Below are positions 1 through 64,000 of a DNA stretch of 64,000 nucleotides, one piece after another. Positions within the stretch are counted from its first letter, which is position 1, and each line of letters opens with the position of its first letter. Where the stretch lies: assembly GCF_000239275.1 (NCBI RefSeq), contig NZ_JH417572.1, positions 25,860 to 89,859 on the forward strand, written 5' to 3'. Made by a program: the position numbers and the translations under genes. This DNA comes from Megasphaera geminata F0357 (GTDB lineage: Bacteria; Bacillota; Negativicutes; Veillonellales; Megasphaeraceae). The notes beneath the pieces were generated by a model. That model saw only the letters and a program-made list of their open reading frames with translations, made no database searches and was not told the origin of the DNA.

Positions 1-198
1 AGCAAAGCGACGCAGGGCGTAACCCTTCACGAGCATTTCGGATACAGGCAGGATATCCGTTCATTGCGTCCGCATACCCGGCAAAACCCCATTCTTCTAT
101 GAAAAAAAGAACAGTTCTATCTTTTCTTACACATATAAAAGTAATATACTATGTATACTGTTTTTTAAACTTTATTGCAGCGGACCAAGGAGACTCTC
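1..198. other. Upstream non-coding region of guaD
   Basis: I could not assign a gene here. Short open stretches run off the left edge in several frames on both strands (for example a minus-strand frame open from about position 65 to 1), but none has a convincing start or a product I recognise. Positions 145-150 and 154-159 each read TATACT and could serve as -10 elements for guaD. No purine-riboswitch core was recognised. Confidence 0.3.
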
Positions 199-1556
199 AT
201 GACCTATTCGCTTGTCCTTCAAGCCACGGCCTTTCACAGCACGGGGCCGGAATCCTTTGAAATACTGGAAAACCGTCTCTTTTGCATTAACCGTGACGGT
301 ACGCTAGGCGCAGTCCTGGCGCCGGGCGATCCGGCCTGCGGCCCTTGCCTGGACGAGTCAAAACGCGCGGGTATATTCACCCGGCTCGGGAAAGGGCAAT
401 TCCTCTTGCCCGGATTCATTGACACACACGTACACGCACCGCAATGGGCCCAGGTCGGCAAAGCGCTTGACACGAATTTGCCGGTCTGGCTGAAAAACTA
501 TACCTTCCCGCTCGAAGCGGCATATAAAAATTTGGACTTCGCGCAGGAAATCTATGCGGATCTCGTCGATACGCTCACAGCAAACGGAACGACGACGGCA
601 CAATACTTCGGTTCCGTCCATCCGGCGCCGAACAAGCTTCTCGCCGACATTTGCGCCGCCAAAGGACAACGGGCCTTTATCGGCAAAGTTGTCATGGATC
701 TTCCCGATCAGTGCCCCGATTACTATCGTGACGAATCGGCGGAAACGGCCCTGGCCGATACGGAAGAGTTTCTCCGCTACTGCGCGGGACTGAACAGGAC
801 AGTGCCGCAAGACATTGTCGGCGTTATTACGCCCCGCTTCATTCCGGCCTGCAGTGACGAAGCACTCCGCGGGCTCGGCGCATTGGCGGCCGAATACGGC
901 GCACCCGTCCAATCACATTGTTCCGAAGGCGACTGGGAACACGCCTTTGTCATGGCGAGAACGGGCCTGCGTGATACAAAAGCGCATCTAAGGTACGGCC
1001 TTCTCACACAACGTACGACCCTGGCTCACTCCGTCTATTTAAACGATGACGATGCCGTCCTTTATAAAAAATACGGCGCCAATATTGCGCACAGCCCGCT
1101 TTCGAATATTTTTTTCGCCGGCTCCGTCTGCCCCGTCCGGCGTCGCCTGGATCAAGGGGTTATCGTTTCTTTGGCAACGGACATCTCCGCCGGCTACACG
1201 CCTTCCATGTTTGATGCCATGCGCCAGGCCGTCCTCTCATCACGCATTCTGACGAGCGGCACGGATCCCGCCGCACCTGCGGCACGGCGCGGCAGCCCCG
1301 GCTCGGCCATTGACTTTCGCCACGCCTTCTATATGGCGACTCTCGGCGGTGCGACGGCGCTGCGTATCAAGGCCGGCCAGTTCAAAAAAGGCAATGCGTT
1401 CGATGCGTTCGTATTCGATTGCAATGCGCCGTACAGCACAGCCGCTGCTATGAAAGCGACACGCTTACGGATATGCTGCAAAAAATAATTTTTACCGGAC
1501 AACGTCAAAATATAACCTCTCTCTGGATACAGGGAAAGCCCGTCACACTTCACTAG
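199..1556 (+). CDS. guaD: Guanine deaminase (C-terminal frame interrupted)
   Basis: Zinc-dependent amidohydrolase converting guanine to xanthine and ammonia in the cytosol. The N-terminal PGFIDTHVHAPQ metal site, a central HCSEGDWEH segment, HSPLSNIFF and the ATDISAGYTPSMFDAMR stretch are typical of the family. The start at 199 is chosen because AAGGAG lies just upstream; an earlier TTG at 175 is less likely. The frame as written stops at 1488. The expected C-terminus (TDMLQKIIFTG to GKPVTLH) continues in another frame to 1556, so one T is probably missing near 1451. The purine permease starts 8 bases further on, implying a purine-salvage operon. Confidence 0.85.
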
Positions 1557-1563
1557 GAGATTT

Positions 1564-2931
1564 ATGTCGACAGAAGAATTGCAAACCCAACACTACGAAG
1601 GTTCGCTCCTCGTACAGCCTGATGAAGCCTTGCCGCCGCTCCAGTCGCTGCTTCTCGGTCTGCAGCATCTGCTGGCCATGGACATTTACGTTGTCCCCTT
1701 TATTATCGCAGGGATTTTGTCCTTATCTATTCAGGATTCGGCTTTTCTCATTCAGGCCACCTTTATCGCCAGCGGTCTGGGCACGCTCATCCAATCGCGT
1801 TTTCTCATGAAACTGCCTGTTGCCCAAGGACCTTCCTACGTTCCCATCGGCGCGATCGCCGGCATCGCCTTGGCGCACGGTACGGGTATCGACAGTCTGG
1901 CAGCCGTCTTCGGCGCGATTCTTGCCGGCAGCCTTGTCGTCTGCATACTCGGTCTCACCGGCATTGTGCGCAAAGCCATCAACTATTTCGTACCGCCGCT
2001 TGTCGGCGGTACGATCATCTTCGTCGTCGGGCTCTCCCTCATCCCCATCGGCCTGAAAGATAATATCTTCACCGTACACGGCACGGGTACGATTACGGAA
2101 AATATCGTCCTCGCTCTCGTTTCCGGCGGCGTTCTCACACTCTGCGTCATGTTCGGCCTTCATTTGGGAAAAAGGGGGAATTGGCTGCGCATCGGCTCCG
2201 TTATCATCGCCCTTATTGCTGGCTGTATTGTTGCCGCTTCACTGGGCCGCTTTTCTTTAAAAGCGGCGGAAGCCGCACCGTGGTTCTCCATGCCTCATTT
2301 TGCTTTTACCGGGTTTCCCGTCGTTTTCGACATGCCTGCCGTCATTACGATGGTCCTCATTTATATTGTTCTCCTGGCGGAAACCACGGGAACCTGGTTT
2401 GCCGTCAGCTCCGTTATTGAACGGCCGTTGACAAACGAACAGCTGGACAAAGGCATCCTCGGCGAAGGCCTCAGCTGCCTTATCGGCGGCCTGTTCGGCG
2501 GCACGCCGGCAACAGGCTACTCGACAAATGCCGGCCTTATTTCCATTACAGGCGTTGCCAGCCGGCATGCCTTTTACGGCTGTGCGTTCTGGATGGTCAT
2601 GTTCGGCCTCTCCAATAAATTGGCTACGCTCATCGCGTCCATTCCGGCGCCCGTCATCGGCGGAATCTTCGTAATCGTTTCGTCCATTATCGCCCTCAGC
2701 GGGTTCCGTGTCATTCGCCGGCTTGACCTGGATGAACGGAATATGTTTATCATCGGCTTACCGACCATTACAACGATGGCTCTCTATCTCCTGCCGCAGG
2801 ATTACGTAGCCGGTTTGCCGCCGCTTCTCCGCTATCTGTTAAGCTCGTCCATTGCGACTGCCGCTATGGTAGCCATTATTTTGAACAAAGCCCTGCCGCA
2901 GAAAATCAACTTATATAACGATAAAGACTGA
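1564..2931 (+). CDS. Uracil/xanthine permease family (NCS2) transporter
   Basis: Nucleobase:cation symporter of the NCS2 family, 455 residues, the usual length. Multiple hydrophobic segments are present. The QGPSYVPIG stretch in the first third and AETTGTWFAVSS in the middle match the NCS2 signature regions. A GGAGA ribosome site precedes the ATG. Because it directly follows guanine deaminase, the cargo is probably a purine (xanthine, guanine or urate), which fits uptake followed by deamination or use of xanthine. The exact substrate cannot be read from the sequence. The frame is intact. Confidence 0.85.
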   Translation: MSTEELQTQHYEGSLLVQPDEALPPLQSLLLGLQHLLAMDIYVVPFIIAGILSLSIQDSAFLIQATFIASGLGTLIQSRFLMKLPVAQGPSYVPIGAIAGIALAHGTGIDSLAAVFGAILAGSLVVCILGLTGIVRKAINYFVPPLVGGTIIFVVGLSLIPIGLKDNIFTVHGTGTITENIVLALVSGGVLTLCVMFGLHLGKRGNWLRIGSVIIALIAGCIVAASLGRFSLKAAEAAPWFSMPHFAFTGFPVVFDMPAVITMVLIYIVLLAETTGTWFAVSSVIERPLTNEQLDKGILGEGLSCLIGGLFGGTPATGYSTNAGLISITGVASRHAFYGCAFWMVMFGLSNKLATLIASIPAPVIGGIFVIVSSIIALSGFRVIRRLDLDERNMFIIGLPTITTMALYLLPQDYVAGLPPLLRYLLSSSIATAAMVAIILNKALPQKINLYNDKD

Positions 2932-2952
2932 GCCTTTGCTCACTAAAAGGAT

Positions 2953-3888
2953 GTGAACTTCTTGCCCGATTCACCGCATACCCACTACCGCCGCGGCCTT
3001 ATTGCCGCCTGCAGCAGCTTCATCATTTGGGGCACTCTGCCTTTATATTGGTATTTTTTATCTCACGTAGAAGCAGGTGAAATTCTCGCCCACCGCATTG
3101 CCTGGTCCTTCATTTTCATGATATTCGTCCTGATCTTTACGAGCCGCAAGCAATTGACGACGGACTTGCATTTCCTTGCACAAGACAAAAAACGTATAGG
3201 GTTTCTCATTCTTGCAGCCCTGCTCATTACAGCCAACTGGCTGATTTATATTTGGGCAGTCACGCACGGCCATGTCATCGACACGAGTATCGGCTACTAT
3301 TTGAACCCCCTTATTTCCGTGCTCCTCGGCGTCGTCTGTTTTTCCGAAAAATTAAGTATGCCCAAACAAATCAGTGTGGTCTTGGCAGGTATCGGCATTG
3401 CACTCATGACCTGGCAAAGCGGACACTTTCCCTGGATTGCCCTGTTGGTGTCCGGAACCTTTGCTCTGTACGGAGCCGTTAAGAAGGGGCTTCATCTCAA
3501 TCCCGTATCGAGCATTACCTTGGAAACCTTCATCGTCCTCGCTCCTTCTATTTTTTATATTTATAATTTAAGTCAAAACGGACGCGGTCATTTTCCGTTC
3601 GGCGATGTGACGACCGCCCTCTTATTACTCGGTGCCGGCATTGTCACGGCCGTTCCCTTGTTGCTCTTTTCGTACGGGGCCAACGAACTGCCCCTGAACG
3701 TCCTGGGCTTTACGCAATACATCAGCCCGACCCTGGCCTTTTTCTGGGGCATATTTTTCTTCCGCGAACCTTTCAGTGCGGATAATCTCATGTCCCTGTC
3801 TCTCATTTGGGTATCCTTAATTATCTTCAGCCTCGGCGAACGCCTGCAAACGCAAACATCCCGTTATAAGCAAAGGACACGCATATGA
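2953..3888 (+). CDS. rarD: RarD-type EamA-family transporter
   Basis: Ten-helix drug/metabolite transporter of the RarD subgroup, about 311 residues. The opening RRGLIAACSSFIIWGTLPLYW, then IAWSFIF, NWLIYIWAV and GYYLNPLISVLLG, are characteristic. The start is uncertain: AAAAGG lies only two bases before GTG 2953, so TTG 2962 is a reasonable alternative. The stop overlaps the start of the next gene by four bases (ATGA), implying translational coupling. RarD proteins are named for chloramphenicol-related phenotypes, but the physiological substrate is unknown. Confidence 0.8.
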   Translation: MNFLPDSPHTHYRRGLIAACSSFIIWGTLPLYWYFLSHVEAGEILAHRIAWSFIFMIFVLIFTSRKQLTTDLHFLAQDKKRIGFLILAALLITANWLIYIWAVTHGHVIDTSIGYYLNPLISVLLGVVCFSEKLSMPKQISVVLAGIGIALMTWQSGHFPWIALLVSGTFALYGAVKKGLHLNPVSSITLETFIVLAPSIFYIYNLSQNGRGHFPFGDVTTALLLLGAGIVTAVPLLLFSYGANELPLNVLGFTQYISPTLAFFWGIFFFREPFSADNLMSLSLIWVSLIIFSLGERLQTQTSRYKQRTRI

Positions 3889-4442
3889 TGACAATTAGAA
3901 CGGCATCTCCCGATGATGCACCGCGCCTTGCCGAAATTTACGCCTATTATGTAAAAAATACGGCTGTTTCCTTTGAGTATGACGTACCGACAACCGCCGA
4001 GTTCCGGTGCCGTATTATAGAAACATTAAGACAATACCCCTACTTTGTCGTTGAAGACACGGGAACCGTTCAAGGATATACTTATGCCGGCCCGTTTATG
4101 CCCAGAGCGGCTTACGCCTAGTCCTGCGAACTTTCCGTTTACGTAGCGCACGAAGCGCGGCACGGCGGGTTCGGGCATATGCTTTATGAACGCATGGAAA
4201 AAACACTGTACTCCATGGGAATAAAAAACCTCTACGCCTGCATCGGCTATCCGGAAAAAGAAGACGAATATCTGACGCGGGACAGCTTCAACTTCCATAA
4301 GCATCTGGGATTTAAGCAAATCGGATATTTTCGACACTACGGCTATAAGTTCGGACGGCCTTACAGTATGGTATGGCTGGAAAAGGTAATAGCCCGTGCC
4401 GAGCTGTCACCTGCACCGGTACAACCGTACGGGGACACATAA
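3885..4442 (+). pseudogene. GNAT N-acetyltransferase (phosphinothricin acetyltransferase-like), in-frame amber stop
   Basis: GCN5-related acetyltransferase transferring acetyl from acetyl-CoA to an amine. The N-terminus (IRTASPDDAPRLAEIYAYYV) and the C-terminal part (FNFHKHLGFKQIGYF, GRPYSMVWLEK) match the phosphinothricin-acetyltransferase-like group. The frame is interrupted by TAG at 4119-4121, within a segment reading AAYA-stop-SCELSVYV. Relatives usually have tryptophan there, so a single TGG to TAG change explains it. The downstream part stays in the same frame with no indel. The acetyl-CoA-binding region lies after the stop, so the truncated product should be inactive. Confidence 0.75.
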
Positions 4443-4479
4443 AAACGGTTCGGATGCATCCGAACCCGTTTTTATGTGT
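4435..4479. terminator. Bidirectional intrinsic terminator
   Basis: Near-perfect inverted repeat around the palindrome TTCGGATGCATCCGAA, flanked by A-run and T-run arms, lying between the convergent acetyltransferase and DUF805 genes. Confidence 0.85.
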
Positions 4480-4552
4480 CTGCATGCTGTCAACCGAAGA
4501 TAAATAATGACTATTATAACTAAGACGGCAACAGACTGCTACATATAAGAAT

Positions 4553-5233
4553 TTACATATAAGCCATACGGATAAAATTCCCTATTTCAATACCGGAAAA
4601 GAGAACCCATGGGATGATGACACCGAGTACAATCATCAGAGCGGAAGGGCTGGCCGTTTTGCCGATACGCGCCGCCTGTTCGGAAGTGAGGCTGACATAG
4701 TTCGATTTCCTGCCGTAGAAATTATATGTTTCCTGCCCTTCCGAAAGGAAAAGGATAAGCAAATAAATGCTGCCGAAGGGGATGATGCTAACAAGCAGCC
4801 ACCAGCCGCTCTTATTGACATCATGCAGGCGGCGTACACTGAGACAAAGGAAAGGAAGGAATAACGCAAGCTCGCAGAGTATCATAAGTATAAAACCCGT
4901 ATAGGGTATAAACAATCCGAATAACCCTAAAACGGAAAAAAGCATCATAGCCGTACCGCTGAACTTCCAATATTCGCCGCGCGATGCGCGGCCCTGTATA
5001 ACAGCATATTTTTTTGTCACTATGTATATAAAATTTTCTATAAAGCCTTTGCCGCGAACGACCTCCAATTCTTCATTCGACAACGCAGACACATCCGTCG
5101 GTCCGCAGGAATTTTTGCCGTAAGCGGCCGTATAGGCATCATTTTCCATTGCGTCCCCCGTCACAAGCGCGCCGCATTCAGCACAAAACTTTTGATCGTC
5201 GGCGACAGGAGAGCCGCATTTCGTACAAAACAT
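4553..5233 (-). CDS. DUF805 membrane protein with N-terminal zinc ribbon
   Basis: About 226 residues. The N-terminus has MFCTKCGSPV and KFCAECGA, a CxxC-CxxC zinc ribbon, followed by a linker and a DUF805 domain of about four membrane helices (motifs ASRGEYW and SVRRLHDVNKSGWW). The start at 5233 is supported by GGAAG upstream; an earlier in-frame ATG at 5296 lacks a ribosome site. The function of the family is unknown, and the zinc ribbon suggests a cytosolic binding part. No operon partner is obvious. Confidence 0.75.
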   Translation of the reverse strand: MFCTKCGSPVADDQKFCAECGALVTGDAMENDAYTAAYGKNSCGPTDVSALSNEELEVVRGKGFIENFIYIVTKKYAVIQGRASRGEYWKFSGTAMMLFSVLGLFGLFIPYTGFILMILCELALFLPFLCLSVRRLHDVNKSGWWLLVSIIPFGSIYLLILFLSEGQETYNFYGRKSNYVSLTSEQAARIGKTASPSALMIVLGVIIPWVLFSGIEIGNFIRMAYM

Positions 5234-5310
5234 ACCGTCACTTCCTTTTATCATTAAAATTAAATGCACTGTCGGCAGGCAACAAGTGTTCACCACGACA
5301 TACCCGCACC

Positions 5311-5352
5311 TGAAAAGGCGTCGTCTCCGGGAGACGACGCCACCGTTTTTCA
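5311..5352 (-). terminator. Intrinsic terminator of the 5350-5700 gene
   Basis: GGCGTCGTCTCC/GGAGACGACGCC hairpin followed, in the minus direction, by TTTTCAGG. Confidence 0.75.
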
Positions 5353-5700
5353 GGACAGCAAGACTTTTTCATTTTTTACAACGTCAAGAGCCGCCGTGCA
5401 GGCATCACAATCACAATATTCAGCTCCCCGGGCTTTAATGTCTCTGGCGTGCGCTTCCAGCGCTTTGGCGCCGGCTTCACCGAGAACTTCCGCGGCAACG
5501 GGAGAGCCGGCAAAAGCGATGGTTTCATCCACTGTACTGATATCGGCTTTCGCTTCTTCTACGAGCACTGCCGCCGCCGCATTCTCACGTTCTGTTCCGA
5601 CCGCGTCCAAATATGCCTGTCCGGCCTTTTTAAGACCTTCATAGGCGGACGGAGCGGCAACTATTTTACGAACCGCCTCTATTACATCTTGTTTATTCAT
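5350..5700 (-). CDS. Conserved small protein with C-terminal CDCDAC motif
   Basis: A 116-residue, mostly helical, acidic cytosolic protein ending in EYCDCDACTAALDVV. I recall similar short proteins with a CDCxAC motif in anaerobic Firmicutes, some misnamed as Hsp90. No reliable function is known. The cysteine cluster could bind metal or act in redox chemistry, but that is inference. It stands alone with its own terminator. Confidence 0.6.
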   Translation of the reverse strand: MNKQDVIEAVRKIVAAPSAYEGLKKAGQAYLDAVGTERENAAAAVLVEEAKADISTVDETIAFAGSPVAAEVLGEAGAKALEAHARDIKARGAEYCDCDACTAALDVVKNEKVLLS

Positions 5701-5930
5701 ATAGCCTACCCCCTAAAAGAACCATAAATTAGCACTGTACAGGTACAGTATAACACAGGCCGTAAACAAATGAAAATAAATTCACATGAACCCGTTCGGC
5801 CGTTCGACGGGCGGAACAATTAAGCCCCCGATAAGTTGATTAATATACCCGGTGCACCGTATCTAACAGATAGGTTACAGAGAAAAGCGTTACCTCCGTC
5901 TGCCGTGCCGCAAGGCCTTTTTCGGTCCGG
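5701..5930. other. Non-coding region upstream of the CDCDAC gene
   Basis: No ORF is convincing here. It contains CGGTGCACCG, a perfect 10-base palindrome near 5850-5860, and TATCT-AAC-AGATA just after it, which may be operator-like. This is the promoter side of the 5350-5700 gene and the end of the hydrogenase-like gene. Confidence 0.3.
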
Positions 5931-7160
5931 TCAGAATTGTCTGTCGTAGAGATGGCTTTTTGTCAGGAATTCTTCTACCGTATTAAAGCCGAGCGCCTTA
6001 AGCATCCCGATAACATAGGGATTTTCCATAGGCGTTTCAAATTCCGCTGCGTCGGCATATGCCTGAACCTGCTTTTTCCCTTCTTCTTTCGGAATGATGG
6101 CGCGGGGGCCGCCGACGCAGCCGCCGATGCACCCCATACCTTCAAAGAAGTTACCGTCGCGGTTACCCGCAAGAATATCGTTAATCATTTCTTTACAGCC
6201 GGGAACCCCGTCAGCACGCCGTGTTGCCAGTTTGATCTTCCTGTCTGGATTCAGCTTTTCAAGAGTTCTTTTAACGGCAGCGGCAACCCCGCCGGCATAG
6301 GCATAGCTGATACCCGTCGTCGAAGCATGCGGCTGAGAGTCCTCAGGCATTTCCGCCGGGTTCAAATTCGTCACGGTCAGAAGATCACGCAATTCCTGAT
6401 AAGTCAGGACATAATCAATAGCACCTTCTATATCAGGTTCGTTTTTTTCAGCTTTTTTAGCCAGGCACGGCCCGATAAAAACGGTCTTCGCCTGCGGATG
6501 AAGTGCCTTTACCGTCCTGCCGCCGGCAATCATCGGGGATACTGAACCGGGTACATTCGGCAGAAGCTGATGATAGAGCTTTTTAATCATGGCAATCCAC
6601 ATGGGGCAACAACAACTGGTTAACTGGAAATCATTTTCGGAGCGGATATTTTTATCGAATTCGAGAGCTTCTTTCAAAGTCAAAATATCGGCAAAGGCCG
6701 CGACTTCCAGCATGCCCGTAAAACCGAGCGCTTTCAGGGTTGCACGCATCTTCCCCAGCGTTACGTCCGCACCGAACTGACCGGCAATAGCGGGGGCGAC
6801 AAGAGCGTAAACAGGGCCGTCATACTGATGAAGCTCCTGTACGACAGGGATAATATCTTTCTTTGTCTTCAGGCTTTCCATTTCACACGCATCGATACAT
6901 GCCTGACAGCCGACGCACTTTTTCGGGTCGACGGCGATGCCGACTTCACCTCCCGGCTTCAGCGCATCCCATTCACAGGCATCCTCACAATGCCGTTCAT
7001 CAGGCGGACACAGACAAGGTTTCACGCGCACAACCGTACCGTCATCGGGCAGAACGAGACACTCGACAATTTTCGGATCAGCACCTTCAGGAGCCAACTC
7101 CACTTTACCGTCCGCCGCATTCTTGAGCATAGTAAAATACAATTCATCTAGCGTATCCAT
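5931..7160 (-). CDS. [FeFe]-hydrogenase-like protein (H-cluster domain plus ferredoxin domain)
   Basis: About 409 residues. A ferredoxin-like N-terminal part has CLCPPDERHCEDAC (about 49-62) and CVGCQACIDAC (about 82-92). It is followed by a hydrogenase large-subunit domain with L1 TSCCCP (181-186), L2 GPCLAKK (230-236) and L3 EGMGCIGGCVGG (340-351). These supply the cysteines expected to hold the H-cluster, but L1 and L2 differ from the TSCCP and MPC of classical producing enzymes. It may therefore belong to a poorly studied or sensory-type group. The start at 7160 is preceded by GGAGGG. No HydEFG maturases lie in the window. Confidence 0.75.
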   Translation of the reverse strand: MDTLDELYFTMLKNAADGKVELAPEGADPKIVECLVLPDDGTVVRVKPCLCPPDERHCEDACEWDALKPGGEVGIAVDPKKCVGCQACIDACEMESLKTKKDIIPVVQELHQYDGPVYALVAPAIAGQFGADVTLGKMRATLKALGFTGMLEVAAFADILTLKEALEFDKNIRSENDFQLTSCCCPMWIAMIKKLYHQLLPNVPGSVSPMIAGGRTVKALHPQAKTVFIGPCLAKKAEKNEPDIEGAIDYVLTYQELRDLLTVTNLNPAEMPEDSQPHASTTGISYAYAGGVAAAVKRTLEKLNPDRKIKLATRRADGVPGCKEMINDILAGNRDGNFFEGMGCIGGCVGGPRAIIPKEEGKKQVQAYADAAEFETPMENPYVIGMLKALGFNTVEEFLTKSHLYDRQF

Positions 7161-7271
7161 CCGTTTTCCCTCCAAATAAAGCACAAAGACGTATTCTTTA
7201 GCGTCATTATATGCTTTCGCAAAGAGAATAACAATGGTCTTTTTCCATGCTTTCATATGAATTGAGAATAA

Positions 7272-8508
7272 TCAGTCACGCCTTGTCTGCACGATCGCAT
7301 CATCAATAACCGTGCCGTCGACCTTACAGGCACGGATACGATAGGCATCGGGCCGCACTTCCAGTTCTATGTACACAGGCATATCCAAGGGATTATAGTA
7401 AACCGCGTCAAAAGAACGCTTACGGGCATCACGCCACCCTTCGGAACCGGAACGGCCCGTCGTAATATAAACGGTGCCGCTTTTGTCTGCCGCACCGGCC
7501 CTAAGCGGCACGGAGCGGGCGTAACAATGTTCATGAGCCGTCAGTACGAGAGGTACCCTGTATTTATCAAAAACAGGCAGGAAGGCGGCGCCGATGGTGT
7601 CGACTTGTCCTGAATACGGTGTGCTCCACGGCGAACGATGCATGAGAATGATAAGGCGCTGCTTGCGTTTCACGGCTTCTTCCAAATCGGCGTCGAGCCA
7701 GGCGGCTCCATCCGTAAGCATGGTCGGGTTTTGCTCGCGCAGCTCCTCATAGTCCGTGTTCAGGCTCACATAATGAACATCCCCGTAATCAAAAGAATAC
7801 GCTAATTTGCGCTGCCCTTTCGGTCCGTTTTCCGGGACCGGGAACAGAGCCGTATATATTTCCGGCGGCGCAAAGGACCAGTCCAGACTGTACGCCTCAT
7901 GATTACCGAGAACAGGTGCAAAGGGAAGATGTGCCAAAGGCCTCCCTCCTTCCAGCCAAGGCCCGCCATTGGAACCAAGCCTGGCCGTTATCCGTTAAAT
8001 CTCCCATACCGATCCAGAAAACCGCATCATTGCTATTTGTTGCCGCCGCCTGTACCGTTTTGCCCCACACATCGTAATCAACGGACTGCGAATCGCCCAT
8101 AACGATGACTTTGTATGTATTTTCTTTCTTCTTGCCCGTCTTAAACGACTGCCACTCTTTCATCTCCGCAGCCGACCCGATGCGGAACTCATATACCGTC
8201 TCCGGTTCAAGGTCATGCATGGCCGCACTGTAAGTATACGGCGCCTGTTGCCAATCGGCATTGTACCGCGGCGGCCGCGGTTGTTCGGTTACGGGAACCT
8301 GTATTTCCTGCGCGTCTTTCCGCTTACGATATATAAAGCGATAATCGGATCGTCCTTCCGCATCCTGCCAGGTAACGGAGCGCGACACGGCCCCGTCGGC
8401 GCCGACAACCTGCAGCACATATTCAGCCGCGGCGTAAGACGGGCCGATACCGCCCAAAAAGCCGATTACCGCCGCAAGGACAGCAGCGCATAATACGATG
8501 CGTCTCAT
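7272..8508 (-). CDS. Secreted metallophosphatase (purple acid phosphatase-like), frame interrupted
   Basis: The N-terminus is a signal peptide (MRRIVLCAAVLAAV to SYAAAE). A fibronectin-like domain follows (YTYSAAMHDLEPETVYEFRIG), then a calcineurin-type phosphoesterase domain with MGDSQ, GMGDLTDNG, LGNHEAY, LMHRSPW and TAHEHCYAR, which carry the metal ligands. It probably hydrolyses phosphomonoesters outside the cytoplasm. The frame breaks near 7958, where CCTTGG should probably read CCTGG, giving WLEGGRPLAHLPFAPVLGNHE. The start at 8508 is an ATG; TTG 8514 is an alternative. Confidence 0.8.
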
Positions 8509-8615
8509 TTCCAATCAACCCTTTCACAATATATAGTAACCGGTACGATTATACCAGAACCGACAAAAGAAAAAGAAGGTCCTTCGCAAGAAGAACCTTC
8601 CTGTCCGAACATGTA

Positions 8616-9907
8616 TTAAATCATGGCTATGAAGGGCGACACGACGAGGAGAATACCCGAAAAGACGATAAGGTTGAGAATACTGCCTTTATACTGATGA
8701 AGCGAAGCCACCTTGTAAACGAGATATGCCGGAATAAGGCAGCCGATACAACCGAGGATAGGTCCCAGGAAGGACAGCAGTTTCAATACGGGAGCATTTA
8801 GAACGATTGCGCTCCACGATACGGCAACGGCAAAGACGAGAATGCCTCTGGCAACAACTTCACGATTGATCTTTTCTGCCGGTACGGCGCGTGAAAGAAG
8901 GTTCATGGCAATACCGGTGCATGCTTCTTTGAAGCCGAGGAAAACACTGAAAAATGCGGTTACGACAGCAAAGATATTGAGAACAAGACTGAAAATTTTA
9001 ACAACATCGCCATCTGCACCCTTGGCTACCATAGCGAGGGCGGAAATATTATGAGTATATGCTTCCACCGCCTGTTCGTGGCCCATTGCCAGGTTGAAGG
9101 ACATGGCGTACGAGAAAATGGTAATGAACAGCACGAAGAAGGCAATCTTCATGGCCCGCATCGCTTTAAAACGGGCTACGTAAATGGATTTATGATGGGA
9201 CCGGTAGGAAATAACCATCGGGCTGAGGCAGGGGATAAAGATGATCGACGTCAAGGTATAGGAAGCATGATGATCGTCTGCTTGATGATATAAGCAATGT
9301 CGGGAAATTCCCCGATATTCGCCAAATCCCAGGATTGAATCATGAGCAGGCCGAGACAGGCGACAACACAAAGCTTCGTCAAAACCATGAGCGTGGAAAC
9401 CTTGAAGATAAGCTTTTCACCGCGTGAAGCGATAGCCACCATAAAGCAGATCACAGCCAAGCCGTAAAGCGGATTTTCCGAAAGAAGCCCGTCCGTTACG
9501 CCGAAAGACTGAAGAAAGGACGCACTGTCATTAGTAAGCGCCGTAGAATACATGAATACGCAAATCAGGCTCATCATAAAATATAAAATGCCGAGAATAA
9601 AGCCCCAGTTCTTGCCGAGATACCCTCCGATAACACTGGGATAATCGTCGCAGTCGGGCGAATCGACCAAAGTATTAATGAAAAGACGCTGCAATAAATA
9701 AATCGACGGGTACGCGATAGCCGCCGAAAGCAGGAATACCCATACCCCGACAAGGCCGACCTGTACGGGCAGAAAAACGATCCCCGCCCCGATAGCCATG
9801 CCGATGCTCATAACAATCCAACCCCAGTCGGTACTGTCAAACTTGACGGCATTTTTCCATTCCGTCTCGGACATACCGGCCTGTCTTGCTAAACTACTCG
9901 TTGACAT
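8616..9907 (-). CDS. Amino-acid transporter, SdaC/HAAAP (serine-threonine or aromatic) family, frame interrupted
   Basis: Eleven-helix amino-acid:proton symporter family. The N-terminal region DWGWIVMSIGMAIGAGIVFLP and the later FIPCLSPMVISYRSHH and FSVFLGFKEA segments fit SdaC/YhjV-like transporters. The frame breaks near 9260, where one base is missing in a CC run; correction gives MLPYTLTSIIFIPCLSPMV. GGAGGT precedes the ATG at 9907. A 23-residue hydrophobic ORF lies about 100 bases upstream on the same strand, and an XRE-type regulator diverges from the promoter region. Serine or threonine is a plausible cargo by family. Confidence 0.8.
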
Positions 9908-10007
9908 ATATGTGACCTCCGAACTGTGTTAAATCACTGTATTTCCGCTGCCCGGTTACCCTGTTCTCCGGGAGCGTCTTAAATCGTACGTACCGAAATT
10001 ACGCTTC

Positions 10008-10079
10008 TTAAATCATGATCATCCCGTACAGCGCATGCACGGAAAAAGCCAAAACGAAAAGTGTGCCGATCTGTGTCAT
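10008..10079 (-). CDS. Small hydrophobic ORF (23 aa) in front of the amino-acid transporter
   Basis: Reads MTQIGTLFVLAFSVHALYG then MIMI, a single predicted membrane helix. It has a strong ribosome site (GAGAGGAGCAGAACT) ahead of the ATG and ends with TAA 100 bases before the transporter start. The arrangement resembles small accessory subunits such as MetS next to sodium-symporter-type amino-acid carriers, though I know no such subunit for this transporter family. It could instead be a regulatory leader ORF. Confidence 0.5.
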   Translation of the reverse strand: MTQIGTLFVLAFSVHALYGMIMI

Positions 10080-10119
10080 AGTTCTGCTCCTCTCTATATA
10101 ATTCACGCATTGAACCGAA

Positions 10120-10210
10120 ATCGTCCTATGAGGTAAAACGATTTTTTACATACCTAAATGATATCATCTATACCCGTTCGGCTCAATAATATCGTTTTTT
10201 CATGATACGA
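10120..10210. promoter_or_regulatory. Candidate operators in the divergent transporter/XRE region
   Basis: Two inverted repeats of the same half-site are seen: ATCGT (10120-10124) with ACGAT (10138-10142), and ATCGT (10191-10195) with ACGA (10207-10210). A perfect palindrome ATGATATCAT lies between them at about 10158-10167. They sit between the small ORF/transporter and the XRE gene and could be binding sites for that regulator. Confidence 0.35.
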
Positions 10211-10340
10211 AACTATTTATTCCTTTTGTTTCTTTATGATAGATTTTTGGACGGTTTTCTGCTACAATTCAATTAAAAGAGAGCTTTTTCGACTTTGTAC
10301 ATAAAAACACATATTTCTACGAAACTTTTTTAGGCGGACT

Positions 10341-11049
10341 ATGGTAAATTTACAGCAGGAAATCGGTAATAAGATTAAAATTTACCGCAAAAAGAAAAAT
10401 TTAACAATTCAGGAACTGGCCGATGCCATTTGCAAAAGCAAGGCCACCGTCAGCAAGTACGAAAACGGACAAATATCAATGGATATTTTGACGCTTTATG
10501 ACATTGCCCGCGCCTTAGGGATCCATGTGGAACAACTGCTCCACCCTGTAGAAGACAAAACGCTGGACATGACGGAAGCGCGATTGCCCGCTTTTTTCAG
10601 AAACACAAAACAATTATACCTTTATTTCTTCGACGGCCGCAGCAATGAAATCAGCCGCGGGGTCCTGGACGTCTTGGCCAAGACCGGCCCGAACACATAT
10701 AAAATCATGCTTTACGCCAACATCAACGCTTTACGAGACTTACCAGGACTGTGAAAGCACGTATTGGGGCACATTAATACACCATGATACGCTCTCGACG
10801 ATGACCCTCATGAATCAAAACACACAGACAGAGCAGCTGACGGTTACCATCCTCTCGGCATTCATTGACGTACCTGCCAAATGGGGCCTGCTCAGCGGCA
10901 TTTCGACGCGGCCGCTCATGCCGGTGGCAACAAAAGTCTGTTTGACAAAAAAACCGCAAAAAGAGACGGATGATTTCAAGAAAGCCCTGAAGATTTCAAA
11001 GGAAGATATACGTCACATGAAACTCTATAACATGCTTTCCATCACATAA
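10341..11049 (+). CDS. XRE-family transcriptional regulator (frame interrupted)
   Basis: The N-terminal helix-turn-helix of the Cro/C1 type (KIKIYRKKKNLTIQELADAICKS with KATVSKYENGQISM) covers residues about 10-65. The C-terminal part (about 110 residues) is of unknown type and may sense a ligand. The frame breaks at 10730-10732, where TTT should probably be TT, giving YANINAYETYQDCESTYWG. It is divergent from the small ORF and amino-acid transporter, so it may regulate them. Confidence 0.7.
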
Positions 11050-11240
11050 AGACAAAGCAAACTTCAGAATATGTTGGTAATGTCGTCAACAAAGCCGTTT
11101 ATTTCTATAATTTCATTCTGTTTCTTTATTTAGAAAGTTGTTTTTAAAACTTTTATGCACCGGCACGGGACACGTTTTTTAATTATGACCTGCATTTCCC
11201 GGATCTCCGGCCGGGCAGTGGCGGTAACGCCTTTTCCGCC

Positions 11241-11270
11241 TTGACAAGCCGCCTCGATTCCCCGTATAAT
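11241..11270 (+). promoter_or_regulatory. Promoter of tRNA-Thr
   Basis: Perfect TTGACA (11241-11246) and TATAAT (11265-11270) hexamers with an 18-base spacer, 13 bases before the tRNA. Confidence 0.9.
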
Positions 11271-11283
11271 AAATAATGTACTT

Positions 11284-11359
11284 GCCACTTTAGCTCAGCT
11301 GGTAGAGCATCTCATTCGTAATGAGAGGGTCGTTGGTTCAAATCCGATAAGTGGCTCCA
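11284..11359 (+). tRNA. tRNA-Thr (anticodon CGT)
   Basis: 76 bases with encoded CCA. The acceptor stem GCCACTT pairs with AAGTGGC; the D-loop is AGCTCAGCTGGTAGAGC. The anticodon arm TCTCA-TTCGTAA-TGAGA places CGT at positions 34-36, and GGTTCAAATCC forms the T-loop. It is a stand-alone unit with its own promoter and terminator. Confidence 0.97.
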
Positions 11360-11363
11360 AGTC

Positions 11364-11396
11364 AAAAAGAGCAATGATTCCCGTTGCTCTTTTTTT
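11364..11396 (+). terminator. Intrinsic terminator after tRNA-Thr
   Basis: AAGAGCAA/TTGCTCTT hairpin followed by a run of T. Confidence 0.9.
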
Positions 11397-11410
11397 GTCC
11401 GTATGCCAAG

Positions 11411-11455
11411 GGGCTGTAACAAAATGAGCGTTCCGCCTCATTTCAATTACAGCCC
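11411..11455. repeat. Imperfect inverted repeat (GGGCTGTAA ... TTACAGCCC)
   Basis: Outer arms GGGCTGTAA (11411-11419) and TTACAGCCC (11447-11455) enclose inner arms AAATGAG and CTCATTT. It forms a long hairpin without a T-run. It may be a small intergenic repeat element or remnant of insertion-sequence ends; no second copy was noticed in the window. Confidence 0.4.
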
Positions 11456-11644
11456 TTTATGTATAAACAACTGATTGAAATCGATATCCTTTCTACCAAA
11501 TAAACAGATATTACTCTCTTAAATTTTATATTTTTGAAATTCCGTTGCAAATATCACATATTTTCTTAAAAAGCCGTAGTATGATTATAAGCGAGAAAGA
11601 CTCACATACATTCCGGCCTGTCGGGGATGAAAGGAGGCGTACTT

Positions 11645-11893
11645 ATGTGGCAGGTTATTCCTGATTATTATAAGGATGAGACACGTTGTGTCAGCTGCGG
11701 CTGTTGCGTAGCCTTATGCCCTGTCGGCGCATTGACAATGAAAGCGGATGAAAACGGCAGAGTATTGCCGGCTTTTGATAAATATAAGTGTATCCGCTGT
11801 AACCGTTGCGTAGATGCATGCCGTATCTATGAAAGCTATACGCCGCAGGCGCTCAAAAGCTCAGCCTCCTCTCTTGAGGCCGTCATGAAATAA
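11645..11893 (+). CDS. 2[4Fe-4S] ferredoxin-like protein
   Basis: An 82-residue cytosolic electron carrier. Two cluster motifs are visible: CVSCGCCVALCP near the N-terminus and CIRCNRCVDAC about 40 residues later. The start at 11645 follows AAAGGAGG at good spacing; an in-frame upstream ATG at 11627 is less likely. The second motif lacks the usual proline after its last cysteine. It is monocistronic with its own terminator, and the redox partner is unknown. Confidence 0.8.
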   Translation: MWQVIPDYYKDETRCVSCGCCVALCPVGALTMKADENGRVLPAFDKYKCIRCNRCVDACRIYESYTPQALKSSASSLEAVMK

Positions 11894-11909
11894 AAGCCGA
11901 CTCCTCCAA

Positions 11910-11946
11910 ATAACGCCTTTTCCTGTGCGGAAAGGCGTTATTTTTA
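11910..11946. terminator. Bidirectional intrinsic terminator
   Basis: AATAACGCCTTTTCC/GGAAAGGCGTTATT stem with T and A runs on either side, between ferredoxin and the convergent LysR gene. Confidence 0.9.
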
Positions 11947-12846
11947 TATCTTTTGTTCCCTTTCTCCGTATCTTTCGTTCAAAAGCTGCCAGAAAGCGCG
12001 ACATGTTTTCGACATAAGACGGTCCCGCTTGCGTACGACTACGGCTGTCGTCGTTACGGGCGGTTCAAAAGGAATAAAACGGACACGCTTTGTTTCTTCC
12101 TGCAAAAGGCCGTCAATAGAAACGGCATTGGCAATTCCCGTCTCTACGAGAAGGGCGGCATTACCGATCAGATCAAAACGGCCGACTACATGCAGATCCT
12201 CCTCCGTGAGGCTGCCCTGTGACCATCGTACAAAATCAAAGCTCTGCATCCGGTGCCGCGAAGACAGGAGAAGGGGCATCTCTTTTACGTCGGCGGGGCA
12301 AATACATGCCTTTTCCGCCCATCTGCTGCCGGCGGCCGTTATAATGCCGACGCGATCGGCTTCGGGCAGGCGGATATACTCATAAGATTCCAGCCGCACC
12401 GGTTCCAGAAGAAGGCCGAAATCGAAAAGGCCGTGCTCCAGTCGTTCCGTGACAGTATCGGCATTACCGCTGAAAAATTCACAGGTTATGCCGGGATATT
12501 GCCGGTACAGTCCTGCAAAGAGATTGGCTACCAGATACATGCTGTGCGTTTCCGCCGCGCCGATCCGGATCGTACCGGCCAAATCGGTTGCGTCATTTTT
12601 TACTTCTTCTTCCGTCTGTGTCACGAGAGACAGGATTTCTTCGGCCCTCTGCCGCAAGTGCATTCCTTCTTCAGTAAGTATCGTATTTCTGTTAGTCCTC
12701 ACAAAAAGCCTTTTCCCCAGTTCCGCTTCCAGATCGGCAATTTGCCGTGATAAGGTAGGCTGCGTCACATGAAGAAGATTCGCCGCTTCCGTCATATTCT
12801 CTTCCCGCGCTACTGCCAGGAAATATTGCAGTGCCCGTATTTCCAT
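11944..12846 (-). CDS. LysR-family transcriptional regulator
   Basis: About 300 residues. An N-terminal winged helix-turn-helix (MEIRALQYFLAVAREENMTE, AANLLHVTQPTLSRQIADLE) is followed by a LysR substrate-binding domain. The start at 12846 has GAGGAG nine bases upstream. It is divergent from the CMD-cupin and flavodoxin genes. This arrangement is common for LysR regulators controlling CMD/cupin and flavodoxin-type redox genes, so those are the likely targets. The inducer is not known. Confidence 0.85.
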   Translation of the reverse strand: MEIRALQYFLAVAREENMTEAANLLHVTQPTLSRQIADLEAELGKRLFVRTNRNTILTEEGMHLRQRAEEILSLVTQTEEEVKNDATDLAGTIRIGAAETHSMYLVANLFAGLYRQYPGITCEFFSGNADTVTERLEHGLFDFGLLLEPVRLESYEYIRLPEADRVGIITAAGSRWAEKACICPADVKEMPLLLSSRHRMQSFDFVRWSQGSLTEEDLHVVGRFDLIGNAALLVETGIANAVSIDGLLQEETKRVRFIPFEPPVTTTAVVVRKRDRLMSKTCRAFWQLLNERYGEREQKI

Positions 12847-13197
12847 ATTTTTCATCTCCTCGTGTAATAATAATTGCAACTTCCGCAATACAAAACAGGC
12901 ATATCTAATATTTTACTATAAGTATTTCACATTTCCATCAGTGCTTGTTAAAATATACCCGGACAAAGAGGGATGCTATGAGAAATACCATCCGCCGCGA
13001 CTTCAAACAAACCGGCCGTTCCGACACGTTCATCAAAAAACACGAGAAGGCGGAGATACGGCAGCCGATTCCTATTTTAGAGCGGTATCATAAGGATATG
13101 GCTTCATCCCTTGAAACAACGGAAGAATTTAAATTGCGTCGATTATCTTATTTTACGTTACGGAAAAACCGTTCCGACAGAGAAAAGGAGAACTCCT
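12847..13197. other. Intergenic region between LysR and CMD-cupin genes
   Basis: About 350 bases holding the divergent promoters. An ORF starting at 12977 (GAGGG then ATG) runs to 13223 and overlaps the next gene. Its product is basic and unlike anything I recognise, so I regard it as probably non-coding. No strong hairpin is seen. Confidence 0.3.
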
Positions 13198-13932
13198 ATG
13201 AAAAAGCAAACGGCAGGCCATGATATACTGGGTGATTTCGCTCCCCAATTCGCAGCATTGAACGACGATGTATTATTCGGTGAAGTATGGTCCCGTGAAA
13301 ACAAACTCCCGTTGAAACTTCGTTCCCTTGTCACGATCAGCGCGTTAATCGGCAAGGGAATGACAGACGACTCCCTTCGCTATCACCTGCAAACGGCAAA
13401 AAACAACGGCATAACCCGGTCGGAAATGGCGGAAATTCTGACACATATCGCCTTCTATGCGGGCTGGCCCAACGCCTGGGCCGCCTTCCGCCTGGCAAAG
13501 GACATCTATACAGATGATAACACGGAAGAACACGGCGGTATCTTCGGTCAAGGCAAGCTCAATACCGCCTATGCACAATATTTTATCGGCAAATCTTATC
13601 TGAAAGCCTTAACCCCGGCAGACGCTCCTCTTCCCGTCCATAATGTCACGTTCGAACCGGCCTACCGCAATAATTGGCATATCCACCGGGCGGCAAGCGG
13701 CGGCGGTCAGCTGCTCATCTGCATTGACGGCAAAGGGTGGTATCAGGAATACGGCCGGACCGCACAGAATCTGAAAGCAGGCGATATCGTAGAAATCCCG
13801 GCAAATGTAAAACACTGGCACGGTGCTGAAAAAGACAGTTGGTTCAGCCATCTTGCCCTGGAAATTCCCGGTACGGATACTTCCACCGAATGGTGTGAGC
13901 CCGTAACGGACGATGTGTACGCGGCACTCTAA
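13198..13932 (+). CDS. Carboxymuconolactone decarboxylase-like protein fused to a cupin domain
   Basis: 244 residues. Residues about 15-110 form an AhpD/CMD-like helical domain (FGEVWSRENKLPLKLRSLVT, ISALIGKGMTD, HIAFYAGWPNAWAA). Residues about 145-235 form a cupin (NNWHIHRAASGGGQLL, GDIVEIPANVKHWHGA) with metal-binding histidines. No CxxC of peroxidase-type AhpD is present, which argues against an alkylhydroperoxidase role. The start at 13198 follows AAAAGGAG. It is upstream of a flavodoxin and divergent from LysR. The substrate is unknown. Confidence 0.8.
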   Translation: MKKQTAGHDILGDFAPQFAALNDDVLFGEVWSRENKLPLKLRSLVTISALIGKGMTDDSLRYHLQTAKNNGITRSEMAEILTHIAFYAGWPNAWAAFRLAKDIYTDDNTEEHGGIFGQGKLNTAYAQYFIGKSYLKALTPADAPLPVHNVTFEPAYRNNWHIHRAASGGGQLLICIDGKGWYQEYGRTAQNLKAGDIVEIPANVKHWHGAEKDSWFSHLALEIPGTDTSTEWCEPVTDDVYAAL

Positions 13933-13958
13933 CAGTCTAACAGAGAGGAGAATTGTTT

Positions 13959-14458
13959 ATGAAAAGGACATTAATTCTATATTATTCCCACTCCAACGGC
14001 AATACAAAGAGCCTGGCAGAAGAACTGCAAAAGACAACGGGTGGCGACTTGGCCGCGATTGAAACGGAGAAACCGTACACCGGTTCCTATGACGAGATCG
14101 TAAAAGAAGCACAGGATGAAGTAAAAAAGAGTATGCGCGCCCGATTAAGCCGTTACCTTATAATATAGGCGATTATGATGTCATTGCCGTCGGCACACCC
14201 ACCTGGTGGTATACGATGGCACCCACCGTAAAGACTGTCCTGTCACAGCATGATTTCACCGGCCGGACAGTCATTCCCTTTATGACACATGCAGGCTGGC
14301 CCGGTCATACACTTAGGGATATGGCGGCGGCCTGCAAGAATGCAGCTATCGCGGCGGCAAAAGAAATCCGTTTCGACGGAAGCGGCGGGCCCACTCTCGT
14401 TACGCCTCGACAGGAGATCGACACGTGGTTGGAAGAAGTGCGGAAAATCGTATTATAG
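13959..14458 (+). CDS. Flavodoxin (frame interrupted)
   Basis: FMN-binding electron-transfer protein, about 166 residues after correction. The N-terminal phosphate loop is YYSHSNGNTKSLAEE; later VGTPTWWYTMAPTVKTVL and FMTHAGWPGHTL are typical of the flavodoxin_4 group. The frame breaks in the A6 run at 14123-14128. Adding one A gives VKKEYARPIKPLPYNIGDYDVIAVG. It follows CMD-cupin by 26 bases with its own GAGAGGAG ribosome site, suggesting an operon under the LysR regulator. Confidence 0.8.
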
Positions 14459-14526
14459 AAAAAAGGCTTTACATTTATCTTCCTTGCAGTACAATACGGG
14501 GTAGATACTCGCAAGGAGGCTATTAT

Positions 14527-15114
14527 ATGTCCGCTACTGTTGAACTGCGCCCTTTTCCTCCGTTTTTACCGCCTCAGGCGACGGTCATCATGATGGGAAG
14601 TTTTCCGCCGACTGCAAAAAAGAGGGCCATGTCTTTTCATTATCCCAATTTTCAAAATGATATGTGGCGTGTCTACGGTCTTGTCTTCTTTAACGACAAA
14701 GAACATTTCCGCAAGGAAGGGGAGAAGGCCTTTGACGCGGATAAAATAAAATCTTTCCTTACAGAAAAAGGCATAGCCTCCTGTCCTTCCGTCGTCAGAG
14801 CGATTCGTGAAAAGGGTAACGCCTCCGATAAGTTTCTGAAAGTCATCGAAACGGTTGATTTGGCGGATCTCTTGAAGAAAATCCCGAAATGCCGTTACAT
14901 CTGCACGACCGGCGGTAAAGCAACGGAAATTCTCCTCGGTCTTATTCCGACCCCTCCGAAGCTGCCGAAGACGAACGAATCCGTTACTTTTTCCTGTGAC
15001 GGCAGGGAAATTACGCTGACGCGATTACCGTCAACTTCCAGAGCCTACCCGCTGAGCCTGGCAAAAAAGGCGGCCGCCTACAAAGCGTTCTTTGCGACGG
15101 CAGGCCTTATTTAG
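14527..15114 (+). CDS. Uracil-DNA glycosylase superfamily protein
   Basis: 195 residues. The MMGSFPPTAKKRAMSFHYPN segment followed by NDMWRVYG near the N-terminus, and LPSTSRAYP near the C-terminus, match the two active-site regions of UDG-fold glycosylases. The layout resembles the hypoxanthine/uracil-type family 6 proteins. It probably removes deaminated bases from DNA, but base specificity cannot be told from sequence alone. AAGGAGG precedes the ATG at 14527. The gene stands alone after the flavodoxin. Confidence 0.7.
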   Translation: MSATVELRPFPPFLPPQATVIMMGSFPPTAKKRAMSFHYPNFQNDMWRVYGLVFFNDKEHFRKEGEKAFDADKIKSFLTEKGIASCPSVVRAIREKGNASDKFLKVIETVDLADLLKKIPKCRYICTTGGKATEILLGLIPTPPKLPKTNESVTFSCDGREITLTRLPSTSRAYPLSLAKKAAAYKAFFATAGLI

Positions 15115-15155
15115 AAGGAACTACTTGCATACATAACCAAAGAAGTATATGATAA

Positions 15156-15190
15156 TACAAAAAGGCGGCGAAGTCACTCGTCGCCTTTCT
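15156..15190 (+). terminator. Hairpin after the glycosylase gene
   Basis: AAAGGCGGCGA/TCGTCGCCTTT stem, with only a short T-run, so it is a moderate terminator. Confidence 0.55.
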
Positions 15191-15209
15191 CAATAGGAGG
15201 GAACGCACA

Positions 15210-16478
15210 ATGCTGTCTGTACGAGAGCTAGCCGCTAAAGAAAAAGAAACAACCGTCGCCTTACGCCGCCATTTCCATGAATATCCCGAACTTTCGCAAG
15301 AAGAGTTTGCAACAATGGACTATATTGAAGACCGGCTCCACAGCTGGAATATCCCCACTGTTCGCGTACCCCGGGGCGGTGTTATCGCCACTGTCGACAG
15401 CGGTAAACCGGGTTGGACAGTCCTTGTCCGTGCCGATATCGATGCGCTTGCCATTGAGGAAAAAAATACGAACCTGAGTGCAAAAAAAGCGGTCCTTTCA
15501 AAGAATAAGGGCGTTATGCACGCCTGCGGTCATGACGGCCATATGGCCATGGCCCTGACGGAAGCAAAAATTCTATCAGCCCACACGGATGCCTGGGAAG
15601 GCAGAGTTATTTTTATCTTCGAAGAAGCGGAGGAAGTCGGTGAACGGGGTATCTCCGCCCTGCTCCGTTACTTGCGCGACCACGCCGTTCACATCGACGC
15701 GGCCTACGGCACACACGTCATGTGGCGCCTTCCGGCCGGCAAGACGGGTATCCTCTACGGTACGGCTATGGCCGGCGCCTTCTTTTTCGCAGTGAAGCTC
15801 CACGGTTACGGCGGTCACGGCTCCCGGCCCGATATGGCAAAAAGCCCGATTGAAGCCTTTGTTTCCATTCAGAGTGAACTGCGCGCTTATCGTATGCGCG
15901 CCGTCCCGCCGGAAGAAAGCCTGACCTACTCTATCGGCTGCGTGAACGCCGGCTCCAAGCCGAATATCATTCCGTCGGAGCTTTCCTTCGCCGGCACGAT
16001 GCGTTGCACAGATAACGATAACGGCCTGGCATTCCGTGAATTCTTCAAAACCGCGTGTGCCCGTATTGCCGAAGAATACGGCTGCACTGCAGAATTCGTT
16101 GAAGATCAGTACATTCCCGTTGCAATGAACAACAAGGAGCTCGTCGACCTGGCCCGTCATGCCGTCGTCAATACCCTCGGCGAAGACGCTCTTGATCCGG
16201 ACTGCCCTATGTGGATGGCATCGGAAACCTTTGCCGTCATTCAAACTGCATACCCGTCAGTGCTCTTCTTTACAGGTATCCAGGATGCTGAAGTCGGCAG
16301 CGGCGCGCCTCATCACACACCGGAGTTCGACCTTTCCGAGGACGGCCTTGTCGCCGGCGTCGGAGCCGCACTTGCTTTCATCTTAGCCGCCCTCAGGGAA
16401 AAACCGGCTACACCGTCTTTTAAAGCCTCCGATCTGGATACGGTCCTTGAGATGTTTGATCCTGACAACCGCAAATAA
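15210..16478 (+). CDS. M20 family amidohydrolase (IAA-amino acid hydrolase/carboxypeptidase-like)
   Basis: 422-residue cytosolic zinc amidohydrolase. Family landmarks are RRHFHEYPELSQEE, RADIDALAIEE, the metal ligands HACGHDGHMAM, EEAEEVGERG (catalytic glutamates), GYGGHGSRPDMAKSP and the final histidine in GAPHHTPEFDLSE. It probably hydrolyses N-acyl amino acids or similar amides. TAGGAGGG precedes the ATG. The frame is intact and the gene is monocistronic with a terminator after it. Confidence 0.85.
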   Translation: MLSVRELAAKEKETTVALRRHFHEYPELSQEEFATMDYIEDRLHSWNIPTVRVPRGGVIATVDSGKPGWTVLVRADIDALAIEEKNTNLSAKKAVLSKNKGVMHACGHDGHMAMALTEAKILSAHTDAWEGRVIFIFEEAEEVGERGISALLRYLRDHAVHIDAAYGTHVMWRLPAGKTGILYGTAMAGAFFFAVKLHGYGGHGSRPDMAKSPIEAFVSIQSELRAYRMRAVPPEESLTYSIGCVNAGSKPNIIPSELSFAGTMRCTDNDNGLAFREFFKTACARIAEEYGCTAEFVEDQYIPVAMNNKELVDLARHAVVNTLGEDALDPDCPMWMASETFAVIQTAYPSVLFFTGIQDAEVGSGAPHHTPEFDLSEDGLVAGVGAALAFILAALREKPATPSFKASDLDTVLEMFDPDNRK

Positions 16479-16493
16479 CTTTACCGGAAACGG

Positions 16494-16540
16494 AAAAAGC
16501 CTGCAGGGAAATGTGGAATCATTTTTTCTGCAGGCTTTTT
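16494..16540. terminator. Bidirectional intrinsic terminator
   Basis: AAAAAGCCTGCAG/CTGCAGGCTTTTT arms separated by about 21 bases, between the amidohydrolase and the end of the methyltransferase module. Confidence 0.8.
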
Positions 16541-16543
16541 AAT

Positions 16544-17446
16544 TTACTCTATACGGGCATGTTTTCTATTCTTCATACGCACTTCATATATCTTCCGTAC
16601 AGGTAAGACGGTTTTTAAGCTTTTAAAGCAAAGCTGCCCCATAAATGACACCTTACCCGCACCTGTCAATATACCGTCTTCATAGGTCATCAGCCCCCGG
16701 GATGATGGAAAAAGCGGCACATATTTTGCAAAACGAACGGCTATGAGAGCGTTCGTCACTTTCGGGCAGAGATGGATGAGCGCTTTACCGTGCAGAGCGT
16801 CTTCCAACTTGCATAAAAAGGGGTAGAGATAAAACTGCGTATACGAAGAAGTGCCGTAATTGCCTAAAATCTCAACGGCGCTTGCCGAGTCGTCAATACT
16901 GATAACCTTTGCACCCGATCTTACAAGCTGTCCGTAATAAAAAACAAGGAAGTCGGCAATCTTTTTTATAACCGCCTCAAATTCAAAAACCTCTTTACGC
17001 ATGTCTCGCAGAACCGTTTCGGTTTCCATTAATCCGAAAAGCACATTTAAAGGCCCGCTGCCTTCAATAAAAACAGGTATTTTCTGCCGTCTGAAATATG
17101 AACAGCACTTGATTATTTCTTCCAAACGCCGGACATATACGGCATGGGGTATTCTCACATTGAGAAAATCGGCAAAGCTTTCGTAAGCACCGCGCATACT
17201 GCGAGGACCGCTTTTTTCATCCCCGCCATGAAGAATACCGCCGCAAGCGCCGACTTCAACAACATGGTCAAACGGCAAAAAGACCATTTTCTCATTGAAG
17301 GCCGTCTGCACGCGTACGGCGATATCCGTCATGTATTTTCTGTGCCAATAGACATCCGGTACAGGCAATCCGCTGCGGGTAATAATTTCCTGTATCTCCT
17401 TTTCCCGCTCCGTCAGCGGGCACTCAAAGGGTACAATCCGTGCCAT
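16544..17446 (-). CDS. URO-D family methyltransferase, short paralogue A
   Basis: 300 residues, related to the uroporphyrinogen decarboxylase/MtaA superfamily rather than to true HemE. A candidate zinc site is visible as H225-L-C227 and C273 (QLCFK). It is 40-odd percent similar by eye to the gene at 23728-24603, sharing FLPFDHVVE, GPRS and the TYEDG-GK-FMGQ-C tail. It begins one base after the stop of the 362-residue partner, so the two are co-translated and may form a complex. The likely role is methyl transfer to or from a corrinoid protein; the acceptor is unknown. Confidence 0.7.
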   Translation of the reverse strand: MARIVPFECPLTEREKEIQEIITRSGLPVPDVYWHRKYMTDIAVRVQTAFNEKMVFLPFDHVVEVGACGGILHGGDEKSGPRSMRGAYESFADFLNVRIPHAVYVRRLEEIIKCCSYFRRQKIPVFIEGSGPLNVLFGLMETETVLRDMRKEVFEFEAVIKKIADFLVFYYGQLVRSGAKVISIDDSASAVEILGNYGTSSYTQFYLYPFLCKLEDALHGKALIHLCPKVTNALIAVRFAKYVPLFPSSRGLMTYEDGILTGAGKVSFMGQLCFKSLKTVLPVRKIYEVRMKNRKHARIE

Positions 17447-18535
17447 TTATGCCTGTTCAAGCCCCTTCGGAAAGGCGCCTTTTTTCGCACCGCCGCCATA
17501 TGTCGTAGCGGCATTCATGAGCGCAATAAGGTTTTCTGCAGGCGTGCCCACAGGAGTGGTACAGCCGGGGCTCAAAACAAAGCCGCACGGATTGTCCGCC
17601 GCTTCGCGAAGACAACGGATAACCTCACGGCGCATGTCATCCGGCGTTCCGTTACGCAAGAGATCGACAGGATCGACATTGCCGATGATGCCGATGCGGC
17701 TGCCGAACAGATTCTTCAAATCCGTCATGTTCTCAATGTTGTCGACGGAAAAGGAAGAAATGCCGAAATCTACGATTTCCTGCCATCTGTCATGAGTTGT
17801 GCCGCAAATATGCATACTCGGCTTGGAGCCGAAAATTTTCGTCATCCGTTCTACTGTCTGTGTCATATAAGGGACGGCGTATTTTTTGAACATTCGCGGC
17901 GAAAGGAGATTGCGTGCAATGATCGGTTCGGCAATAGACGCCTTGATTCCGCAGTTCTTGTAGAGGCCTTCCGCCGCCGCCACGACATTGTCCGTCGCGA
18001 ACTGGAGGAGCTTTTCCGTTTCCTCGGGTTTCTTCATCATATCTTTGAGGAATTTTTCCGTCCCGATAAGAAAGGCTGCAACCGTAAAAGGACCGCCCAT
18101 GCCGGTGCCGATAATATGGGTTTTGCCGAATTTTTCCTGCAACCGGTTAAAAGCTTCCACCATAATCGGAAAACGGCCGTCTTTCGTTACGTCGACAAGC
18201 CGCATAGTATCAAGTTCATCATATGAATCAATAGCATGGCCCTCTACATGAGACACATTGTTTTCCGGTGTCACAATGGGTACTCCCAACGCTTCGGCAA
18301 CACCGCGCAACCCGACGCCCATGCCCATATTGTCGGCGCCGAAATCTTCGGCAATCTTTGTCTCCACTTCGACCATAAGATCTGCGGAAAAATAATAATC
18401 CCTATTTTGAATACCGTAACGCAGAGGACTCGTTTCTGCTGCCGTAAGCACGGCCGGGATACGATCCACCTCTTCTCCTGCCGCATAAGCCGTAAGCCGT
18501 TCACGCGGCGTCATTTCCGTTTTGATCAGTTCCAT
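17447..18535 (-). CDS. URO-D family methyltransferase, long paralogue A (MtaA/CmuA-like)
   Basis: 362 residues. The zinc-thiolate pattern HxC...C of corrinoid methyltransferases is present as H242-I-C244 and C325 (SPGCTTP). The chosen start, MELIKTEMTPRERL at 18535, matches its paralogue at 25692 and has GAGGAG about ten bases upstream; a GTG at 18544 is too close to that site. It is probably the enzyme that demethylates a substrate or moves a methyl group between a corrinoid and a thiol. The shared corrinoid protein is encoded at 23060-23710. Confidence 0.75.
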   Translation of the reverse strand: MELIKTEMTPRERLTAYAAGEEVDRIPAVLTAAETSPLRYGIQNRDYYFSADLMVEVETKIAEDFGADNMGMGVGLRGVAEALGVPIVTPENNVSHVEGHAIDSYDELDTMRLVDVTKDGRFPIMVEAFNRLQEKFGKTHIIGTGMGGPFTVAAFLIGTEKFLKDMMKKPEETEKLLQFATDNVVAAAEGLYKNCGIKASIAEPIIARNLLSPRMFKKYAVPYMTQTVERMTKIFGSKPSMHICGTTHDRWQEIVDFGISSFSVDNIENMTDLKNLFGSRIGIIGNVDPVDLLRNGTPDDMRREVIRCLREAADNPCGFVLSPGCTTPVGTPAENLIALMNAATTYGGGAKKGAFPKGLEQA

Positions 18536-18606
18536 GTCATACACTCCTCAGCGCAAAAATATGAACCTTTTTTCTTACCACGTTTATATACTAATCTGCC
18601 CGTTTA

Positions 18607-18637
18607 ATTATAGCATTGCCCCGACAGTGGTACTAAT
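18607..18637 (-). promoter_or_regulatory. Promoter of methyltransferase module A (ATTAG-N20-TATAATTAAA)
   Basis: On the minus strand TATAAT lies at 18612-18607, followed by TAAAC, with ATTAG (18637-18633) exactly 20 bases upstream of it. The same architecture precedes metN and the double-cubane gene. The -10 is preceded by TGC (extended -10). Confidence 0.55.
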
Positions 18638-18732
18638 CGGCATTTTCTATACAAGGCAAGCATTTATTATTTTTCTGTATAAGGCAGAGCCGTACCGTAA
18701 AAAGATACCGGTGGTAACCCGTACCCGAATCC

Positions 18733-19551
18733 CTACCACATAGGCACCAAAGCCCCTTTATCATGTTGTGCGAAGTAAGCTTTCATTTCGTCTGTCTGCG
18801 ACGCCTTAATCAAATCCTGTACCCATTGCGCATCCTTATCTTCCTGTCGAACCACAAACCCCAAAGCATAATCTTTGCTGTCTTTCGATTCAGCAAGATA
18901 CTTGGAAGGATCCTTACCGGCATTGGCCATATGTGCCGATGCCAGCGCAATAGCATCATAATCTCCGATAGCCTGCGCCAACGAGGTCATTTCCGCCTCA
19001 ACAAATTTAAATTTATGCGGATTATCTTTAACGTCATAAATCGTAGCATTTTCGACACCCTGATTTAAAGTGATAAGGCCCAATTCAGCCAACATTTTCA
19101 ACCCGCGATTACGATTTGTCGTATCATTGCAAAGACCGATAACGGCACCATCGGGAATTTGCTTTACATCCGTATACTTATCGGAATAAAGACCGAAGCG
19201 CGCGTAATGCGTATACGGTTTAACCATCACAAAATCCGTCCCCTTGGATTTATTATAGCTTTCCAAATACGGCAGATGTTGATACCAATTGACATCAATA
19301 CTCTTTTCGCCGAGTGCGACATTCGGTAAAATGCTATCTTCAAAAGGTGTTACTTCCAACGTATAACCCAGCTTTTCCAGAGGCATACGCAAAAGTTCCG
19401 CCCGCTCCGCACCGTCGGCTCGAACACCTAATTTAATAACCTTCTTATCACCTTGAGCCGTACCGCTGTTGTCCAAAGTTCCGCATCCGGCCAGAACAAA
19501 CAGTAAAGAGGTCACTATTAATACCATAATACATACTACTGTCTTTTTCAT
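18733..19551 (-). CDS. metQ: MetQ/NlpA-family substrate-binding lipoprotein
   Basis: 272 residues. A lipoprotein signal with LAGC places the lipidated cysteine at residue 23. The mature part (KLGVRADGAERAELLRMPLE, VNWYQHLPYLESYN) is the NlpA fold that binds methionine or related compounds outside the membrane. It is the third gene of a metN-metI-metQ operon. Its position between two corrinoid methyltransferase modules suggests that the transporter may import the methyl donor or methionine; that is inference. Confidence 0.85.
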   Translation of the reverse strand: MKKTVVCIMVLIVTSLLFVLAGCGTLDNSGTAQGDKKVIKLGVRADGAERAELLRMPLEKLGYTLEVTPFEDSILPNVALGEKSIDVNWYQHLPYLESYNKSKGTDFVMVKPYTHYARFGLYSDKYTDVKQIPDGAVIGLCNDTTNRNRGLKMLAELGLITLNQGVENATIYDVKDNPHKFKFVEAEMTSLAQAIGDYDAIALASAHMANAGKDPSKYLAESKDSKDYALGFVVRQEDKDAQWVQDLIKASQTDEMKAYFAQHDKGALVPMW

Positions 19552-19567
19552 TTCTTTTCCTCTCTTC

Positions 19568-20236
19568 TTATTTTAATTTATTATATACAATATCCCCGAT
19601 ACACTGAATTACCAATACCAGGATAACTAAGATAACGCAGATGGAATACATAACCATGTCATTAAAATTCTGATACCCGTAAATCATAGCCGTCGCCCCC
19701 AACCCGCCGGCACCGATTGCCCCGGCCATGGCCGTTGCCCCGAGAAGATTGATAATTGCCAGTACGACACCGGAAACAATAGCCGGAACGGCTTCGACGA
19801 GCATGACGCGCATAACAATTTGTATTTTAGATGCTCCGAACGATTGCGCGACTTCAATAAGAGCCGGATTTACTTCCTGTAATGCATTCTGTATGATACG
19901 CCCCATAAAGGGCGAGCATGCAAAAGTCAACGGGACGATAGCCGCCTGCCAGCCGATAGAGGTTCCTACAAGAAATCTCGTCAGCGGTATGATGGATATC
20001 ATCAGAATGATAAACGGAAAGGAACGGACAACACTGACAAATACATCAAAAACCCGATATAAGAGCGGGTTTTCACAAAGTCCGCCTTTGCGAGTAAGCG
20101 CCAACATGAGGCCGATACACATACCGAAGAATACGGAAAGAATCATTGCCCATAAAAGCATCTTCATCGTCGCCAGAAAAGACGGAATGATAAGCACGCT
20201 GAAAAGCTGTCCGAAAGACATATTTTGTAACGGCAT
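19568..20236 (-). CDS. metI: MetI-type ABC transporter permease
   Basis: 222-residue inner-membrane permease with about five helices. The coupling segment EVAQSFGASKIQIVMRVMLVEA, which contacts the ATPase, and AMAGAIGAGGLGATAMIYGYQ are typical of MetI. It starts one base after the metN stop and precedes metQ by 16 bases, so the operon order is metN-metI-metQ. The frame is intact. Confidence 0.88.
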   Translation of the reverse strand: MPLQNMSFGQLFSVLIIPSFLATMKMLLWAMILSVFFGMCIGLMLALTRKGGLCENPLLYRVFDVFVSVVRSFPFIILMISIIPLTRFLVGTSIGWQAAIVPLTFACSPFMGRIIQNALQEVNPALIEVAQSFGASKIQIVMRVMLVEAVPAIVSGVVLAIINLLGATAMAGAIGAGGLGATAMIYGYQNFNDMVMYSICVILVILVLVIQCIGDIVYNKLK

Positions 20237-20237
20237 C

Positions 20238-21236
20238 TTATATCACCCGCTCTTTCTCACTTGCCTCAGTTTTGAGATAATGCCATATACAGTTTTTATT
20301 TTCCAAATAAGCAGCCACTCTTTCTCTGTCCCTATCTGTAATGCCCAGCCGGAAAACAGCCAGTCTGTCACTGGAAAATGTTTCGATACCGCCGCCGAGC
20401 GTCTTAAAAGATATATCCAACGTACGGGCTATATCGGCAAGAAGATTGAGTGTATCATCCGTTACTTCATAAGCAATTTGGATTATATTGCCGTCTGCCG
20501 CATTATACCGTTCTTCCTCTTCACCGAGAAGACGTTTCAGTGCGTTCGGCCGTTTAATAAATATAGATTTCACAGACCCTTCGGCGGCAATTTTTCCGTT
20601 CTCCAGAATACACGCCTTATTACAAATCTGACGAACAACTTCCATTTGATGAGTCACTACAATAACCGTAATACCGGTCTTTACATTAATTTGCTGCAAA
20701 AGATTCAAAACAGAACTGCTTGTGTTAGGATCCAATGCCGATGTAGCTTCATCACTCAACAGTAATTTCGGTTCCATTGTCAATGCTCTGGCAATAGCCA
20801 CTCGCTGCTTTTGCCCGCCCGATAAACTGCGGGGACGTACAGCAGCTTTATCGGCAAGGCCCACTAATTCGAGCAAATCAGTAACCTTTTTCCTGATTTT
20901 TTCATTTGAATACCCCCAACACTTCATCGGTAAGGCAACATTTTCATAAACCGTGCGGCGTTCCAAAAGAGAGAAATTCTGTAACACCATGCCTACACGA
21001 CGACGAACTTCCCTCATTTCCTTATATGTCAAATCCTTTACTTCCTTGCCGTCAAGAAAAATGTGCCCGCTATCATACCCGGCAAGACCGTTGATACAGC
21101 GCAACAGCGTAGACTTCCCCGCACCGCTGCGTCCGACAAGAGCATAAATATCACCGTCTTCAATCGTAAGGTTAATATTATCCAAAACAGTAACACCGTC
21201 AGACCATAATTTTTTCAAATTCTTAATTTCAATCAA
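20238..21236 (-). CDS. metN: MetN-type ABC transporter ATPase
   Basis: 332 residues. Walker A is GRSGAGKSTLL, the signature LSGGQKQRVAIARAL, Walker B LLSDEATSALDP. A C-terminal extension of about 85 residues fits the NIL ligand-sensing domain that allows methionine trans-inhibition. The start codon is TTG 21236 with GGAGGG eight bases upstream; a TTG start lowers translation. It is the first gene of metNIQ and has a leader with a possible attenuator. Confidence 0.88.
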   Translation of the reverse strand: MIEIKNLKKLWSDGVTVLDNINLTIEDGDIYALVGRSGAGKSTLLRCINGLAGYDSGHIFLDGKEVKDLTYKEMREVRRRVGMVLQNFSLLERRTVYENVALPMKCWGYSNEKIRKKVTDLLELVGLADKAAVRPRSLSGGQKQRVAIARALTMEPKLLLSDEATSALDPNTSSSVLNLLQQINVKTGITVIVVTHQMEVVRQICNKACILENGKIAAEGSVKSIFIKRPNALKRLLGEEEERYNAADGNIIQIAYEVTDDTLNLLADIARTLDISFKTLGGGIETFSSDRLAVFRLGITDRDRERVAAYLENKNCIWHYLKTEASEKERVI

Positions 21237-21271
21237 AAATACTCCCTCCGCTATAATTAACCATGCTGAAA

Positions 21272-21320
21272 CAAAAAAAGCATCTATACGTGCGCATGTA
21301 AATACTTGCGATATAGATGT
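21272..21320 (-). promoter_or_regulatory. Terminator-like hairpin in the metN leader (possible attenuator)
   Basis: On the minus strand CATCTATA (21319-21312) pairs with TATAGATG (21288-21281) around a partly self-complementary loop, followed by seven T. It lies between the promoter (-10 at 21339-21334) and the TTG start, about 35 bases before the gene. It is too small for a SAM-I riboswitch. Confidence 0.5.
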
Positions 21321-21333
21321 CTTTCCTTGTTTA

Positions 21334-21364
21334 ATTATACCATTTTGTAATTTTAGGCTCTAAT
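21334..21364 (-). promoter_or_regulatory. Promoter of metNIQ (ATTAG-N20-TATAATTAAA)
   Basis: TATAAT at 21339-21334 with ATTAG (21364-21360) exactly 20 bases upstream, preceded by TGG (extended -10). Confidence 0.55.
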
Positions 21365-21390
21365 AAAAACATTTCATGTTATACTGCGAG

Positions 21391-21411
21391 TTTATCATAA
21401 AATATGATAAA
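21391..21411. promoter_or_regulatory. Perfect inverted repeat upstream of the metN promoter
   Basis: TTTATCATA-AAA-TATGATAAA, a 9-3-9 palindrome centred about 74 bases before the probable metN transcription start. It contains a T-N11-A LysR-type box. A related half-site TTATGATAA lies just before the LysR gene at 28.2 kb. Confidence 0.45.
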
Positions 21412-21479
21412 TTAAGTTTTACTTAGTTAGAAATTTGCAGAAAAGGCCGTACCGTCCTGTACTGAATATATCACGTCTC

Positions 21480-23057
21480 TTAGAACAATAAACACTTCGC
21501 AAAGAGGCGGTCATAATTTTCACTGTTACTGAGTTCAATATAATGAATATCCGCTGCCAGCTCTTCCGTTTCCTGCTTGGCTTTTTCCGAAAGAAGAGTG
21601 GACAACGCCCCTGTCTTGGCGGAGTTGCCCGCATAAATGAGTTTATCCGGGCTCACCGGCGGCAGAAGCCCGATTTCCAAGAGGGATTCAGCCGGCAAAT
21701 GAGCGCCGAACTGTCCGGCAATAAGGACGCGGTCCAAGTCTTTCGCCTTGAGACCGGCATGGTCGAGAAGCACTTCGATGCCTGAACGAATCGCTCCTTT
21801 AGCAAGTTGTACCTGACGCACGTCGCTCTGTGTGACAACAAGATCTTTCCCTGTCTTGGCAGTATGGATGGTAAATTCACGTTTCGTACCGTTGTAGTGA
21901 AGCATAGTTTTACGCCAATCATCGTTGTCGAAATTTTCCGGTTTATTGAAGACCCCGCGCTTCGTAACCAACCCCGTCCTCACGAGTTCACGAACGACCG
22001 CCAAAATACCGCTGCCGCAAAGGCCGACAGGAGGTACATCACCGATAACGGCGAGGTCGATACCGTCGGCACCGATTCGGATATCTTCAATCGCCCCGGC
22101 GGCCGCGCGCATGCCGGACGTAATATTCATTCCTTCCAGTGCCGGCCCTGCGGCACAGGAACAGGAATACATGCCGTCAGGCGTAGCCAAAACGAGTTCG
22201 CCGTTAGTACCGATATCAATGAAAAGGGCATTATCTCCGGTATTCTTCAAATCGCAAATATGAACCCCTGCCACAATATCCGCTCCAATGTAAGCCGATA
22301 CGGACGGCAACAGGTAGACAAGCGTGTCATCGTTACCGACAAGTCCCAGTTTTTTCGCCTTTAAGCGCAGGGCTTTCACAAAAACGGGCCGATACGGCGA
22401 CTTGCCGATAGGCCGGGCATCGACGCCAGCAAGCATGTGTTGCATCGTACAGTTGGCCGCCACATCGATTTCAATAAGCGAATCTGCGGCAATTCCCCTT
22501 TCAGCACAGACTTTTTCAGCCAGTTCATTAAGGCCGCCGACAATGGCTTTCTGCAGGGCCGCAATACCTGCAACACCGGCTTCCGTCTCATAGGTGATGC
22601 GTGTCAGTACATCGAGCCCGTATATTTTCTGCGGATTAATCATGGCGCCGGTAGCCGCTTCTTCGCCATTACGCAAATCGATAAGAGAGACAACGACCGT
22701 TGTCGTACCTATATCGACAGCCAGCCCGTAGCCGTCACGGGGATTATCGGGGATAATATTCGGTTTGAAGCCGTCCGTCGTAAAAACGTGTTCTTTTTCC
22801 GCTTCCGGCACTTCAACTGCAAGAACATCGCCGGTACTGCGAGCCATACAAGCAAGACGATACCCGGCGCGAATATCTTCTGCCGAAAGAAGGCGTTCTT
22901 CGGGCGCCGTAATCTCATCAACGGTGCCGCTTAAAATACGTACCTTGCATTTGCCGCATGTCCCCCTGCCGTTACAGCTGTTGGCCAGAGGTATCTTTTC
23001 GGCAAGGAGCCGTTCCATCAAGGAACGGCTCCCGTCACCGCGCACTGTTACTTTCAT
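21480..23057 (-). CDS. RACo-type ATP-dependent reductive activator of corrinoid protein
   Basis: 525 residues. The N-terminal [2Fe-2S] ferredoxin domain has C28, C34, C37 (CNGRGTCGKC) and C70. An ASKHA-type nucleotide-binding region follows (AVDIGTTTVVVSL, LFIDIGTNGEL, GQFGAHLPAESLLEIGLLP). Proteins of this family use ATP to drive reduction of inactive Co(II) to Co(I) in corrinoid methyltransferase systems. It follows the corrinoid protein gene by two bases, so the two are translationally coupled. Confidence 0.85.
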   Translation of the reverse strand: MKVTVRGDGSRSLMERLLAEKIPLANSCNGRGTCGKCKVRILSGTVDEITAPEERLLSAEDIRAGYRLACMARSTGDVLAVEVPEAEKEHVFTTDGFKPNIIPDNPRDGYGLAVDIGTTTVVVSLIDLRNGEEAATGAMINPQKIYGLDVLTRITYETEAGVAGIAALQKAIVGGLNELAEKVCAERGIAADSLIEIDVAANCTMQHMLAGVDARPIGKSPYRPVFVKALRLKAKKLGLVGNDDTLVYLLPSVSAYIGADIVAGVHICDLKNTGDNALFIDIGTNGELVLATPDGMYSCSCAAGPALEGMNITSGMRAAAGAIEDIRIGADGIDLAVIGDVPPVGLCGSGILAVVRELVRTGLVTKRGVFNKPENFDNDDWRKTMLHYNGTKREFTIHTAKTGKDLVVTQSDVRQVQLAKGAIRSGIEVLLDHAGLKAKDLDRVLIAGQFGAHLPAESLLEIGLLPPVSPDKLIYAGNSAKTGALSTLLSEKAKQETEELAADIHYIELSNSENYDRLFAKCLLF

Positions 23058-23059
23058 AT

Positions 23060-23710
23060 TTATTTACGCCCTGTAAGACGATCTGCCTGATGCACCGCAT
23101 CAACGGCATTCGGCGAGAACGTATCCGCACCGATTTTATCAGCAAACACCTGCGTAATAGGAGCCCCGCCGATCATGACCTTAACGGAATCGCGGAGACC
23201 GCGTTCCTTAAGCATGTTAACAACCGTACCCATCCCCTCCATTGTCGTCGTCATGAGCGTAGACATACAGAGAACATCGGCATGTTCTTTTTCAACTGCA
23301 TCGACAAAATTCTGCAAAGGAACATCTTTGCCGAGGTCAATAACACGGTACCCGCCCGTTTCCATCATCGTCTTGACAAGGTTCTTACCTATATCATGCG
23401 TATCGCCCTCGATAACACCGATAACGGCAACCTTTTCTTCAGCTTCCGTGTTCTGATCCAGATGAGGCTTCAAGACATCCACGCCGGCATACATAGCGTC
23501 GGCACAGAGAAGGATATCGGAAACAAAATATTCTTCTTCTTCATACATCTTTCCGGCGCGGGTCATACCGTCTACGAGGCCTTCCATAATACCGTCCAGC
23601 GCTTCATAGTCATTGTCGATGTACGCCTGTGCCGCCTCTACGACATCTTCATCATCCATCTCAAATACATCGTCAGACAAGCGTTTCAACAATTCCTCTT
23701 TTTCGCTCAT
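23060..23710 (-). CDS. Corrinoid (B12-binding) methyl-carrier protein
   Basis: 216 residues. A helical methionine-synthase-type cap domain (residues 1-90) precedes a B12-binding Rossmann domain. The signature D103-T-H105-D-I-G places histidine 105 as the lower cobalt ligand. MtaC/MtbC-like proteins carry the methyl group on cobalt between two methyltransferases. It is the only corrinoid protein in the window, so both URO-D modules must share it unless others exist elsewhere. The start follows AAGGAG. Confidence 0.9.
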   Translation of the reverse strand: MSEKEELLKRLSDDVFEMDDEDVVEAAQAYIDNDYEALDGIMEGLVDGMTRAGKMYEEEEYFVSDILLCADAMYAGVDVLKPHLDQNTEAEEKVAVIGVIEGDTHDIGKNLVKTMMETGGYRVIDLGKDVPLQNFVDAVEKEHADVLCMSTLMTTTMEGMGTVVNMLKERGLRDSVKVMIGGAPITQVFADKIGADTFSPNAVDAVHQADRLTGRK

Positions 23711-23727
23711 ACTCGAATGCTCCTTTC

Positions 23728-24603
23728 TTATTGCAATGTAATTTTTAAGATTTTATTCGCATTTACAGTGGATTTCGCATTTTTAATACACATTTGGCCC
23801 ATAAATCCGGCTTTGCCGACAGCATACAGCCACCCGTCTTCATAGGTCAATGTACTCCTGTCCGTTACACCGAGAGGTTCATAGATACCCGTTTCTGTAC
23901 CGGTAAGAGCAAAAGCCGTTTTCGGGCAAAGGAGGAACAGCGCCTTATGCTCTACCGTTGCTTCAAGGACTTTAAGGAACGGTGCTACCCTGTTTACAGT
24001 ATAATCCGTCAGTATTTTCGGTCCCATAATAGTAACCGTCGCCACGGCATCACCGTAGCTGATAATTTTCACGCCTGTATCAACGGCGGCCTTGATATAG
24101 GTTTGCAAATTCCGTTCTATCTTGTCGAAGATCTGATTCATCAGGTCGGGCTTACGGCGCATCCCCTTAAAAACTTCCTTCAAATCAATGAGACTGTTCA
24201 GAACAGTCACGGGACCGACAACTTCAAGAATAACTGTCTCACCCTCATCTGCCAGGATTCGGCAGGCCTGTAATACTTCAGCCATGCGCCCCTTCGTAAC
24301 ATCAAGATCGGGCAGTGCGGAAATTTCTTCAAGTCTCGTGCAGACATACCCGTTGCTGCGCGGGCCCACCTGTGCACTGCCGTAGTTGACAGACGCGCCG
24401 AGCGCTTCCGCTTCGACGACATGATCGAAAGGCAGATAGACAACTTTATCATTGAGTTCGGCTTTCACGGCGCGAGCCAGAGTAACCATATCGGCGCCGT
24501 TTCTATAGACATCGGGGATAGCCAGGCCGCATTTTTGAACGAGGGAAACTATGGAATCTTCCTTCGTTCCGTAACTGCAGGGATAGTCTTTAATTTCAGC
24601 CAT
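23728..24603 (-). CDS. URO-D family methyltransferase, short paralogue B
   Basis: 291 residues, paralogue of the 16544-17446 gene. The tail motif TYEDG-GKAGFMGQMC is conserved (C272). The histidine that precedes the central cysteine in paralogue A is replaced by leucine (L224-L-C226), so any zinc site must be built differently or is lost. It begins immediately after the stop of the long paralogue B and lies 17 bases before the corrinoid protein gene. It is probably the second methyltransferase or an accessory subunit of this corrinoid system. Confidence 0.7.
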   Translation of the reverse strand: MAEIKDYPCSYGTKEDSIVSLVQKCGLAIPDVYRNGADMVTLARAVKAELNDKVVYLPFDHVVEAEALGASVNYGSAQVGPRSNGYVCTRLEEISALPDLDVTKGRMAEVLQACRILADEGETVILEVVGPVTVLNSLIDLKEVFKGMRRKPDLMNQIFDKIERNLQTYIKAAVDTGVKIISYGDAVATVTIMGPKILTDYTVNRVAPFLKVLEATVEHKALFLLCPKTAFALTGTETGIYEPLGVTDRSTLTYEDGWLYAVGKAGFMGQMCIKNAKSTVNANKILKITLQ

Positions 24604-25692
24604 TTATGCCAGCTCCATTCCTTTAGGCATCCGTCCCATCTTAGCACCTTTACCGTAAATCGTCGCATTATTCATAATAGCGACGACATTTTCTTTCGGC
24701 GTGCCGATGGGTGTCGTGCAGCCGGGCGTAAGGATAAATCCTTTCGGGGTGTCCCCGGCTTCACGCAGACAGCGGATGACTTCGTTTTTCATATCTTCGG
24801 GCGTGCCGTTACGAAGAAGATCGACAGGATCGATATTGCCGACAACGGCAACTTTATCGCCGTAAAGATTTTTAAGGTCTTCCATGTTTTCGCAGTTGTC
24901 GACGGAAAAAGACGAAATACCCCAGTTCACAAAATCTTCCCAACGGTCATGTGTGGAGCCGCAAACATGCAGCCCCGGAGCTTCGCCGTAAAGATCGGTC
25001 AGACGCTGAATCAGTTGTCCCATGTAAGGAACGGCATACTTCTTGAAAAGGCGCGGGGCCAGAAGATTGCGGGCGATAATCGGTTCAGCCAGAGAAGATT
25101 TGATCCCCGTTTCCTTATAGAGCTGTTCGCAGCAGGCATAAATATTATCGTTAGCGTATTGGAGCAGCTTTTCCGTCTCTTCCGGCTTCTTGATCATATC
25201 TTTAAGGAATTTTTCCGTACCGATGAGAAAGGCAGCCAGGGTGAAACATGCGCCCATTCCCGTATCGATAATATAAGTATCTCCCCATTTATCCTGAAGG
25301 CGTTTAAATGCTTCCAGCATAATAGGAAGACGGCCGTCTTTGTGGATATCGACGATTTTTCTGCCGTCCAGCTCATCATATGACTGTATTGCCGGCCCGT
25401 CTACATGCGAAACGTTGTTCAACGGAAATGCCAAAGGAACACCCAAGGCTTCAGCCACACCGCGAAGCCCGATACCCATGCCCATGTTGTCGGCGCCGAA
25501 ATCTTCAGCCAAATGAGATTCCACTTCAACCATCAGATCCGCATCAAAATAGTAATCTTTATTTTGAATACCGTATGTAATCGGGCTCGTCTCCCCGGAA
25601 CTGAGAATGGTCGGAATGCGGTCAACTTCTTCGCCGTCCATATACTTTGTAAGTCGTTCTTTCGGAGCCATTTCCGTCTTAATTAATTCCAT
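24604..25692 (-). CDS. URO-D family methyltransferase, long paralogue B (MtaA/CmuA-like)
   Basis: About 362 residues, closely similar to paralogue A over its full length (shared DYYF, FGADNMGMG, GLRGVAEALGVP, AEPIIARNLL, SFSVDN, NVDPVDLLRNGTP). The HxC...C zinc site is retained (LHVCGSTHDRW and TPGCTTPIGTP). The start MELIKTEMAPKERL at 25692 has AAAAGGAG upstream; a longer ORF from 25743 is unlikely. It is the second gene of the operon that begins with the double-cubane protein. Confidence 0.75.
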   Translation of the reverse strand: MELIKTEMAPKERLTKYMDGEEVDRIPTILSSGETSPITYGIQNKDYYFDADLMVEVESHLAEDFGADNMGMGIGLRGVAEALGVPLAFPLNNVSHVDGPAIQSYDELDGRKIVDIHKDGRLPIMLEAFKRLQDKWGDTYIIDTGMGACFTLAAFLIGTEKFLKDMIKKPEETEKLLQYANDNIYACCEQLYKETGIKSSLAEPIIARNLLAPRLFKKYAVPYMGQLIQRLTDLYGEAPGLHVCGSTHDRWEDFVNWGISSFSVDNCENMEDLKNLYGDKVAVVGNIDPVDLLRNGTPEDMKNEVIRCLREAGDTPKGFILTPGCTTPIGTPKENVVAIMNNATIYGKGAKMGRMPKGMELA

Positions 25693-25781
25693 GTTATACT
25701 CTCCTTTTTCTCGCCAGGCCTTCAACTTCCTTGCATATCCCATTCTCTCCGTCCCCGGGGATACAAGCCGCTACAATCTTA

Positions 25782-26933
25782 TTAAAGCATTTCAATAAAC
25801 GCCGCCAAACGTGTATTGAGCTGACCGACATCGGTCCTGGAATAATCCGTTTCAATGTAAATATAGGGAATTTCCTTTTTTTCCGTCACGAAACGATGAA
25901 TTTGTTTTGATTCAACACTGTACGTATGACATGCCTGCAAGACCATTTCGACGACACCGTCGATTTTATATTCGTCAATCATCGAGTCGAGAAGTTCAAA
26001 GCGGTTCTTATTCGGCGACATGACCGAACAGCCGATGCCGAGATAGCGTTCACCGATCGCACCGTAAATATCCTCCGTATCTTCCTCAACAAGCCGTTCA
26101 ATGGCTTTGGCTCCGGAACAGTTTTCATAGCCCACAACAACGCCGCCGTTATCTTCGATCGCCTGAATCACTTTTTCCGTCGCGCCGCCCATAGGACAGC
26201 CCGTAATAAGAATACGCGGACGTTTATCGATGTGTTTGCCGGCACCGTAGTCGGCTTCTATCTTTTCCGTCATAGCTTTGATTTCCTCGGGCAGAATACT
26301 CCGGTCCAGCTTGAACGTACTTCCGTAAAGGACCTTAAAGAGATCGTATCCCATAATCGGAGCCGGGTCATGCTTCATGACATGATAAAGTCCCTGTAAA
26401 GCTTTGCGCACTTCATTTTCCGTATGAACGGCTTCTCGTATATTTTCTTCCGTAATGGTGACGCCGAACTTCTCTTCCAGCTTTTCCTTCAACAGGAGAA
26501 TCGACTCTCTCCAGAATTTCTGCCCCCGCTCATCCTGTGACTGAGGCATCTCCATAACGTATACGTCTTTGAACTGACCCATCATTTCGTACATCTTCTT
26601 TTTACCGTCACACGTCATTTCGCCGACAATGAGATCGGAGAAATAAAAATACGGACATTTATCGGTCTTGGCAAAGCCGTAACTCGCTTTAATGAGCGGA
26701 CAGAGGTTTTTCGGCAGATCCCGTTCAGCCACTTCAATCGTTTCGTCCGACATGGAACAGAGACTGACCGTTGCGGCCCCCATAGCCATCGGCAGTTCTT
26801 TCGGAAAATACGTGCAATACGAACCGACAATAGGGATGCCTTTATCTTTAGCTTCTTTCACGGCGAGAAAAGAATTCTTACGCTGTTCCGCAAATTCTTC
26901 AAATACTTCAGGTAAATCTTTTACAAGTTCCAT
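25782..26933 (-). CDS. Double-cubane cluster protein (2-hydroxyacyl-CoA dehydratase family, YjiM-like)
   Basis: 383 residues, related to HgdB/HgdC-type dehydratase subunits. Conserved cysteines appear in GSYCTYFP, NLCPLIK, TDKCPYF, ENCSGAK and QACHTYS, and ITGCPMGG is also present. Single-subunit members of this family are known to carry an [8Fe-9S] double-cubane and to be reduced by a partner ATPase, which is present at 27251-28024. No second dehydratase subunit is present, arguing against a true dehydratase. It heads the operon leading into methyltransferase B, the corrinoid protein and RACo. Confidence 0.75.
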   Translation of the reverse strand: MELVKDLPEVFEEFAEQRKNSFLAVKEAKDKGIPIVGSYCTYFPKELPMAMGAATVSLCSMSDETIEVAERDLPKNLCPLIKASYGFAKTDKCPYFYFSDLIVGEMTCDGKKKMYEMMGQFKDVYVMEMPQSQDERGQKFWRESILLLKEKLEEKFGVTITEENIREAVHTENEVRKALQGLYHVMKHDPAPIMGYDLFKVLYGSTFKLDRSILPEEIKAMTEKIEADYGAGKHIDKRPRILITGCPMGGATEKVIQAIEDNGGVVVGYENCSGAKAIERLVEEDTEDIYGAIGERYLGIGCSVMSPNKNRFELLDSMIDEYKIDGVVEMVLQACHTYSVESKQIHRFVTEKKEIPYIYIETDYSRTDVGQLNTRLAAFIEML

Positions 26934-27195
26934 AGTACCCCTCTTTTCAGTATTTACTTTAATTATAGGGCAGACTTTTCATACGGGCTAATATGTATTA
27001 CTCTTTCTTTAGTATTCCTTTTTTCTATGTTCTCATTCAAAACCATGTGTTTATACTATGAGGCAGAAATAACTTACAGAGCTTTGCAACCACTTCACAG
27101 AAATTGTCTTTATCATTCAGAAGAGGTTCAAATACCGCCATATACAAACAATGAAACATGAAAGTACAATACAAACGCAGAGATAACCGCATTAT
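26934..27195. other. Promoter region between double-cubane protein and activator genes
   Basis: About 260 bases of AT-rich sequence without a convincing ORF. It holds the promoter for the minus-strand operon (next entry). A palindrome-like ATACT-N8-AGTAT-type stretch occurs upstream of it near 27000-27020. Confidence 0.4.
26962..26992 (-). promoter_or_regulatory. Promoter of double-cubane/methyltransferase B operon (ATTAG-N20-TATAATTAAA)
   Basis: TATAAT at 26967-26962 with ATTAG (26992-26988) exactly 20 bases upstream, 29 bases before the start codon of the first gene. Confidence 0.55.
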
Positions 27196-27197
27196 TA

Positions 27198-27243
27198 AAG
27201 CAAAAAAAACACCGCCTGTTACGAGGCGATGTTTTTTGCTTTA
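27198..27243 (-). terminator. Intrinsic terminator of the activator gene
   Basis: CATCGCC/GGCGGTG-type hairpin enclosed in AAAGC/GCTTT arms and followed by eight T on the minus strand. It separates the activator from the double-cubane operon. Confidence 0.85.
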
Positions 27244-27250
27244 TCTGATT

Positions 27251-28024
27251 TTATCCGTCCGCTTCTGCGGCAAGGACCGCCGCACCGATGGCGCCGGCAA
27301 AGCGCGCCTTCGGATCGGAACAGACTTTCCTGCCGAAAGAATCACTCAGCAGTTTAAGAAAATATACATCTTCACAAAGGCCGCCCGTCAAGAAAATAGG
27401 CAGATCCTGCTCGGAGAGTTTCGCATATTCCTGTCGTACCTTCTTAACGACCGACTGTAAAACACCCCAGGCAATATTAGGTTTTGACGTTCCCTGCCCG
27501 ATAAGGGAAACGATTTCCGATTCGGCAAAAACCGTACACATGGCGCTGATTTGCAATTGTTCCGTATGGTCACGGGCAATTCTGTCCAGATCCGCCAGTG
27601 TCACATTAAGCCTGTTTGCCATGATTTCAAGAAATTTTCCGGTACCGGCGGAACACTTGTCGTTCATATAGAATTCCATAACCTTTCCTTTGTGGCAGGA
27701 AATAACTTTTGTATCCTGTCCGCCTATATCGACGATGTTGAACGTGTCTTCACCGAAGAGGACGCTGGCCCCCTTCGCATGGCATGTAATCTCCGTAACG
27801 CGTTTTTTGGCCCCTTCCACGGCCTGACGGCCATATCCTGTGGAGATACAGTACATATCCTCAAAATTATAACCTTTAATACGCAGTTTTTCTTTAATTT
27901 CTTTAAGTGCCTCCAAACTGCTCCAGCCTGTGGGAATAACAAACGTGTCCAAAATTCCCCGTTCCTTATTCATGATCACCGACTTGGCGCAGGTCGAGCC
28001 GATATCTATACCTAAATATGTCAT
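27251..28024 (-). CDS. ASKHA activator ATPase of the double-cubane protein (HgdC/YjiL-like)
   Basis: 257 residues. Nucleotide-binding motifs are LGIDIGSTCAKSV, VDIGGQDTKV and FLTGGLCED. The two cluster-binding cysteines of the homodimeric [4Fe-4S] cluster lie in DKCSAGTGKF and SAMCTVFAESEIVSLI. Such activators couple ATP hydrolysis to delivery of a very low-potential electron to the dehydratase or double-cubane partner. GGGGAG precedes the ATG. It has its own terminator and is divergent from the LysR gene. Confidence 0.85.
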   Translation of the reverse strand: MTYLGIDIGSTCAKSVIMNKERGILDTFVIPTGWSSLEALKEIKEKLRIKGYNFEDMYCISTGYGRQAVEGAKKRVTEITCHAKGASVLFGEDTFNIVDIGGQDTKVISCHKGKVMEFYMNDKCSAGTGKFLEIMANRLNVTLADLDRIARDHTEQLQISAMCTVFAESEIVSLIGQGTSKPNIAWGVLQSVVKKVRQEYAKLSEQDLPIFLTGGLCEDVYFLKLLSDSFGRKVCSDPKARFAGAIGAAVLAAEADG

Positions 28025-28231
28025 TATAAAGCGTCTCCCCTTTTACGGATACCGATATCCCGTTTGCTCTTTTCTTCATTATACATGACTTGTAAAGCGT
28101 CACGTCATGTTCAGAGAAACTTATGCTCCGTTTATTAATACATAGAATTTATCTATTGGTTTATTTAATGAAAATTATGTTATGATAAGAAAGTAATTTT
28201 GTACATTATATATTCAGTAAGGAACACCGTC

Positions 28232-29140
28232 ATGATGGAATTAAAACAACTTGAATCATTTGTTGCCGTTATTAAATACGGCAGCTTCACTAAAGCGGCA
28301 CATGTACTCTATATGTCACAACCGTCTATCAGCACGCATATCCGCGCTTTAGAGCGGCAGCTTGATACACCTCTGATTATCCGCACTACGAAACAGATCC
28401 GTATTACGCCGCGAGGCCGTGAGCTTTACGGCATGGCGATATCCATGCTGAAATTACGCGACGATCTTCTCTCAAAATGGCAGCATGAAGATTCGCATGA
28501 AATTATTATCAGCGCGTCCACCATCCCGTCCATCTATTTGCTCCCGCAAATTCTGCGGGGGTTTCATAAACTCTACCCTGATATTCCCTTTACGATTAAT
28601 CAGGACGTAAGCTCAAAGGTCGTCGCCTCCCTTTTAAAGGGACAGATCCAAGTCGGCTTTACCGGTATGGAAACGGAGGAAGACGCGCTTGAATTCGTTC
28701 CTGTCGCCTTCGATCGCATGGTAGTCATCACACCGAACTCACCGGTCTTCCGTCAGATGGCCTCCCAAGACGACGCGGCTTTGCAGATCCTTTCGAAGTA
28801 TCCTTTGATTCTCCGCGATAAAGGCAGCGGCAGTAAAGCCCATATTGACAGTATTTTTGAGAAGCTCCGTCTCACGCCCGACAAATTACATGTAACAGCT
28901 CATTTAAGCGAACCCGAAGGGATCAAGAATCTCGTTATTAATCATGACGGTGTCTCGGTCATTTCCGAACCGGCAGTCACCAATGCGGTTAAAGAAGGGA
29001 CCCTTCTCAAATTTAACCTGCCGAAAAAACTGGCCTTGCGCCAGCTCTATATGGTGTACCACAAACACGATACTCAATCAAGCCATGTAAAACACTTTAT
29101 CAGCTATGTCAAATCCCTCGGCTGGAAAAAACAGGACTGA
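28232..29140 (+). CDS. LysR-family transcriptional regulator
   Basis: About 302 residues. The N-terminal helix-turn-helix (MELKQLESFVAVIKYGSF, AAHVLYMSQPSISTHIRALE) is followed by a type 2 periplasmic-binding-like ligand domain resembling the CysL/CbbR group. Start ATG 28232 (or 28235) follows TAAGGA. It is divergent from the activator ATPase and next to the corrinoid locus, so it is the best local candidate for its regulator. The ligand is unknown. Confidence 0.85.
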   Translation: MMELKQLESFVAVIKYGSFTKAAHVLYMSQPSISTHIRALERQLDTPLIIRTTKQIRITPRGRELYGMAISMLKLRDDLLSKWQHEDSHEIIISASTIPSIYLLPQILRGFHKLYPDIPFTINQDVSSKVVASLLKGQIQVGFTGMETEEDALEFVPVAFDRMVVITPNSPVFRQMASQDDAALQILSKYPLILRDKGSGSKAHIDSIFEKLRLTPDKLHVTAHLSEPEGIKNLVINHDGVSVISEPAVTNAVKEGTLLKFNLPKKLALRQLYMVYHKHDTQSSHVKHFISYVKSLGWKKQD

Positions 29141-29141
29141 T

Positions 29142-29178
29142 AAAAATAAGGCCTTTCCGAGGAAAGGCCTTATTTTTA
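29142..29178. terminator. Bidirectional intrinsic terminator
   Basis: AAAAATAAGGCCTTTCC/GGAAAGGCCTTATTTTT perfect stem with a two-base loop region. Confidence 0.9.
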
Positions 29179-29208
29179 TGGTGATGACCACGGCATATGT
29201 ACACGGCT

Positions 29209-30687
29209 TTACATCACCGTTTCGTCGCCGGCCTCATATTCTTCCTGCTGTATTTCAATTGTCTTCACAAAATAAACATGATCGGCAAACTTATCTTTAT
29301 ACTTTATTTTACAATAGCTTCCGAAGATTATGCCGAGGAAGACCCATCCGACAACCATGGCCCATTCCTGCGGTAAAAGAGCCGATCCCGATCCGGGTAC
29401 GATGTACATAATAAGCATAACGCCCGACATGAACACCGCCATAACGCCGACAAAGCGATAGGGGCCTACCCGATAGGGCCGTTTCATATCCGGCTCCTTC
29501 ATGCGCAAGACCAGAAAGGACAGGGAAACGATAAAATAAGCCAGCACACATCCGAAATTGCCGGCATCAACAACCCAGAGCAGCATTTTCTTGCCGAAAA
29601 AAACGGCGATTATCGTAATAACACCCAAGAGGAAAAGCGCGTTAACAGGCGTCTTATATCGCGGGTGGAGTTTAGCAAAAACCGGCGGAATCATATTGGC
29701 ACAGGCCATGGAATACATAGCACGGCTGCCGCCGATAAGAAAGGAATTCCAGCTCGTAATAATACCGCAAAGACCGCCGACAATCAGGACCTTCGCCATC
29801 ATATCACTGTTAAAGGCCTTGGCCATGGCATCAGCCGTAACGAGACCGCCGACACTTTGCATGGACAAGGAAATATCGGCATTGTTCATAAGATACCCGA
29901 CGGCACCTATGACGAAAGAATAAAAAGCGACTGCAAGAATAATGGACAACACGAGAATACGGCCGATATTTTTCAGAGATGCGGAAATCTCTTCAGCCGC
30001 CTGGGGAATAACGTTAAACCCGATAAAAAAGAAAGGCGTCATAACGGCTACGGCCAGGGTGTTCTTCACCATCTCTGTCGTTGTCGCCCCGACAAAGTAC
30101 TGCCCTTCCAAATTGGCTGCATGGCCTGTAATCCCCGCTGCCGCGATGAGGACAATGCCGACCGCCCCGATGATTAAAGTAAGGCCGGTCTGCAAGATCG
30201 CCGCCGTCTTGGCGCCGACAATGTTGACATATGTAATCAGGATGACAAGGCTGATGGCCAAAACCAGCCATGTCGCATAAATATCAAAACCGCCGACACT
30301 GTACAAGTACCATTGCAGAAATTCCGGATACAAATACGCAAAGATAGTCGGCAAGGCGCACGCTTCAAAGCAGACGACACCAGTATATCCGAAAATAATG
30401 GACCAGGTGCAAATAAATGACCCTATCTTGCCGAGAGCCCTGTAACTGAAAACGTGTTCACCGCCGTTTTGCGGCATTGCAGTCGTCAGCTCCGCATAGG
30501 CAAGACCGACAAAGAAAATCATGATGCCGCCCAACACGAAGCCTATCATGGCACCCAGTACGCCCCCCTGCATAATCCAGTCCCCTGTCGAAACAACCCA
30601 GGCCCACCCGATCATCGCCCCAAAGGCCAATACCAATATATCCCATAAATTAAGTACTTTATTAAATTCAGAATTTTTCTGTGACAT
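29209..30687 (-). CDS. APC-family amino-acid permease
   Basis: 492-residue membrane protein with about 12 helices. The start region LWDILVLAFGAMIGWAWVVSTGDWI and MPQNGGEHVFSYRALGK match amino acid-polyamine-organocation transporters. The C-terminal tail is hydrophilic and acidic. GAGG precedes the ATG. It is intact and monocistronic. The substrate is not evident; proximity to the corrinoid locus is suggestive but weak evidence. Confidence 0.8.
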   Translation of the reverse strand: MSQKNSEFNKVLNLWDILVLAFGAMIGWAWVVSTGDWIMQGGVLGAMIGFVLGGIMIFFVGLAYAELTTAMPQNGGEHVFSYRALGKIGSFICTWSIIFGYTGVVCFEACALPTIFAYLYPEFLQWYLYSVGGFDIYATWLVLAISLVILITYVNIVGAKTAAILQTGLTLIIGAVGIVLIAAAGITGHAANLEGQYFVGATTTEMVKNTLAVAVMTPFFFIGFNVIPQAAEEISASLKNIGRILVLSIILAVAFYSFVIGAVGYLMNNADISLSMQSVGGLVTADAMAKAFNSDMMAKVLIVGGLCGIITSWNSFLIGGSRAMYSMACANMIPPVFAKLHPRYKTPVNALFLLGVITIIAVFFGKKMLLWVVDAGNFGCVLAYFIVSLSFLVLRMKEPDMKRPYRVGPYRFVGVMAVFMSGVMLIMYIVPGSGSALLPQEWAMVVGWVFLGIIFGSYCKIKYKDKFADHVYFVKTIEIQQEEYEAGDETVM

Positions 30688-30945
30688 ACACTATACCTCG
30701 GCTCTGCCATATTCATTCCCGTATGTTTACATATTGCAAAATACACTCTTTTTATTCATAAACTTACGGGTGTCTTTATATTTTACCTTTTCCGCATATG
30801 TTTGTATACTCTCTTCCGATAGGCCGAATCACATTAACTGTTGTTTATCATATTTCTTATATATATAAATTTATCATACTAAAAAGAACGAACGGGCAGT
30901 AAAATTACAACATTATGCCGAAAAATTCCGCACAGTTTCATTATA

Positions 30946-30990
30946 TAAAAAGGAGCGGCTCCGAAAGGATGTCTCCCGAAACCGCTCCCC
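30946..30990 (-). terminator. Intrinsic terminator after fprA
   Basis: GGAGCGG/CCGCTCC hairpin with a long loop, followed by TTTTTATATAA on the minus strand. Confidence 0.75.
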
Positions 30991-31001
30991 TTAGGAGTTT
31001 T

Positions 31002-32218
31002 TTATCTTGTTTCCATTGAATCAAGAATAGCCTGTACCGTACTTTCAAGTTCAGTTTCTTTTTCTTCCTGTAAGGTCGATGCCATAGTTACACGTTCATT
31101 GAGAACGGTCATGTTTTTCAGGTTATCATCAATAAACTGCTGCATCAAATCTCCGGATTAACGGCCCACGAACCGTTTTCCAAGATGGCAATCGTCCGTT
31201 TCTGTACATGCAGGGCTTTCATGTGTTCAAGAAAATCCAGCATAACCGGGTAAATACCGAGATTATATGTTACAGATGCCAGGACAATGTGAGAATACTT
31301 AAATGCCAGCGAGATAAGATCCGATACGTGTGTCGTCGATACATCGCAAACACGTACATTGGTCATTTTTTGTTCACAAAGACGACTTGCCAGTTTCTGT
31401 GCCGCCGCTTCCGTATTGCCATACATAGACGCGTAAACAATAAAGACGCCCTGTTCTTCCGGTTCATACGTACTCCAATGCTGGTATTTATCAAGGAGGT
31501 ACTCAAAGTCCGCTCTCCAGACGGGCCCGTGGAGGGGGCAGATAAATTTAATCTTATCCAGGACCGCAGCGGCTTTGCCGAGAAGATGCTGTACATGAGG
31601 ACCGTATTTTCCGACAATATTTGTATAATATCGTCTCGCTTCGTCGATCCAGTCGCGGTCAAAGTTTACTTCGTCCGCAAAAAGTTTCCCGTCGAGAGCA
31701 ATAAAGGAACCGAAGGCGTCAGCCGAAAAGAGAGCTCCGTTTGTCAGGTCAAGGGTAATCATCGCTTCCGGCCAATGAACCATAGGCGCTTCTACAAAGG
31801 TAACGTTATGCTTGCCAAAGGAAAACGTATCCCCCTCTTTCACTTCAATGAGTTCCTGTTTATCAACGGAAAACCCGAATTGCCGCATGAGCATGAACGA
31901 TTTTTCCGTACTGATAATCTTCACCTTCGGATAACGGAGCAGGATCTCTTCAATACTGGCGCCGTGATCGGGCTCCATGTGGTTAATAACTAAATAATCC
32001 AATCCTCTGCCGTCCAATACGTGCTCAATATTCTCCAGAAGCTGGCGACATACGCCCCAGTCAACCGTATCGAAAAGGACCGTGTTCTTATCCGTTAACA
32101 GGTAGGCATTATAGGAGACGCCGAGAGGAATGGGATGTATGTTCAAACAAATGTGTCCTGTGGTCGTTGTGGCGCCGACCCAATATAAATCTTCCGTTAT
32201 GTTACGTACGCAATACAT
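31002..32218 (-). CDS. fprA: Flavodiiron protein (A-type flavoprotein), C-terminal frame interrupted
   Basis: Reduces O2 to water or NO to N2O using electrons from rubredoxin. The metallo-beta-lactamase-like diiron domain carries H80-x-E82-x-D84-H85 (HMEPDHGAS), MVHWPE, SADAFG and CPLHGPVW. The flavodoxin domain follows (VYASMYGNTEAAAQKL). The start at 32218 follows AAAGGAG. The frame as written stops at 31145; one C is probably missing near 31154, and the C-terminus then continues NPGDLMQQFIDDNLKN to 31002. It lies 28 bases downstream of the rubredoxin-containing fusion, its likely electron donor. Confidence 0.85.
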
Positions 32219-32246
32219 AGGAGAAACTCCTTTCATCAGTAATAAT

Positions 32247-34158
32247 TTATTCTTTAACAAAGCCTGTCTTTTCTTCGGCGCATTCCGGGCAAACCCAATC
32301 TTCCGGCAAAGCGCTGAACAGCGTGCCCGGAGCGATATCGGCATCTTCATCGCCTAATTCGGGAACGTATTCATAGCCGCAGCCGTTGCAAACATAACAA
32401 GGCCCGATAGGTTCCGCTTTCGGCGGTAAGGGTCGTTTCATCTTAACCATCGGCGGCGCCGGCTTCTTCTCCCCTCTGCCGAGAGCATCCGCCAAAAGGG
32501 GCAGAATTTCACGAACATCTCCGACAATACCGTAGTCGCAGTTTTTGAAGATAGGCGCATTTTTATTTTTATTGATAGCTACGATAGTAGACGCGTCTTT
32601 AATGCCCCTGAGATGTTGCTTGGCCCCTGAAATACCGCAGGCAATATAGAGATTCCCCGTAAATTTCTGACCGGACATGCCTACATAACGATTTAAGGGC
32701 ACATATTTCAAGGTTTCCGCAACGGGCCGGGAAGAGCCGATGGCCGCACCGGCAGCCTGTGCCAAATCTTCAATGAGCTTCATATTTTCCTTATCACCGA
32801 TACCCTTACCGGCAGAAACAACTCGTTCCGCCTGAGCGATAGGGGTATCCGGGGCAATGCCGACGGAAAAATCATAGCCGTCCTTAGCAAGAGCCGCCGC
32901 CAATTCGGAAACTTTAGCCTTGGCATCGCCTTCCGTAAAGAATTTACCCTTACGGATACCGGTAACAGGAGATATCTTCTTGACTGTACTGCGACTGCTC
33001 TCATTTAGAATGCCCCAATCTGCCGAGCAGGTGCGCCGCAATGACGAGGCGCTGAATTTCGTTGGTCCCTTCATAAATGGTCGTGATCTTCGCATCTCTG
33101 TACGCGCGTTCCACGTCCATGCCTTTGAGAAAGCCGGAACCGCCGAAAATCTGCAAAGCATCATTCGTAATTTCCATTGCCGAATCGGAAGCATACATTT
33201 TCGCCATAGCCGCTTCCATACCGTAAGGCTCATGGTTTTCTTTTAACTCGGCAGCCGAATAAACGAGATAACGGGACGCACGAAGCTTCGTCGCCATATC
33301 GGCGAGTTTAAAAGAGACACCTTGATGAATACCGATAGGCGCACCGAACTGATGGCGTTCCTTAGCATAGTCAAGAGCGTTTTCATACGCCCCCTGACCG
33401 ATCCCCAAGGCCTGAGAAGCAATGCCGATACGGCCGCCGTCCAAAGTGGCCATAGCGATTTTGAAGCCTTGACCTTCTTTGCCTAAGAGGTTTTCTTTCG
33501 GTACTTTTACATCATTAAAGATAAGCTCGGCCGTAGTGGACGACCGAATTCCGAGCTTATCATAGTGATCTCCGAATTCAAATCCTGCCCAGCCTTTTTC
33601 CACAATGAATGCGGAAATGCCCTTTGTGCCGATATCCGGCGTGGTTACGGCAAAGACAACATAAATATCCGCTTTCGGCGCGTTCGTAATAAAAATTTTA
33701 CCGCCGTTTAAGAGATAATAATCGCCTCTGTCGACGGCCGTCGTCTCCGTGCCGCCCGCATCCGATCCGGCGTTTTCTTCGGTCAGTCCGAACGCGCCGA
33801 GTTTTTCACCTTTGGCCAGGGGAGTTAAATATTTCTTTTTCTGTTCTTTAGTACCGAAGGCCGCAATCGGATACGAACCGAGAGATACATGGGCGGAGAG
33901 AATTACCCCGACACCCCCGTCTACACGGGACAACTCTTCGACGGCAATAGCATAAGCGAGAATATCCCGCCCCATACCGCCATATTCTTTCGGATAAGGC
34001 AGGCCGAACCAGCCTTTGCCTGCAATCTGCTTGACCACATCATCAGGAAATTCATTGTTCTGGTCAAGTCCGAAGGCAATCGGTTTCACTTCCGCCTCTG
34101 CAAAGGCGCGAACCTCTTTGCGAAGCGCTTCATGCGCTTCCGTAGTCTGAAATAACAT
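32247..34158 (-). CDS. Acyl-CoA dehydrogenase-EtfA-rubredoxin fusion (frame interrupted)
   Basis: About 637 residues if the break is repaired. Residues 1-385 form an acyl-CoA dehydrogenase (EENAGSDAGGTET, IFGGSGFLKGMDVERAYRDA, YEGTNEIQRL). Then an EtfA C-terminal FAD domain (VGMSGQKFTGNLYIACGISG, KNKNAPIFKNCDYGIVGD) and a rubredoxin (YVCNGCGYEY, DWVCPECAEE). I recall a three-domain fusion of this kind from fusobacteria. The first frame stops at 33001; TTT at 33004-33006 should probably be TT, joining LGRLGHS to NESSRSTVKK. AAGGAGG precedes ATG 34158. It lies between the Rrf2 gene and fprA, which suggests electron flow from acyl-CoA to rubredoxin. Confidence 0.8.
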
Positions 34159-34160
34159 AA

Positions 34161-34595
34161 TCAATCCTCCTTATCGTTACACTCACCGGTATATACATCG
34201 TTTATAATACTCATCAGGCTGATGGAACGCAGCTTATTTTCAATTTCCCGCTGGATAGCACGTAAATTACCGTGAATGCGGCAGAGGCCGTGAACGCGTT
34301 GCCATTCACAGTCATAATCACTGCGCATACAACCTGTTACATGTACATTTTCCTCCATAGCAATAATGAGGTCATATAACGAGACTTCATTCAAATTAAC
34401 GAGAAGACAACAGCCGCCTTTAGGTCCTCTTTCCAAGCCGACAATACCGGCTTTCGACAATTGTTTTAAAATTTTATAAACAAATGCCAGAGGAATTTGT
34501 TCTTCTTTCGCTAAGGTTGGAGCAATGCGCATCTTACCGTCCTGCAGGGAACGTATAATGCGAAGGGCATAGTCAGATTTCTTATTCATCAACAC
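34161..34595 (-). CDS. Rrf2-family transcriptional regulator
   Basis: 144 residues. A winged-helix domain (KKSDYALRIIRSLQDG, AKEEQIPLAFVYKILKQLSK, GLERGPKGGC) is followed by a dimerisation helix. Three cysteines in GCMRSDYDCEWQRVHGLC fit an Fe-S-cluster site as in IscR/NsrR, so it may sense iron-sulfur status, oxygen or NO. The start is GTG 34595 with GGAAG upstream; ATG 34589 is an alternative. It is the first gene of the operon with the acyl-CoA dehydrogenase fusion and fprA. Confidence 0.85.
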   Translation of the reverse strand: MLMNKKSDYALRIIRSLQDGKMRIAPTLAKEEQIPLAFVYKILKQLSKAGIVGLERGPKGGCCLLVNLNEVSLYDLIIAMEENVHVTGCMRSDYDCEWQRVHGLCRIHGNLRAIQREIENKLRSISLMSIINDVYTGECNDKED

Positions 34596-34632
34596 GATAT
34601 CGCTTCCTATTCAATAATCGTTATTTGTTTAT

Positions 34633-34661
34633 ATTTTAATATTCTGGATATGCAAGGTCAA
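34633..34661 (-). promoter_or_regulatory. Promoter of the Rrf2-acyl-CoA dehydrogenase-fprA operon
   Basis: TTGACC (34661-34656) and TAAAAT (34638-34633) on the minus strand with a 17-base spacer. Confidence 0.65.
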
Positions 34662-34926
34662 GAATGTGAATATTACTCATCCAAAGTATTTTTGCAATTT
34701 TATACATCATCTACTCTCTCTTTTTCATCTATATATAATTATCACGTCTATAAAAATCATTGTGTTTATTATATTGCTATCAATATTCAAAAACAGGCTA
34801 TTATTTTCCAAAAAAAATTAAGCAGTGTATATTTATCTGCATCGAGCCGGCAAAAAAAATATTATTTCAATTCTTTTCAATTCAGCAAAGAATCATCTAT
34901 GATTTTTACGTATTGTAAAAGGATTT
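34662..34926. other. AT-rich intergenic region
   Basis: Very AT-rich stretch between divergent promoters. An ORF on the plus strand here has no ribosome site and low-complexity product; I see no gene. Confidence 0.5.
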
Positions 34927-34968
34927 GTTGTTTTTACAACTGCAACACTATGTTTCTTCCGCTATACT
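34927..34968 (+). promoter_or_regulatory. Promoter of DUF1858/hemerythrin operon with GTTGT-N4-ACAAC operator
   Basis: The inverted repeat GTTGT-TTTT-ACAAC (34927-34940) is followed after 22 bases by TATACT (34963-34968). This places the repeat centre near -41.5, a class II activator position. The cupin-hcp promoter has the same arrangement. Confidence 0.6.
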
Positions 34969-35025
34969 GTGTACAGAAAGAAAAATACAAATACCTTGCA
35001 ACGCTGTTTAGAGGAGGAAATTATA

Positions 35026-35271
35026 ATGTTAAAATCTATTTTAAAAAAATTCGAAGATATGAATGATACTGTTACACAGGATATGCTCGTCGGTGATATT
35101 GTTCGTCTCCATCCGGAAGTCGTTGATACGCTTCTTGCACAAGGCATGCATTGCCTCGGGTGCCCCTCGTCTCAGAAAGAAAGCCTCGCCAATGCCTGCA
35201 TGGTGCATGGCCTTGATCCGGAAAAAATCACAACAGCCGTAAACGTAGCCATTCAGGCTAATAAACAATAG
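35026..35271 (+). CDS. DUF1858 domain protein
   Basis: 81 residues. The conserved MHCLGCPSSQKESLANACMV segment with two cysteines defines DUF1858, a domain also found at the N-terminus of ScdA/RIC-type iron-sulfur repair proteins. GAGGAGG precedes ATG 35026. It is the first gene of an operon with an uncharacterised protein and a hemerythrin. A role in handling NO or oxidatively damaged clusters is inferred from this context. Confidence 0.8.
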   Translation: MLKSILKKFEDMNDTVTQDMLVGDIVRLHPEVVDTLLAQGMHCLGCPSSQKESLANACMVHGLDPEKITTAVNVAIQANKQ

Positions 35272-35282
35272 GAGGCAATAGT

Positions 35283-35868
35283 ATGAGCGCATACTTAGGA
35301 CCTATTCATTTCTGGTTATATAATAAAATCCTTTTTCAGGAAGATTTGCTTGATGCCATCGCTGCATATGCCGTAAATAACAACTGGCTCACGGCTGACG
35401 AAGCGGCAACATATACTGCAGCCGATCGCCGTGAGTTATCCGAAGCCGTTGACGGAGCAAATATTCACGGCGGCCCGCAAATCGTATCCATGACGGCGAA
35501 GGTCGTTACGCAGCCCTTGTGACCAAGCTTACAAGTGCCGACACAAATCGATTGGATGCTTTAAAACAAGTGGTTTTCGACTTCGGCAGGAGCAGGCAGA
35601 CAGAAGTTCCCGCTACAGCCCCCGAAGCATTCCACCAGTTGGACAATATACTTCTTAACGGCATGCCCTGCGACCAGGTCATGAAGGTTATTGAAAGCAA
35701 TCCCGATAAGGTTATCTGGGAAGAAACGCAGGACTTGCACAGCCAGTTCTGGAACGGCAACGGCACGTATTATTACGATTTGCGGGCCGCCTTAATCAAG
35801 GGCTGCTTGCCGGCAGTACACTGTCCTTTACAGCAACGGGCGACAATAATTACGAAATCAGCAACTAA
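35283..35868 (+). CDS. Conserved uncharacterised protein next to DUF1858 (frame interrupted twice)
   Basis: About 195 residues after repair. It begins MSAYLGPIHFWLYNKI, continues ANIHG...NRIHDGEGRYAALV, LLNGMPCDQVMKVIE and DLHSQFWNG, and ends GLLAGSTLSFTATG to EISN. Conserved His and Cys residues suggest metal or heme binding, but I do not know a function. Two one-base deletions are inferred: in AAA at 35479-35481 and GGG at 35800-35802. It follows DUF1858 by 11 bases and precedes the hemerythrin gene by 20, so the three are one operon. Confidence 0.65.
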
Positions 35869-35888
35869 AATATAAACGAGGTGTTACT

Positions 35889-36478
35889 ATGTACGCTACA
35901 GACGTTATGGTCGAAGAACATGCCAATATTTCCCGTATGCTCAGGGTAATACGTAATATGTGCTGTTGTGATTTTTACGGCGCCGAAGTCAACGGCTGGA
36001 TATTGTCGGCATCATCGACTTCATCCGCAACTATGCGGACATTAATCATCATCAGAAAGAAGAACATGTACTCTTCCCCGAAATGGTTGAGCATATGGGG
36101 GAATTGGCAAATACGATTATTACGCACGGTATGCTCGTCGAACACGATCTTGTCCGGGCGCATACACGCGGAGTTGATGAAGCGTTGAAACTCTACGCCG
36201 AAGATCCCCGTACGGAATATAAGCTTGATATCATCACGGAAATGATGGCTTATGCAAATCGCCTGCAGGTTCATGTAGAAAAAGAAAATAATGTTGTCTA
36301 CCCCTTTGCCGACCGCGAATTGCCTGACGAAATCAAAGAAAAAATAAACAATGAAGTACGTAACCTGGCGGCAGAAAACGAAAAGACCGGTATTGTGAAA
36401 AAATATCTCGACTTTCTCGCCCGTATGGAAGAAAAATATAATGCTCTCGGCTATGTTCCGGCGCCGTCCGAACAATAA
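35889..36478 (+). CDS. Hemerythrin-domain protein (frame interrupted)
   Basis: About 197 residues after repair. Di-iron helical-bundle ligands are visible: EEHANISR, NYADINHHQKEEHVLFPEM, ITHGMLVEHDLVR and HVEKENNVVYPFAD. Such proteins bind O2 or NO or act with cluster-repair proteins. One C is probably missing near 35996 (VNGLDIVGIIDFIRNYAD after repair). It is the third gene of the DUF1858 operon. Confidence 0.8.
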
Positions 36479-36546
36479 ACGGCCTTATGATATGATAAAG
36501 GTGTACCGTCCAAGGTATACCTTTTTGCACAAAGAAAGGCCCGGTT

Positions 36547-37565
36547 ATGACACATTCATCTTTCATAAAGGCCGTCGCGGCGGCGCTTCTTTTTACTATG
36601 ACAGCGGGTTTTTCCGTAACCGCAGCGGCCGTACCTTCCTTCACGACGGGAAAAGCATTGCATCGCGGAGATTGTATCGGTATCACCGGGACTGCGACAG
36701 CCGCAGAGGATATTGATATACCGGCACTGAAACAGCGCCTCGGCGAAGAAGGGTTTTCTGTCAAAGTAATGCCGACCGTAACCAAGCGATACGGCTATTT
36801 TTCAGGAACGGACGCGGAACGCGCCGGGGATCTGAACGAGCTCTTTGCCGATGACTCCGTAACAGCTATCCTTTGTTTCGACGGCGGCTACGGCTCAGCT
36901 CGAATTCTCGACAAACTCGATTATGACATGATACGGACTCATGCCAAGCCTTTCATCGGCTTCAGCGACACTACGGCCCTGCATATTGCACTGGAAGTAA
37001 AATTATCACATTTCACGGACCCATGGCCAATACGCTTTCAGGCATCGACAAAAACGATTACACATGGCATTCTTTCAAAAAAGCCCTGACCGCTTCACAG
37101 CCGTTAGGAACTCTTTCTTTGCCGGAGGGGTGCAAGTTGACTGCGCTCATCCCCGGCACCGCGACAGGCATACTTGCCGGCGGTAATCTTTCCATCATTG
37201 CGTCACTGGCAGGTACGCCTTACGCACTGCAGGGAAAGGGAAAAATACTCGTTTTAGAAGACGTGAACGAGCCGTCTTATAAAATTGATCGGATGCTTAA
37301 TCAGTTATGGCAGAGCGGCCTCTTACAAGACGTCGAAGCCATTGCGTACGGAAACTTTATCAACTGCCCTGCCGACCCGGGTGATTTTACGACGGAAGAA
37401 ATACTTGCCTACTATGCCGCCTTGGCCGGCAAACCGGCAATTAAAGGCCTTCCTGTCGGTCACGGCACCGAAAACGCAACTCTTCCGCTAGGTACGAAAG
37501 CCCTCCTTCAGAGCGATAAAGAAAATGCAACGCTGGCCTTTATCGAACCGGCATTGCATACATAA
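36547..37565 (+). CDS. S66 LD-carboxypeptidase-like protein, secreted (frame interrupted)
   Basis: About 339 residues after repair. A signal peptide (MTHSSFIKAVAAALLFTMTA, GFSVTAAAV) suggests export. The S66 family motifs are FDGGYGSARILD, the nucleophile region FIGFSDTTALH, then GGNLSIIASLAGT with LEDVNEPSYKIDR, and GLPVGHG. Related enzymes cleave the terminal D-alanine from tetrapeptide stems or act on microcin-like conjugates. One T is probably missing near 37003 (FITFHGPMANTLSG after repair). Confidence 0.75.
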
Positions 37566-37636
37566 ACGTGCTATAACCCGCTATTGCCGAATAAAATTCC
37601 ACCTTATTTCCCGACAGTCTCTTCCAAACAAGTAAA

Positions 37637-37679
37637 CCGGGTATTCTCTGGGTTTGCCCCCTTGAGAATACCCGGCTCT
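37637..37679 (+). terminator. Hairpin after the LD-carboxypeptidase gene
   Basis: CCGGGTATTCTC/GAGAATACCCGG, 12-base perfect stem, followed by CTCTTTG; the T-run is weak. Confidence 0.55.
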
Positions 37680-37768
37680 TTGTATTTACGGCACACGTCC
37701 GCACACCTTTCGGATCCGGCTCGGTTGTCGTTCCGGCACTGTTTTGCTACAGCGCCTCTTGTAATTAT

Positions 37769-38941
37769 TTACTTTTTATATTTATTGACAAACCGTCCCA
37801 TACGAACAAGGCTCTCTTTAATATTTTCCATGCTCGACGCATAGGAAATACGCACAAACCCTTCACCGCAATCACCGAAGGCCGATCCGGGAACGACAGC
37901 GACTTTTTCTTCCTGGACAAGCTTTTCGCAGAAATCGGAAGAACTCATGCCGGTGCAACGAATATCGGGGAAGATATAAAAAGCTCCCTTCGGTTCGAAT
38001 ACAGGTAACCCGATATCTCTCAGGCCCTGATAAATGACCTTACGCCGCTCATCGTAAGATCGGCGCATTTCTTCCACTTCTTCCGCACAGCTTTTCAACG
38101 CCGTGATCCCGCCGTACTGCGCCTGCGTATTAGCTGACATAATCGCATATTGATGGAGCTTCAAAATCGGTTCAATCGCCTCTTTCGGCGCGCATACATA
38201 ACCGAGCCGCATCCCCGTCATTGCCCACGCTTTGGAGAAGCCGTTGAAAACGATCGTACGTTCTCTCATATCCGGTAATTTGGAGAAAGTCGTAAACTTC
38301 GTCCCCGCATAGACGAGTTCGCAATAAATTTCATCTGCTAAAACAATAAGATCATGCTTCTTTACAAATTCTGCAATAGGCACTAACTCTTCCGCCGTCA
38401 TTACCGTCCCGGTCGGATTGTTCGGGTAGCCGATAACAAGAGCCTTTGTCTTCGGTGTAACAACTTTTTCCAGCGCTTCCGCGGACAGTTTGAAATCGTG
38501 CTCCGGATAGGTCGGCACCATAACAGGTGTGCCGCCTGCCAGTTGAACACTCGCCGGATAGGCGACATATGCCGGATCCGGAATAAGAACTTCATCACCG
38601 GAAGAAACAAAGGCCGAAAGAGCCATGGCCAACCCCTCGGAAACACCCACCGTTACGATAATTTCATTAACCGGGTCATATTTCACGCCGTAATGAGTAT
38701 CGAAATATTCGGAAATGGCTTCCCTCAACTCGGGAAGCCCCGAATTGCCCGTATAGCTTGTCTTTTTTTCATTGATACTGTCGATCATGGCCTGCCTGAT
38801 CTTTTCAGGTGCCGCGAAATCCGGTTCACCGATACTGAGGGAAAGAACACCTTCAATCTGATTGGCAATATCAAAGAACTTACGAATTCCCGACGGTTTA
38901 ATTTCTTTTACATTCGGAGCAATAAAATTATCCCAATTCAT
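37769..38941 (-). CDS. Pyridoxal-phosphate aminotransferase, class I/II (aspartate/aromatic type)
   Basis: About 390 residues. Family landmarks: SLSIGEPDFAAPEKI, YTGNSGLPELREAI, GYPNNPTGTVMTAEEL, LADEIYCELVY, and the lysine forming the internal aldimine in FNGFSKAWAMTGMRLGY. It transfers amino groups between an amino acid and a 2-oxo acid; the donor is not evident. AAGGGG precedes ATG 38941. It lies downstream of the amino-acid permease on the same strand. Confidence 0.85.
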   Translation of the reverse strand: MNWDNFIAPNVKEIKPSGIRKFFDIANQIEGVLSLSIGEPDFAAPEKIRQAMIDSINEKKTSYTGNSGLPELREAISEYFDTHYGVKYDPVNEIIVTVGVSEGLAMALSAFVSSGDEVLIPDPAYVAYPASVQLAGGTPVMVPTYPEHDFKLSAEALEKVVTPKTKALVIGYPNNPTGTVMTAEELVPIAEFVKKHDLIVLADEIYCELVYAGTKFTTFSKLPDMRERTIVFNGFSKAWAMTGMRLGYVCAPKEAIEPILKLHQYAIMSANTQAQYGGITALKSCAEEVEEMRRSYDERRKVIYQGLRDIGLPVFEPKGAFYIFPDIRCTGMSSSDFCEKLVQEEKVAVVPGSAFGDCGEGFVRISYASSMENIKESLVRMGRFVNKYKK

Positions 38942-39013
38942 GTAAAACACCCCTTTTCATCAGCATTAATTTCAGATATAAAAATCAAACTCCTGCCTTA
39001 CTTAACGTTTCAC

Positions 39014-40433
39014 TTAAACGTCATCACTTTCATAGCGTTTGAATTCAACCTTTTCCGCCTGTTTATTAAAGCCGACAATGTAATACATGATAACAAGCGC
39101 TATAAGCCAAATAACCGTTGCAATAATGCCGATACGCGTGTTGGCATTGAACATAGCCGAAACGAGAACAACTGCGAAAAACGCTAACGTAAGATAATTG
39201 GAATACGGAGAGAAAGGCATTTTATAGCGGATTTTAGAAATCGTGCCTTCCGCTTTAACTTTTTTACGGAAACTCATCTGGCAGAAAAGGATCATCATCC
39301 ACGTTACCATGCAGGCAAAAGCGCTGACGGACGTAATGATTTCAAAGATAGATGCCGGCAGGAAGTAGTTGAGGACAACTCCGATCAACATACACAACAC
39401 GGACATACATAAGGCTTTAATAAGGCACTTTCTGTTTGCTTACTGTTGAAAAGGTTTTGGGCGCCTTACCTTGAAGAGATAAATTGTAAAGCATACGTCC
39501 CGTACTGTAAATACCGGAATTGCAAGACGACAGGGCCGCCGTAATAACGACAAAGTTAATGACATGCGCCGCACCGGAAATACCGAGCTTTTCAAATACC
39601 ATAACAAAGGGGCTCCCCTGATGCCCCAGCTGATCCCACGGATAAATAGACATAATTACTAATAAGGCCAGAACATAAAACAGAAGAATTCGATAAAGAA
39701 CCTTATCGATGGCTGCAGATAATGTCTTTTCGGGATTCGCCGCTTCACCTGCAGTAACACCGATAACTTCAATACCGACATAGGCGAAGAGCACCATCAG
39801 CATCGTATCGAATACGCCGCCGAAACCGTGCGGGAAGAAACCGCCGTGCTGTGTCAGGTTGGAAATACCGACGGCTACACCGTCATTGCCGAGACCGAAA
39901 AAGATCATGCCGGCACCCGTAATGATAAGGAAAATAATCGTCACGATTTTAATTAAAGCGAACCAGAACTCAAACTCGCCGTACGCCTTAACGGAAATCA
40001 GATTGGCACAGGTCATTAAGGCGAGGGCACAAAGGCAAGAAATCCACTGCGGCAAGTCGGGCAGCCATAAATGGACATATACACCGACAGCGGTGATTTC
40101 GGCCATACACGTAACTACCCAGACATACCAGTAATTCCAACCGGAAACATACCCTGCAAGAGGATTCAAAAACTGATAAGCATGCGCACTGAAAGAACCG
40201 GATACAGGGTATTCAATGGTTATTTCACCCATAGCACGCATGACGAAAAAGATGGCGATACCCGCAATGATATATGCGGCAACCACACCGGGACCGGCCT
40301 TTTCAATGGCCGAGGCGGAACCTAAAAACAAACCGACGCCAATCGCACCGCCCAAGGCGATGAGCTGAATGTGCCGTTCTTCCAGGCCGCGATTCAAATC
40401 CTCTTGAACAACTTGCGTTTTCTCTGAACTCAT
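39014..40433 (-). CDS. AAT-family amino-acid permease (ProY/GabP-like), frame interrupted
   Basis: About 472 residues after repair, 12 helices. The N-terminus has the AAT signature (LNRGLEERHIQLIALGGAIG, VGLFLGSASAIEKAGPGV), then EYPVSGSFSAHA and GEAANPEKTL. The frame stops at 39417; one T too many in TATTAAAG is likely, because removal gives KQKVPYKALCMSVLCMLIGVV, continuing to the normal C-terminus. The substrate is unknown. Located upstream of the aminotransferase. Confidence 0.8.
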
Positions 40434-40866
40434 GATGCTTCAACTCCTTTTCTGATATTCTTGCTCATACGCAATATTCCGATATTATAAAAGCATATAC
40501 TAATTATTACGTATGTAGATACATTAATTATAGTGCGTTTTAATAAACTCGTCCACTATACCCGAACAGATATACATTATATTTTTATGCATTTCTCTTA
40601 ATATTATACGTTCGTTCCGGAACTTTTAGTAATATTTAATAGTAACACCGCCATGTGCATTAATTTATAAACTTCGTCGCGACTATATTCTTTGGAGTAT
40701 TTATACATCTATACATTATATTATCTAACAGATTTTCTATAAACGCATTAGTTGGAATTAAGAGTTGCATTATTAAAATATCATTTACACCGCTTCTCTT
40801 CCCCCGTTTCGACAAGAAAAAAAAACTGTGCTAAGATACACCTATAAGACCGAAAAGGAGATACAT
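40434..40866. other. AT-rich intergenic region before niaR
   Basis: About 430 bases with no convincing ORF. It must hold divergent promoters for the permease and niaR. A TTTACAC half-site resembling the niacin operator downstream lies near 40787. Confidence 0.4.
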
Positions 40867-41379
40867 ATGAATGCAAGCAAACGGCGACTCCGTATTATGG
40901 AGCTTCTTTCCCGTGCCAATGCTCCGCTTACAGGCTCAACTTTAGCCGCTGTCTGCCACGTTACGCGGCAAATTATTGTCGGCGACATCGCCAGGCTTCG
41001 GGCGGAAAACAAGTCGATTATCGCCACACCGCAAGGATACCGGCTCTTGAAAACAACTACCGGCATTAAACGGCTCGTCGTTTGTAAACACGGTCCCGAC
41101 GAGGCGGAACATGAGCTGCGTACCATCGTAGCAAAGGGCGGTACCGTCTGCTGTAATGTCACGATAGAACATGATGTCTACGGCAGTCTCGAAGGAAATC
41201 TTCACTTGTCCACACAAAAGGATATCGACCGCTATCTAAAACGCATGAAAGAAAACCATGCCGCTTTTCTCAGCAGCATGAGCGGCGGCATTCATACACA
41301 CCTCATCGAAGCTCCCACACGCGCCGTCATGGATGAAATTATAAAGGCGCTGCACAAAGAAGGATTTATATACACGTAA
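40867..41379 (+). CDS. niaR: NiaR-type niacin-responsive repressor (HTH-3H domain)
   Basis: 170 residues. An N-terminal helix-turn-helix (RRLRIMELLSRANAPLTGST) precedes a 3H domain with the metal-binding histidines in TIEHDVYGSLEGNLHL and GGIHTHLIEAPT. Family members repress niacin uptake and NAD synthesis genes when nicotinate is bound. AAAAGGAG precedes ATG 40867. The niacin-type transporter immediately downstream, with a palindromic operator, supports the assignment. Confidence 0.85.
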   Translation: MNASKRRLRIMELLSRANAPLTGSTLAAVCHVTRQIIVGDIARLRAENKSIIATPQGYRLLKTTTGIKRLVVCKHGPDEAEHELRTIVAKGGTVCCNVTIEHDVYGSLEGNLHLSTQKDIDRYLKRMKENHAAFLSSMSGGIHTHLIEAPTRAVMDEIIKALHKEGFIYT

Positions 41380-41414
41380 AAAGCAACGGTAAAAATATAC
41401 TGTTGCTTTTTTTA
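41379..41414 (+). terminator. Intrinsic terminator after niaR
   Basis: AAAAAGCAACGGTA/TACTGTTGCTTTTT arms followed by T; it separates niaR from the transporter. Confidence 0.8.
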
Positions 41415-41448
41415 ATCCCTCCGACTATACTCTATGTATACAAATAAC

Positions 41449-41462
41449 TTTACACTTGTAAA
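41449..41462. promoter_or_regulatory. Candidate NiaR operator
   Basis: TTTACA-CT-TGTAAA, a perfect palindrome 21 bases before the transporter start and just downstream of a probable -10 (TATACT, near 41425-41430), a repressing position. Confidence 0.55.
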
Positions 41463-41483
41463 TCACTGACAGGAGGATTTTTT

Positions 41484-42800
41484 ATGCTTGATCGTTTAAA
41501 TGCATTGCCGGTCTTACGTTTTCATTACAAATTACTGTTCATAGCCGGTATCGGTTGGGTTTTTGACTCTATGGATACCGGTCTCATCGCGTTTGTCCTT
41601 CCCCTTCTCATCAAGGAGTGGGGACTTACGGGCGCTCAAGCGGGAATGCTCGGCAGCATCGGCCTCATCGGCATGGCCCTGGGTGCCGTTGCGGCAGGCA
41701 CCGTCGCCGACAGGCTGGGGCGGAAAAAAGTATTTGCTGCCACCATTCTTCTTTACAGTCTATCAACCGGAGCCTGCGCGGTTGCTCCGAATTACGAATC
41801 TCTCCTTGTTTTCCGATTCCTCGTCGGCCTCGGCCTCGGCGGCGAACTGCCCGTAGCGGCAACACTTGTCACGGAATACGTTCCGGGCCGCGTACGTGGC
41901 CGCTTCATGGTGCTCCTCGAAAGCTTCTGGGCCGTCGGATGGCTCTTAGCCGCTCTCATCGCTTATTTTATCATTCCTGTCACAGGCTGGCGTACAGCCT
42001 TTATTATCGGCGCCGTACCGGCCCTCTATACAATGGTTATTCGCATACATCTGCCCGAATCGGTACGCTATCTCCTGCAAAAGGGGAAAACGACCGAAGC
42101 GCACGCTATCGTTGCCCGGCTGGAACGAAACGCAGGTCTGGACGCACGGCCCTTCACTCCTGATGATACGACCGTCCCTTCCCGAGACGTCTCGGCATCA
42201 TTTACCGCTCTCTGGACCCGTCGTTTCGCTAAACGTACAATTATGCTCTGGGCCGTCTGGTTCGGCATCGTCTTCAGTTACTACGGCATCTTCATGTGGT
42301 TGCCGTCACTCGTTTTCAAGCAAGGCTTTACAGTCGTCAAAACATTCGAATACGTCCTTATCATGACGTTATCTCAATTGCCGGGATATTATACGGCCGC
42401 CTGGCTTGTCGACCGTTGGGGCCGCCGTTATACATTGGCGCTCTTCCTTCTCTGCAGCGGCATATCGAGTTACTTCTTCGGTCATGCAACAACTGTTACG
42501 GCTCTTCTCTTCTGGGGTGCGGCCATGTCCTTTTTCAATCTCGGCGCCTGGGGCGTTATTTACACCTACACGCCGGAACTGTATCCGACGGCAATCCGCG
42601 GCCTGGGCTGCGGCTGGGCTGCCGGATTCGGACGCATCGGCGGTATGGTCGCACCGCTTCTCGTCGGTGCGCTTTTGGCCAATGACTGGAATATGAGCGG
42701 CATCTTCTATATTTTTGCCTCCGTCTTCGTCATTATTTCAGTTATCGTCATCTCTCTCGGCACGGAAAGTAAACGAAAAAATTTGGAAAGCCTTTCCTGA
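41484..42800 (+). CDS. niaP: MFS transporter, probable niacin importer (NiaP-like)
   Basis: 438 residues, 12 helices, sugar/aromatic-acid-type major facilitator. Motifs include GWVFDSMDTGLIAFVLPLL, AAGTVADRLGRKKVF, RFLVGLGLGGELPVAATL and YTPELYPTAIRGLG. The family alone does not give the substrate; niacin is inferred from the adjacent NiaR gene and operator. ACAGGAGG precedes the ATG. The frame is intact. Confidence 0.75.
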   Translation: MLDRLNALPVLRFHYKLLFIAGIGWVFDSMDTGLIAFVLPLLIKEWGLTGAQAGMLGSIGLIGMALGAVAAGTVADRLGRKKVFAATILLYSLSTGACAVAPNYESLLVFRFLVGLGLGGELPVAATLVTEYVPGRVRGRFMVLLESFWAVGWLLAALIAYFIIPVTGWRTAFIIGAVPALYTMVIRIHLPESVRYLLQKGKTTEAHAIVARLERNAGLDARPFTPDDTTVPSRDVSASFTALWTRRFAKRTIMLWAVWFGIVFSYYGIFMWLPSLVFKQGFTVVKTFEYVLIMTLSQLPGYYTAAWLVDRWGRRYTLALFLLCSGISSYFFGHATTVTALLFWGAAMSFFNLGAWGVIYTYTPELYPTAIRGLGCGWAAGFGRIGGMVAPLLVGALLANDWNMSGIFYIFASVFVIISVIVISLGTESKRKNLESLS

Positions 42801-42807
42801 CAGCAGC

Positions 42808-42845
42808 ATAAAAGGGGCGGATATGTTTGTATCCGCCCCTTTTAC
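42808..42845. terminator. Bidirectional intrinsic terminator
   Basis: AAAAGGGGCGGATA/TATCCGCCCCTTTT stem with six-base loop between convergent genes. Confidence 0.9.
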
Positions 42846-42847
42846 TG

Positions 42848-43429
42848 TTAACAATACTTGGCTATGCCGGTACGTATATTTCCCAATTGTCTGTAGAGAT
42901 TGCGTCCCGGGCAAAGGGTACCGCTCAAATCACGATGCCCGAGAATCGTCTTTGCTCCGGGTTTAATGCCGTAGATCTTACATATATAGGCCATGAGAAC
43001 CGTCCCGGATGCGAGAGCCGCATCAGTCGGTACCGCCCGTTCATAATCGCCGGCAAAACAAATGCCGACAGTATTATGATTATGTTCATAACAATGGGCC
43101 CCGACAGCATTCATCGGACGCCCCCGTTCAACGGTACCGTCCTTGTGGATCACGTAGTGATATCCGATCCCGGCCCATTTATTAGCCAAATGCCATTGGT
43201 GGATTTTTGCCGCCGGTACTTCCTGATCCGTACCGCCGACATGATGGATAATAATCGCATCTGTCCGGGAACGGCGCACAAGAGGTTCCCGGAATTTAAA
43301 GCGCGTCTCTTTAACGGCCAATTTCACAGAGCCGTCCGCGGCCCTTACCGGCAGAGTTAACCCCGCCGAAAAGATCGTTGCCGTACCTGCCGTAATAAGA
43401 GCCTGTCGCAAAAATTCTCTTCTGTTCAT
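42848..43429 (-). CDS. N-acetylmuramoyl-L-alanine amidase, Tat-exported
   Basis: 193 residues. The N-terminus MNRREFLRQALITAGTATIF is a twin-arginine signal. The amidase_2/PGRP fold has zinc ligands in IIIHHVGGT, HNHNTVGICFAGDYE and LGHRDLSGTLCPG. It cleaves the bond between muramic acid and the stem peptide. It stands alone and is intact. Near the L,D-transpeptidase gene, so two envelope enzymes lie together. Confidence 0.85.
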   Translation of the reverse strand: MNRREFLRQALITAGTATIFSAGLTLPVRAADGSVKLAVKETRFKFREPLVRRSRTDAIIIHHVGGTDQEVPAAKIHQWHLANKWAGIGYHYVIHKDGTVERGRPMNAVGAHCYEHNHNTVGICFAGDYERAVPTDAALASGTVLMAYICKIYGIKPGAKTILGHRDLSGTLCPGRNLYRQLGNIRTGIAKYC

Positions 43430-43645
43430 AAATTTATATATCCCGTCTTTCCCCTGAGGGAAAATGATAATTTTTATTGAACTCTCTTCGGATGGCTATT
43501 ATACACCTTTTTCAGATACGGTGACAACTGCGGAAATCAAGTTTTCATGCGATTGGGAAGATATAGTATAAAAAATTTTTCTATCTACATTATAAAGGAT
43601 ACTCATTTTCCGCAAGAATAAATTATTTTCATTTGCTCATACTTT

Positions 43646-43697
43646 AATAAGGGTAACATTCCCGCCTCTCCGTTAAGGCGGGAATGTTACCCTTATT
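43646..43697 (-). terminator. Strong hairpin overlapping the end of the L,D-transpeptidase gene
   Basis: A 21-base perfect inverted repeat, AATAAGGGTAACATTCCCGCC at 43646-43666 and its complement at 43677-43697. It overlaps the stop codon; the T-run after it is short. Confidence 0.75.
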
Positions 43698-44816
43698 TAC
43701 TGTTCGTACGCTTCATATCGTATATCAAATTCGGTTTCAGCATCCCGTTTAACGGAAAGAGCTCGTTTACAAACGAATCGTCCACATAGAGGATCCCGCT
43801 CCGTACAATTCCGGGCGCTTTACCGCGGGATGTCGTCAAAACACCGTCCCGATTATTCCACATGAGGTCACAGCCAAGAGCCGTTGCCAGGATCTGTGCC
43901 GGCAAGTACAATTTTCCGTCCTTGCCGAGAACGCGCTTTGGCTGCTTTTTGCCGTCTATGTATAAATCATACGCTTCAGCAACATATGTGGGCATGCCGT
44001 CGGAAGCGTTGATTTTCTGTAAAATAGCCTGCTCTTCTTCAAACGGATCCACTCCGTAGCCAGCCAGTGCACGCTTCACGTCGCTTACGGACAAAGGCTG
44101 GCGATCATACCCGTCAGGATAAATATAATAGGATACTCTGTGATCCGGCGCAACATCAATAACGATGCGATCGTAGTACACTTCCACGGCCGTGCCGACG
44201 TGAACGCGTTCGTAGAGATCTTCCACATCGGCTTCACGCATGCGGATACATCCGTTAGAAAATAGCCGCCGACTGTCTCGGGCCGATTAGTACCGTGAAT
44301 ACCGTAGTTTCCTGAAAATCCGATCCAACGATAGCCCAAAGGATTGTTCCGTCCCGACGCGATCCGCTCACTGGTGTCATCGGGATTAATCCAGGTCGGA
44401 TCCGTTTCTTTATTTTCAACGGTATAATACCCAATCGGCGTAGGCGTATAAATGCTGCCGACGCCGACAGGATACATGGCAACCTTATCGGAACCTTGAT
44501 AGAAGGTAAGGATACGGCTCGCCAGATTGACGCCTATTTTCTCGGTCCTGTCCGTTGCGGAAACCGGAACGCGGCCTTCTGAATCTGTACGATCCCCTTC
44601 ATCGGCCGCAGTCACATTACCCGTTTTATTCGCATTTTCCGTGACAGGCTTATTTTTTGAGACGCTGACGGTTCCTATTTTAGAAATTTTAACAACCGCC
44701 CGGTACCGGTCCGCCGGAGTGTTTTCCGGCGACGCCGCAAAGGTGACAGATACAGTAAACACCGTTGCCAGTACAGCGAAAAAAAACTTTTTTCCAAGTA
44801 ATCGAGGCCCTTTCAT
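43693..44816 (-). CDS. L,D-transpeptidase with C-terminal copper-amine-oxidase-like domain (frame interrupted)
   Basis: About 374 residues after repair. A signal peptide (FFFAVLATVFTVSVTFAA) is followed by a YkuD domain (RYRWIGFSGNYGIHGTNRPE as part of the active-site approach) with catalytic cysteine in SNGCIRM. The C-terminal part (LYLPAQILATALGCDLMWNN) resembles the N1 domain of copper amine oxidases. The break is in the A4 run (plus strand) at 44259-44262; the missing base puts SNGCIRM back in frame. It forms 3-3 cross-links or attaches proteins to peptidoglycan. Confidence 0.8.
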
Positions 44817-44928
44817 TACAACGCTTCCTTTATACGTAACAAATGGTAAATTTATTACTTAATTATACTCAAAAAAGGCACATTTACATATAGGGAATAT
44901 ATGTATGAATTCAAAAATTTTTTCTTTT

Positions 44929-44970
44929 GTTGTAATTATAACGGACGATTATCAATTAAGTGTTTATACT
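44929..44970 (+). promoter_or_regulatory. Promoter of cupin-hcp operon with GTTGT-N4-ATAAC operator
   Basis: The inverted repeat GTTGT-AATT-ATAAC (44929-44942) is followed after 22 bases by TATACT (44965-44970), the same geometry as at 34927-34968. Confidence 0.6.
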
Positions 44971-45032
44971 TAGTAGCGTAATGAGAAAGCAGCACCCTAG
45001 TTTTCAAGCGCAATACAAAGGAGGTGCCTATT

Positions 45033-45368
45033 ATGGCATATATCAAAAATGTAGAACAGGAAAAAGTATTGGCTCTTGCCGATCAAGTACAGGTCACTCC
45101 GGGGCAGGTTGTCAGTCGTACGTTGGCACAAAATGAGGCTGTAAGCATTACAGTCTTCGCTTTCTCAAAAGACGAAGAAATCGGCACGCATGATTCCACA
45201 GGAGATGCACTGGTAACCGTTTTGGACGGCACCGGTCGGTTCGTCGTTGACGGCAAGGAGTACATCGTCCAAAAAGATGAGTCGCTTGTTATGCCGGCTA
45301 AAAAGCCCCATTCGGTACATGCCGTAGAAGATTTCAAGATGCTTCTGACCGTGGTATTTCCGCGTTAG
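45033..45368 (+). CDS. Small cupin-domain protein
   Basis: 111 residues, single cupin barrel. Motifs GTHDSTGDALVTVLDGTG and MPAKKPHSVHAVEDF carry two histidine positions, a possible metal site. AAGGAGGTG precedes ATG 45033. It lies 30 bases before hcp and shares its promoter; cupins of this type often sit beside hcp in anaerobes. The substrate is unknown. Confidence 0.75.
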   Translation: MAYIKNVEQEKVLALADQVQVTPGQVVSRTLAQNEAVSITVFAFSKDEEIGTHDSTGDALVTVLDGTGRFVVDGKEYIVQKDESLVMPAKKPHSVHAVEDFKMLLTVVFPR

Positions 45369-45398
45369 ACTAATTTTTACAAAAGCAGGAGGGTTAAT

Positions 45399-47025
45399 AT
45401 GGAACAGAAAATGTTTTGTTTTCAATGTGAACAAACTGCGGGCGGCACGGGCTGTACCGGCGGCGCCGGGGTATGCGGCAAATCCTCGACAGTTGCCAAT
45501 CTCCAGGATGAGCTGACAGGGGCTCTGATCGGGCTGGCCCGCGCCTGTCAATCCGGTCATCCGACAGCCTATACGCATCGCATAGTCCTCGAAGGTCTTT
45601 TTACGACCATCACGAACGTTAATTTCAACGAAGAAACGATGCATACGATGATCGATAAAGTAAATGCTGAAAAAGCCGCTGTCCTCAGCAGTGAAGAAGG
45701 GGCCTCGATAAACTCCGCAGACTCTTCGGCGGTACGTCCGCTGCCGATAAAGCGGCAGCCAACTTCGAAATGAAAAAAATTTGGAATGCAAACGAAGATA
45801 TCCGCTCTTTGAAATCGCTTATCCTCTTCGGTATGCGCGGCATGGCAGCCTATGCATATCATGCACTCATGCTCGGTCAGCACGATGACACGGTTGACGC
45901 CTTCTTTCTTAAAGGCCTCCGCACACTCGGCGAAGATCTGACAATGGAAGAATTGCTCCCCGTCGTTATTGAAACAGGTCATGTAAATCTTACCTGCATG
46001 GAAATGCTGGACCGTGCAAACACAGGCACATACGGCACCCCGGTTCCGACAGAAGTGCCTCTGACAATCGAAAAAGGGCCGTTCATCGTTGTAACCGGTC
46101 ATGATCTCAAGGATCTGGAACTTCTTTTAAAACAGACTGAAGGTAAGGGCATTGCTATTTACACACACGGTGAAATGTTGCCGGCTCACGGGTATCCGGA
46201 ACTCAAAAAATACAAACACCTCAAAGGCAACTTCGGGACGGCCTGGCAGAATCAGCAAAAAGAATTTGCTAACGTTCCCGGCGCTTTTCTCTTTACGACA
46301 AACTGTCTCATGCCGGTTCGCCCGACATATGCGGACCGTGTTTTCACTACAGAAGTAGTTTCTTACCCCGAACTCGTACACATTGATGACAATAAAGATT
46401 TCACGCCGGTTATCGAAAAAGCCCTCGAACTTGGCGGATATCCGGAAGACCATGAAATGACGGGAATCAACGGCGGTAAAACGGTTATGACCGGTTTCGG
46501 TCACGGCACAGTCCTCGGCGTTGCCGATACGGTCATTGAAGCGGTTAAAAACGGCGCAATCAAGCAATTCTTCCATTGTCGGCGGCTGCGACGGCGCCCC
46601 GGCCGGGCCGTAATTATTACACGGAATTTGTGAAACAGACTCCGGCGGATACGGTTATTCTGACACTCGCTTGCGGCAAGTATCGGTTTAATGACCTTGA
46701 TCTCGGCACTATCGGCGGTCTTCCCCGCATTATGGATATGGGGCAGTGCAACGATGCATACAGCGCAATCAAAGTAGCGCTTGCACTCTCCGAAGCTTTC
46801 GGCGTCGGTGTCAATGAATTACCGCTTACATTGGTGCTTTCCTGGTACGAGCAGAAAGCTGTCTGTATCTTGCTCACACTCCTTGCATTGGGCCTTAAGA
46901 ACTTCTACCTCGGCCCTACGCTTCCGGCTTTCGTATCCCCGAACGTATTGAACTACCTGGTAGAAAACTTCAACATCCACCCGACAAGCACACCGGAAGC
47001 GGATTTAAAAGCTATCCTGGGGTAA
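45399..47025 (+). CDS. hcp: Hydroxylamine reductase / hybrid cluster protein (frame interrupted three times)
   Basis: About 540 residues after repair. The N-terminal cluster cysteines C7, C10, C19 and C26 ([20 protein letters not shown]) and the hybrid-cluster segments [16 protein letters not shown] and [15 protein letters not shown] are clear. Hcp acts as an NO reductase and S-nitrosylase-type enzyme in vivo and reduces hydroxylamine in vitro. Inferred indels: one C missing near 45704, one extra C near 46573, and one extra C in the CCCC near 46600. It is co-transcribed with a cupin. Confidence 0.88.
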
Positions 47026-47066
47026 GGTAATTTCAATTTTACAATGCCTTATATTCTATACCATCG

Positions 47067-47100
47067 AAAGCAGGCAATGAAAAATCTTTGCCTGCTTTTT
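47067..47100 (+). terminator. Intrinsic terminator after hcp
   Basis: AAGCAGGCAA/TTGCCTGCTT stem followed by T run. Confidence 0.9.
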
Positions 47101-47216
47101 ATATTGCCCAATCTCTATAATTATCAAAATTCTATTATATTGAGAATCTATCTGCTATACTATAATCAATGTAAGATTTTACTGTCTCCGTATACAGCTT
47201 GAAAAGAGGGATTCTC

Positions 47217-48341
47217 ATGCAACTTGATGAACAGGCGGCAGCCCGCGGCAGAGGCGTCACTTCAGCCAGTTTGAAAGGGATCGGCGGTAATATTATACTC
47301 GTCATCTTTAAAGTAATTGTCGGGCTTTCATCAAATTCCATCGCCGTTATCCTTGATGCGGTCAACAATCTGACAGACGTTCTCTCATCTGTTCTTACCA
47401 TCGCCGGGACTAAACTGGCCGGCAAAAAAGCCGACAAAGAGCATCCCTTCGGCCATGGACGCGTCGAGTACATCACGACGATGGCCATTGCCTTCATCAT
47501 TCTGAGTGCCGGATTGCTTTCCCTGAAAGAATCAATCAGCCGGATTCTTCATCCGGTCACATCTGTTTTCGCCGCAACGGATTTGGCAATTATCTGCATT
47601 GCCATCGTCATAAAAATCGTCATGGGAATGTACTTCCGCAAAGAAGGAAAACGCTGGAAATCCGACGCGCTCTCCGCTTCCGGCGTTGATGCGCTGTATG
47701 ACGCGTTTTTAACAACGGCAACTCTGGTTTCATCAATCCTCGTCTTTTTCTTCCGGTTTGACGTACAGGGATATGTCGGAGCCGTCATCGGCGTCATGAT
47801 CATCAAAGCCGCTACGGATATCGTCCGCGACATGTACAACCACCTTCTCGGGGTCCGTGCCGACGACACGTTAGTGCGCCGTTTAAAAGAAAAAATTGCT
47901 TCCTACCCTAATGTCGGCGGCGTGTATGACCTTGTGCTGAACAGCTACGGCCCCGGAGAAACACTGGGGTCCGTTCATATCTCCCTGCCCGATACAATGA
48001 CAGTCGGCGAAGTCCATCCCGCATGCAAACGTATAGCTGTCGATATTTACGAAGAGTTCGGCATAACCCTGACCATCGGCGTATATGCAACGAACCAAAA
48101 TGATCTGAACGCCTTGGAAATTAAAAAGGAACTCGATGATGTACTCAGTCTTTATCCTCATGTCCTGCAAGTTCATGCCTTTTACGTACAGGAACGGGAA
48201 AAAATTATCTATTTTGATCTGATCTTTGACTTTGACGAACCAAACCCGGGTGATGCACTGCGCAGTATTAAAGCGGATTTGAAAAAACGGGTCCCCGGCT
48301 ACGAACAGTTCGCTATTCTCGACACCGATTTCAGTAATTAA
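47217..48341 (+). CDS. Cation diffusion facilitator transporter
   Basis: About 374 residues. Six membrane helices with the metal-site motifs NSIAVILDAVNNLTDV and HPFGHGRVEY and the second pair in SDALSASGVDALYD (Asp residues). The C-terminal cytosolic domain (about 130 residues) is the usual dimerisation part and is followed by an extra ferredoxin-like domain. It exports divalent metals such as Zn, Fe or Mn in exchange for protons; the metal is not predictable here. Start ATG 47217 after GAGGG. Confidence 0.85.
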   Translation: MQLDEQAAARGRGVTSASLKGIGGNIILVIFKVIVGLSSNSIAVILDAVNNLTDVLSSVLTIAGTKLAGKKADKEHPFGHGRVEYITTMAIAFIILSAGLLSLKESISRILHPVTSVFAATDLAIICIAIVIKIVMGMYFRKEGKRWKSDALSASGVDALYDAFLTTATLVSSILVFFFRFDVQGYVGAVIGVMIIKAATDIVRDMYNHLLGVRADDTLVRRLKEKIASYPNVGGVYDLVLNSYGPGETLGSVHISLPDTMTVGEVHPACKRIAVDIYEEFGITLTIGVYATNQNDLNALEIKKELDDVLSLYPHVLQVHAFYVQEREKIIYFDLIFDFDEPNPGDALRSIKADLKKRVPGYEQFAILDTDFSN

Positions 48342-48787
48342 AAACGGCCTTTACAGGTCGTTTTTTGCTTACATCAAACAGGTTTAATATATCGGTTTCA
48401 TCGCAGAAAATCATACCGGGGCTGCATTATTCACACCGGTTTCCAACATAGTCTCAAAATTCCCGGCCGTTCCGGACCGAAACACAAGGTGGAGAAGATA
48501 TGTATTTCATTATAGACGTATGGCAAGGATATCTCATTCAGCTCAGATACAGAGCGCTCATTGTACAGCAAAAACACGTCATGTCAGAACGAACGATACT
48601 GTTGAATACGTATTGAGACAGCGCTCATCCCGCCGCCTATTAATTTTATCCTTAGCCGTATTCCATCATACAGGCCGACACCTTGCCATGAACTCATGAA
48701 CCTAAAAATAATAGTTATTCTTACCGCACCGTGCTATAATACAGACAATGACACTGCGGTATACTTTAACATAAACGAGGAGTTTTT
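48342..48787. other. Intergenic region with one small possible ORF
   Basis: About 446 bases. Apart from the small ORF below I see no gene. The region just before 48788 holds a probable promoter of the repeat-protein operon, and GAGGAG serves as its ribosome site. Confidence 0.35.
48500..48616 (+). CDS. Possible small ORF (38 aa)
   Basis: Reads MYFIIDVWQGYLIQLRYRAL then IVQQKHVMSERTILLNTY. GGTGGAG lies five bases before the ATG. There is no similarity that I recognise, and the coding evidence is the ribosome site only. Confidence 0.2.
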   Translation: MYFIIDVWQGYLIQLRYRALIVQQKHVMSERTILLNTY

Positions 48788-49597
48788 ATGAAGAATTCGA
48801 CTTATTTGGAAATGGTAAAACGCAACCCTTACACGCTCGAACACATTGAAAACCCGACAGAAGAAATGATGCTCGAAGCGGTACGCCGCAACGGCATGGT
48901 GCTGCAATATATAAAAAATCCGCCGCCCCGGGTGACGGCGGCTGCCATAGACAATGAAGCACGCGCTATTCAGTTTATTAAAAATCCGTCAAAAGAATTG
49001 GCTGAAAAAGCTCTTCGGAAAAGCTGGGCCAATTTGGAATACATACATAATCCGTCGGAAGATCTGATCAGGCTCGCTCTCTCCTGTTCCGGCTGGGCGC
49101 TGAAATATATAGACAATCCGAGTGAAGAATTACAGCTGGCCGCAGTCAAAAAAAACTATGATGCCGTTAAATATATAGAAAATCCGTCCGTCGCCGTCCA
49201 GGAAGCGGCTGCCGCTCAAAACTACGCGGCACTCCGTTATATTGCAAACCCCGCTTTCTCGGCGGAATGCATTGCCGTGAAAAACGATGAACAGGCGTTA
49301 CGTTTCGTCAAAAATTTAACGCCCGAAAAATTTATCGAATTGATGAAAGTAAACAGCCTTATTATAAAATATATGCCGCCCAATTTTGCCGTCGCCGTAG
49401 ACGATGTGGAAAAAGCACTGCGCCAAACTGTTGCCGCTCCGGACGTAGACGAGAAGTATATACGAGATCTCATCAACAGCCGCAGCATAGGCCGCACCGT
49501 ATCGACCATGCCGATTGATAAAATTCAGCTTATCGACAACTATGGCAGCAAAAAAGCACGACGCATTACAGTAGACGAAAAACTAAAATTTTCTTAG
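48788..49597 (+). CDS. Repeat protein with eight 22-residue repeats (DUF4116-like)
   Basis: 269 residues. From residue 22 to 197 it consists of eight repeats of exactly 22 residues, consensus NPSxELxxxAVxxNxxALxYIx, for example NPSEELQLAAVKKNYDAVKY followed by IE. It probably folds as a helical solenoid for protein binding. The C-terminal 70 residues are non-repetitive. It is nine bases upstream of a MoxR ATPase and in one operon with a VWA protein, suggesting a partner or substrate adaptor role; this is inference. Confidence 0.7.
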   Translation: MKNSTYLEMVKRNPYTLEHIENPTEEMMLEAVRRNGMVLQYIKNPPPRVTAAAIDNEARAIQFIKNPSKELAEKALRKSWANLEYIHNPSEDLIRLALSCSGWALKYIDNPSEELQLAAVKKNYDAVKYIENPSVAVQEAAAAQNYAALRYIANPAFSAECIAVKNDEQALRFVKNLTPEKFIELMKVNSLIIKYMPPNFAVAVDDVEKALRQTVAAPDVDEKYIRDLINSRSIGRTVSTMPIDKIQLIDNYGSKKARRITVDEKLKFS

Positions 49598-49606
49598 AGG
49601 TAATCC

Positions 49607-50726
49607 ATGAACTTCACAGATACATTAAAGAGCGTTGAACTCGTTTTAGCCGCCGGTCAGGTCCCGCTTCTCGTCGGCAAAACGGGGATAGGCAAAAGCG
49701 CGCTGGCAACAGAAGTAGCTCAACAAAATGATTATAAACTCGTTTCTATTGACGGAAATTTATTGAAAGAAGGGGAAATCGGCGGGCTTCCCCTGATCGA
49801 TGAATTTACACGCCGCACGGATGACCGCAATGCCGTATGCTTAAAAACAACAGTATATGCCGTCCACAATAAGCTGCGTGAGATAGATGAATATTTGGCT
49901 GCAGGACACGGCGTCCTGCTCTTCATTGATGAAATCAACCGTTCCGAACACGCAGTCCAGCAGGAATTGATGAATCTTATTCTGAATCGTGAAATCAACG
50001 GTTATCACTTGCGCAACGACGTCCATATTCTGGCAGCCATGAATCCGTCCGATACCTACGAATACGAGGCTGTCGATATGGATGACGCGCAAGAAAACCG
50101 GTTTGTCTGGCTTTATATGGAAGTAGACCCGTACCAGTGGCTCAGTTGGGCTGCCGATAAGGGACTGGAAGAAAAAGTTTGCCAATTCATTTCAACCTAT
50201 CCCGAATACTTGAGCCGAAGCAACGAAGACGATATTAACGCGACCCCGCGCAGTTATGAACGTATTTCCGAATTATACCGGCTGTATAAAGAAAATACGG
50301 ATACTATCCCTCGCTCCGTTTTTTATAACGTTATTCGCGGCAATGTAGGCAGAGTCATCGCCGAAGAGTTTTTAAATTTCGTCGAAAGTGATTACAGGCC
50401 GCTGATCACTTATGAAGACGTTTTTTCCGGCAACAGTCTGTCCGATGAGTTAAGAATGCGGATCCGGGAAGAAACGCATACACGCCTCTACATCAGCGCC
50501 AAAAACATTCTCAACAAATTGACAGAACGGTTGCGTGCCGATTCCGCCGACGGTATGAAAAGCATAGACAGGCTGGTTTCTTTCTTGCAGGTCTATCCCT
50601 CTGATCTGATGGTTGGTTGCCGTTATGAAAGATATTCGCAATACAATGCCGGAAATCTACGCCTATGCGGCGGAAAACGAAGCCTTTATCGACGCATATT
50701 TTGCGGCTTTCCGGCGCAGACGGTAA
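49607..50726 (+). CDS. MoxR-family AAA+ ATPase (C-terminal frame interrupted)
   Basis: About 372 residues after repair. Walker A is GKTGIGKSALA, Walker B LLFIDEINRSEHAVQQELMN, sensor 1 AAMNPSD and an arginine finger region with ENRFVWL. MoxR ATPases act with VWA proteins in assembly or metal-centre maturation. One T too many near 50617 throws the end out of frame; after repair it ends MVGAVMKDIRNTMPEIYAYA to RRRR at 50726, seven bases before the VWA start, rather than overlapping it. Confidence 0.8.
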
Positions 50727-50732
50727 GAAACG

Positions 50733-52160
50733 ATGGAACAGACACTGCATGTAGAAAGCGAAGCCGTCGTTCTTTACCAGGAACTGTTGAATCTTGAATC
50801 CGCCTGGAAAGAACATGCCGCTGAAAGTCCGTTTACGGTGTCCGATGCCTTCCGCAAACGTTTCTTCGCCCTCATTGATGCCCTTAACCTGCGTCTTCTG
50901 GACGACTCGGATAATTTTTACGGTTATTTTCTTTTTCAAACGGGCCGCGACCTTCGCTTCGACTTGGAAAGTCCGGCAGGGACAAACTTTAAAGACGCTA
51001 AATACATCATGTATTTCAATCCTTTCCTCTTTCTGCCTCTCACACCGGAACAAATGGAAAGCGCCTTGAAACATGAAATACTTCATATTCTCTCACTGCA
51101 TCTTTTACGAGCGAAAGAATTGCGCAAAGAATTCTCGCCTCTTGCCGTAAATTTAGCAATGGATATTGTCGTCAACACGTATATATCCCCTTTGCCTGCC
51201 GATGCCGTTACGTTAGCCGTTGTCAATTTACAATACGGCCTGGCGATGCCCCTCTTCGAGACAGTCGAATATTACGCCGAAGAAATCCAGACCGCCCTGG
51301 ACAGACGACAACCTCGCAAAAAAGAGCCGGATGAAGGAACACGTTCAAACGATGCGCTGCCGATGAAATTCAATCCCGAAACAACACATGATATTTGGGA
51401 CGAAAACGATGATATTGATGAAAAAGCGATTCTCGAATTTACACAGAAAGCTGCCGACGGCGCACGCAAAGAAAAACTCAGTTCCTACTTGGACAGTCTT
51501 CTAGCGACCTTGGCGAATAAAAGTAATACCCTGCCGTGGTATGCATACTTAAAAAAGGTCGTGCGCACTGTCGCGGCGGAACGCAAAAAAACGACAACAC
51601 GCCGCAACCGCCGCCAGCCGGAACGGCTCGACCTGCGCGGCGATCTGCGCAACAGAAAGGCAAAAGTGTATATTGCCCTTGATATCAGCGGCAGTATCAG
51701 CGACGAAGAATTTAAGCAGGCTATGGAACAGGTGCTGCAAATCGTTAAAGTTTATAATCATGACATTACACTCATTGAGTGCGATAATGAAATACGCCGC
51801 ATCTACCATGTAGACAAACTCACCGACTTGAAAGAACGTTTTCCTCAACGGGGCGGTACGGCCTTTGCTCCGGTCATCAACTATTGTAACGGGAAAAATC
51901 CGGATATACTCGTCTATTTCACGGACGGCAAAGGGGAAGAAGAAAAGCTGCCGCAGCGACCGAAAGGCTACAGCATTCTCTGGCTCTTGTCCGGAAAAGA
52001 CAGGACGCTCTCTCTTGCCCGGCCTTACGGCGTGATCAAAAAACTGATGCCCATTAAAAGTAAAGATCCCCTCTTTGACTTCGACACCGTCGAAAAAGGA
52101 GGTTTTTCCATGGCCAATCAAGAACGAAATGTAGATTTACATGAATATATCCGCGGTTAA
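50733..52160 (+). CDS. VWA-domain protein with N-terminal HEXXH metallopeptidase-like domain (DUF2201)
   Basis: 475 residues. The N-terminal half has H114-E-I-L-H118 (KHEILHILSLHLL), the zinc-binding pattern of DUF2201_N. A charged linker with RKKTTTRRNRRQPERL separates it from a C-terminal VWA-like domain whose MIDAS begins D-I-S-G-S (about residue 316) and continues RGGTAFAPV and YFTDGKGEEE. With the MoxR ATPase it should form a two-component unit. The role of the peptidase-like half is untested. Confidence 0.75.
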   Translation: MEQTLHVESEAVVLYQELLNLESAWKEHAAESPFTVSDAFRKRFFALIDALNLRLLDDSDNFYGYFLFQTGRDLRFDLESPAGTNFKDAKYIMYFNPFLFLPLTPEQMESALKHEILHILSLHLLRAKELRKEFSPLAVNLAMDIVVNTYISPLPADAVTLAVVNLQYGLAMPLFETVEYYAEEIQTALDRRQPRKKEPDEGTRSNDALPMKFNPETTHDIWDENDDIDEKAILEFTQKAADGARKEKLSSYLDSLLATLANKSNTLPWYAYLKKVVRTVAAERKKTTTRRNRRQPERLDLRGDLRNRKAKVYIALDISGSISDEEFKQAMEQVLQIVKVYNHDITLIECDNEIRRIYHVDKLTDLKERFPQRGGTAFAPVINYCNGKNPDILVYFTDGKGEEEKLPQRPKGYSILWLLSGKDRTLSLARPYGVIKKLMPIKSKDPLFDFDTVEKGGFSMANQERNVDLHEYIRG

Positions 52161-52205
52161 ATAGTAAAAGGCGATACAAAAGAATTGTATCGCCTTTTAC
52201 TATTT
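52159..52205. terminator. Bidirectional intrinsic terminator
   Basis: AAATAGTAAAAGGCGATACAA and its exact complement separated by five bases. Confidence 0.92.
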
Positions 52206-53243
52206 ATACAAAAGAAGTATGTCTTCCGGGGCTACGCCAAGACAAGACGGAATGTCCCGGGGGTATCTGTCTTTCGGAAATCGCCACCATATGGCAGGAC
52301 TTTTATCCTGCTGTCCGTCATAACGAAATTTCAGAACCCATTCAAAGGGCTGTTCAATTTCTTCAACAAAGCGTACAGCAAATGAATTTTTACGCTCTCC
52401 GCCCTTAAAAGAATGGGCCCTGATCCCCACGGCGCAGAGAGTATCACCAACCGGTTCCGCAGCAGTCACAGTGATGCCCCATTCAGGTATACGGGCCGTA
52501 CAGTCTCCGTCTTTCCGGGCGGCAACAACATTCTTGCACCCCGTTAAGACGGCGGCGGCCCTGGTGCGAGGCTGCGCAAAAACAGCTTTAGTTTCACCGA
52601 ACACTTCAAGCTTGCCGTCCGACAAAATAGCCAACGAGTCACAAAGCTGATAAGCTTCGTCACGACTGTGCGTGACAAGAACAACATCCTTGCGGAACTG
52701 AGCCAGCGTCTCGCTGAGCTCAATCATGAGCTTTTCTTTCAGATAGCTGTCCAATGCGCTGAAAGGCTCATCTAAAAGGAGCACCTCCGGTTCATTCACG
52801 AGAATACGGGCTAAGGCCACACGCTGTTGCTGCCCGCCCGAAAGTTGAGCCGGTTTATTCCGTTCCAATCCGTCCAGACGCAATCGGTTTACCATGGATG
52901 CAATAGCAGCGGTCCTTTCCGCTTTGCTGCGTCCTTTGCGAATACTGTAGTTAATATTCTCTTCTACCGTCATATTGGGAAAAAGGGCGTAATCTTGAAA
53001 AAGATACCCTACGCGGCGCTTTTGAACAGGCATATCGATATATGAGCCGCTGTCGAAGAGAGGCTTGCCGTTAACGGCGACACGGCCCTCATCGGGCCGT
53101 TCTATGCCGGCAATACATTGCAAGGTCTTACTCTTGCCGCTGCCTGACGCGCCGAGAAGCCCTACTATACCGCCTTTTGAAGAAAAAGCCACATCCAACG
53201 AGAAGGAACCCAGGGATTTGCGCACATTCACATCTATTGCCAT
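52200..53243 (-). CDS. modC: Molybdate ABC transporter ATPase ModC
   Basis: 347 residues. Walker A GASGSGKSKTLQC, signature LSGGQQQRVALARIL, Walker B LLLDEPFSALD. A C-terminal TOBE-like part (about 90 residues) may bind oxyanion. Start ATG 53243 follows GGAGGG and overlaps the modB end by ten bases; an ORF extending to 53333 is unlikely. Last gene of the operon running from 58214. Confidence 0.85.
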   Translation of the reverse strand: MAIDVNVRKSLGSFSLDVAFSSKGGIVGLLGASGSGKSKTLQCIAGIERPDEGRVAVNGKPLFDSGSYIDMPVQKRRVGYLFQDYALFPNMTVEENINYSIRKGRSKAERTAAIASMVNRLRLDGLERNKPAQLSGGQQQRVALARILVNEPEVLLLDEPFSALDSYLKEKLMIELSETLAQFRKDVVLVTHSRDEAYQLCDSLAILSDGKLEVFGETKAVFAQPRTRAAAVLTGCKNVVAARKDGDCTARIPEWGITVTAAEPVGDTLCAVGIRAHSFKGGERKNSFAVRFVEEIEQPFEWVLKFRYDGQQDKSPAIWWRFPKDRYPRDIPSCLGVAPEDILLLYK

Positions 53244-53911
53244 CCGCCGGCCCTCCTTTGACGAGCTCTCTTTTCCATCATATTTACAGTCAGAAGAACA
53301 ATGGCGCTGATAATAATATTGATAACCACCCAAATGAACGCGCTGTACTCGTCACTAGTACGCCAGAGCTGATAAACAGTCGTTGAGATGGTCGCCGTAT
53401 TGCCGGGAATATAGCCGATAAGCATGCTTGTCGCGCCGTATTCACCGAGCGCCCTGGCAAACGCGAGGACCACACCGGCAATAATGCCCTGTTTGCAGGC
53501 GGGAAGACGGATACGCCAGAAAATAAACCGTTCCGACAAGCCGAGCGTACGGGCGCTCCAGGCAAGATTTTCATTAAAGCTTTCAAACGCCCCCCGCGCC
53601 GTCCGATACATGAGCGGAAAGGCGACGACTGCCGAAGCGATAACGCCGCCATACCAGGTCATGACAAACTGTATCCCCATATTCTTTAAAAAAATACCTA
53701 CCGGATGGGTGAGTCCGAAAATAAGCAAGAGGATCCACCCGCATACGGTAGGCGGCAACACTAAAGGCAAGGTAAGAAGGACGTCCAGGACGCCCTTCAC
53801 GAGCCGCGGCAAGGTCGCAATACGATGAGCCGCATAAATTCCCAAAAAGAATACGATGACACAGGATATCCCGGCTATGCGTAAGCTGTTCCAAAGGGGA
53901 TACCAGTCCAT
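53234..53911 (-). CDS. modB: Molybdate ABC transporter permease ModB
   Basis: 225-residue permease. LVLPPTVCGWILLLIFG and the coupling loop SARTLGLSERFIFWRIRLPA with GEYGATSMLIGYIPG are typical of ModB. It is nine bases downstream of modA and overlaps modC. The frame is intact. Confidence 0.88.
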   Translation of the reverse strand: MDWYPLWNSLRIAGISCVIVFFLGIYAAHRIATLPRLVKGVLDVLLTLPLVLPPTVCGWILLLIFGLTHPVGIFLKNMGIQFVMTWYGGVIASAVVAFPLMYRTARGAFESFNENLAWSARTLGLSERFIFWRIRLPACKQGIIAGVVLAFARALGEYGATSMLIGYIPGNTATISTTVYQLWRTSDEYSAFIWVVINIIISAIVLLTVNMMEKRARQRRAGGWQ

Positions 53912-53920
53912 AAGTTTCTC

Positions 53921-54763
53921 CTATACGCGGCTGAAACCGACACTTTCAAAGATCTTCATAGCCGCATCGCTCTGTAAGTACGTGAGGAAGTCCTTAGCCG
54001 CATCTTGATTTTTCGAGTTCTTTAAGATCGCAGCGGGATAAATAATCTGGCCGCACATTTCTTTTGTAGCCTGATCGACGGGTTTCAGTTTAGCGCTGAA
54101 CGCATCCGTCGCATAAACGACACCGCAATCTGCAGAACCCTCAAGAACCTGCGTCGTTACTTCCTTAACGTTCGAGCCGTATGTTATATTACCGGCAGCG
54201 GCAATTGCTTTTTCGTCAAGATTATAGAACTTCAAAATTTTTTCCGTATACTGTCCGACAGGTACGTCATTGTTGCCCATAACCAGACGAACGGAACCGT
54301 CTTTCAATTTAGCTGCCAGATCGTTAAAGCTCTCTACATGTTTCGGATTCCCTTCCGGCGTCACGAGTACGACTTTGTTTTCCAAAAGATCAATTCGGGA
54401 ATCGGATTTAATAAAATCCAACTTGTCGGGATTAGCTGTTTCATCTTTCGCAGCATCAAGCTGATTCATCTGTTTTTGCGCCGCCGAAATAAAAATATCC
54501 GCATCGGCACCGTTCTGAATCTGTTTCTTCAGCGTACCGGATGAATCGAAATTATACGTAATTTCCACATTTGGATGTTCTTTTTCATAATCGGCTTTAA
54601 TCTTATTGAGCGTTTCCGTCATACTTGCTGCTGCAAATACCGTAAGTTTCACTTTTTCTTTTCCCCCGTTCACCTGATCTTTTTTATCCTGCCCGCAACC
54701 GACGAGACCGACAGCCAAGGCTGCCACAACGGCCAAACTGATGAACTTTTTCCAATTTTTCAT
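53921..54763 (-). CDS. modA: Molybdate-binding lipoprotein ModA
   Basis: 280 residues. Lipobox LVGC places cysteine 23 as the lipidated residue. The mature protein LTVFAAASMTETLNKIKADY, FDSSGTLKKQIQNGADADIF, GSADCGVVYATDA matches ModA. AGGAGGAG precedes ATG 54763. It provides molybdate, or possibly tungstate, for the formate dehydrogenase cofactor. Confidence 0.88.
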   Translation of the reverse strand: MKNWKKFISLAVVAALAVGLVGCGQDKKDQVNGGKEKVKLTVFAAASMTETLNKIKADYEKEHPNVEITYNFDSSGTLKKQIQNGADADIFISAAQKQMNQLDAAKDETANPDKLDFIKSDSRIDLLENKVVLVTPEGNPKHVESFNDLAAKLKDGSVRLVMGNNDVPVGQYTEKILKFYNLDEKAIAAAGNITYGSNVKEVTTQVLEGSADCGVVYATDAFSAKLKPVDQATKEMCGQIIYPAAILKNSKNQDAAKDFLTYLQSDAAMKIFESVGFSRV

Positions 54764-54791
54764 GACAAGTGCTCCTCCTGAACGACAAAAA

Positions 54792-55728
54792 TTATTTTTC
54801 GGCACAGTCGCTCGCACCATATCGGAGCAAGTCCAAGGGGTGCGCAACTGTATCCATAAAAACGGCCAGACATTCCCGACAGGCCTTCGGACTGCCCGGA
54901 AGATTGACAATCAACGTTTTCTTACGAAGTACACTGACGGCGCGGGAATATATAGCCCGCTTCGTTTGCCTCATCGACTCGGCACGAATCGCTTCGGCAA
55001 TACCCGGCACGAGGCGATCGGCGACGGCCAACGTTGCTTCAGGCGTTATATCGGTCGGTGCAAACCCTGTGCCGCCGGTCGTTATTATTATATCAAGCCG
55101 GCGTTGATCTGACAAACGCACAAGCTGTTTTTTCAGCTGTTCCTCATCATCGGGAAGGAGAAGAGTTTCCGTTATTTCAAACCCCCGTTTTTCCAATTCT
55201 CCCACAATAACGGGTCCGCTTTCATCAATCCGTTCACCGCGGCTGCCCTTGTCGGAAAGTGTGATGACAGCTGCCCGGTAAGGACGATTCTCCTTACGTT
55301 CTTCAATCACAAGTTCATCTCCCGGATGAAGGACGCCGCCGGTCAATACTTTGGCAAAAACGCCTTCGCGCGGCATGATACAGTCCCCGACTTGATGATA
55401 AACAGCACAATGTGCATGGCATTCTTTTCCGATTTGCGTCATCTCCAGAAGGGACCTCACCCGCTCGCAACAACGTCCCTACGGACAGTTTGGCGAAATC
55501 AAGCCCTGACACGACCAGATTTTCCCCGAAGGCACCATACCCGACGCGAACACCGTTCTTGCGGAAATCTTCTATTTTATCGGCTGACAGAAGACTGACC
55601 TGACGGTGCCAGTCGCCGCCGTGGGCATCATGTTCAATGCCCCAATCGGCAATCACCTTCGCCTCATTAATCGGCTTCTTCTGTACACCCCGCTGCTTAC
55701 TGATACAAATTGCTAAAATTTTACCCAT
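54792..55728 (-). CDS. MOSC-MogA/MoaB fusion protein (frame interrupted)
   Basis: About 311 residues after repair. Residues 1-145 form a MOSC domain (DWGIEHDAHGGDWHRQVSLL, GAFGENLVVSG, ECHAHCAVYHQVGDC). Residues about 155-311 form a MogA/MoaB molybdopterin adenylyltransferase domain (AVITLSDKGSRGERIDESGP, IITTGGTGFAPTDITPEAT, NLPGSPKACRECL). One C too many in the CCC (plus GGG 55451-55453) breaks the frame; repair gives RAGEVLLEMTQIGKECHAHC. It activates molybdopterin and probably handles sulfur. It follows moaA by three bases. Confidence 0.82.
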
Positions 55729-55731
55729 AAA

Positions 55732-56695
55732 TTATCCCCCGATTTGCTTCATCGTTTTTATTTCCGTAATCTCCGACCGGTCCGAAAAGCAATGCCCTGA
55801 CGGCTTCTCACCGATCGCCCTGGCAAACGCTTCAGCCAGGGTCATATTCGACTGCCCGCGAACGATCGACTTCAGATCAACACCGGCATCATAGCAAAGG
55901 CAAGGCTTCAGGAAACCCGTACTCGTCAAACGCATGCGGTTGCATGCATGACAAAATTGATGTGTATTAGCTGCAATAAAGCCGATATGGCCGCGCAATC
56001 CGGCCCCGGCATAGTACGCCGCCGGTCCGTTACCGCGTACGCCTTCGTCGGCCCGAAGATCATCATACTTACCGCGTAAAACCGCCAGCACTTCGGCTTC
56101 GGTCACTCCCTTTTCAAACCGGCCGAACCCGATAGGCATGATCTCTATAAAACGCACGTCAACGGGCATTTCTTCAGCCAGTTTCGCCAACGGTAAAATC
56201 TGGCTTCTCGTCTGGCGCAGAAGGACGGCGTTCACCTTTGTGCGAATACCGGAGGCGGCTGCCGCCTTGACGGCGGCAAGAACACGCTCCAAGCCGTCCG
56301 TGCCGGTAATGTGTTCAAACTGGTCCCGATCGAGTGTATCCAGACTGATATTGATCCCATCCACACCCATACGGACCAACGCCGGCAGATGCTCCTCCAA
56401 GTACATGCCGTTCGTTGTCACGGTGACCTGATTTACACCGTTAAGACCTTTCAGCCCCTGCATAAAGGGAATGACCCCCTTGCAGCAGAGAGGTTCACCG
56501 CCGGTAATTTTAAATTTGCTGATACCGGCTCTGACGGCGGCCTCACATATGTTCATAATCTCTTCATAACGCATAATTTCCGCATGACACACGTCCAGAA
56601 CCGCTTGAGGCATACAGTACCGGCAGCGAAAGTTACACTTTATCGGTAACGGAGATTCGCAGGTAATCAATGCATCTTCCCCATTTATCCTTCAT
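55732..56695 (-). CDS. moaA: GTP 3',8-cyclase MoaA (N-terminal frame interrupted)
   Basis: About 320 residues after repair. Radical-SAM [4Fe-4S] motif CNFRCRYC near residue 24, ITGGEPL, the C-terminal cluster CHACN with CL, and the essential C-terminal Gly-Gly (MKQIGG). The proper N-terminus is MKDKWGRCIDYLRISVTDK at 56695. An extra A near 56637 creates a false stop, so the longest open frame starts later. The start overlaps the moaC end by 11 bases. It converts GTP with SAM in the first step of molybdopterin synthesis. Confidence 0.88.
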
Positions 56696-57185
56696 TTGCA
56701 TCGCCCGTCTTTCCGTAAATGAAACGGCCGCTCTTACCGCCGCTTTTTTCTTTAAGATGTATATCGGAAAGGACCATTGACTTATCAACGGCCTTGCACA
56801 TATCATACATCGTCAGAAGCGATACGGACACGCCGGTCAGCGCTTCCATTTCCACGCCTGTCCGTCCTCGGCATTTCACGAGACATATCGTATCAATGCG
56901 GCATTCTTTTTCATGAAATATAAACTCTATGCTGCACTGCGTGAGCTGTAAAAGATGACAGAGCGGAATCAGTTCATTCGTTCGCTTGGCGGCCATAATG
57001 CCGGCAATACGCGCTGCTGCCAGAACATCGCCTTTCGGTATCCCGCCGTTTTTCACAGCATTATAACATTGGCGGTTCATCGTAATCGAACCGGTCGCTA
57101 TTGCCGTACGTACCGTACTGCGCTTTTCACTCACGTCAACCATATGGGCGTTTCCTTTTTCATCTATATGTGTAAGTTCAGCCAT
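56685..57185 (-). CDS. moaC: Cyclic pyranopterin monophosphate synthase MoaC
   Basis: 166 residues, normal length. MVDVSEKRSTVRTAIATGSI, AKRTNELIPLCHLLQLTQC, GVEMEALTGVSVSLLTMYDM and SDIHLKEKSGGKSG are all conserved. It completes precursor Z formation with MoaA. Intact. GAGGAACT ribosome site before the ATG. Confidence 0.92.
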   Translation of the reverse strand: MAELTHIDEKGNAHMVDVSEKRSTVRTAIATGSITMNRQCYNAVKNGGIPKGDVLAAARIAGIMAAKRTNELIPLCHLLQLTQCSIEFIFHEKECRIDTICLVKCRGRTGVEMEALTGVSVSLLTMYDMCKAVDKSMVLSDIHLKEKSGGKSGRFIYGKTGDANEG

Positions 57186-57194
57186 AAGTTCCTC

Positions 57195-58214
57195 CTATTT
57201 CCCGAAACCGCAATTCGGGAAAGTACAGACGGGACAGTCCAGGCACAGGCCGCCTTCGCCCATACGGCTGAGGTCGGCGGCGGTCACAGGAACGCCTGCC
57301 ATAAGCGAGGGCAGGACAAGATCAAATATCGTCCGTTTTGCGTACATGACACAGCCGGGCAAGCCGACGACGGGACGGTTATCGTCCGTATAAGAAAGAA
57401 GGAACATGGCCCCCGGCAAAACAGGCGCGCCATAAAAGACAATACGGGTTCCCGTATTCCTGATCGCCGCAGGGGTCCGGTCATCGGGATCGACACTCAT
57501 GCCGCCCGTGCATAAAACCATGTCCATCTCCTTATTGAGCATATCCTTAATGACAGCCGTGATTTCCGCAGGATCATCAGCCAGGATAACATGCATTTCC
57601 ACAGCGGCGCCGAATGCGCCGAGCTTCTTTTCGATGACAGGGGAAAACGTATCTTCAATACGCCCGTAAAATACTTCATTGCCCGTCGTAATAAGACCGG
57701 CTTTCTTTTTAGTAAACGGGTGGATCTGAAAAACAGGAGCGCCGGCTGCAACACGTTTGGCTTCTTCCATCTTTTCTTTTGCAATAACTAAGGGAATAAC
57801 ACGCATCCCCGCAAGCTTATCCCCCTTCTGTACGGAAAACCCGCCATGACGGGAAGCAATCATCATCTCGCCCAGAGAATTCAACGCAAGAAGCCGTGTT
57901 CTGTCAATGGTGAGAAGGCCGTCGCAATCGGCAATAAGCTCAATTTTCCCTTCTTTCGCCTCCGTAGCGTGCATATTGGGCCCCAGGGTCAAGTCACGCA
58001 GCACAGCGGCACCTTCGTCCTCATGCAGCATAGTTTCATCGGTTTCCCAAACATACACATTCTCTTTACCCACCGAAAGAAGGACCGGAATATCCTCTGC
58101 CGTAACAATATGGCCCTTACGGAAGACCGGCCCCTTTGTCACCCCGCGAATGATTTGTGTAATATCATGACACAGAACCTGCCCTACCGCATTTTCCGTT
58201 TTAATACATTTCAT
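57195..58214 (-). CDS. MoeA-like molybdopterin-binding protein with Cys-rich tail
   Basis: 339 residues. A molybdopterin-binding (MogA/MoeA/CinA) domain is present (GLITTGNEVFYGRIEDTFSP, LCTGGMSVDPDDRTPAAI, VLPGAMFLLSY, GLPGCVMYAKRT). The last residues, CLDCPVCTFPNCGFGK, may bind a metal or Fe-S cluster. It is the first gene of the moa-mod operon and lacks the full MoeA domain set, so it may be an accessory, not a second MoeA; a partial moeA lies at the right edge. Confidence 0.8.
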   Translation of the reverse strand: MKCIKTENAVGQVLCHDITQIIRGVTKGPVFRKGHIVTAEDIPVLLSVGKENVYVWETDETMLHEDEGAAVLRDLTLGPNMHATEAKEGKIELIADCDGLLTIDRTRLLALNSLGEMMIASRHGGFSVQKGDKLAGMRVIPLVIAKEKMEEAKRVAAGAPVFQIHPFTKKKAGLITTGNEVFYGRIEDTFSPVIEKKLGAFGAAVEMHVILADDPAEITAVIKDMLNKEMDMVLCTGGMSVDPDDRTPAAIRNTGTRIVFYGAPVLPGAMFLLSYTDDNRPVVGLPGCVMYAKRTIFDLVLPSLMAGVPVTAADLSRMGEGGLCLDCPVCTFPNCGFGK

Positions 58215-58388
58215 AAATACATACCTTTCTCATGCCGTGAAATATCTGTATATGTGATAACCGGCTCACGACGGAATATGCCGGAGCCGGTATCTCTATT
58301 GATTATTATAGAATATTTCTTCGCAAAATTCCAGTTATTACGGATAACTGCACGAGACCGTTTTACGTAGCTTCCATATTTTAAATTT
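58215..58388 (-). promoter_or_regulatory. Leader and promoter of the moa-mod operon
   Basis: TATAAT at 58310-58305 on the minus strand, then an ACCGGCTC/GAGCCGGT hairpin (58291-58260) near the probable transcription start, then about 45 bases to the gene. I could not match it to the Moco riboswitch. AAAGG precedes the ATG. Confidence 0.5.
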
Positions 58389-59201
58389 TTATGTATCGGT
58401 ATGATAACATTTCCAGTAAACGGCACCTACCATCAGGCTGCCGCCGATAATATTTCCTATCGTAACCGGTAACAGATTACGGACAAAAAAGTTCCCCCAT
58501 GTGAGGACGGACATGTCTATCCCTTTGGCCACAGCGGCGGCCGCATATGTCGGATCAAGAGAGGCGAAGATTCCCGCCGGAATATAGTACATGTTGGCAA
58601 CACTATGTTCAAAACCACAGAGTACAAAGAGGAAGATCGGTAAATATACACCTGCCAGTTTTTCAGTAGCCGTAGAACCCGCCGTGGCGATCCAGACTGC
58701 GACACAGACGAGGAAATTACAAAAGACGCCCAGAATAACGGCACTGAGAGGAGATAAATTCACTTTTGCAACAGCTGTTTTTATAGTAATAAGCGCGACT
58801 CCGTTACCGAAAAGAGATAATTGTTGCGCCTGTGTCATGAGGAAGGCAACCAAAATAGAGCCCGCAAGGTTTCCGATATACACGATAACCCACAGACGAA
58901 GCATTTTCCCCCATGTAATCCGGTTATCAAGTTTAGCGATAAGCATTAAACAGTCACCTGTAAATAATTCGGATCCTGCCAGGACAACCATAGCCAAGCC
59001 GGCCGGAAAAATAAGCGAACTGATAATCTTCGCCACACCCGGATTATCCATCATGCTGCCGCCCGTATTGGCCCCCACTGCCGCCAAAGCGATATACATA
59101 CCTGCTAAAATTCCCAAAAGGACCGCCTGATGAATACATAAATCGGCTTTTCCCTGTCCGATTCCGTCAAACTTGGCCGCAACATCTGCCGGTGATAGCA
59201 T
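58389..59201 (-). CDS. focA: Formate/nitrite transporter family channel (FocA-like)
   Basis: 270 residues with six helices. Signature ANTGGSMMDNPGVAKIISSL, AGSELFTGDCLMLIAK and GFEHSVANMYYIPAGI match formate channels. It sits between the cofactor operon and the formate dehydrogenase genes, which supports formate as cargo. AAAGGAGG precedes ATG 59201; the longer ORF to 59252 is not supported. Intact. Confidence 0.85.
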   Translation of the reverse strand: MLSPADVAAKFDGIGQGKADLCIHQAVLLGILAGMYIALAAVGANTGGSMMDNPGVAKIISSLIFPAGLAMVVLAGSELFTGDCLMLIAKLDNRITWGKMLRLWVIVYIGNLAGSILVAFLMTQAQQLSLFGNGVALITIKTAVAKVNLSPLSAVILGVFCNFLVCVAVWIATAGSTATEKLAGVYLPIFLFVLCGFEHSVANMYYIPAGIFASLDPTYAAAAVAKGIDMSVLTWGNFFVRNLLPVTIGNIIGGSLMVGAVYWKCYHTDT

Positions 59202-59385
59202 AAAAATTCCTCCTTTATTCATACGATTGCAGTACTTATTAATTATCTGCATATCTCGTATGACTGTTCGTTATCAGTATACTCTCTTCAATTGTGCCGT
59301 CAAGACTTAATTAAATATATCTTTTTTTTGCATTCCCACAATAATGTGTTAGGATTTTCTTAAAAAGTATAAGGAGCCCTTCAAA

Positions 59386-60564
59386 ATGGTATTGATCCCC
59401 GATAAAAATCTACTGTCTCTTCTCATTCTGGCAGGCGGAAAAAGCAGCCGTATGGGTTGCGATAAATCAAAACTGCCCTGGCGCGGAACGACAAGTTTAA
59501 CCTCTCTGCTGCAAAGAAGCATAGTCTTCCCGTTTAAAAATACGATTATTTCCATTAACAGAGAGCTTGATCTTTCGGATCTGCCCGGGACTGTCGTCGC
59601 GACGACAGGCAAGCGACGGGAGAGCGATATAGAATACACCTGGACTTTGCCGGACGGTACAAAGCGAACTGTTTTTGTCGTTGCCGACACCTTTACGGAG
59701 AGAGGCCCGCTCGGCGGCATGGAAGCGGCTATGCACATGCATAAAACAACCAAATGGCTCGTGCTTTCCGTCGACCTTCCGTTTTATGATTTTTCAGCCG
59801 TCAATCGACTTCTGTCCGCTCATATGACGAAGGATGCGGATGCCGTCATTCCCCTTGTAAACGGCAAAGAAGAACCGCTGAGCGCAATTTACTCAGGCCG
59901 TATTTACAAAAAAATTCTCACGGCCTTAGCAGCCGGAAATTATCGTGTACGACATATCTATGCGGATAAAAAAGTCGTATATATTGACGAAAGCGCGCAT
60001 GCACGGCAATACGTCAATATGAATACGCCCGTCGCATATAAGGAAGCTTTGGCATACGACACGAACAGCATGCGTAAAGTCCCGCTATTTTCCATTTGCG
60101 CCGCCTCATCGGGAGCGGGAAAAACCCGGCTGGTTACAGCTTTAATCGGACAGCTCACACGGGAAGGGTATTCTGTCGGCTATGTAAAAAGCACGCATCA
60201 CCGCATATACGGGAATAAAGAAGGAAGCGACACGGATCTCGCAAAAAAAGCCGGAGCTAAGGAAACCCGTATTGTTCCGTCTGTTGACAGTAAAGCGGCG
60301 GATAAACGAAATCTCCTGGCCGCGGCAGCCGAAGAAATGGATGTCGACGTGGTATTTATTGAAACCCGTGATCATGCCGTTTTCCCAACCATTCGAATTC
60401 TCGGCTCAACAGAAATAATTCCGGCACGGCATAATGCAAAACAGATACTTGCGGTCATATCGCGGCAGTTTCCGGAAAAATGCGACTATATCCGCAGATT
60501 TGAAGTCAACAATATACAGCCGCTTTATAAATATATTAAACGTTTTATGCATGTCCGGCATTAA
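59386..60564 (+). CDS. mobA: MobA-MobB fusion (molybdopterin guanine dinucleotide synthesis)
   Basis: 392 residues. The N-terminal half is MobA (LILAGGKSSRMGCDKSKLPW, ERGPLGGMEAAM, LVLSVDLPF), which adds GMP to molybdopterin. The C-terminal half from about residue 230 is MobB with a P-loop (CAASSGAGKTRLV) and STHHRIYG. The bis-MGD product is what FdhF-type enzymes need. AAGGAG precedes the ATG. Intact. Confidence 0.85.
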   Translation: MVLIPDKNLLSLLILAGGKSSRMGCDKSKLPWRGTTSLTSLLQRSIVFPFKNTIISINRELDLSDLPGTVVATTGKRRESDIEYTWTLPDGTKRTVFVVADTFTERGPLGGMEAAMHMHKTTKWLVLSVDLPFYDFSAVNRLLSAHMTKDADAVIPLVNGKEEPLSAIYSGRIYKKILTALAAGNYRVRHIYADKKVVYIDESAHARQYVNMNTPVAYKEALAYDTNSMRKVPLFSICAASSGAGKTRLVTALIGQLTREGYSVGYVKSTHHRIYGNKEGSDTDLAKKAGAKETRIVPSVDSKAADKRNLLAAAAEEMDVDVVFIETRDHAVFPTIRILGSTEIIPARHNAKQILAVISRQFPEKCDYIRRFEVNNIQPLYKYIKRFMHVRH

Positions 60565-60707
60565 GATGTTACGGATTTTTCTTTAACAACTGTATCAAAT
60601 ACAGCCCCTCCGTAAATTTTTCCGTCTTTTCCGTTTGCATATTGAGAATATTAAGTGTACAATAAAATTATTCGAAGATATGTGCATAACCGGGGAGGAT
60701 TATTATC
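60565..60707. other. Promoter region of fdhF
   Basis: About 140 bases, AT-rich. No recognised regulatory motif; CGGGGAGGAT near the right end serves the short leader ORF. Confidence 0.35.
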
Positions 60708-60761
60708 TTGCATATCTCGGAGCGCCATTTAAAAACAATCCCATATGACTACATTGATTAA
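60708..60761 (+). CDS. Possible leader peptide of fdhF (17 aa)
   Basis: TTG start nine bases after GGGGAGG; reads MHISERHLKTIPYDYID and ends 17 bases before the fdhF start. The strong ribosome site is the only support. It might be a regulatory leader. Confidence 0.3.
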   Translation: MHISERHLKTIPYDYID

Positions 60762-60778
60762 AAGAGGTGAATTATACG

Positions 60779-62984
60779 ATGTCCTATGAAACGATTACCA
60801 CCGTCTGTCCTTATTGTGGGACAGGCTGTCTCATCGATGTCACTGTAGACAGGGAAAACAATAAAGTCATTGAAGCAAAAGGGTCGCCTCACGGCGTTAA
60901 CAATGACGGCCGTCTCTGTCTAAAAGGGTTGTACGGTTGGGATTACTTAAATGACCCCCAAATTTTAACAAAACGGATTCGTACCCCTTTAATTCGCCGG
61001 GGCGGCAAGGGAACTCCCTTGGAACCCGCATCCTGGGAAGAAGCCGTCCGTTACACGGCTGAGCGGCTCAAGGCCATTATTAAAGAATACGGCCCCGACT
61101 CCGTTATGGGCGCTGGCTCCGCCAGAGGCCCGGGAAATGAAGTCGGCTATTTGACACAAAAATTCATGCGCGCAGTCGTCGGGACAAACAACGTCGATCA
61201 CTGCGCACGTATCTGACACGCTCCTTCTGTCGCCGGGCTCGGCGAAACATTAGGTGAAGGCGCGATGTCTTACAGTGTGCCCGAACTGGAAGATGCGGAA
61301 GTTATCTTCAATATGGGATATAATGCGGCTACGTCGCATCCTCTTGTAGCCCGCCGCATCGTACGGGCTAAGAAAAAAGGCGCAAAGATTATTTGTGTCG
61401 ATCCCCGTAAAACGGAAACGGCCCGCATTGCGGATATTTTCTTGCAAATCAAGGGCGGCACGAACATGCTCTTCCTCTGTTCCATGGCACATGTCATGGT
61501 TACGGAAGACCTGGTAGACCATGAATTTATTGAGGCTCATACCGTGGGCTTTGAAGAATATGCACGGGAAATCGCCGATCCTAAATACGCCCCCGAGGCA
61601 GTGGCCGAACAGACACGGCTCAATCCGGAAGATGTGCGTAAAGCCGCCCGGCTCTTTGCCTCATCTAAGCATACAATGACGACATGGGGCATGGGCGTTA
61701 CACAATTTTCCCAAGGCGTGGAATGTGTTATCGGCTGTTCCAATCTCGCTCTGATGACGGGCAACTTCGGTCATTACGCGACGGGTGTCGGCCCGGTCCG
61801 CGGCCAGAATAACGTACAGGGTACGTGTGATATGGGTGTGTTGCCGAACGTATATCCGGGCTACCAGAAAGTCACGGATCCCGAAGTCCGCGCCAAGTTT
61901 GAAAAAGCCTGGGGTGTTAAGCTCTCCGACAAAAACGGTTCACCTTTAACACATGTCCCCGACAAAGTACTCCGTGAGTCGGATTCTAAAAAACAAATTC
62001 ATGGTCTACTACATTATCGGTGAAGACCCCGCTCAATCCGATCCGGACTTGCCGGAAATCCGCGAAACCCTGTCAAAAATCGACCTCGTCGTCATACAGG
62101 ATATTTTCTTCAATAAAACCAGCGAATATGCGGATGTTATCTTGCCTGCCACTGCCTCGGGCGAACATGAGGCCGTCTATTCTTCCTGCGACCGCCGCTT
62201 CCAGCGCGTCCACAAACTCGTCGAACCGGATCCGAATTTAAAAACGGACTGGGAAATTCTCTGTCTCATTGCAACGGCGATGGGGTATCCCATGCATTAC
62301 AACAATACGGAAGAAATCTGGAATGAAATGATCTCGCTCGCACCGAAGTATACGGGCGCTACGTACGAAAAACTGGAAGCCAACTACGGCATCCAATGGC
62401 CGTGCTATTCTGCGGATCCGGAAGACAAGGGTACACAATATCTCCACAAGGATGCGGTCTTTAATAAACCTGACGGTAAAGGTCGTTTCTTCTTCTTCCC
62501 CTTCACACCGGTAAAGGAAAAAGAAACGGCGGAATACCCTCTGTCCCTGTCGACAGTCCGTGAAGTAGGCCATTATTCCGTCCGTACAATGACCGGAAAC
62601 TGTCGCCTTCTCCGTTCTTTAGCTGATGAACCGGGCTTTATTCAAATGAACCCGGAAGACTGTGAAGCGCTCGGTATCAAAGACGGCGAACTGGTCCGAG
62701 TTTTTTCGCCGCGCGGTGAGACAATCACCCGTTGCCTGCCTACAGGCCGCGTTTCCAAAGGCGCAACTTATATGACCTACCAATGGTGGATAGGTGCATG
62801 CAATGAATTAACCAATGCGAAACTCGACCCGAAAAGTAACACGCCGGAATTCAAATACTGCGCCTGCCGCGTTGAAAAAATAGACGATCAAAAAGCCGCT
62901 GAACAGGAAGTTATCAATCGCTACACGGAAATCCGACGGCAGATGGGCATCTTGGAAGAAACGGAGGCGGCATCTAATGAATAA
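60779..62984 (+). CDS. fdhF: Formate dehydrogenase, selenocysteine-containing (frame interrupted)
   Basis: About 735 residues. N-terminal [4Fe-4S] cysteines C10, C13, C17, C47 (CPYCGTGC). UGA codon 146 (61214-61216) in DHCARI-U-HAPSVAGLG is a selenocysteine codon: the context is identical in type to known FdhF enzymes and a stem-loop follows. It oxidises formate using bis-MGD. A frame break at about 61987, where the A6 run should be A5, separates the C-terminal half; repair gives DSKNKFMVYYIIGEDPAQSD. GAGGTG precedes ATG 60779. Confidence 0.9.
61214..61260 (+). promoter_or_regulatory. Selenocysteine UGA and bacterial SECIS-type stem-loop
   Basis: UGA at 61214-61216 is followed by TCGCCG (61230-61235), loop GGCT, CGGCGA (61240-61245), a perfect six-base stem at the distance expected for SelB binding. 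The next bases could extend the stem partly. Confidence 0.85.
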
Positions 62985-63510
62985 ATTTATCAAATCAGAT
63001 CCTATGCTCTGTATCGGTTGCCGTACCTGCATGGTCGCGTGTGTTGTAAACCACACGGAAAAAAACGTATTTGCACTGGACCCGGACAGCTATGACTTTA
63101 CACCGCGCGTCCAGATTCAAATCACGGATACTGTAACAAAACCGGTTCAGTGCCATCAATGCCCGAAACCCAAATGCATGGAAGCATGCCCTTTCAACGC
63201 GATCTCTATGGGTGAAGATATGGTGATCCTCGACCAGGATCCGCAGAAAGGCTGCGGCAAATGCGCGAAAGCCTGTCCGTTCAAGGCTATCACGATGATG
63301 CGCATCTATCATGGCGATACAAAAGGCCGGCCGTTCCGCCAAGTGGCGTTCAAATGCGACTTATGCAGAGACACGGAATCAGGCGTACCTGCCTGTATCG
63401 AAGCATGTCCCACAGAAGTATTCACTCTCTTCGATCCGGCTGAAGCCGCTGCTAAAGCCAAAGCTGCAATGGAAGCCAAAAAAGCGGCTGCAACCGCACC
63501 CACAACATAA
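62977..63510 (+). CDS. Four-cluster ferredoxin subunit of formate dehydrogenase (HycB/HydN-like)
   Basis: 177 residues. Four [4Fe-4S] motifs: CIGCRTCMVAC, CHQCPKPKCMEACP, CGKCAKACP and CDLC with ACIEACP. It accepts electrons from FdhF. The ATG overlaps the fdhF stop by eight bases. The C-terminal tail is an alanine/lysine-rich stretch. A membrane anchor is absent, so it is probably a soluble formate dehydrogenase or part of a hydrogen-lyase-like complex. Confidence 0.88.
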   Translation: MNKFIKSDPMLCIGCRTCMVACVVNHTEKNVFALDPDSYDFTPRVQIQITDTVTKPVQCHQCPKPKCMEACPFNAISMGEDMVILDQDPQKGCGKCAKACPFKAITMMRIYHGDTKGRPFRQVAFKCDLCRDTESGVPACIEACPTEVFTLFDPAEAAAKAKAAMEAKKAAATAPTT

Positions 63511-63528
63511 CACAGAAAGGTTCATCCT

Positions 63529-64000
63529 ATGATTCCCCTATCAGTAACAGAAGTAAATCGTATGTGGGCGGACGTACTGAACCACGCAACTGTCGGGACG
63601 GAATCCATCCGTCCCGACATTGCATTGGGGCGAATTCTCGCCGAAGACGTACATGCCGTCGAACCCTACCCGCCCTTTCGTAAATCACCCTTCGACGGAT
63701 ACGCTATCCACTTTGAAGAAGGCCGTACGGAATATACGGTCCTCGCCACACTCGGGGCCGGCGAAGTATATGCCAAAAGCGTAGAAAAAGGCGAGGCCGT
63801 GCGCCTCATGACCGGCGGTGCCCTTCCCGACGGCTGCGATACCGTCGTCATGCAGGAAAGTGTAAATGCCGTCAATGACAAGACCATTGAGATAAAAGGC
63901 GCCGTACATCAGGGAGATAATGTCATTCCCATAGGCGAAGAATGCTCCCCGGGAGACCCGATTCTCACGGCAGGCTCCGTTCTGACCGCAGGCGCCATGT
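63529..64000 (+). CDS. moeA: Molybdopterin molybdenumtransferase MoeA (partial, cut by the window edge)
   Basis: First 157 residues visible. FRKSPFDGYAI, GEAVRLMTGGALPDGCDTVVMQE and GDNVIPIGEECSPGDPILTAG match MoeA, though the usual SAMDGYA reads SPFDGYA. It inserts molybdenum into molybdopterin. It follows the ferredoxin gene by 18 bases in the fdhF operon. AAAGG precedes the ATG. Confidence 0.85.
   Translation, partial: MIPLSVTEVNRMWADVLNHATVGTESIRPDIALGRILAEDVHAVEPYPPFRKSPFDGYAIHFEEGRTEYTVLATLGAGEVYAKSVEKGEAVRLMTGGALPDGCDTVVMQESVNAVNDKTIEIKGAVHQGDNVIPIGEECSPGDPILTAGSVLTAGAM

Follow-up and report, generated by a model that had tools for sequence, protein, structure and literature searches.

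We analyzed a window of 64,000 nucleotides from Megasphaera geminata F0357 (contig NZ_JH417572.1). Eleven genes, all intact and all on the minus strand, occupy 16544-28024. Their coordinates were as first stated in a sequence-only reading of this DNA, whose observation was confirmed. A LysR gene outside the range first reported, divergent from the activator ATPase gene, is also part of the locus. The features are as follows.

27251-28024, minus strand: HgdC/BadF-type ATPase, probable DCCP reductase (DCCPR); TIGR00241 at 228 bits (cut-off 125), PF01869
25782-26933, minus strand: double-cubane-cluster protein (DCCP); NF040772 at 530 bits (cut-off 350)
24604-25743, minus strand: long-1, Mlp2-clade methyltransferase; HxC...C site, HVCG and PGC motifs
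23728-24603, minus strand: short-1, Mlp1 methyltransferase; Mlp1 clade, C226, C272, H61
23060-23710, minus strand: corrinoid protein; PF02607 and PF02310, base-off motif GDTHDIG
21480-23057, minus strand: RACo-type ATP-dependent corrinoid reductive activase; PF14574, PF17651, PF00111 (Fer2, Raco_middle, RACo_C_ter)
20238-21236, minus strand: MetN ATPase, cluster-linked MetNIQ lineage; match to the NIL domain under cut-off
19568-20236, minus strand: MetI permease of the cluster-linked MetNIQ; phylogeny of that lineage
18733-19551, minus strand: MetQ substrate-binding lipoprotein; PF03180, sister to MGC-linked MetQ of Lachnospiraceae in the tree
17447-18544, minus strand: long-2, Mlp2-clade methyltransferase; HxC...C site, orthologue of the sole Mlp2 of Colibacter
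16544-17446, minus strand: short-2, Mlp1 paralogue, strongly divergent; has H61 as well as the HxC His
About 28235-29140, plus strand: selenium-metabolism LysR regulator; NF040786 at 284.5 bits (cut-off 250)
28025-28234, no strand: regulatory region common to the LysR gene and the cluster; blocks conserved with Colibacter

Intergenic gaps were 0-38 bases within DCCP to RACo, within MetN-MetI-MetQ and within long-2/short-2, and the gaps between blocks were 317, 243 and 188 bases. A strong terminator-like stem (27237-27204) lies in the 317-base gap, 3' of the ATPase gene. The three gaps and the stem suggested that several transcripts are possible. An Rfam search of the cluster gave no SAM or cobalamin riboswitch, and its single match (HrrF, E 0.67) was at chance level; control by such riboswitches was rejected. 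The LysR ORF was listed from 28199, and its domain match begins at residue 13. It belongs to NF040786, the NCBI selenium-metabolism LysR family, and Colibacter massiliensis has a LysR gene at the equivalent place (NF040786, 281 bits). A promoter-like site was found at 28233-28205 on the minus strand; such sites were no denser than chance. No conserved LysR box was resolved from the two sequences, window and Colibacter.

The M. geminata genome has four UroD proteins and that of Colibacter has two. The phylogeny that the sequence-only reading had proposed as a check was performed with C. ljungdahlii proteins as the clade reference. FastTree and IQ-TREE assigned the two shorts to the Mlp1 clade and the two longs to that of Mlp2, with high support. 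The longs fell within the clade holding ClMlp2 (support 100) but in a distinct subclade, and shared just 31% identity with the assayed ClMlp2, so their substrate may differ from that of ClMlp2. Only two well-supported levels were used, and Mlp2 subclades besides the MetNIQ-linked one were unstable between FastTree and IQ-TREE. The shorts branch with ClMlp1 and are about 290 residues long; short-2 sits on a long end branch (1.65), and its Mlp1 placement is less sure. Long-1 and long-2 were 70% identical; short-1 and short-2 were 33.7% identical. Two long/short pairs are present as claimed before, but with shorts only 34% identical, they did not arise by recent duplication of a single pair. Long-2 shared 83% identity with the single Mlp2 of Colibacter and long-1 shared 72%, long-1 being an extra copy relative to Colibacter.

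Against the hemE model (cut-off 303), the longs scored 58-62 bits and the shorts 19 bits or nothing, and no HemE was found in the genome. A HemE or heme function, which the earlier reading had named as its own possible refutation, was rejected. The longs scored 164 and 182 bits against mtaA_cmuA (TIGR01463, cut-off 235) and were far under the cut-offs of the curated MtaA and MtbA models. The proteins resemble the methylcobamide:coenzyme M methyltransferases MtaA and MtbA in fold, in the HxC...C zinc site of the longs and in identity (26-29%). They differ in falling under every NCBIfam cut-off (MtaA, MtbA, mtaA_cmuA), and the shorts have about 50 fewer residues and in most cases miss the zinc-site His. 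AlphaFold2 models of long-2 (pLDDT 94.9) and short-1 (pLDDT 92.8) both matched MtaA 4ay7, at TM 0.81-0.88 for long-2 and as the best PDB match for short-1.

Mlp1 proteins keep two cysteines and have usually lost the canonical zinc-site His, and another His (H61) is almost invariant. Short-1 retains C226 and C272, misses the HxC His and has H61, and short-2 keeps both C...C and HxC. With C...C kept in both and HxC in short-2, the shorts are more than inert partners of the longs. As a lead, this conservation and the position of H61 after a barrel strand suggest that Mlp1 may bind zinc through a relocated His (H61, C226 and C272).

The corrinoid protein and RACo matched their counterparts in the C. 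ljungdahlii MGC at 280 and 545 bits, respectively. RACo has the complete RACo/Ram architecture of 2Fe-2S domain, middle domain and ASKHA C-terminal domain, and no other was found in the genome. With MtaA-type UroD proteins and a corrinoid protein and RACo of its own, the locus bears out the assignment to corrinoid methyl transfer. DCCP scored above the NF040772 cut-off and its partner ATPase is adjacent; the metal cluster is predicted. Its nearest solved structures were 6eno/7yyl (E 2.6e-80), with eight cysteines aligned. The HgdC/BadF-type ATPase has an orthologue at the equivalent place in Colibacter, and the M. geminata genome encodes another DCCP next to SelA. Of the "two reductive activators" first reported, the gene families held, but DCCP is not known as a corrinoid activator.

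In the MetQ tree, the protein of the locus was sister to MGC-linked MetQ of Lachnospiraceae, apart from the genus's own MetQ. MetN and MetI were found in 7 of the 9 loci of the window's Mlp2 subclade versus 4 of 77 others (Fisher p 2e-6, uncorrected for relatedness), and MGCs of Lachnospiraceae again show the gene order MetN-MetI-MetQ-Mlp2-Mlp1. The tree and the counts support the view that this MetNIQ belongs to a lineage traveling with the Mlp2 subclade, apparently co-inherited rather than incidental; its earlier inclusion in the system agreed with this.

The mlp gene cluster (MGC) was described by Kountz & Balskus 2023 (PMC10418091), with DCCP, methionine transporters and the absence of any folate methyltransferase, so the earlier label "undescribed" does not hold for this cluster type. 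MGCs occur in more than 100 genera of anaerobes, gut bacteria included, and folate-free demethylation of methyl-selenium or methyl-sulfur compounds was proposed as their function (PMC10418091). ClMlp2 methylates selenide from methylcobalamin, and deletion of sdmC in M. voltae abolishes dimethylselenide use (PMC10418091).

The core genes of our locus are co-directional with no divergent gene between them, and no tetrahydrofolate methylase lies within 20 kb. Long-1, short-1, the corrinoid protein and RACo are separated by gaps of 0-17 bases, within the 2 kb allowed between core genes; long-2/short-2 lie outside this distance, 2.9 kb past RACo across MetNIQ, and by themselves would not qualify. 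Of the Mlp2 and Mlp3 by which a type 1 MGC was defined, an Mlp2 was found and an Mlp3 was not. The locus shares with published MGCs several MtaA-like proteins, its own corrinoid protein, a Ram/RACE activase, a single strand and no folate methyltransferase, together with accessory DCCP and reductase, a selenium regulator, methionine transporters and a selenocysteine-using host. Linkage of these genes is conserved across many Bacillota, against the scattering in relatives that had been named earlier as a refutation. The locus departs from the published type, as judged from sequence, in having no Mlp3, the Mlp2-Mlp1 pair twice, and a MetNIQ from an MGC-linked lineage beside Mlp2 of a separate subclade. 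Mlp3 was absent from the cluster, the M. geminata genome (88% complete) and Colibacter. The host is near Colibacter massiliensis (Veillonellaceae), a group unnamed in the main text of PMC10418091. The Colibacter locus has the same flanking genes, with LysR, activator, DCCP, Mlp1, corrinoid protein, RACo and Mlp2; it differs in having one Mlp1 and one Mlp2, and a galactonate-dehydratase-like enolase-superfamily gene where the window has MetNIQ. SdmABC of M. voltae and M. maripaludis likewise combines a corrinoid protein with MtaA-like methyltransferases mobilizing methylated selenium, and the homologous M. maripaludis operon rises on selenium depletion. It is archaeal, only two Mlp2 and a corrinoid protein were studied, and the available part of that account reports no MetNIQ or DCCP (PMC11097638).

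The genome has SelA, SelB, tRNA-Sec, YedE and PrdA/C/D. SelD has an in-frame UGA within CAGUGAKIG, and formate dehydrogenase FdhA has a UGA at 61214-61216 of the window. The host selenocysteine machinery of a selenium-linked MGC (SelD, tRNA-Sec, SelA, SelB) is thus present. The pterin-binding domain PF00809 occurs only in FolP and MetH, both on contigs other than the window's, which agrees with the earlier remark that no tetrahydrofolate methyltransferase is nearby. A nitrogenase-like gene set, remote from the cluster, lies beside a HydF-like gene and hypF, hypD and hypE; no nitrogenase-like protein was found in Colibacter, and on these grounds methionine salvage via MarHDK was rejected.

These results indicated that the locus is a variant MGC and that it probably demethylates methylated selenium compounds for selenium reuse. 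Selenium was favored because of the selenium LysR above its cut-off, SelA, SelB, tRNA-Sec and SelD with its UGA, and the UGA-containing FdhA in the window. As for substrates and direction of transfer, we infer that Mlp2 and Mlp1 would strip the methyl group from methylated selenium compounds, perhaps also sulfur analogues, and pass it to the single corrinoid protein, with the LysR regulator controlling the locus and RACo holding the corrinoid as Co(I). The methyl group would then move to a thiol acceptor, not folate, and the selenide or selenol set free would pass through SelD to selenoproteins. MetNIQ would most likely import a methylated seleno- or thio-amino acid for the linked Mlp2, with selenomethionine and Se-methylselenocysteine as candidates. 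DCCP and its ATPase may perform a low-potential reduction, possibly of an oxidized selenium species.

More tentatively, and with some doubt, the locus could be a system dedicated to importing and demethylating methylated selenium amino acids. The MetNIQ lineage would bring selenomethionine or Se-methylselenocysteine to the co-inherited Mlp2 subclade, two methyltransferase types would be enough without Mlp3, and zinc held in Mlp1 through a His on a different barrel strand (H61, C226, C272) would give a substrate range unlike that of known MtaA relatives.

Four observations count against the selenium reading: the missing Mlp3, the distance of the longs from the assayed ClMlp2, the nitrogenase-like set in the genome, and the methionine transporters, which were named as evidence for sulfur metabolism (PMC10418091). 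The main substrates of the enzymes might instead be methionine, methylthio compounds or methanethiol, in which case MetNIQ would bring in sulfur compounds resembling methionine. The His-Cys-Cys sites fit both S and Se, MetNIQ shows linkage to the Mlp2 subclade, and methionine salvage was proposed for a minority of MGCs (PMC10418091). That branch, however, was tied to MarHDK-like genes and to hosts without selenium traits (PMC10418091), which are complete here. The regulator is a selenium LysR, Colibacter has no nitrogenase-like protein, and the cluster has no SAM or other riboswitch. We therefore regard a mainly sulfur-directed role as unlikely.

The presence of two long/short pairs beside a single corrinoid carrier would also suit methylotrophic demethylation of an undescribed kind, with two substrate modules and a separate acceptor taking up the methyl group as a source of carbon or energy. 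This is highly improbable, as the cluster type is already described (PMC10418091), Colibacter has a single pair, the shorts are no recent duplicate, and no corrinoid:folate methyltransferase was found in the genome, whose only proteins with a pterin-binding domain are FolP and MetH. Folate-linked methylotrophy was rejected on the last point. Two modules as such are possible, but Colibacter manages with a single Mlp1 and a single Mlp2 at this locus, and short-2 is a very divergent paralogue. There is equally little chance that the Mlp-corrinoid-RACo core is self-sufficient and MetNIQ or DCCP/ATPase are chance neighbors. The enolase-superfamily gene in place of MetNIQ in Colibacter and the possibility of separate transcripts would allow it, but MetQ phylogeny tracks the MGC and not the genus, the Lachnospiraceae gene order is repeated, and SelA has the second DCCP as its neighbor.

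Only one Mlp has been assayed so far (PMC10418091). The locus is an altered version of a B12-dependent methyl-transfer cluster type known from many anaerobes. It indicated that an MGC can lack Mlp3 and yet keep its other parts beside a selenium regulator, and Colibacter narrows the minimal set to one Mlp1, one Mlp2, a corrinoid protein and RACo. The named transporter lineage offers a route to the substrate through ligand binding.

The window corresponds to G000:C13:25860-89859 in the 1.8-Mb host genome (57 contigs, 88% complete). Gene calls and profile matches in the window returned eleven minus-strand genes at 16544-28024. Their content and coordinates were exactly those proposed in the sequence-only reading. 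In order of transcription, they are:

Gene 1, minus strand, HgdC/BadF-type ATPase
Gene 2, minus strand, double-cubane-cluster protein (DCCP)
Gene 3, minus strand, long-1, UroD family
Gene 4, minus strand, short-1, UroD family
Gene 5, minus strand, corrinoid protein
Gene 6, minus strand, corrinoid reductive activase (RACo)
Gene 7, minus strand, MetN
Gene 8, minus strand, MetI
Gene 9, minus strand, MetQ
Gene 10, minus strand, long-2, UroD family
Gene 11, minus strand, short-2, UroD family

Gaps within blocks were 0-38 bases. Larger spacers of 317, 243 and 188 bases set off the activator gene, MetNIQ and the long-2/short-2 pair, and a strong terminator-like stem lies 3' of the activator gene.

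The fit to the mlp gene cluster (MGC; Kountz & Balskus 2023, PMC10418091) was tested against the published definition and not taken for granted. Accessory genes reported for MGCs encode a DCCP with its reductase, a selenium-related regulator and transporters of methionine, and the association with selenocysteine machinery was given as 87% (PMC10418091). A scan of genome contigs with the short-protein alignment gave 79 loci. One of them was the MGC of C. ljungdahlii, for which the published order of genes fixed the identities of Mlp1, Mlp2 and Mlp3. Trees built from 251 and 53 proteins placed both longs in the clade holding ClMlp2 and both shorts in the Mlp1 clade, the exact place of short-2 being less sure because of its long end branch (1.65). 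The longs formed a fully supported subclade with Mlp2 of Colibacter, Dorea, Faecalicatena and relatives. The best solved match of the AlphaFold2 models (pLDDT 92.8 and 94.9) was MtaA 4ay7. No Mlp3 was found among the exactly four UroD proteins of the host genome (88% complete) or the exactly two of Colibacter massiliensis. Mlp3 was absent from just three of the 45 loci that had complete flanks and encoded Mlp1, a corrinoid protein and RACo: those of the window and of Colibacter, and a scattered Lachnospiraceae locus (L053). The locus is almost certainly an MGC variant; as Mlp3 is missing, it falls outside the published definition of a type 1 MGC.

Among 17 searched genomes of this genus and family, only the host and Colibacter carried Mlp genes; the others had at most one remote UroD protein each. 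The Colibacter cluster locus (L042) shares flanks with the window: a selenium LysR, an amino-acid permease and an FprA-type protein on one side, and an M20 amidohydrolase on the other. Colibacter Mlp2 shared 83% identity with long-2 and 72% with long-1, and Colibacter Mlp1 shared 69% with short-1 and 37% with short-2, indicating that the window has an extra long-1 and an extra, fast-changing short-2 relative to Colibacter. Where the window has MetNIQ, Colibacter instead has a galactonate-dehydratase-like gene of the enolase superfamily (L042 13228-14409, plus strand). These differences may reflect gain in one or loss in the other.

The window MetQ clustered with the MGC-linked MetQ of seven Lachnospiraceae loci and, more distantly, with other MGC-linked MetQ, apart from the MetQ proteins of its genus; scores for MetN and MetI agreed. 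MetN and MetI occurred in 7 of 9 loci with the window's Mlp2 subclade versus 4 of 77 others (Fisher p 2e-6, which overstates independence because the seven loci are related). Several of those loci have the order DCCP/MetN/MetI/MetQ/Mlp2/Mlp1, close to MetN/MetI/MetQ/long-2/short-2 in the window. Grouping, linkage and recurring order together indicated that the transporter is a co-inherited part of the cluster.

Both cysteines were invariant in all 89 Mlp1-clade proteins, and the histidine of HxC was absent in 64. A histidine at short-1 position 61 occurred in 84 of the 89 and in none of 152 Mlp2 and Mlp3 proteins. The five proteins lacking H61 all keep the HxC histidine, so every Mlp1-clade sequence has at least one of the two. 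Positions scored as invariant included C9, H61, C226 and C272 of short-1, and in the AlphaFold2 model H61 lies after a barrel strand. Judged from conservation, this pattern would be explained if a zinc ligand had shifted to a different strand. The source paper notes only a departure from His-Cys-Cys in several Mlp1 (PMC10418091). Loci L022, L040 and L007-L010 carry an Mlp1-like branch of 290-aa proteins that have the HxC histidine and no H61. In L022 the gene adjoins MttB-like and pyrrolysyl-tRNA-synthetase-like frames, which suggests that the compact UroD fold serves another function there.

The divergent neighbour gene matched the LysR model for selenium metabolism, NF040786, at 284.5 bits (cut-off 250); its Colibacter orthologue scored 281 bits. 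The host carries tRNA-Sec, SelB, SelA, YedE and D-proline reductase genes, and its SelD catalytic motif reads CAGUGAKIG. A second double-cubane protein (L184, G000:C15:45001-60000, 4246-5517) directly follows SelA near the D-proline reductase genes, further linking the DCCP family to selenium. Formate dehydrogenase alpha (window about 60650-62984, plus strand) has an in-frame UGA at 61214-61216, at the usual selenocysteine position (HCARIUHAPSVAG). Its frame is split near 61990 by a frameshift, either real or an assembly error.

The only folate-binding proteins found in the host were FolP and MetH, an 893-aa frame (L129 604-3285, minus strand) without the AdoMet activation domain. Because the cluster's RACo is the only one found in the genome, it might also serve this MetH; however, a short MetH frame also occurs in relatives without the cluster. 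Elsewhere, locus L191 (G000:C46:1-15000) holds nitrogenase-like NifH/NifD/NifK-type genes at 738-12435, interleaved with hypF, hypD, hypE, another NifD/NifH-like pair and a HydF-like GTPase. No curated nitrogenase model matched these genes above cut-off, and no PF00148 protein was found in Colibacter.

C. ljungdahlii Mlp2 catalyzes methylcobalamin:selenide methyl transfer, and the authors proposed that MGCs recycle methyl-selenium in most hosts and, in a minority, salvage methionine (PMC10418091). Archaeal homologues respond to selenium depletion (PMC11097638). For the window cluster, a role confined to sulfur is unlikely, and methylotrophy has little probability. Demethylation of methylated selenium compounds onto the corrinoid carrier is the probable function. 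In such selenium metabolism, Mlp2 and Mlp1 would move methyl groups from different methylated selenium compounds to a single carrier, and a thiol would take the methyl group. RACo would reactivate the corrinoid, the DCCP would perform a low-potential reduction, and MetNIQ would import a methylated seleno- or thio-amino acid.

Follow-up and report, generated by a model that had tools for sequence, protein, structure and literature searches.

A double-cubane-cluster reductase gene in a corrinoid methyltransferase locus and its co-occurrence with the selenium gene SelD

Described systems and the likeness of the locus

Type 1 mlp (MtaA-like protein) clusters have been proposed to serve methyl-selenium or methyl-sulfur metabolism (Kountz & Balskus preprint, PMC10418091), methionine salvage being one of the roles offered; mlp clusters had before been described with a 'dicubane cluster protein', those of type 1 are defined by one or more Mlp2 and Mlp3 proteins each, selenocysteine machinery was found in 87% of the species that have them, the zinc ligands are typically His-Cys-Cys with exceptions allowed among Mlps1, and C. 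ljungdahlii Mlp2 takes selenide as a substrate (PMC10418091). The locus described here lies in a stretch of 64,000 nt from Megasphaera geminata F0357 (the window; all coordinates are positions within it) and resembles type 1 mlp clusters in having several MtaA-like URO-D proteins, a corrinoid protein, a RACo-type activase, a methionine-type transporter and a dicubane protein, in that a scan of its genes gave no folate methylase, and in its selenocysteine-using bacterial host. It seems to belong to an established type of gut-bacterial cluster, one that both attaches methyl groups to sulfur or selenium compounds and takes them off. It differs in that each of its two URO-D types is present twice and one of the short URO-Ds is without the His ligand; unlike most other complete clusters in the analysis, it is without the UDX-type URO-D lineage, which was not found among the window proteins in the URO-D tree.

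Two further systems were compared. The SdmABC methyl-selenide system of Methanococcus likewise joins a corrinoid protein to MtaA-like methyltransferases tied to dimethylselenide use and to selenium depletion (PMC11097638 and the M. voltae work cited there), an SdmABC-like operon of M. maripaludis being up when selenium is depleted (PMC11097638), but its host is archaeal and the available part of that source makes no mention of a double-cubane protein, MetNIQ or a selenium-type LysR regulator. Loci for nitrogenase-like methylthio-alkane reductases include MtaA-like proteins (PMC10418091). There too an ATP-driven low-potential reductase is encoded beside MtaA-like URO-D genes, although the protein family is a different one.

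The double-cubane-cluster reductase (DCC) of the window has 6eno, the DCCP of Carboxydothermus, as its best solved relative (E 2.6e-80). The two share a family model match, an ASKHA activator close by and aligned cysteines (eight Cys of DCC, invariant in 117/117 alignment rows, aligned with Cys of 6eno), but the gene of the window DCC lies inside a corrinoid operon. By family membership, DCC is predicted to be an [8Fe-9S], ATP-dependent reductase. We know of no natural role for double-cubane proteins, none being stated in the titles and abstracts of the literature searched, and of no natural substrate of DCCP.

Composition of the locus

An earlier note on this DNA had placed genes for RACo, DCC, an ASKHA activator, a corrinoid protein and a methyltransferase in one locus; each was found at its place, all on the - strand (Table 1). 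Its statement that DCC heads an operon with methyltransferase B, the corrinoid protein and RACo was correct as to the head position, since the intergenic gaps from DCC to RACo are short (DCC to URO-D 38 bp, URO-D to URO-D 0, URO-D to corrinoid protein 17 bp, corrinoid protein to RACo 2 bp), whereas 'B' had to be replaced by two different URO-D methyltransferases. The ASKHA gene, presumed from its family and position to encode the activator of DCC, adjoins DCC in the congener G007 and in many DCC loci; here it stands upstream and is probably not part of the DCC operon, given a gap of 317 bp and a terminator-like hairpin within it.

Table 1. Features of the locus, with positions in the window and model matches.
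Feature	Position	Strand	Basis
M20 amidohydrolase, facing the cluster	15210..16478	+	TIGR01891 274 bits, cut-off 154; PF01546
Second short URO-D-type protein (UDS2)	16544..17446	-	PF01208 56 bits; H-x-C ... C
Second URO-D (MtaA-like) protein (UDL2)	17447..18544	-	PF01208 239 bits; H-x-C ... C
MetQ/NlpA-type substrate-binding lipoprotein	18733..19551	-	PF03180 190 bits, cut-off 27; TIGR00363 below cut-off
MetI-type ABC permease	19568..20236	-	NF008049 184 bits, cut-off 212; PF00528 over cut-off
MetN-type ABC ATPase	20238..21236	-	TIGR02314 best match, 266 bits, equivalog cut-off 499.7; NIL domain below cut-off
RACo, ATP-dependent corrinoid reductive activator	21480..23057	-	Fer2, Raco_middle, RACo_C_ter over cut-off
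Corrinoid protein (COR)	23060..23710	-	PF02607, PF02310 over cut-off; TIGR02370 204 bits, cut-off 215
Short URO-D-type protein (UDS), 291 aa	23728..24603	-	PF01208 83 bits; L-x-C ... C
URO-D (MtaA-like) methyltransferase (UDL)	24604..25743	-	PF01208 over cut-off; TIGR01463 below cut-off; Zn motif H-x-C ... C
DCC, first gene of the corrinoid operon	25782..26933	-	NF040772 (double_cubane) 530 bits, cut-off 350
Terminator-like hairpin, activator/DCC intergene	27204..27237	-	14 pairs, then T run; pattern match only
ASKHA ATPase activator (acyl-CoA dehydratase activase family)	27251..28024	-	TIGR00241 228 bits, cut-off 125; PF01869 175 bits
LysR regulator, selenium-metabolism-associated subfamily	28199..29140	+	NF040786 284.5 bits, cut-off 250

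The conserved unit extends beyond 21480-28024 on both sides, to the LysR gene on one and to the MetNIQ-type genes and a URO-D pair (21236-16544) on the other, and the functional unit includes this transporter, the second URO-D pair and the selenium-type LysR. The same gene set in a different order was found in Lachnospiraceae and a partial set in G007, so the arrangement is not due to chance. Because the curated MetN, MetI and MetQ models gave the best matches but all stayed under their cut-offs, the predicted transporter is labelled MetNIQ-type only. The M20 amidohydrolase is a possible accessory to the cluster. A similar-looking ORF adjoins the URO-D gene in G007.

UDL is 71% identical to UDL2, which in turn is 53-56% identical to the Lachnospiraceae URO-D that adjoins MetNIQ-type genes. 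The zinc motif H-x-C...C is present in 3/4 of the window URO-Ds, and in UDL2 both its parts align with those of the S-methyltransferase MtaA (4ay7); UDS has Leu where the His ligand is expected, and UDS2 sits on a long branch of the URO-D tree. MtaA/CmuA-family models match all four proteins, every score being below the curated cut-off. In the URO-D tree the UDL/UDL2-type clade has MtaA as its sister (99/98 support), but the tree gave no clear sorting of the proteins into Mlp1, Mlp2 and Mlp3. An in-frame TGA considered as a selenocysteine codon in a URO-D gene of another genome (G166) was rejected, as it lies upstream of the ORF start. RACo carries its own 2Fe-2S domain, a middle domain and an ASKHA C-terminal domain. 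An Rfam scan of 14000-36000 gave no RNA element at gathering scores, so that a clue to the substrate from a riboswitch is absent, and promoter-like sites were dropped (21 against a shuffle mean of 20.2).

Co-occurrence of DCC with selenium and corrinoid genes

Genomes were sampled at the level of class (n=300), family (n=280) and order (n=61), with 14 controls. SelD was present in 25/26 DCC genomes of the class sample compared with 99/300 overall (Fisher p 1.8e-12) and in 36/39 compared with 87/280 in the family sample (p 5e-18), in tests that treat genomes as independent and ignore shared ancestry. For 45 of the 80 DCC loci retrieved, SelD is present in 43/43 of the source genomes, and among the controls DCC was found only in E. 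coli and M. jannaschii, as was SelD. DCC follows selenium (SelD) also among genomes sharing the same URO-D marker: within the class sample, it occurs in 17/18 marker genomes with SelD and in 0/4 without (p 6.8e-4), and one (G064) of the five marker genomes out of 22 that have no DCC does have SelD. No SelD match was obtained in three of the 39 family DCC genomes (G395, G444, G568) and in one of the 26 class DCC genomes (G139); the DCC match of G395 (338 bits) is under the cut-off, and G568, with marker and DCC, runs contrary to the pattern. Among SelD-positive class genomes DCC co-occurs with the URO-D marker too (17/25 compared with 1/74), so selenium alone is an insufficient explanation.

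At many DCC loci SelA, SelB, SelD, YedE, YedF or Se/S-carrier genes surround DCC. The genome under study has SelD (with one in-frame TGA), SelA and YedE and, judged by these genes, makes selenoproteins; its second DCC gene stands in the order YedF, SelA, DCC, Se/S carrier. A link of YjiM to selenium through PMC6262375 was discarded, as the source merely has separate proteins in one table.

The pairing of two separate ATP-driven low-potential systems to which the earlier note had drawn attention is borne out and recurs: DCC is present in 17/22 URO-D-marker genomes of the class sample (26/300 overall) and 11/11 of the family sample (39/280 overall), 2/61 genomes of the order sample carry DCC (E <= 1e-90), the same two that carry the short URO-D, and in a tree of the 117 DCC rows a position beside such a corrinoid cluster requires at least six changes on well supported branches. 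The tree suggests that two DCC lineages, the window clade and that of Lachnospiraceae, joined the cluster independently, while a single clade of cluster-linked DCCs was not rejected by the AU test (p 0.291). The co-occurrence check proposed in that note gave an enrichment of DCC with the URO-D marker, but also, in large part, the separation from corrinoid genes that it had named as contrary evidence: at least two corrinoid-cluster gene types were found within 10 kb of 8/87 DCC copies (80 loci) and 7/30 copies (29 loci), leaving 79/87 and 23/30 apart, and 53/87 and 13/30 copies had neither a selenium gene nor two such gene types within 10 kb, many of these flanks ending at contig ends.

Proposed role of DCC

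The reading that we hold to be probable is that a bacterium which uses selenium carries here a corrinoid methyltransferase cluster of mlp type, in which DCC is an ATP-dependent reductase of the selenium or sulfur side and not the donor of RACo. The earlier note had offered both roles, electron supply to RACo or the corrinoid and reduction of the substrate, and the latter is the better half. That DCC would be a low-potential donor to RACo or to the Co(II) corrinoid protein agrees with its place at the head of the operon, with 38 bp to the following gene, with its repeated presence beside RACo and corrinoid genes, and with its tracking of the short URO-D in the order sample and of the URO-D marker even within SelD-positive genomes; nevertheless we regard it as quite unlikely, because RACo already has a 2Fe-2S domain, most DCC copies are distant from corrinoid genes, which speaks against a general role of this kind, and 3/4 of the SelD-less URO-D-marker class genomes have COR and RACo genes at the locus with DCC nowhere in the genome. 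Genes for a URO-D protein, a corrinoid protein and RACo are also the core of O-demethylase operons, and on that ground the locus might be a catabolic operon passing methyl groups to tetrahydrofolate, with DCC an unrelated neighbour. This we consider highly improbable: the scanned window genes contain no folate methyltransferase domain, UDL2 matches MtaA (4ay7, E 2.4e-28) far above the Acetobacterium CdmB chain (E 9.1e-6), and the zinc site H-x-C...C matches the type found in S-methyltransferases (PMC10418091).

A further alternative is a methyl-sulfur cluster for methionine or derived thioethers, in which DCC would reduce a sulfur compound and the link to selenium would be incidental, following from common ancestry and a common anaerobic way of life. 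The MetNIQ-type transporter in both the window and the Lachnospiraceae clusters, the frequency of SelD in the class sample as a whole and the proposal of methionine salvage (PMC10418091) all fit it, but the absence of DCC from the four SelD-less marker genomes, its place among selenium genes at many loci, the selenium-type LysR in the window and the 43/43 genomes with SelD make it rather unlikely.

In the selenium-side reading, we infer the substrate, the direction in which the methyl group moves, the reaction of DCC and the regulation to be as follows. MetNIQ-type proteins would import a methylated thio- or seleno-compound, from which Zn-dependent URO-Ds would pass the methyl group first to the corrinoid protein in its Co(I) state and then to another thiol or selenol, RACo ([2Fe-2S] domain, ASKHA ATPase) returning oxidised Co(II) corrinoid to Co(I). 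DCC with its own activator would serve the selenium (or sulfur) branch, for instance by supplying SelD with selenide through reduction of selenium species that have been released or oxidised, or alternatively by reductive cleavage of a C-Se or C-S bond. The DCC-SelD counts point to where the function of double-cubane proteins can be sought, which makes a long open question testable, and they bear on the recycling of organic selenium by gut anaerobes. Among 30 loci with MtaA-like URO-D genes, DCC was nearby in 7/30, nitrogenase-like genes in 9/30 and both in 0/30; from this exclusion comes the tentative and on balance doubtful suggestion that DCC plays, on the selenium side, the part of the nitrogenase-like methylthio-alkane reductase, as an ATP-driven enzyme that reductively breaks C-Se (or C-S) bonds of compounds imported by the MetNIQ-type transporter and works in series with the corrinoid methyltransferases, which, if true, would give the double-cubane family a physiological role. 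Expression would probably be coupled to selenium status by the LysR-type regulator, whose gene is divergent from the activator gene and whose counterpart in G007 has the same position and is likewise over the NF040786 cut-off.

Gene content of the corrinoid locus and its relatives

The source genome measures 1.8 Mb and is 88% complete; the window is part of its contig C13. Leftward from 28024 this stretch carries the ASKHA activator, a terminator-like hairpin and, in one tight run downstream of it, genes for the double-cubane-cluster protein (DCC), an MtaA-like URO-D methyltransferase (UDL), a short URO-D-type protein (UDS), the corrinoid protein (COR) and the ATP-dependent corrinoid activator RACo; beyond RACo follow three transporter genes of the MetN, MetI and MetQ types, a second URO-D methyltransferase (UDL2) and a second short URO-D protein (UDS2). 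The zinc motif H-x-C...C is present in UDL, UDL2 and UDS2, and UDS has leucine in place of the expected zinc histidine. Leucine at this site is common to most UDS-type relatives; histidine is found in UDS2 and locus L210, and asparagine in L211. None of the three transporter genes reaches the curated cut-off for MetN, MetI or MetQ, and the family models therefore do not specify the imported substrate. A LysR gene, divergent from the activator, exceeds the cut-off score of the model for selenium-metabolism LysR regulators (LysR_Se). The amino acid permease-family gene adjoining it is retained in the congener G007 (82% identical) and may be part of the same regulon. On contig C28, a 2-hydroxyacyl-CoA dehydratase subunit gene beside an activator is split between several reading frames close to the end of the contig and is a pseudogene or an assembly error.

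Coordinates of individual genes in the window and in compared sequences
Feature	Location
UDS	window 23728-24603
Amino acid permease-family gene	window 29209-30687
SelD, source genome	G000:C46:108473-109396
2-hydroxyacyl-CoA dehydratase subunit gene, source genome	G000:C28 (L213:8391-9680)
Enolase-superfamily dehydratase-like gene, G007	L095:5354-6535
DUF3841 gene pair, example	L172:12509-13635

G007 carries, in this order, LysR, activator, DCC, UDS, COR, RACo, an enolase-superfamily gene and UDL2; MetNIQ, UDL and UDS2 are absent from this 19.5-kb stretch, and the enolase-superfamily gene occupies the spot held by MetNIQ in the window. Lachnospiraceae loci (L057, L061, L064, L065 and L068; L066 and L070 in part) run PucR-type regulator, DCC, MetN, MetI, MetQ, membrane transporter, UDL2 (53-56% identical to that of the window), often a CobW-type protein, UDS, COR, a third URO-D type (UDX) and RACo, although some of these loci do not show the regulator, transporter or CobW gene in full. 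A genome of the window's class (G127, L185) has DCC with MetN, MetI and MetQ facing a UDL2-type gene. Gene order thus varies while content stays, which argues for a shared function of the set.

Alongside the features established here (the families, the zinc motifs, the conserved DCC cysteines and the genomic association with selenium), a pathway is proposed in which the MetNIQ-type system would import a methylated thio- or seleno-compound, its methyl group would be transferred via the corrinoid protein, RACo would repair that protein and DCC would reduce selenium or sulfur species.

Association of DCC with selenium genes

In the class sample, UDL2-type URO-D at E <= 1e-60 served as the URO-D marker. 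Among 300 class genomes (DCC in 26, URO-D in 22, SelD in 99), SelD was present in 25/26 DCC genomes (p 1.8e-12) and 18/22 URO-D genomes (p 1.4e-6), 17 genomes had both DCC and URO-D (p 3e-17), and DCC occurred in 17/18 URO-D genomes with SelD versus 0/4 without it (p 6.8e-4), all p values being uncorrected for shared ancestry. Within SelD-positive class genomes, URO-D was found in 17/25 with DCC versus 1/74 without. In the family of G305 (280 genomes; DCC in 39, 38 of them above cut-off, SelD in 87, URO-D in 11), SelD accompanied DCC in 36/39, and the 11 URO-D genomes had DCC in 11 and SelD in 10. SelD was also present in 43/43 genomes behind 45 of the 80 DCC loci. Exceptions were four DCC genomes lacking a SelD match (G139, G395, G444, G568) and one with URO-D and SelD and no DCC (G064).

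A second DCC of the source genome, on contig C15, stands in the order YedF, SelA, DCC, Se/S carrier; YedE and another Se/S-carrier gene lie near SelD, which contains one in-frame TGA. The listed full-length same-genus SelD matches also have an in-frame TGA, except the second G001 copy. Within 20 kb, class locus L162 holds DCC, its activator, SelB, SelD, YedF, YedE, a Sec lyase-like gene (cysteine-desulfurase family) and URO-D/RACo genes. A pair of genes of ~185 and ~200 aa (the second DUF3841) recurs in class loci beside YedF and a Sec-lyase-like gene, near DCC.

PMC10418091 defines type 1 MtaA-like protein (mlp) gene clusters, reports selenocysteine genes in 87% of species carrying them, counts a dicubane protein and methionine transporters as additional genes of these clusters, and demonstrates that one Mlp2 acts on selenide; the pairing of DCC with such clusters is therefore already in print. 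PMC5322559 links LysR_Se to organisms with SelD, and in it genes of the dehydratase family and activase genes are listed next to selenium genes. PMC11097638 gives SdmABC-like genes as 5.6-7.8 log2-fold higher under selenium depletion, and the passages of PMC13188914 consulted do not mention a double-cubane protein. Literature searches on the double-cubane protein in connection with selenium or with corrinoid methyltransfer found no other relevant paper, and comparable genome counts did not turn up in these searches and passages. Selenium is a clear, testable lead for DCC in a locus otherwise of known kind.

Possible alternative reductases and the neighbours of DCC

In 30 loci with a UDL/UDL2-type gene, DCC lay within 10 kb in 7 and nitrogenase-like genes (family assignment checked on five example proteins) in 9 (L197, L198, L199, L202, L203, L206, L207, L208, L209), never both (0/30), which suggests that related methyltransferase sets work with one or the other of two ATP-driven reductases. 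Three of the four SelD-less URO-D genomes had a corrinoid set with neither reductase at the locus; the fourth, G077, had nitrogenase-like genes. A NifH-like gene is also present in 3/9 nitrogenase-like loci, in genomes of the window's class, with DCC nearby in none.

Copies of DCC were counted as near corrinoid genes when at least two corrinoid-cluster gene types lay within 10 kb. The 87 copies in 80 loci comprised 8 near corrinoid genes, 26 with a selenium gene, 0 with both and 53 with neither; the class sample gave 30 copies from 29 loci, the window's own copy not being counted, with corrinoid genes near 7, selenium genes near 16, both near 6 and neither near 13, all being lower bounds because many flanks stop at contig ends. 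The earlier note had read the pairing of DCC and RACo as a sign that DCC feeds electrons to RACo or the corrinoid, or reduces the substrate; its observation is confirmed and its interpretation partly supported. The tie of DCC to corrinoid genes is partial. In a quick DCC tree with 117 rows, 10 changes were needed to account for the 18 rows with corrinoid linkage, and well supported branches force at least 6 of them; the window and G007 proteins formed one clade (support 100), and they may share a single origin with the Lachnospiraceae cluster DCCs, a grouping that the AU test does not reject (p 0.291).

The gene directly upstream of DCC is of PucR type in several Lachnospiraceae clusters with corrinoid genes. 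A C-terminal extension resembling PucR-type regulators occurs in ten DCC proteins of 713-737 aa (L069, L071, L072, L074, L075, L076, L077, L082, L083, L084); the one scanned against Pfam (L074) matched HGD-D and PucR HTH, and by these predicted domains the extended DCC joins a reductase to a DNA-binding domain.
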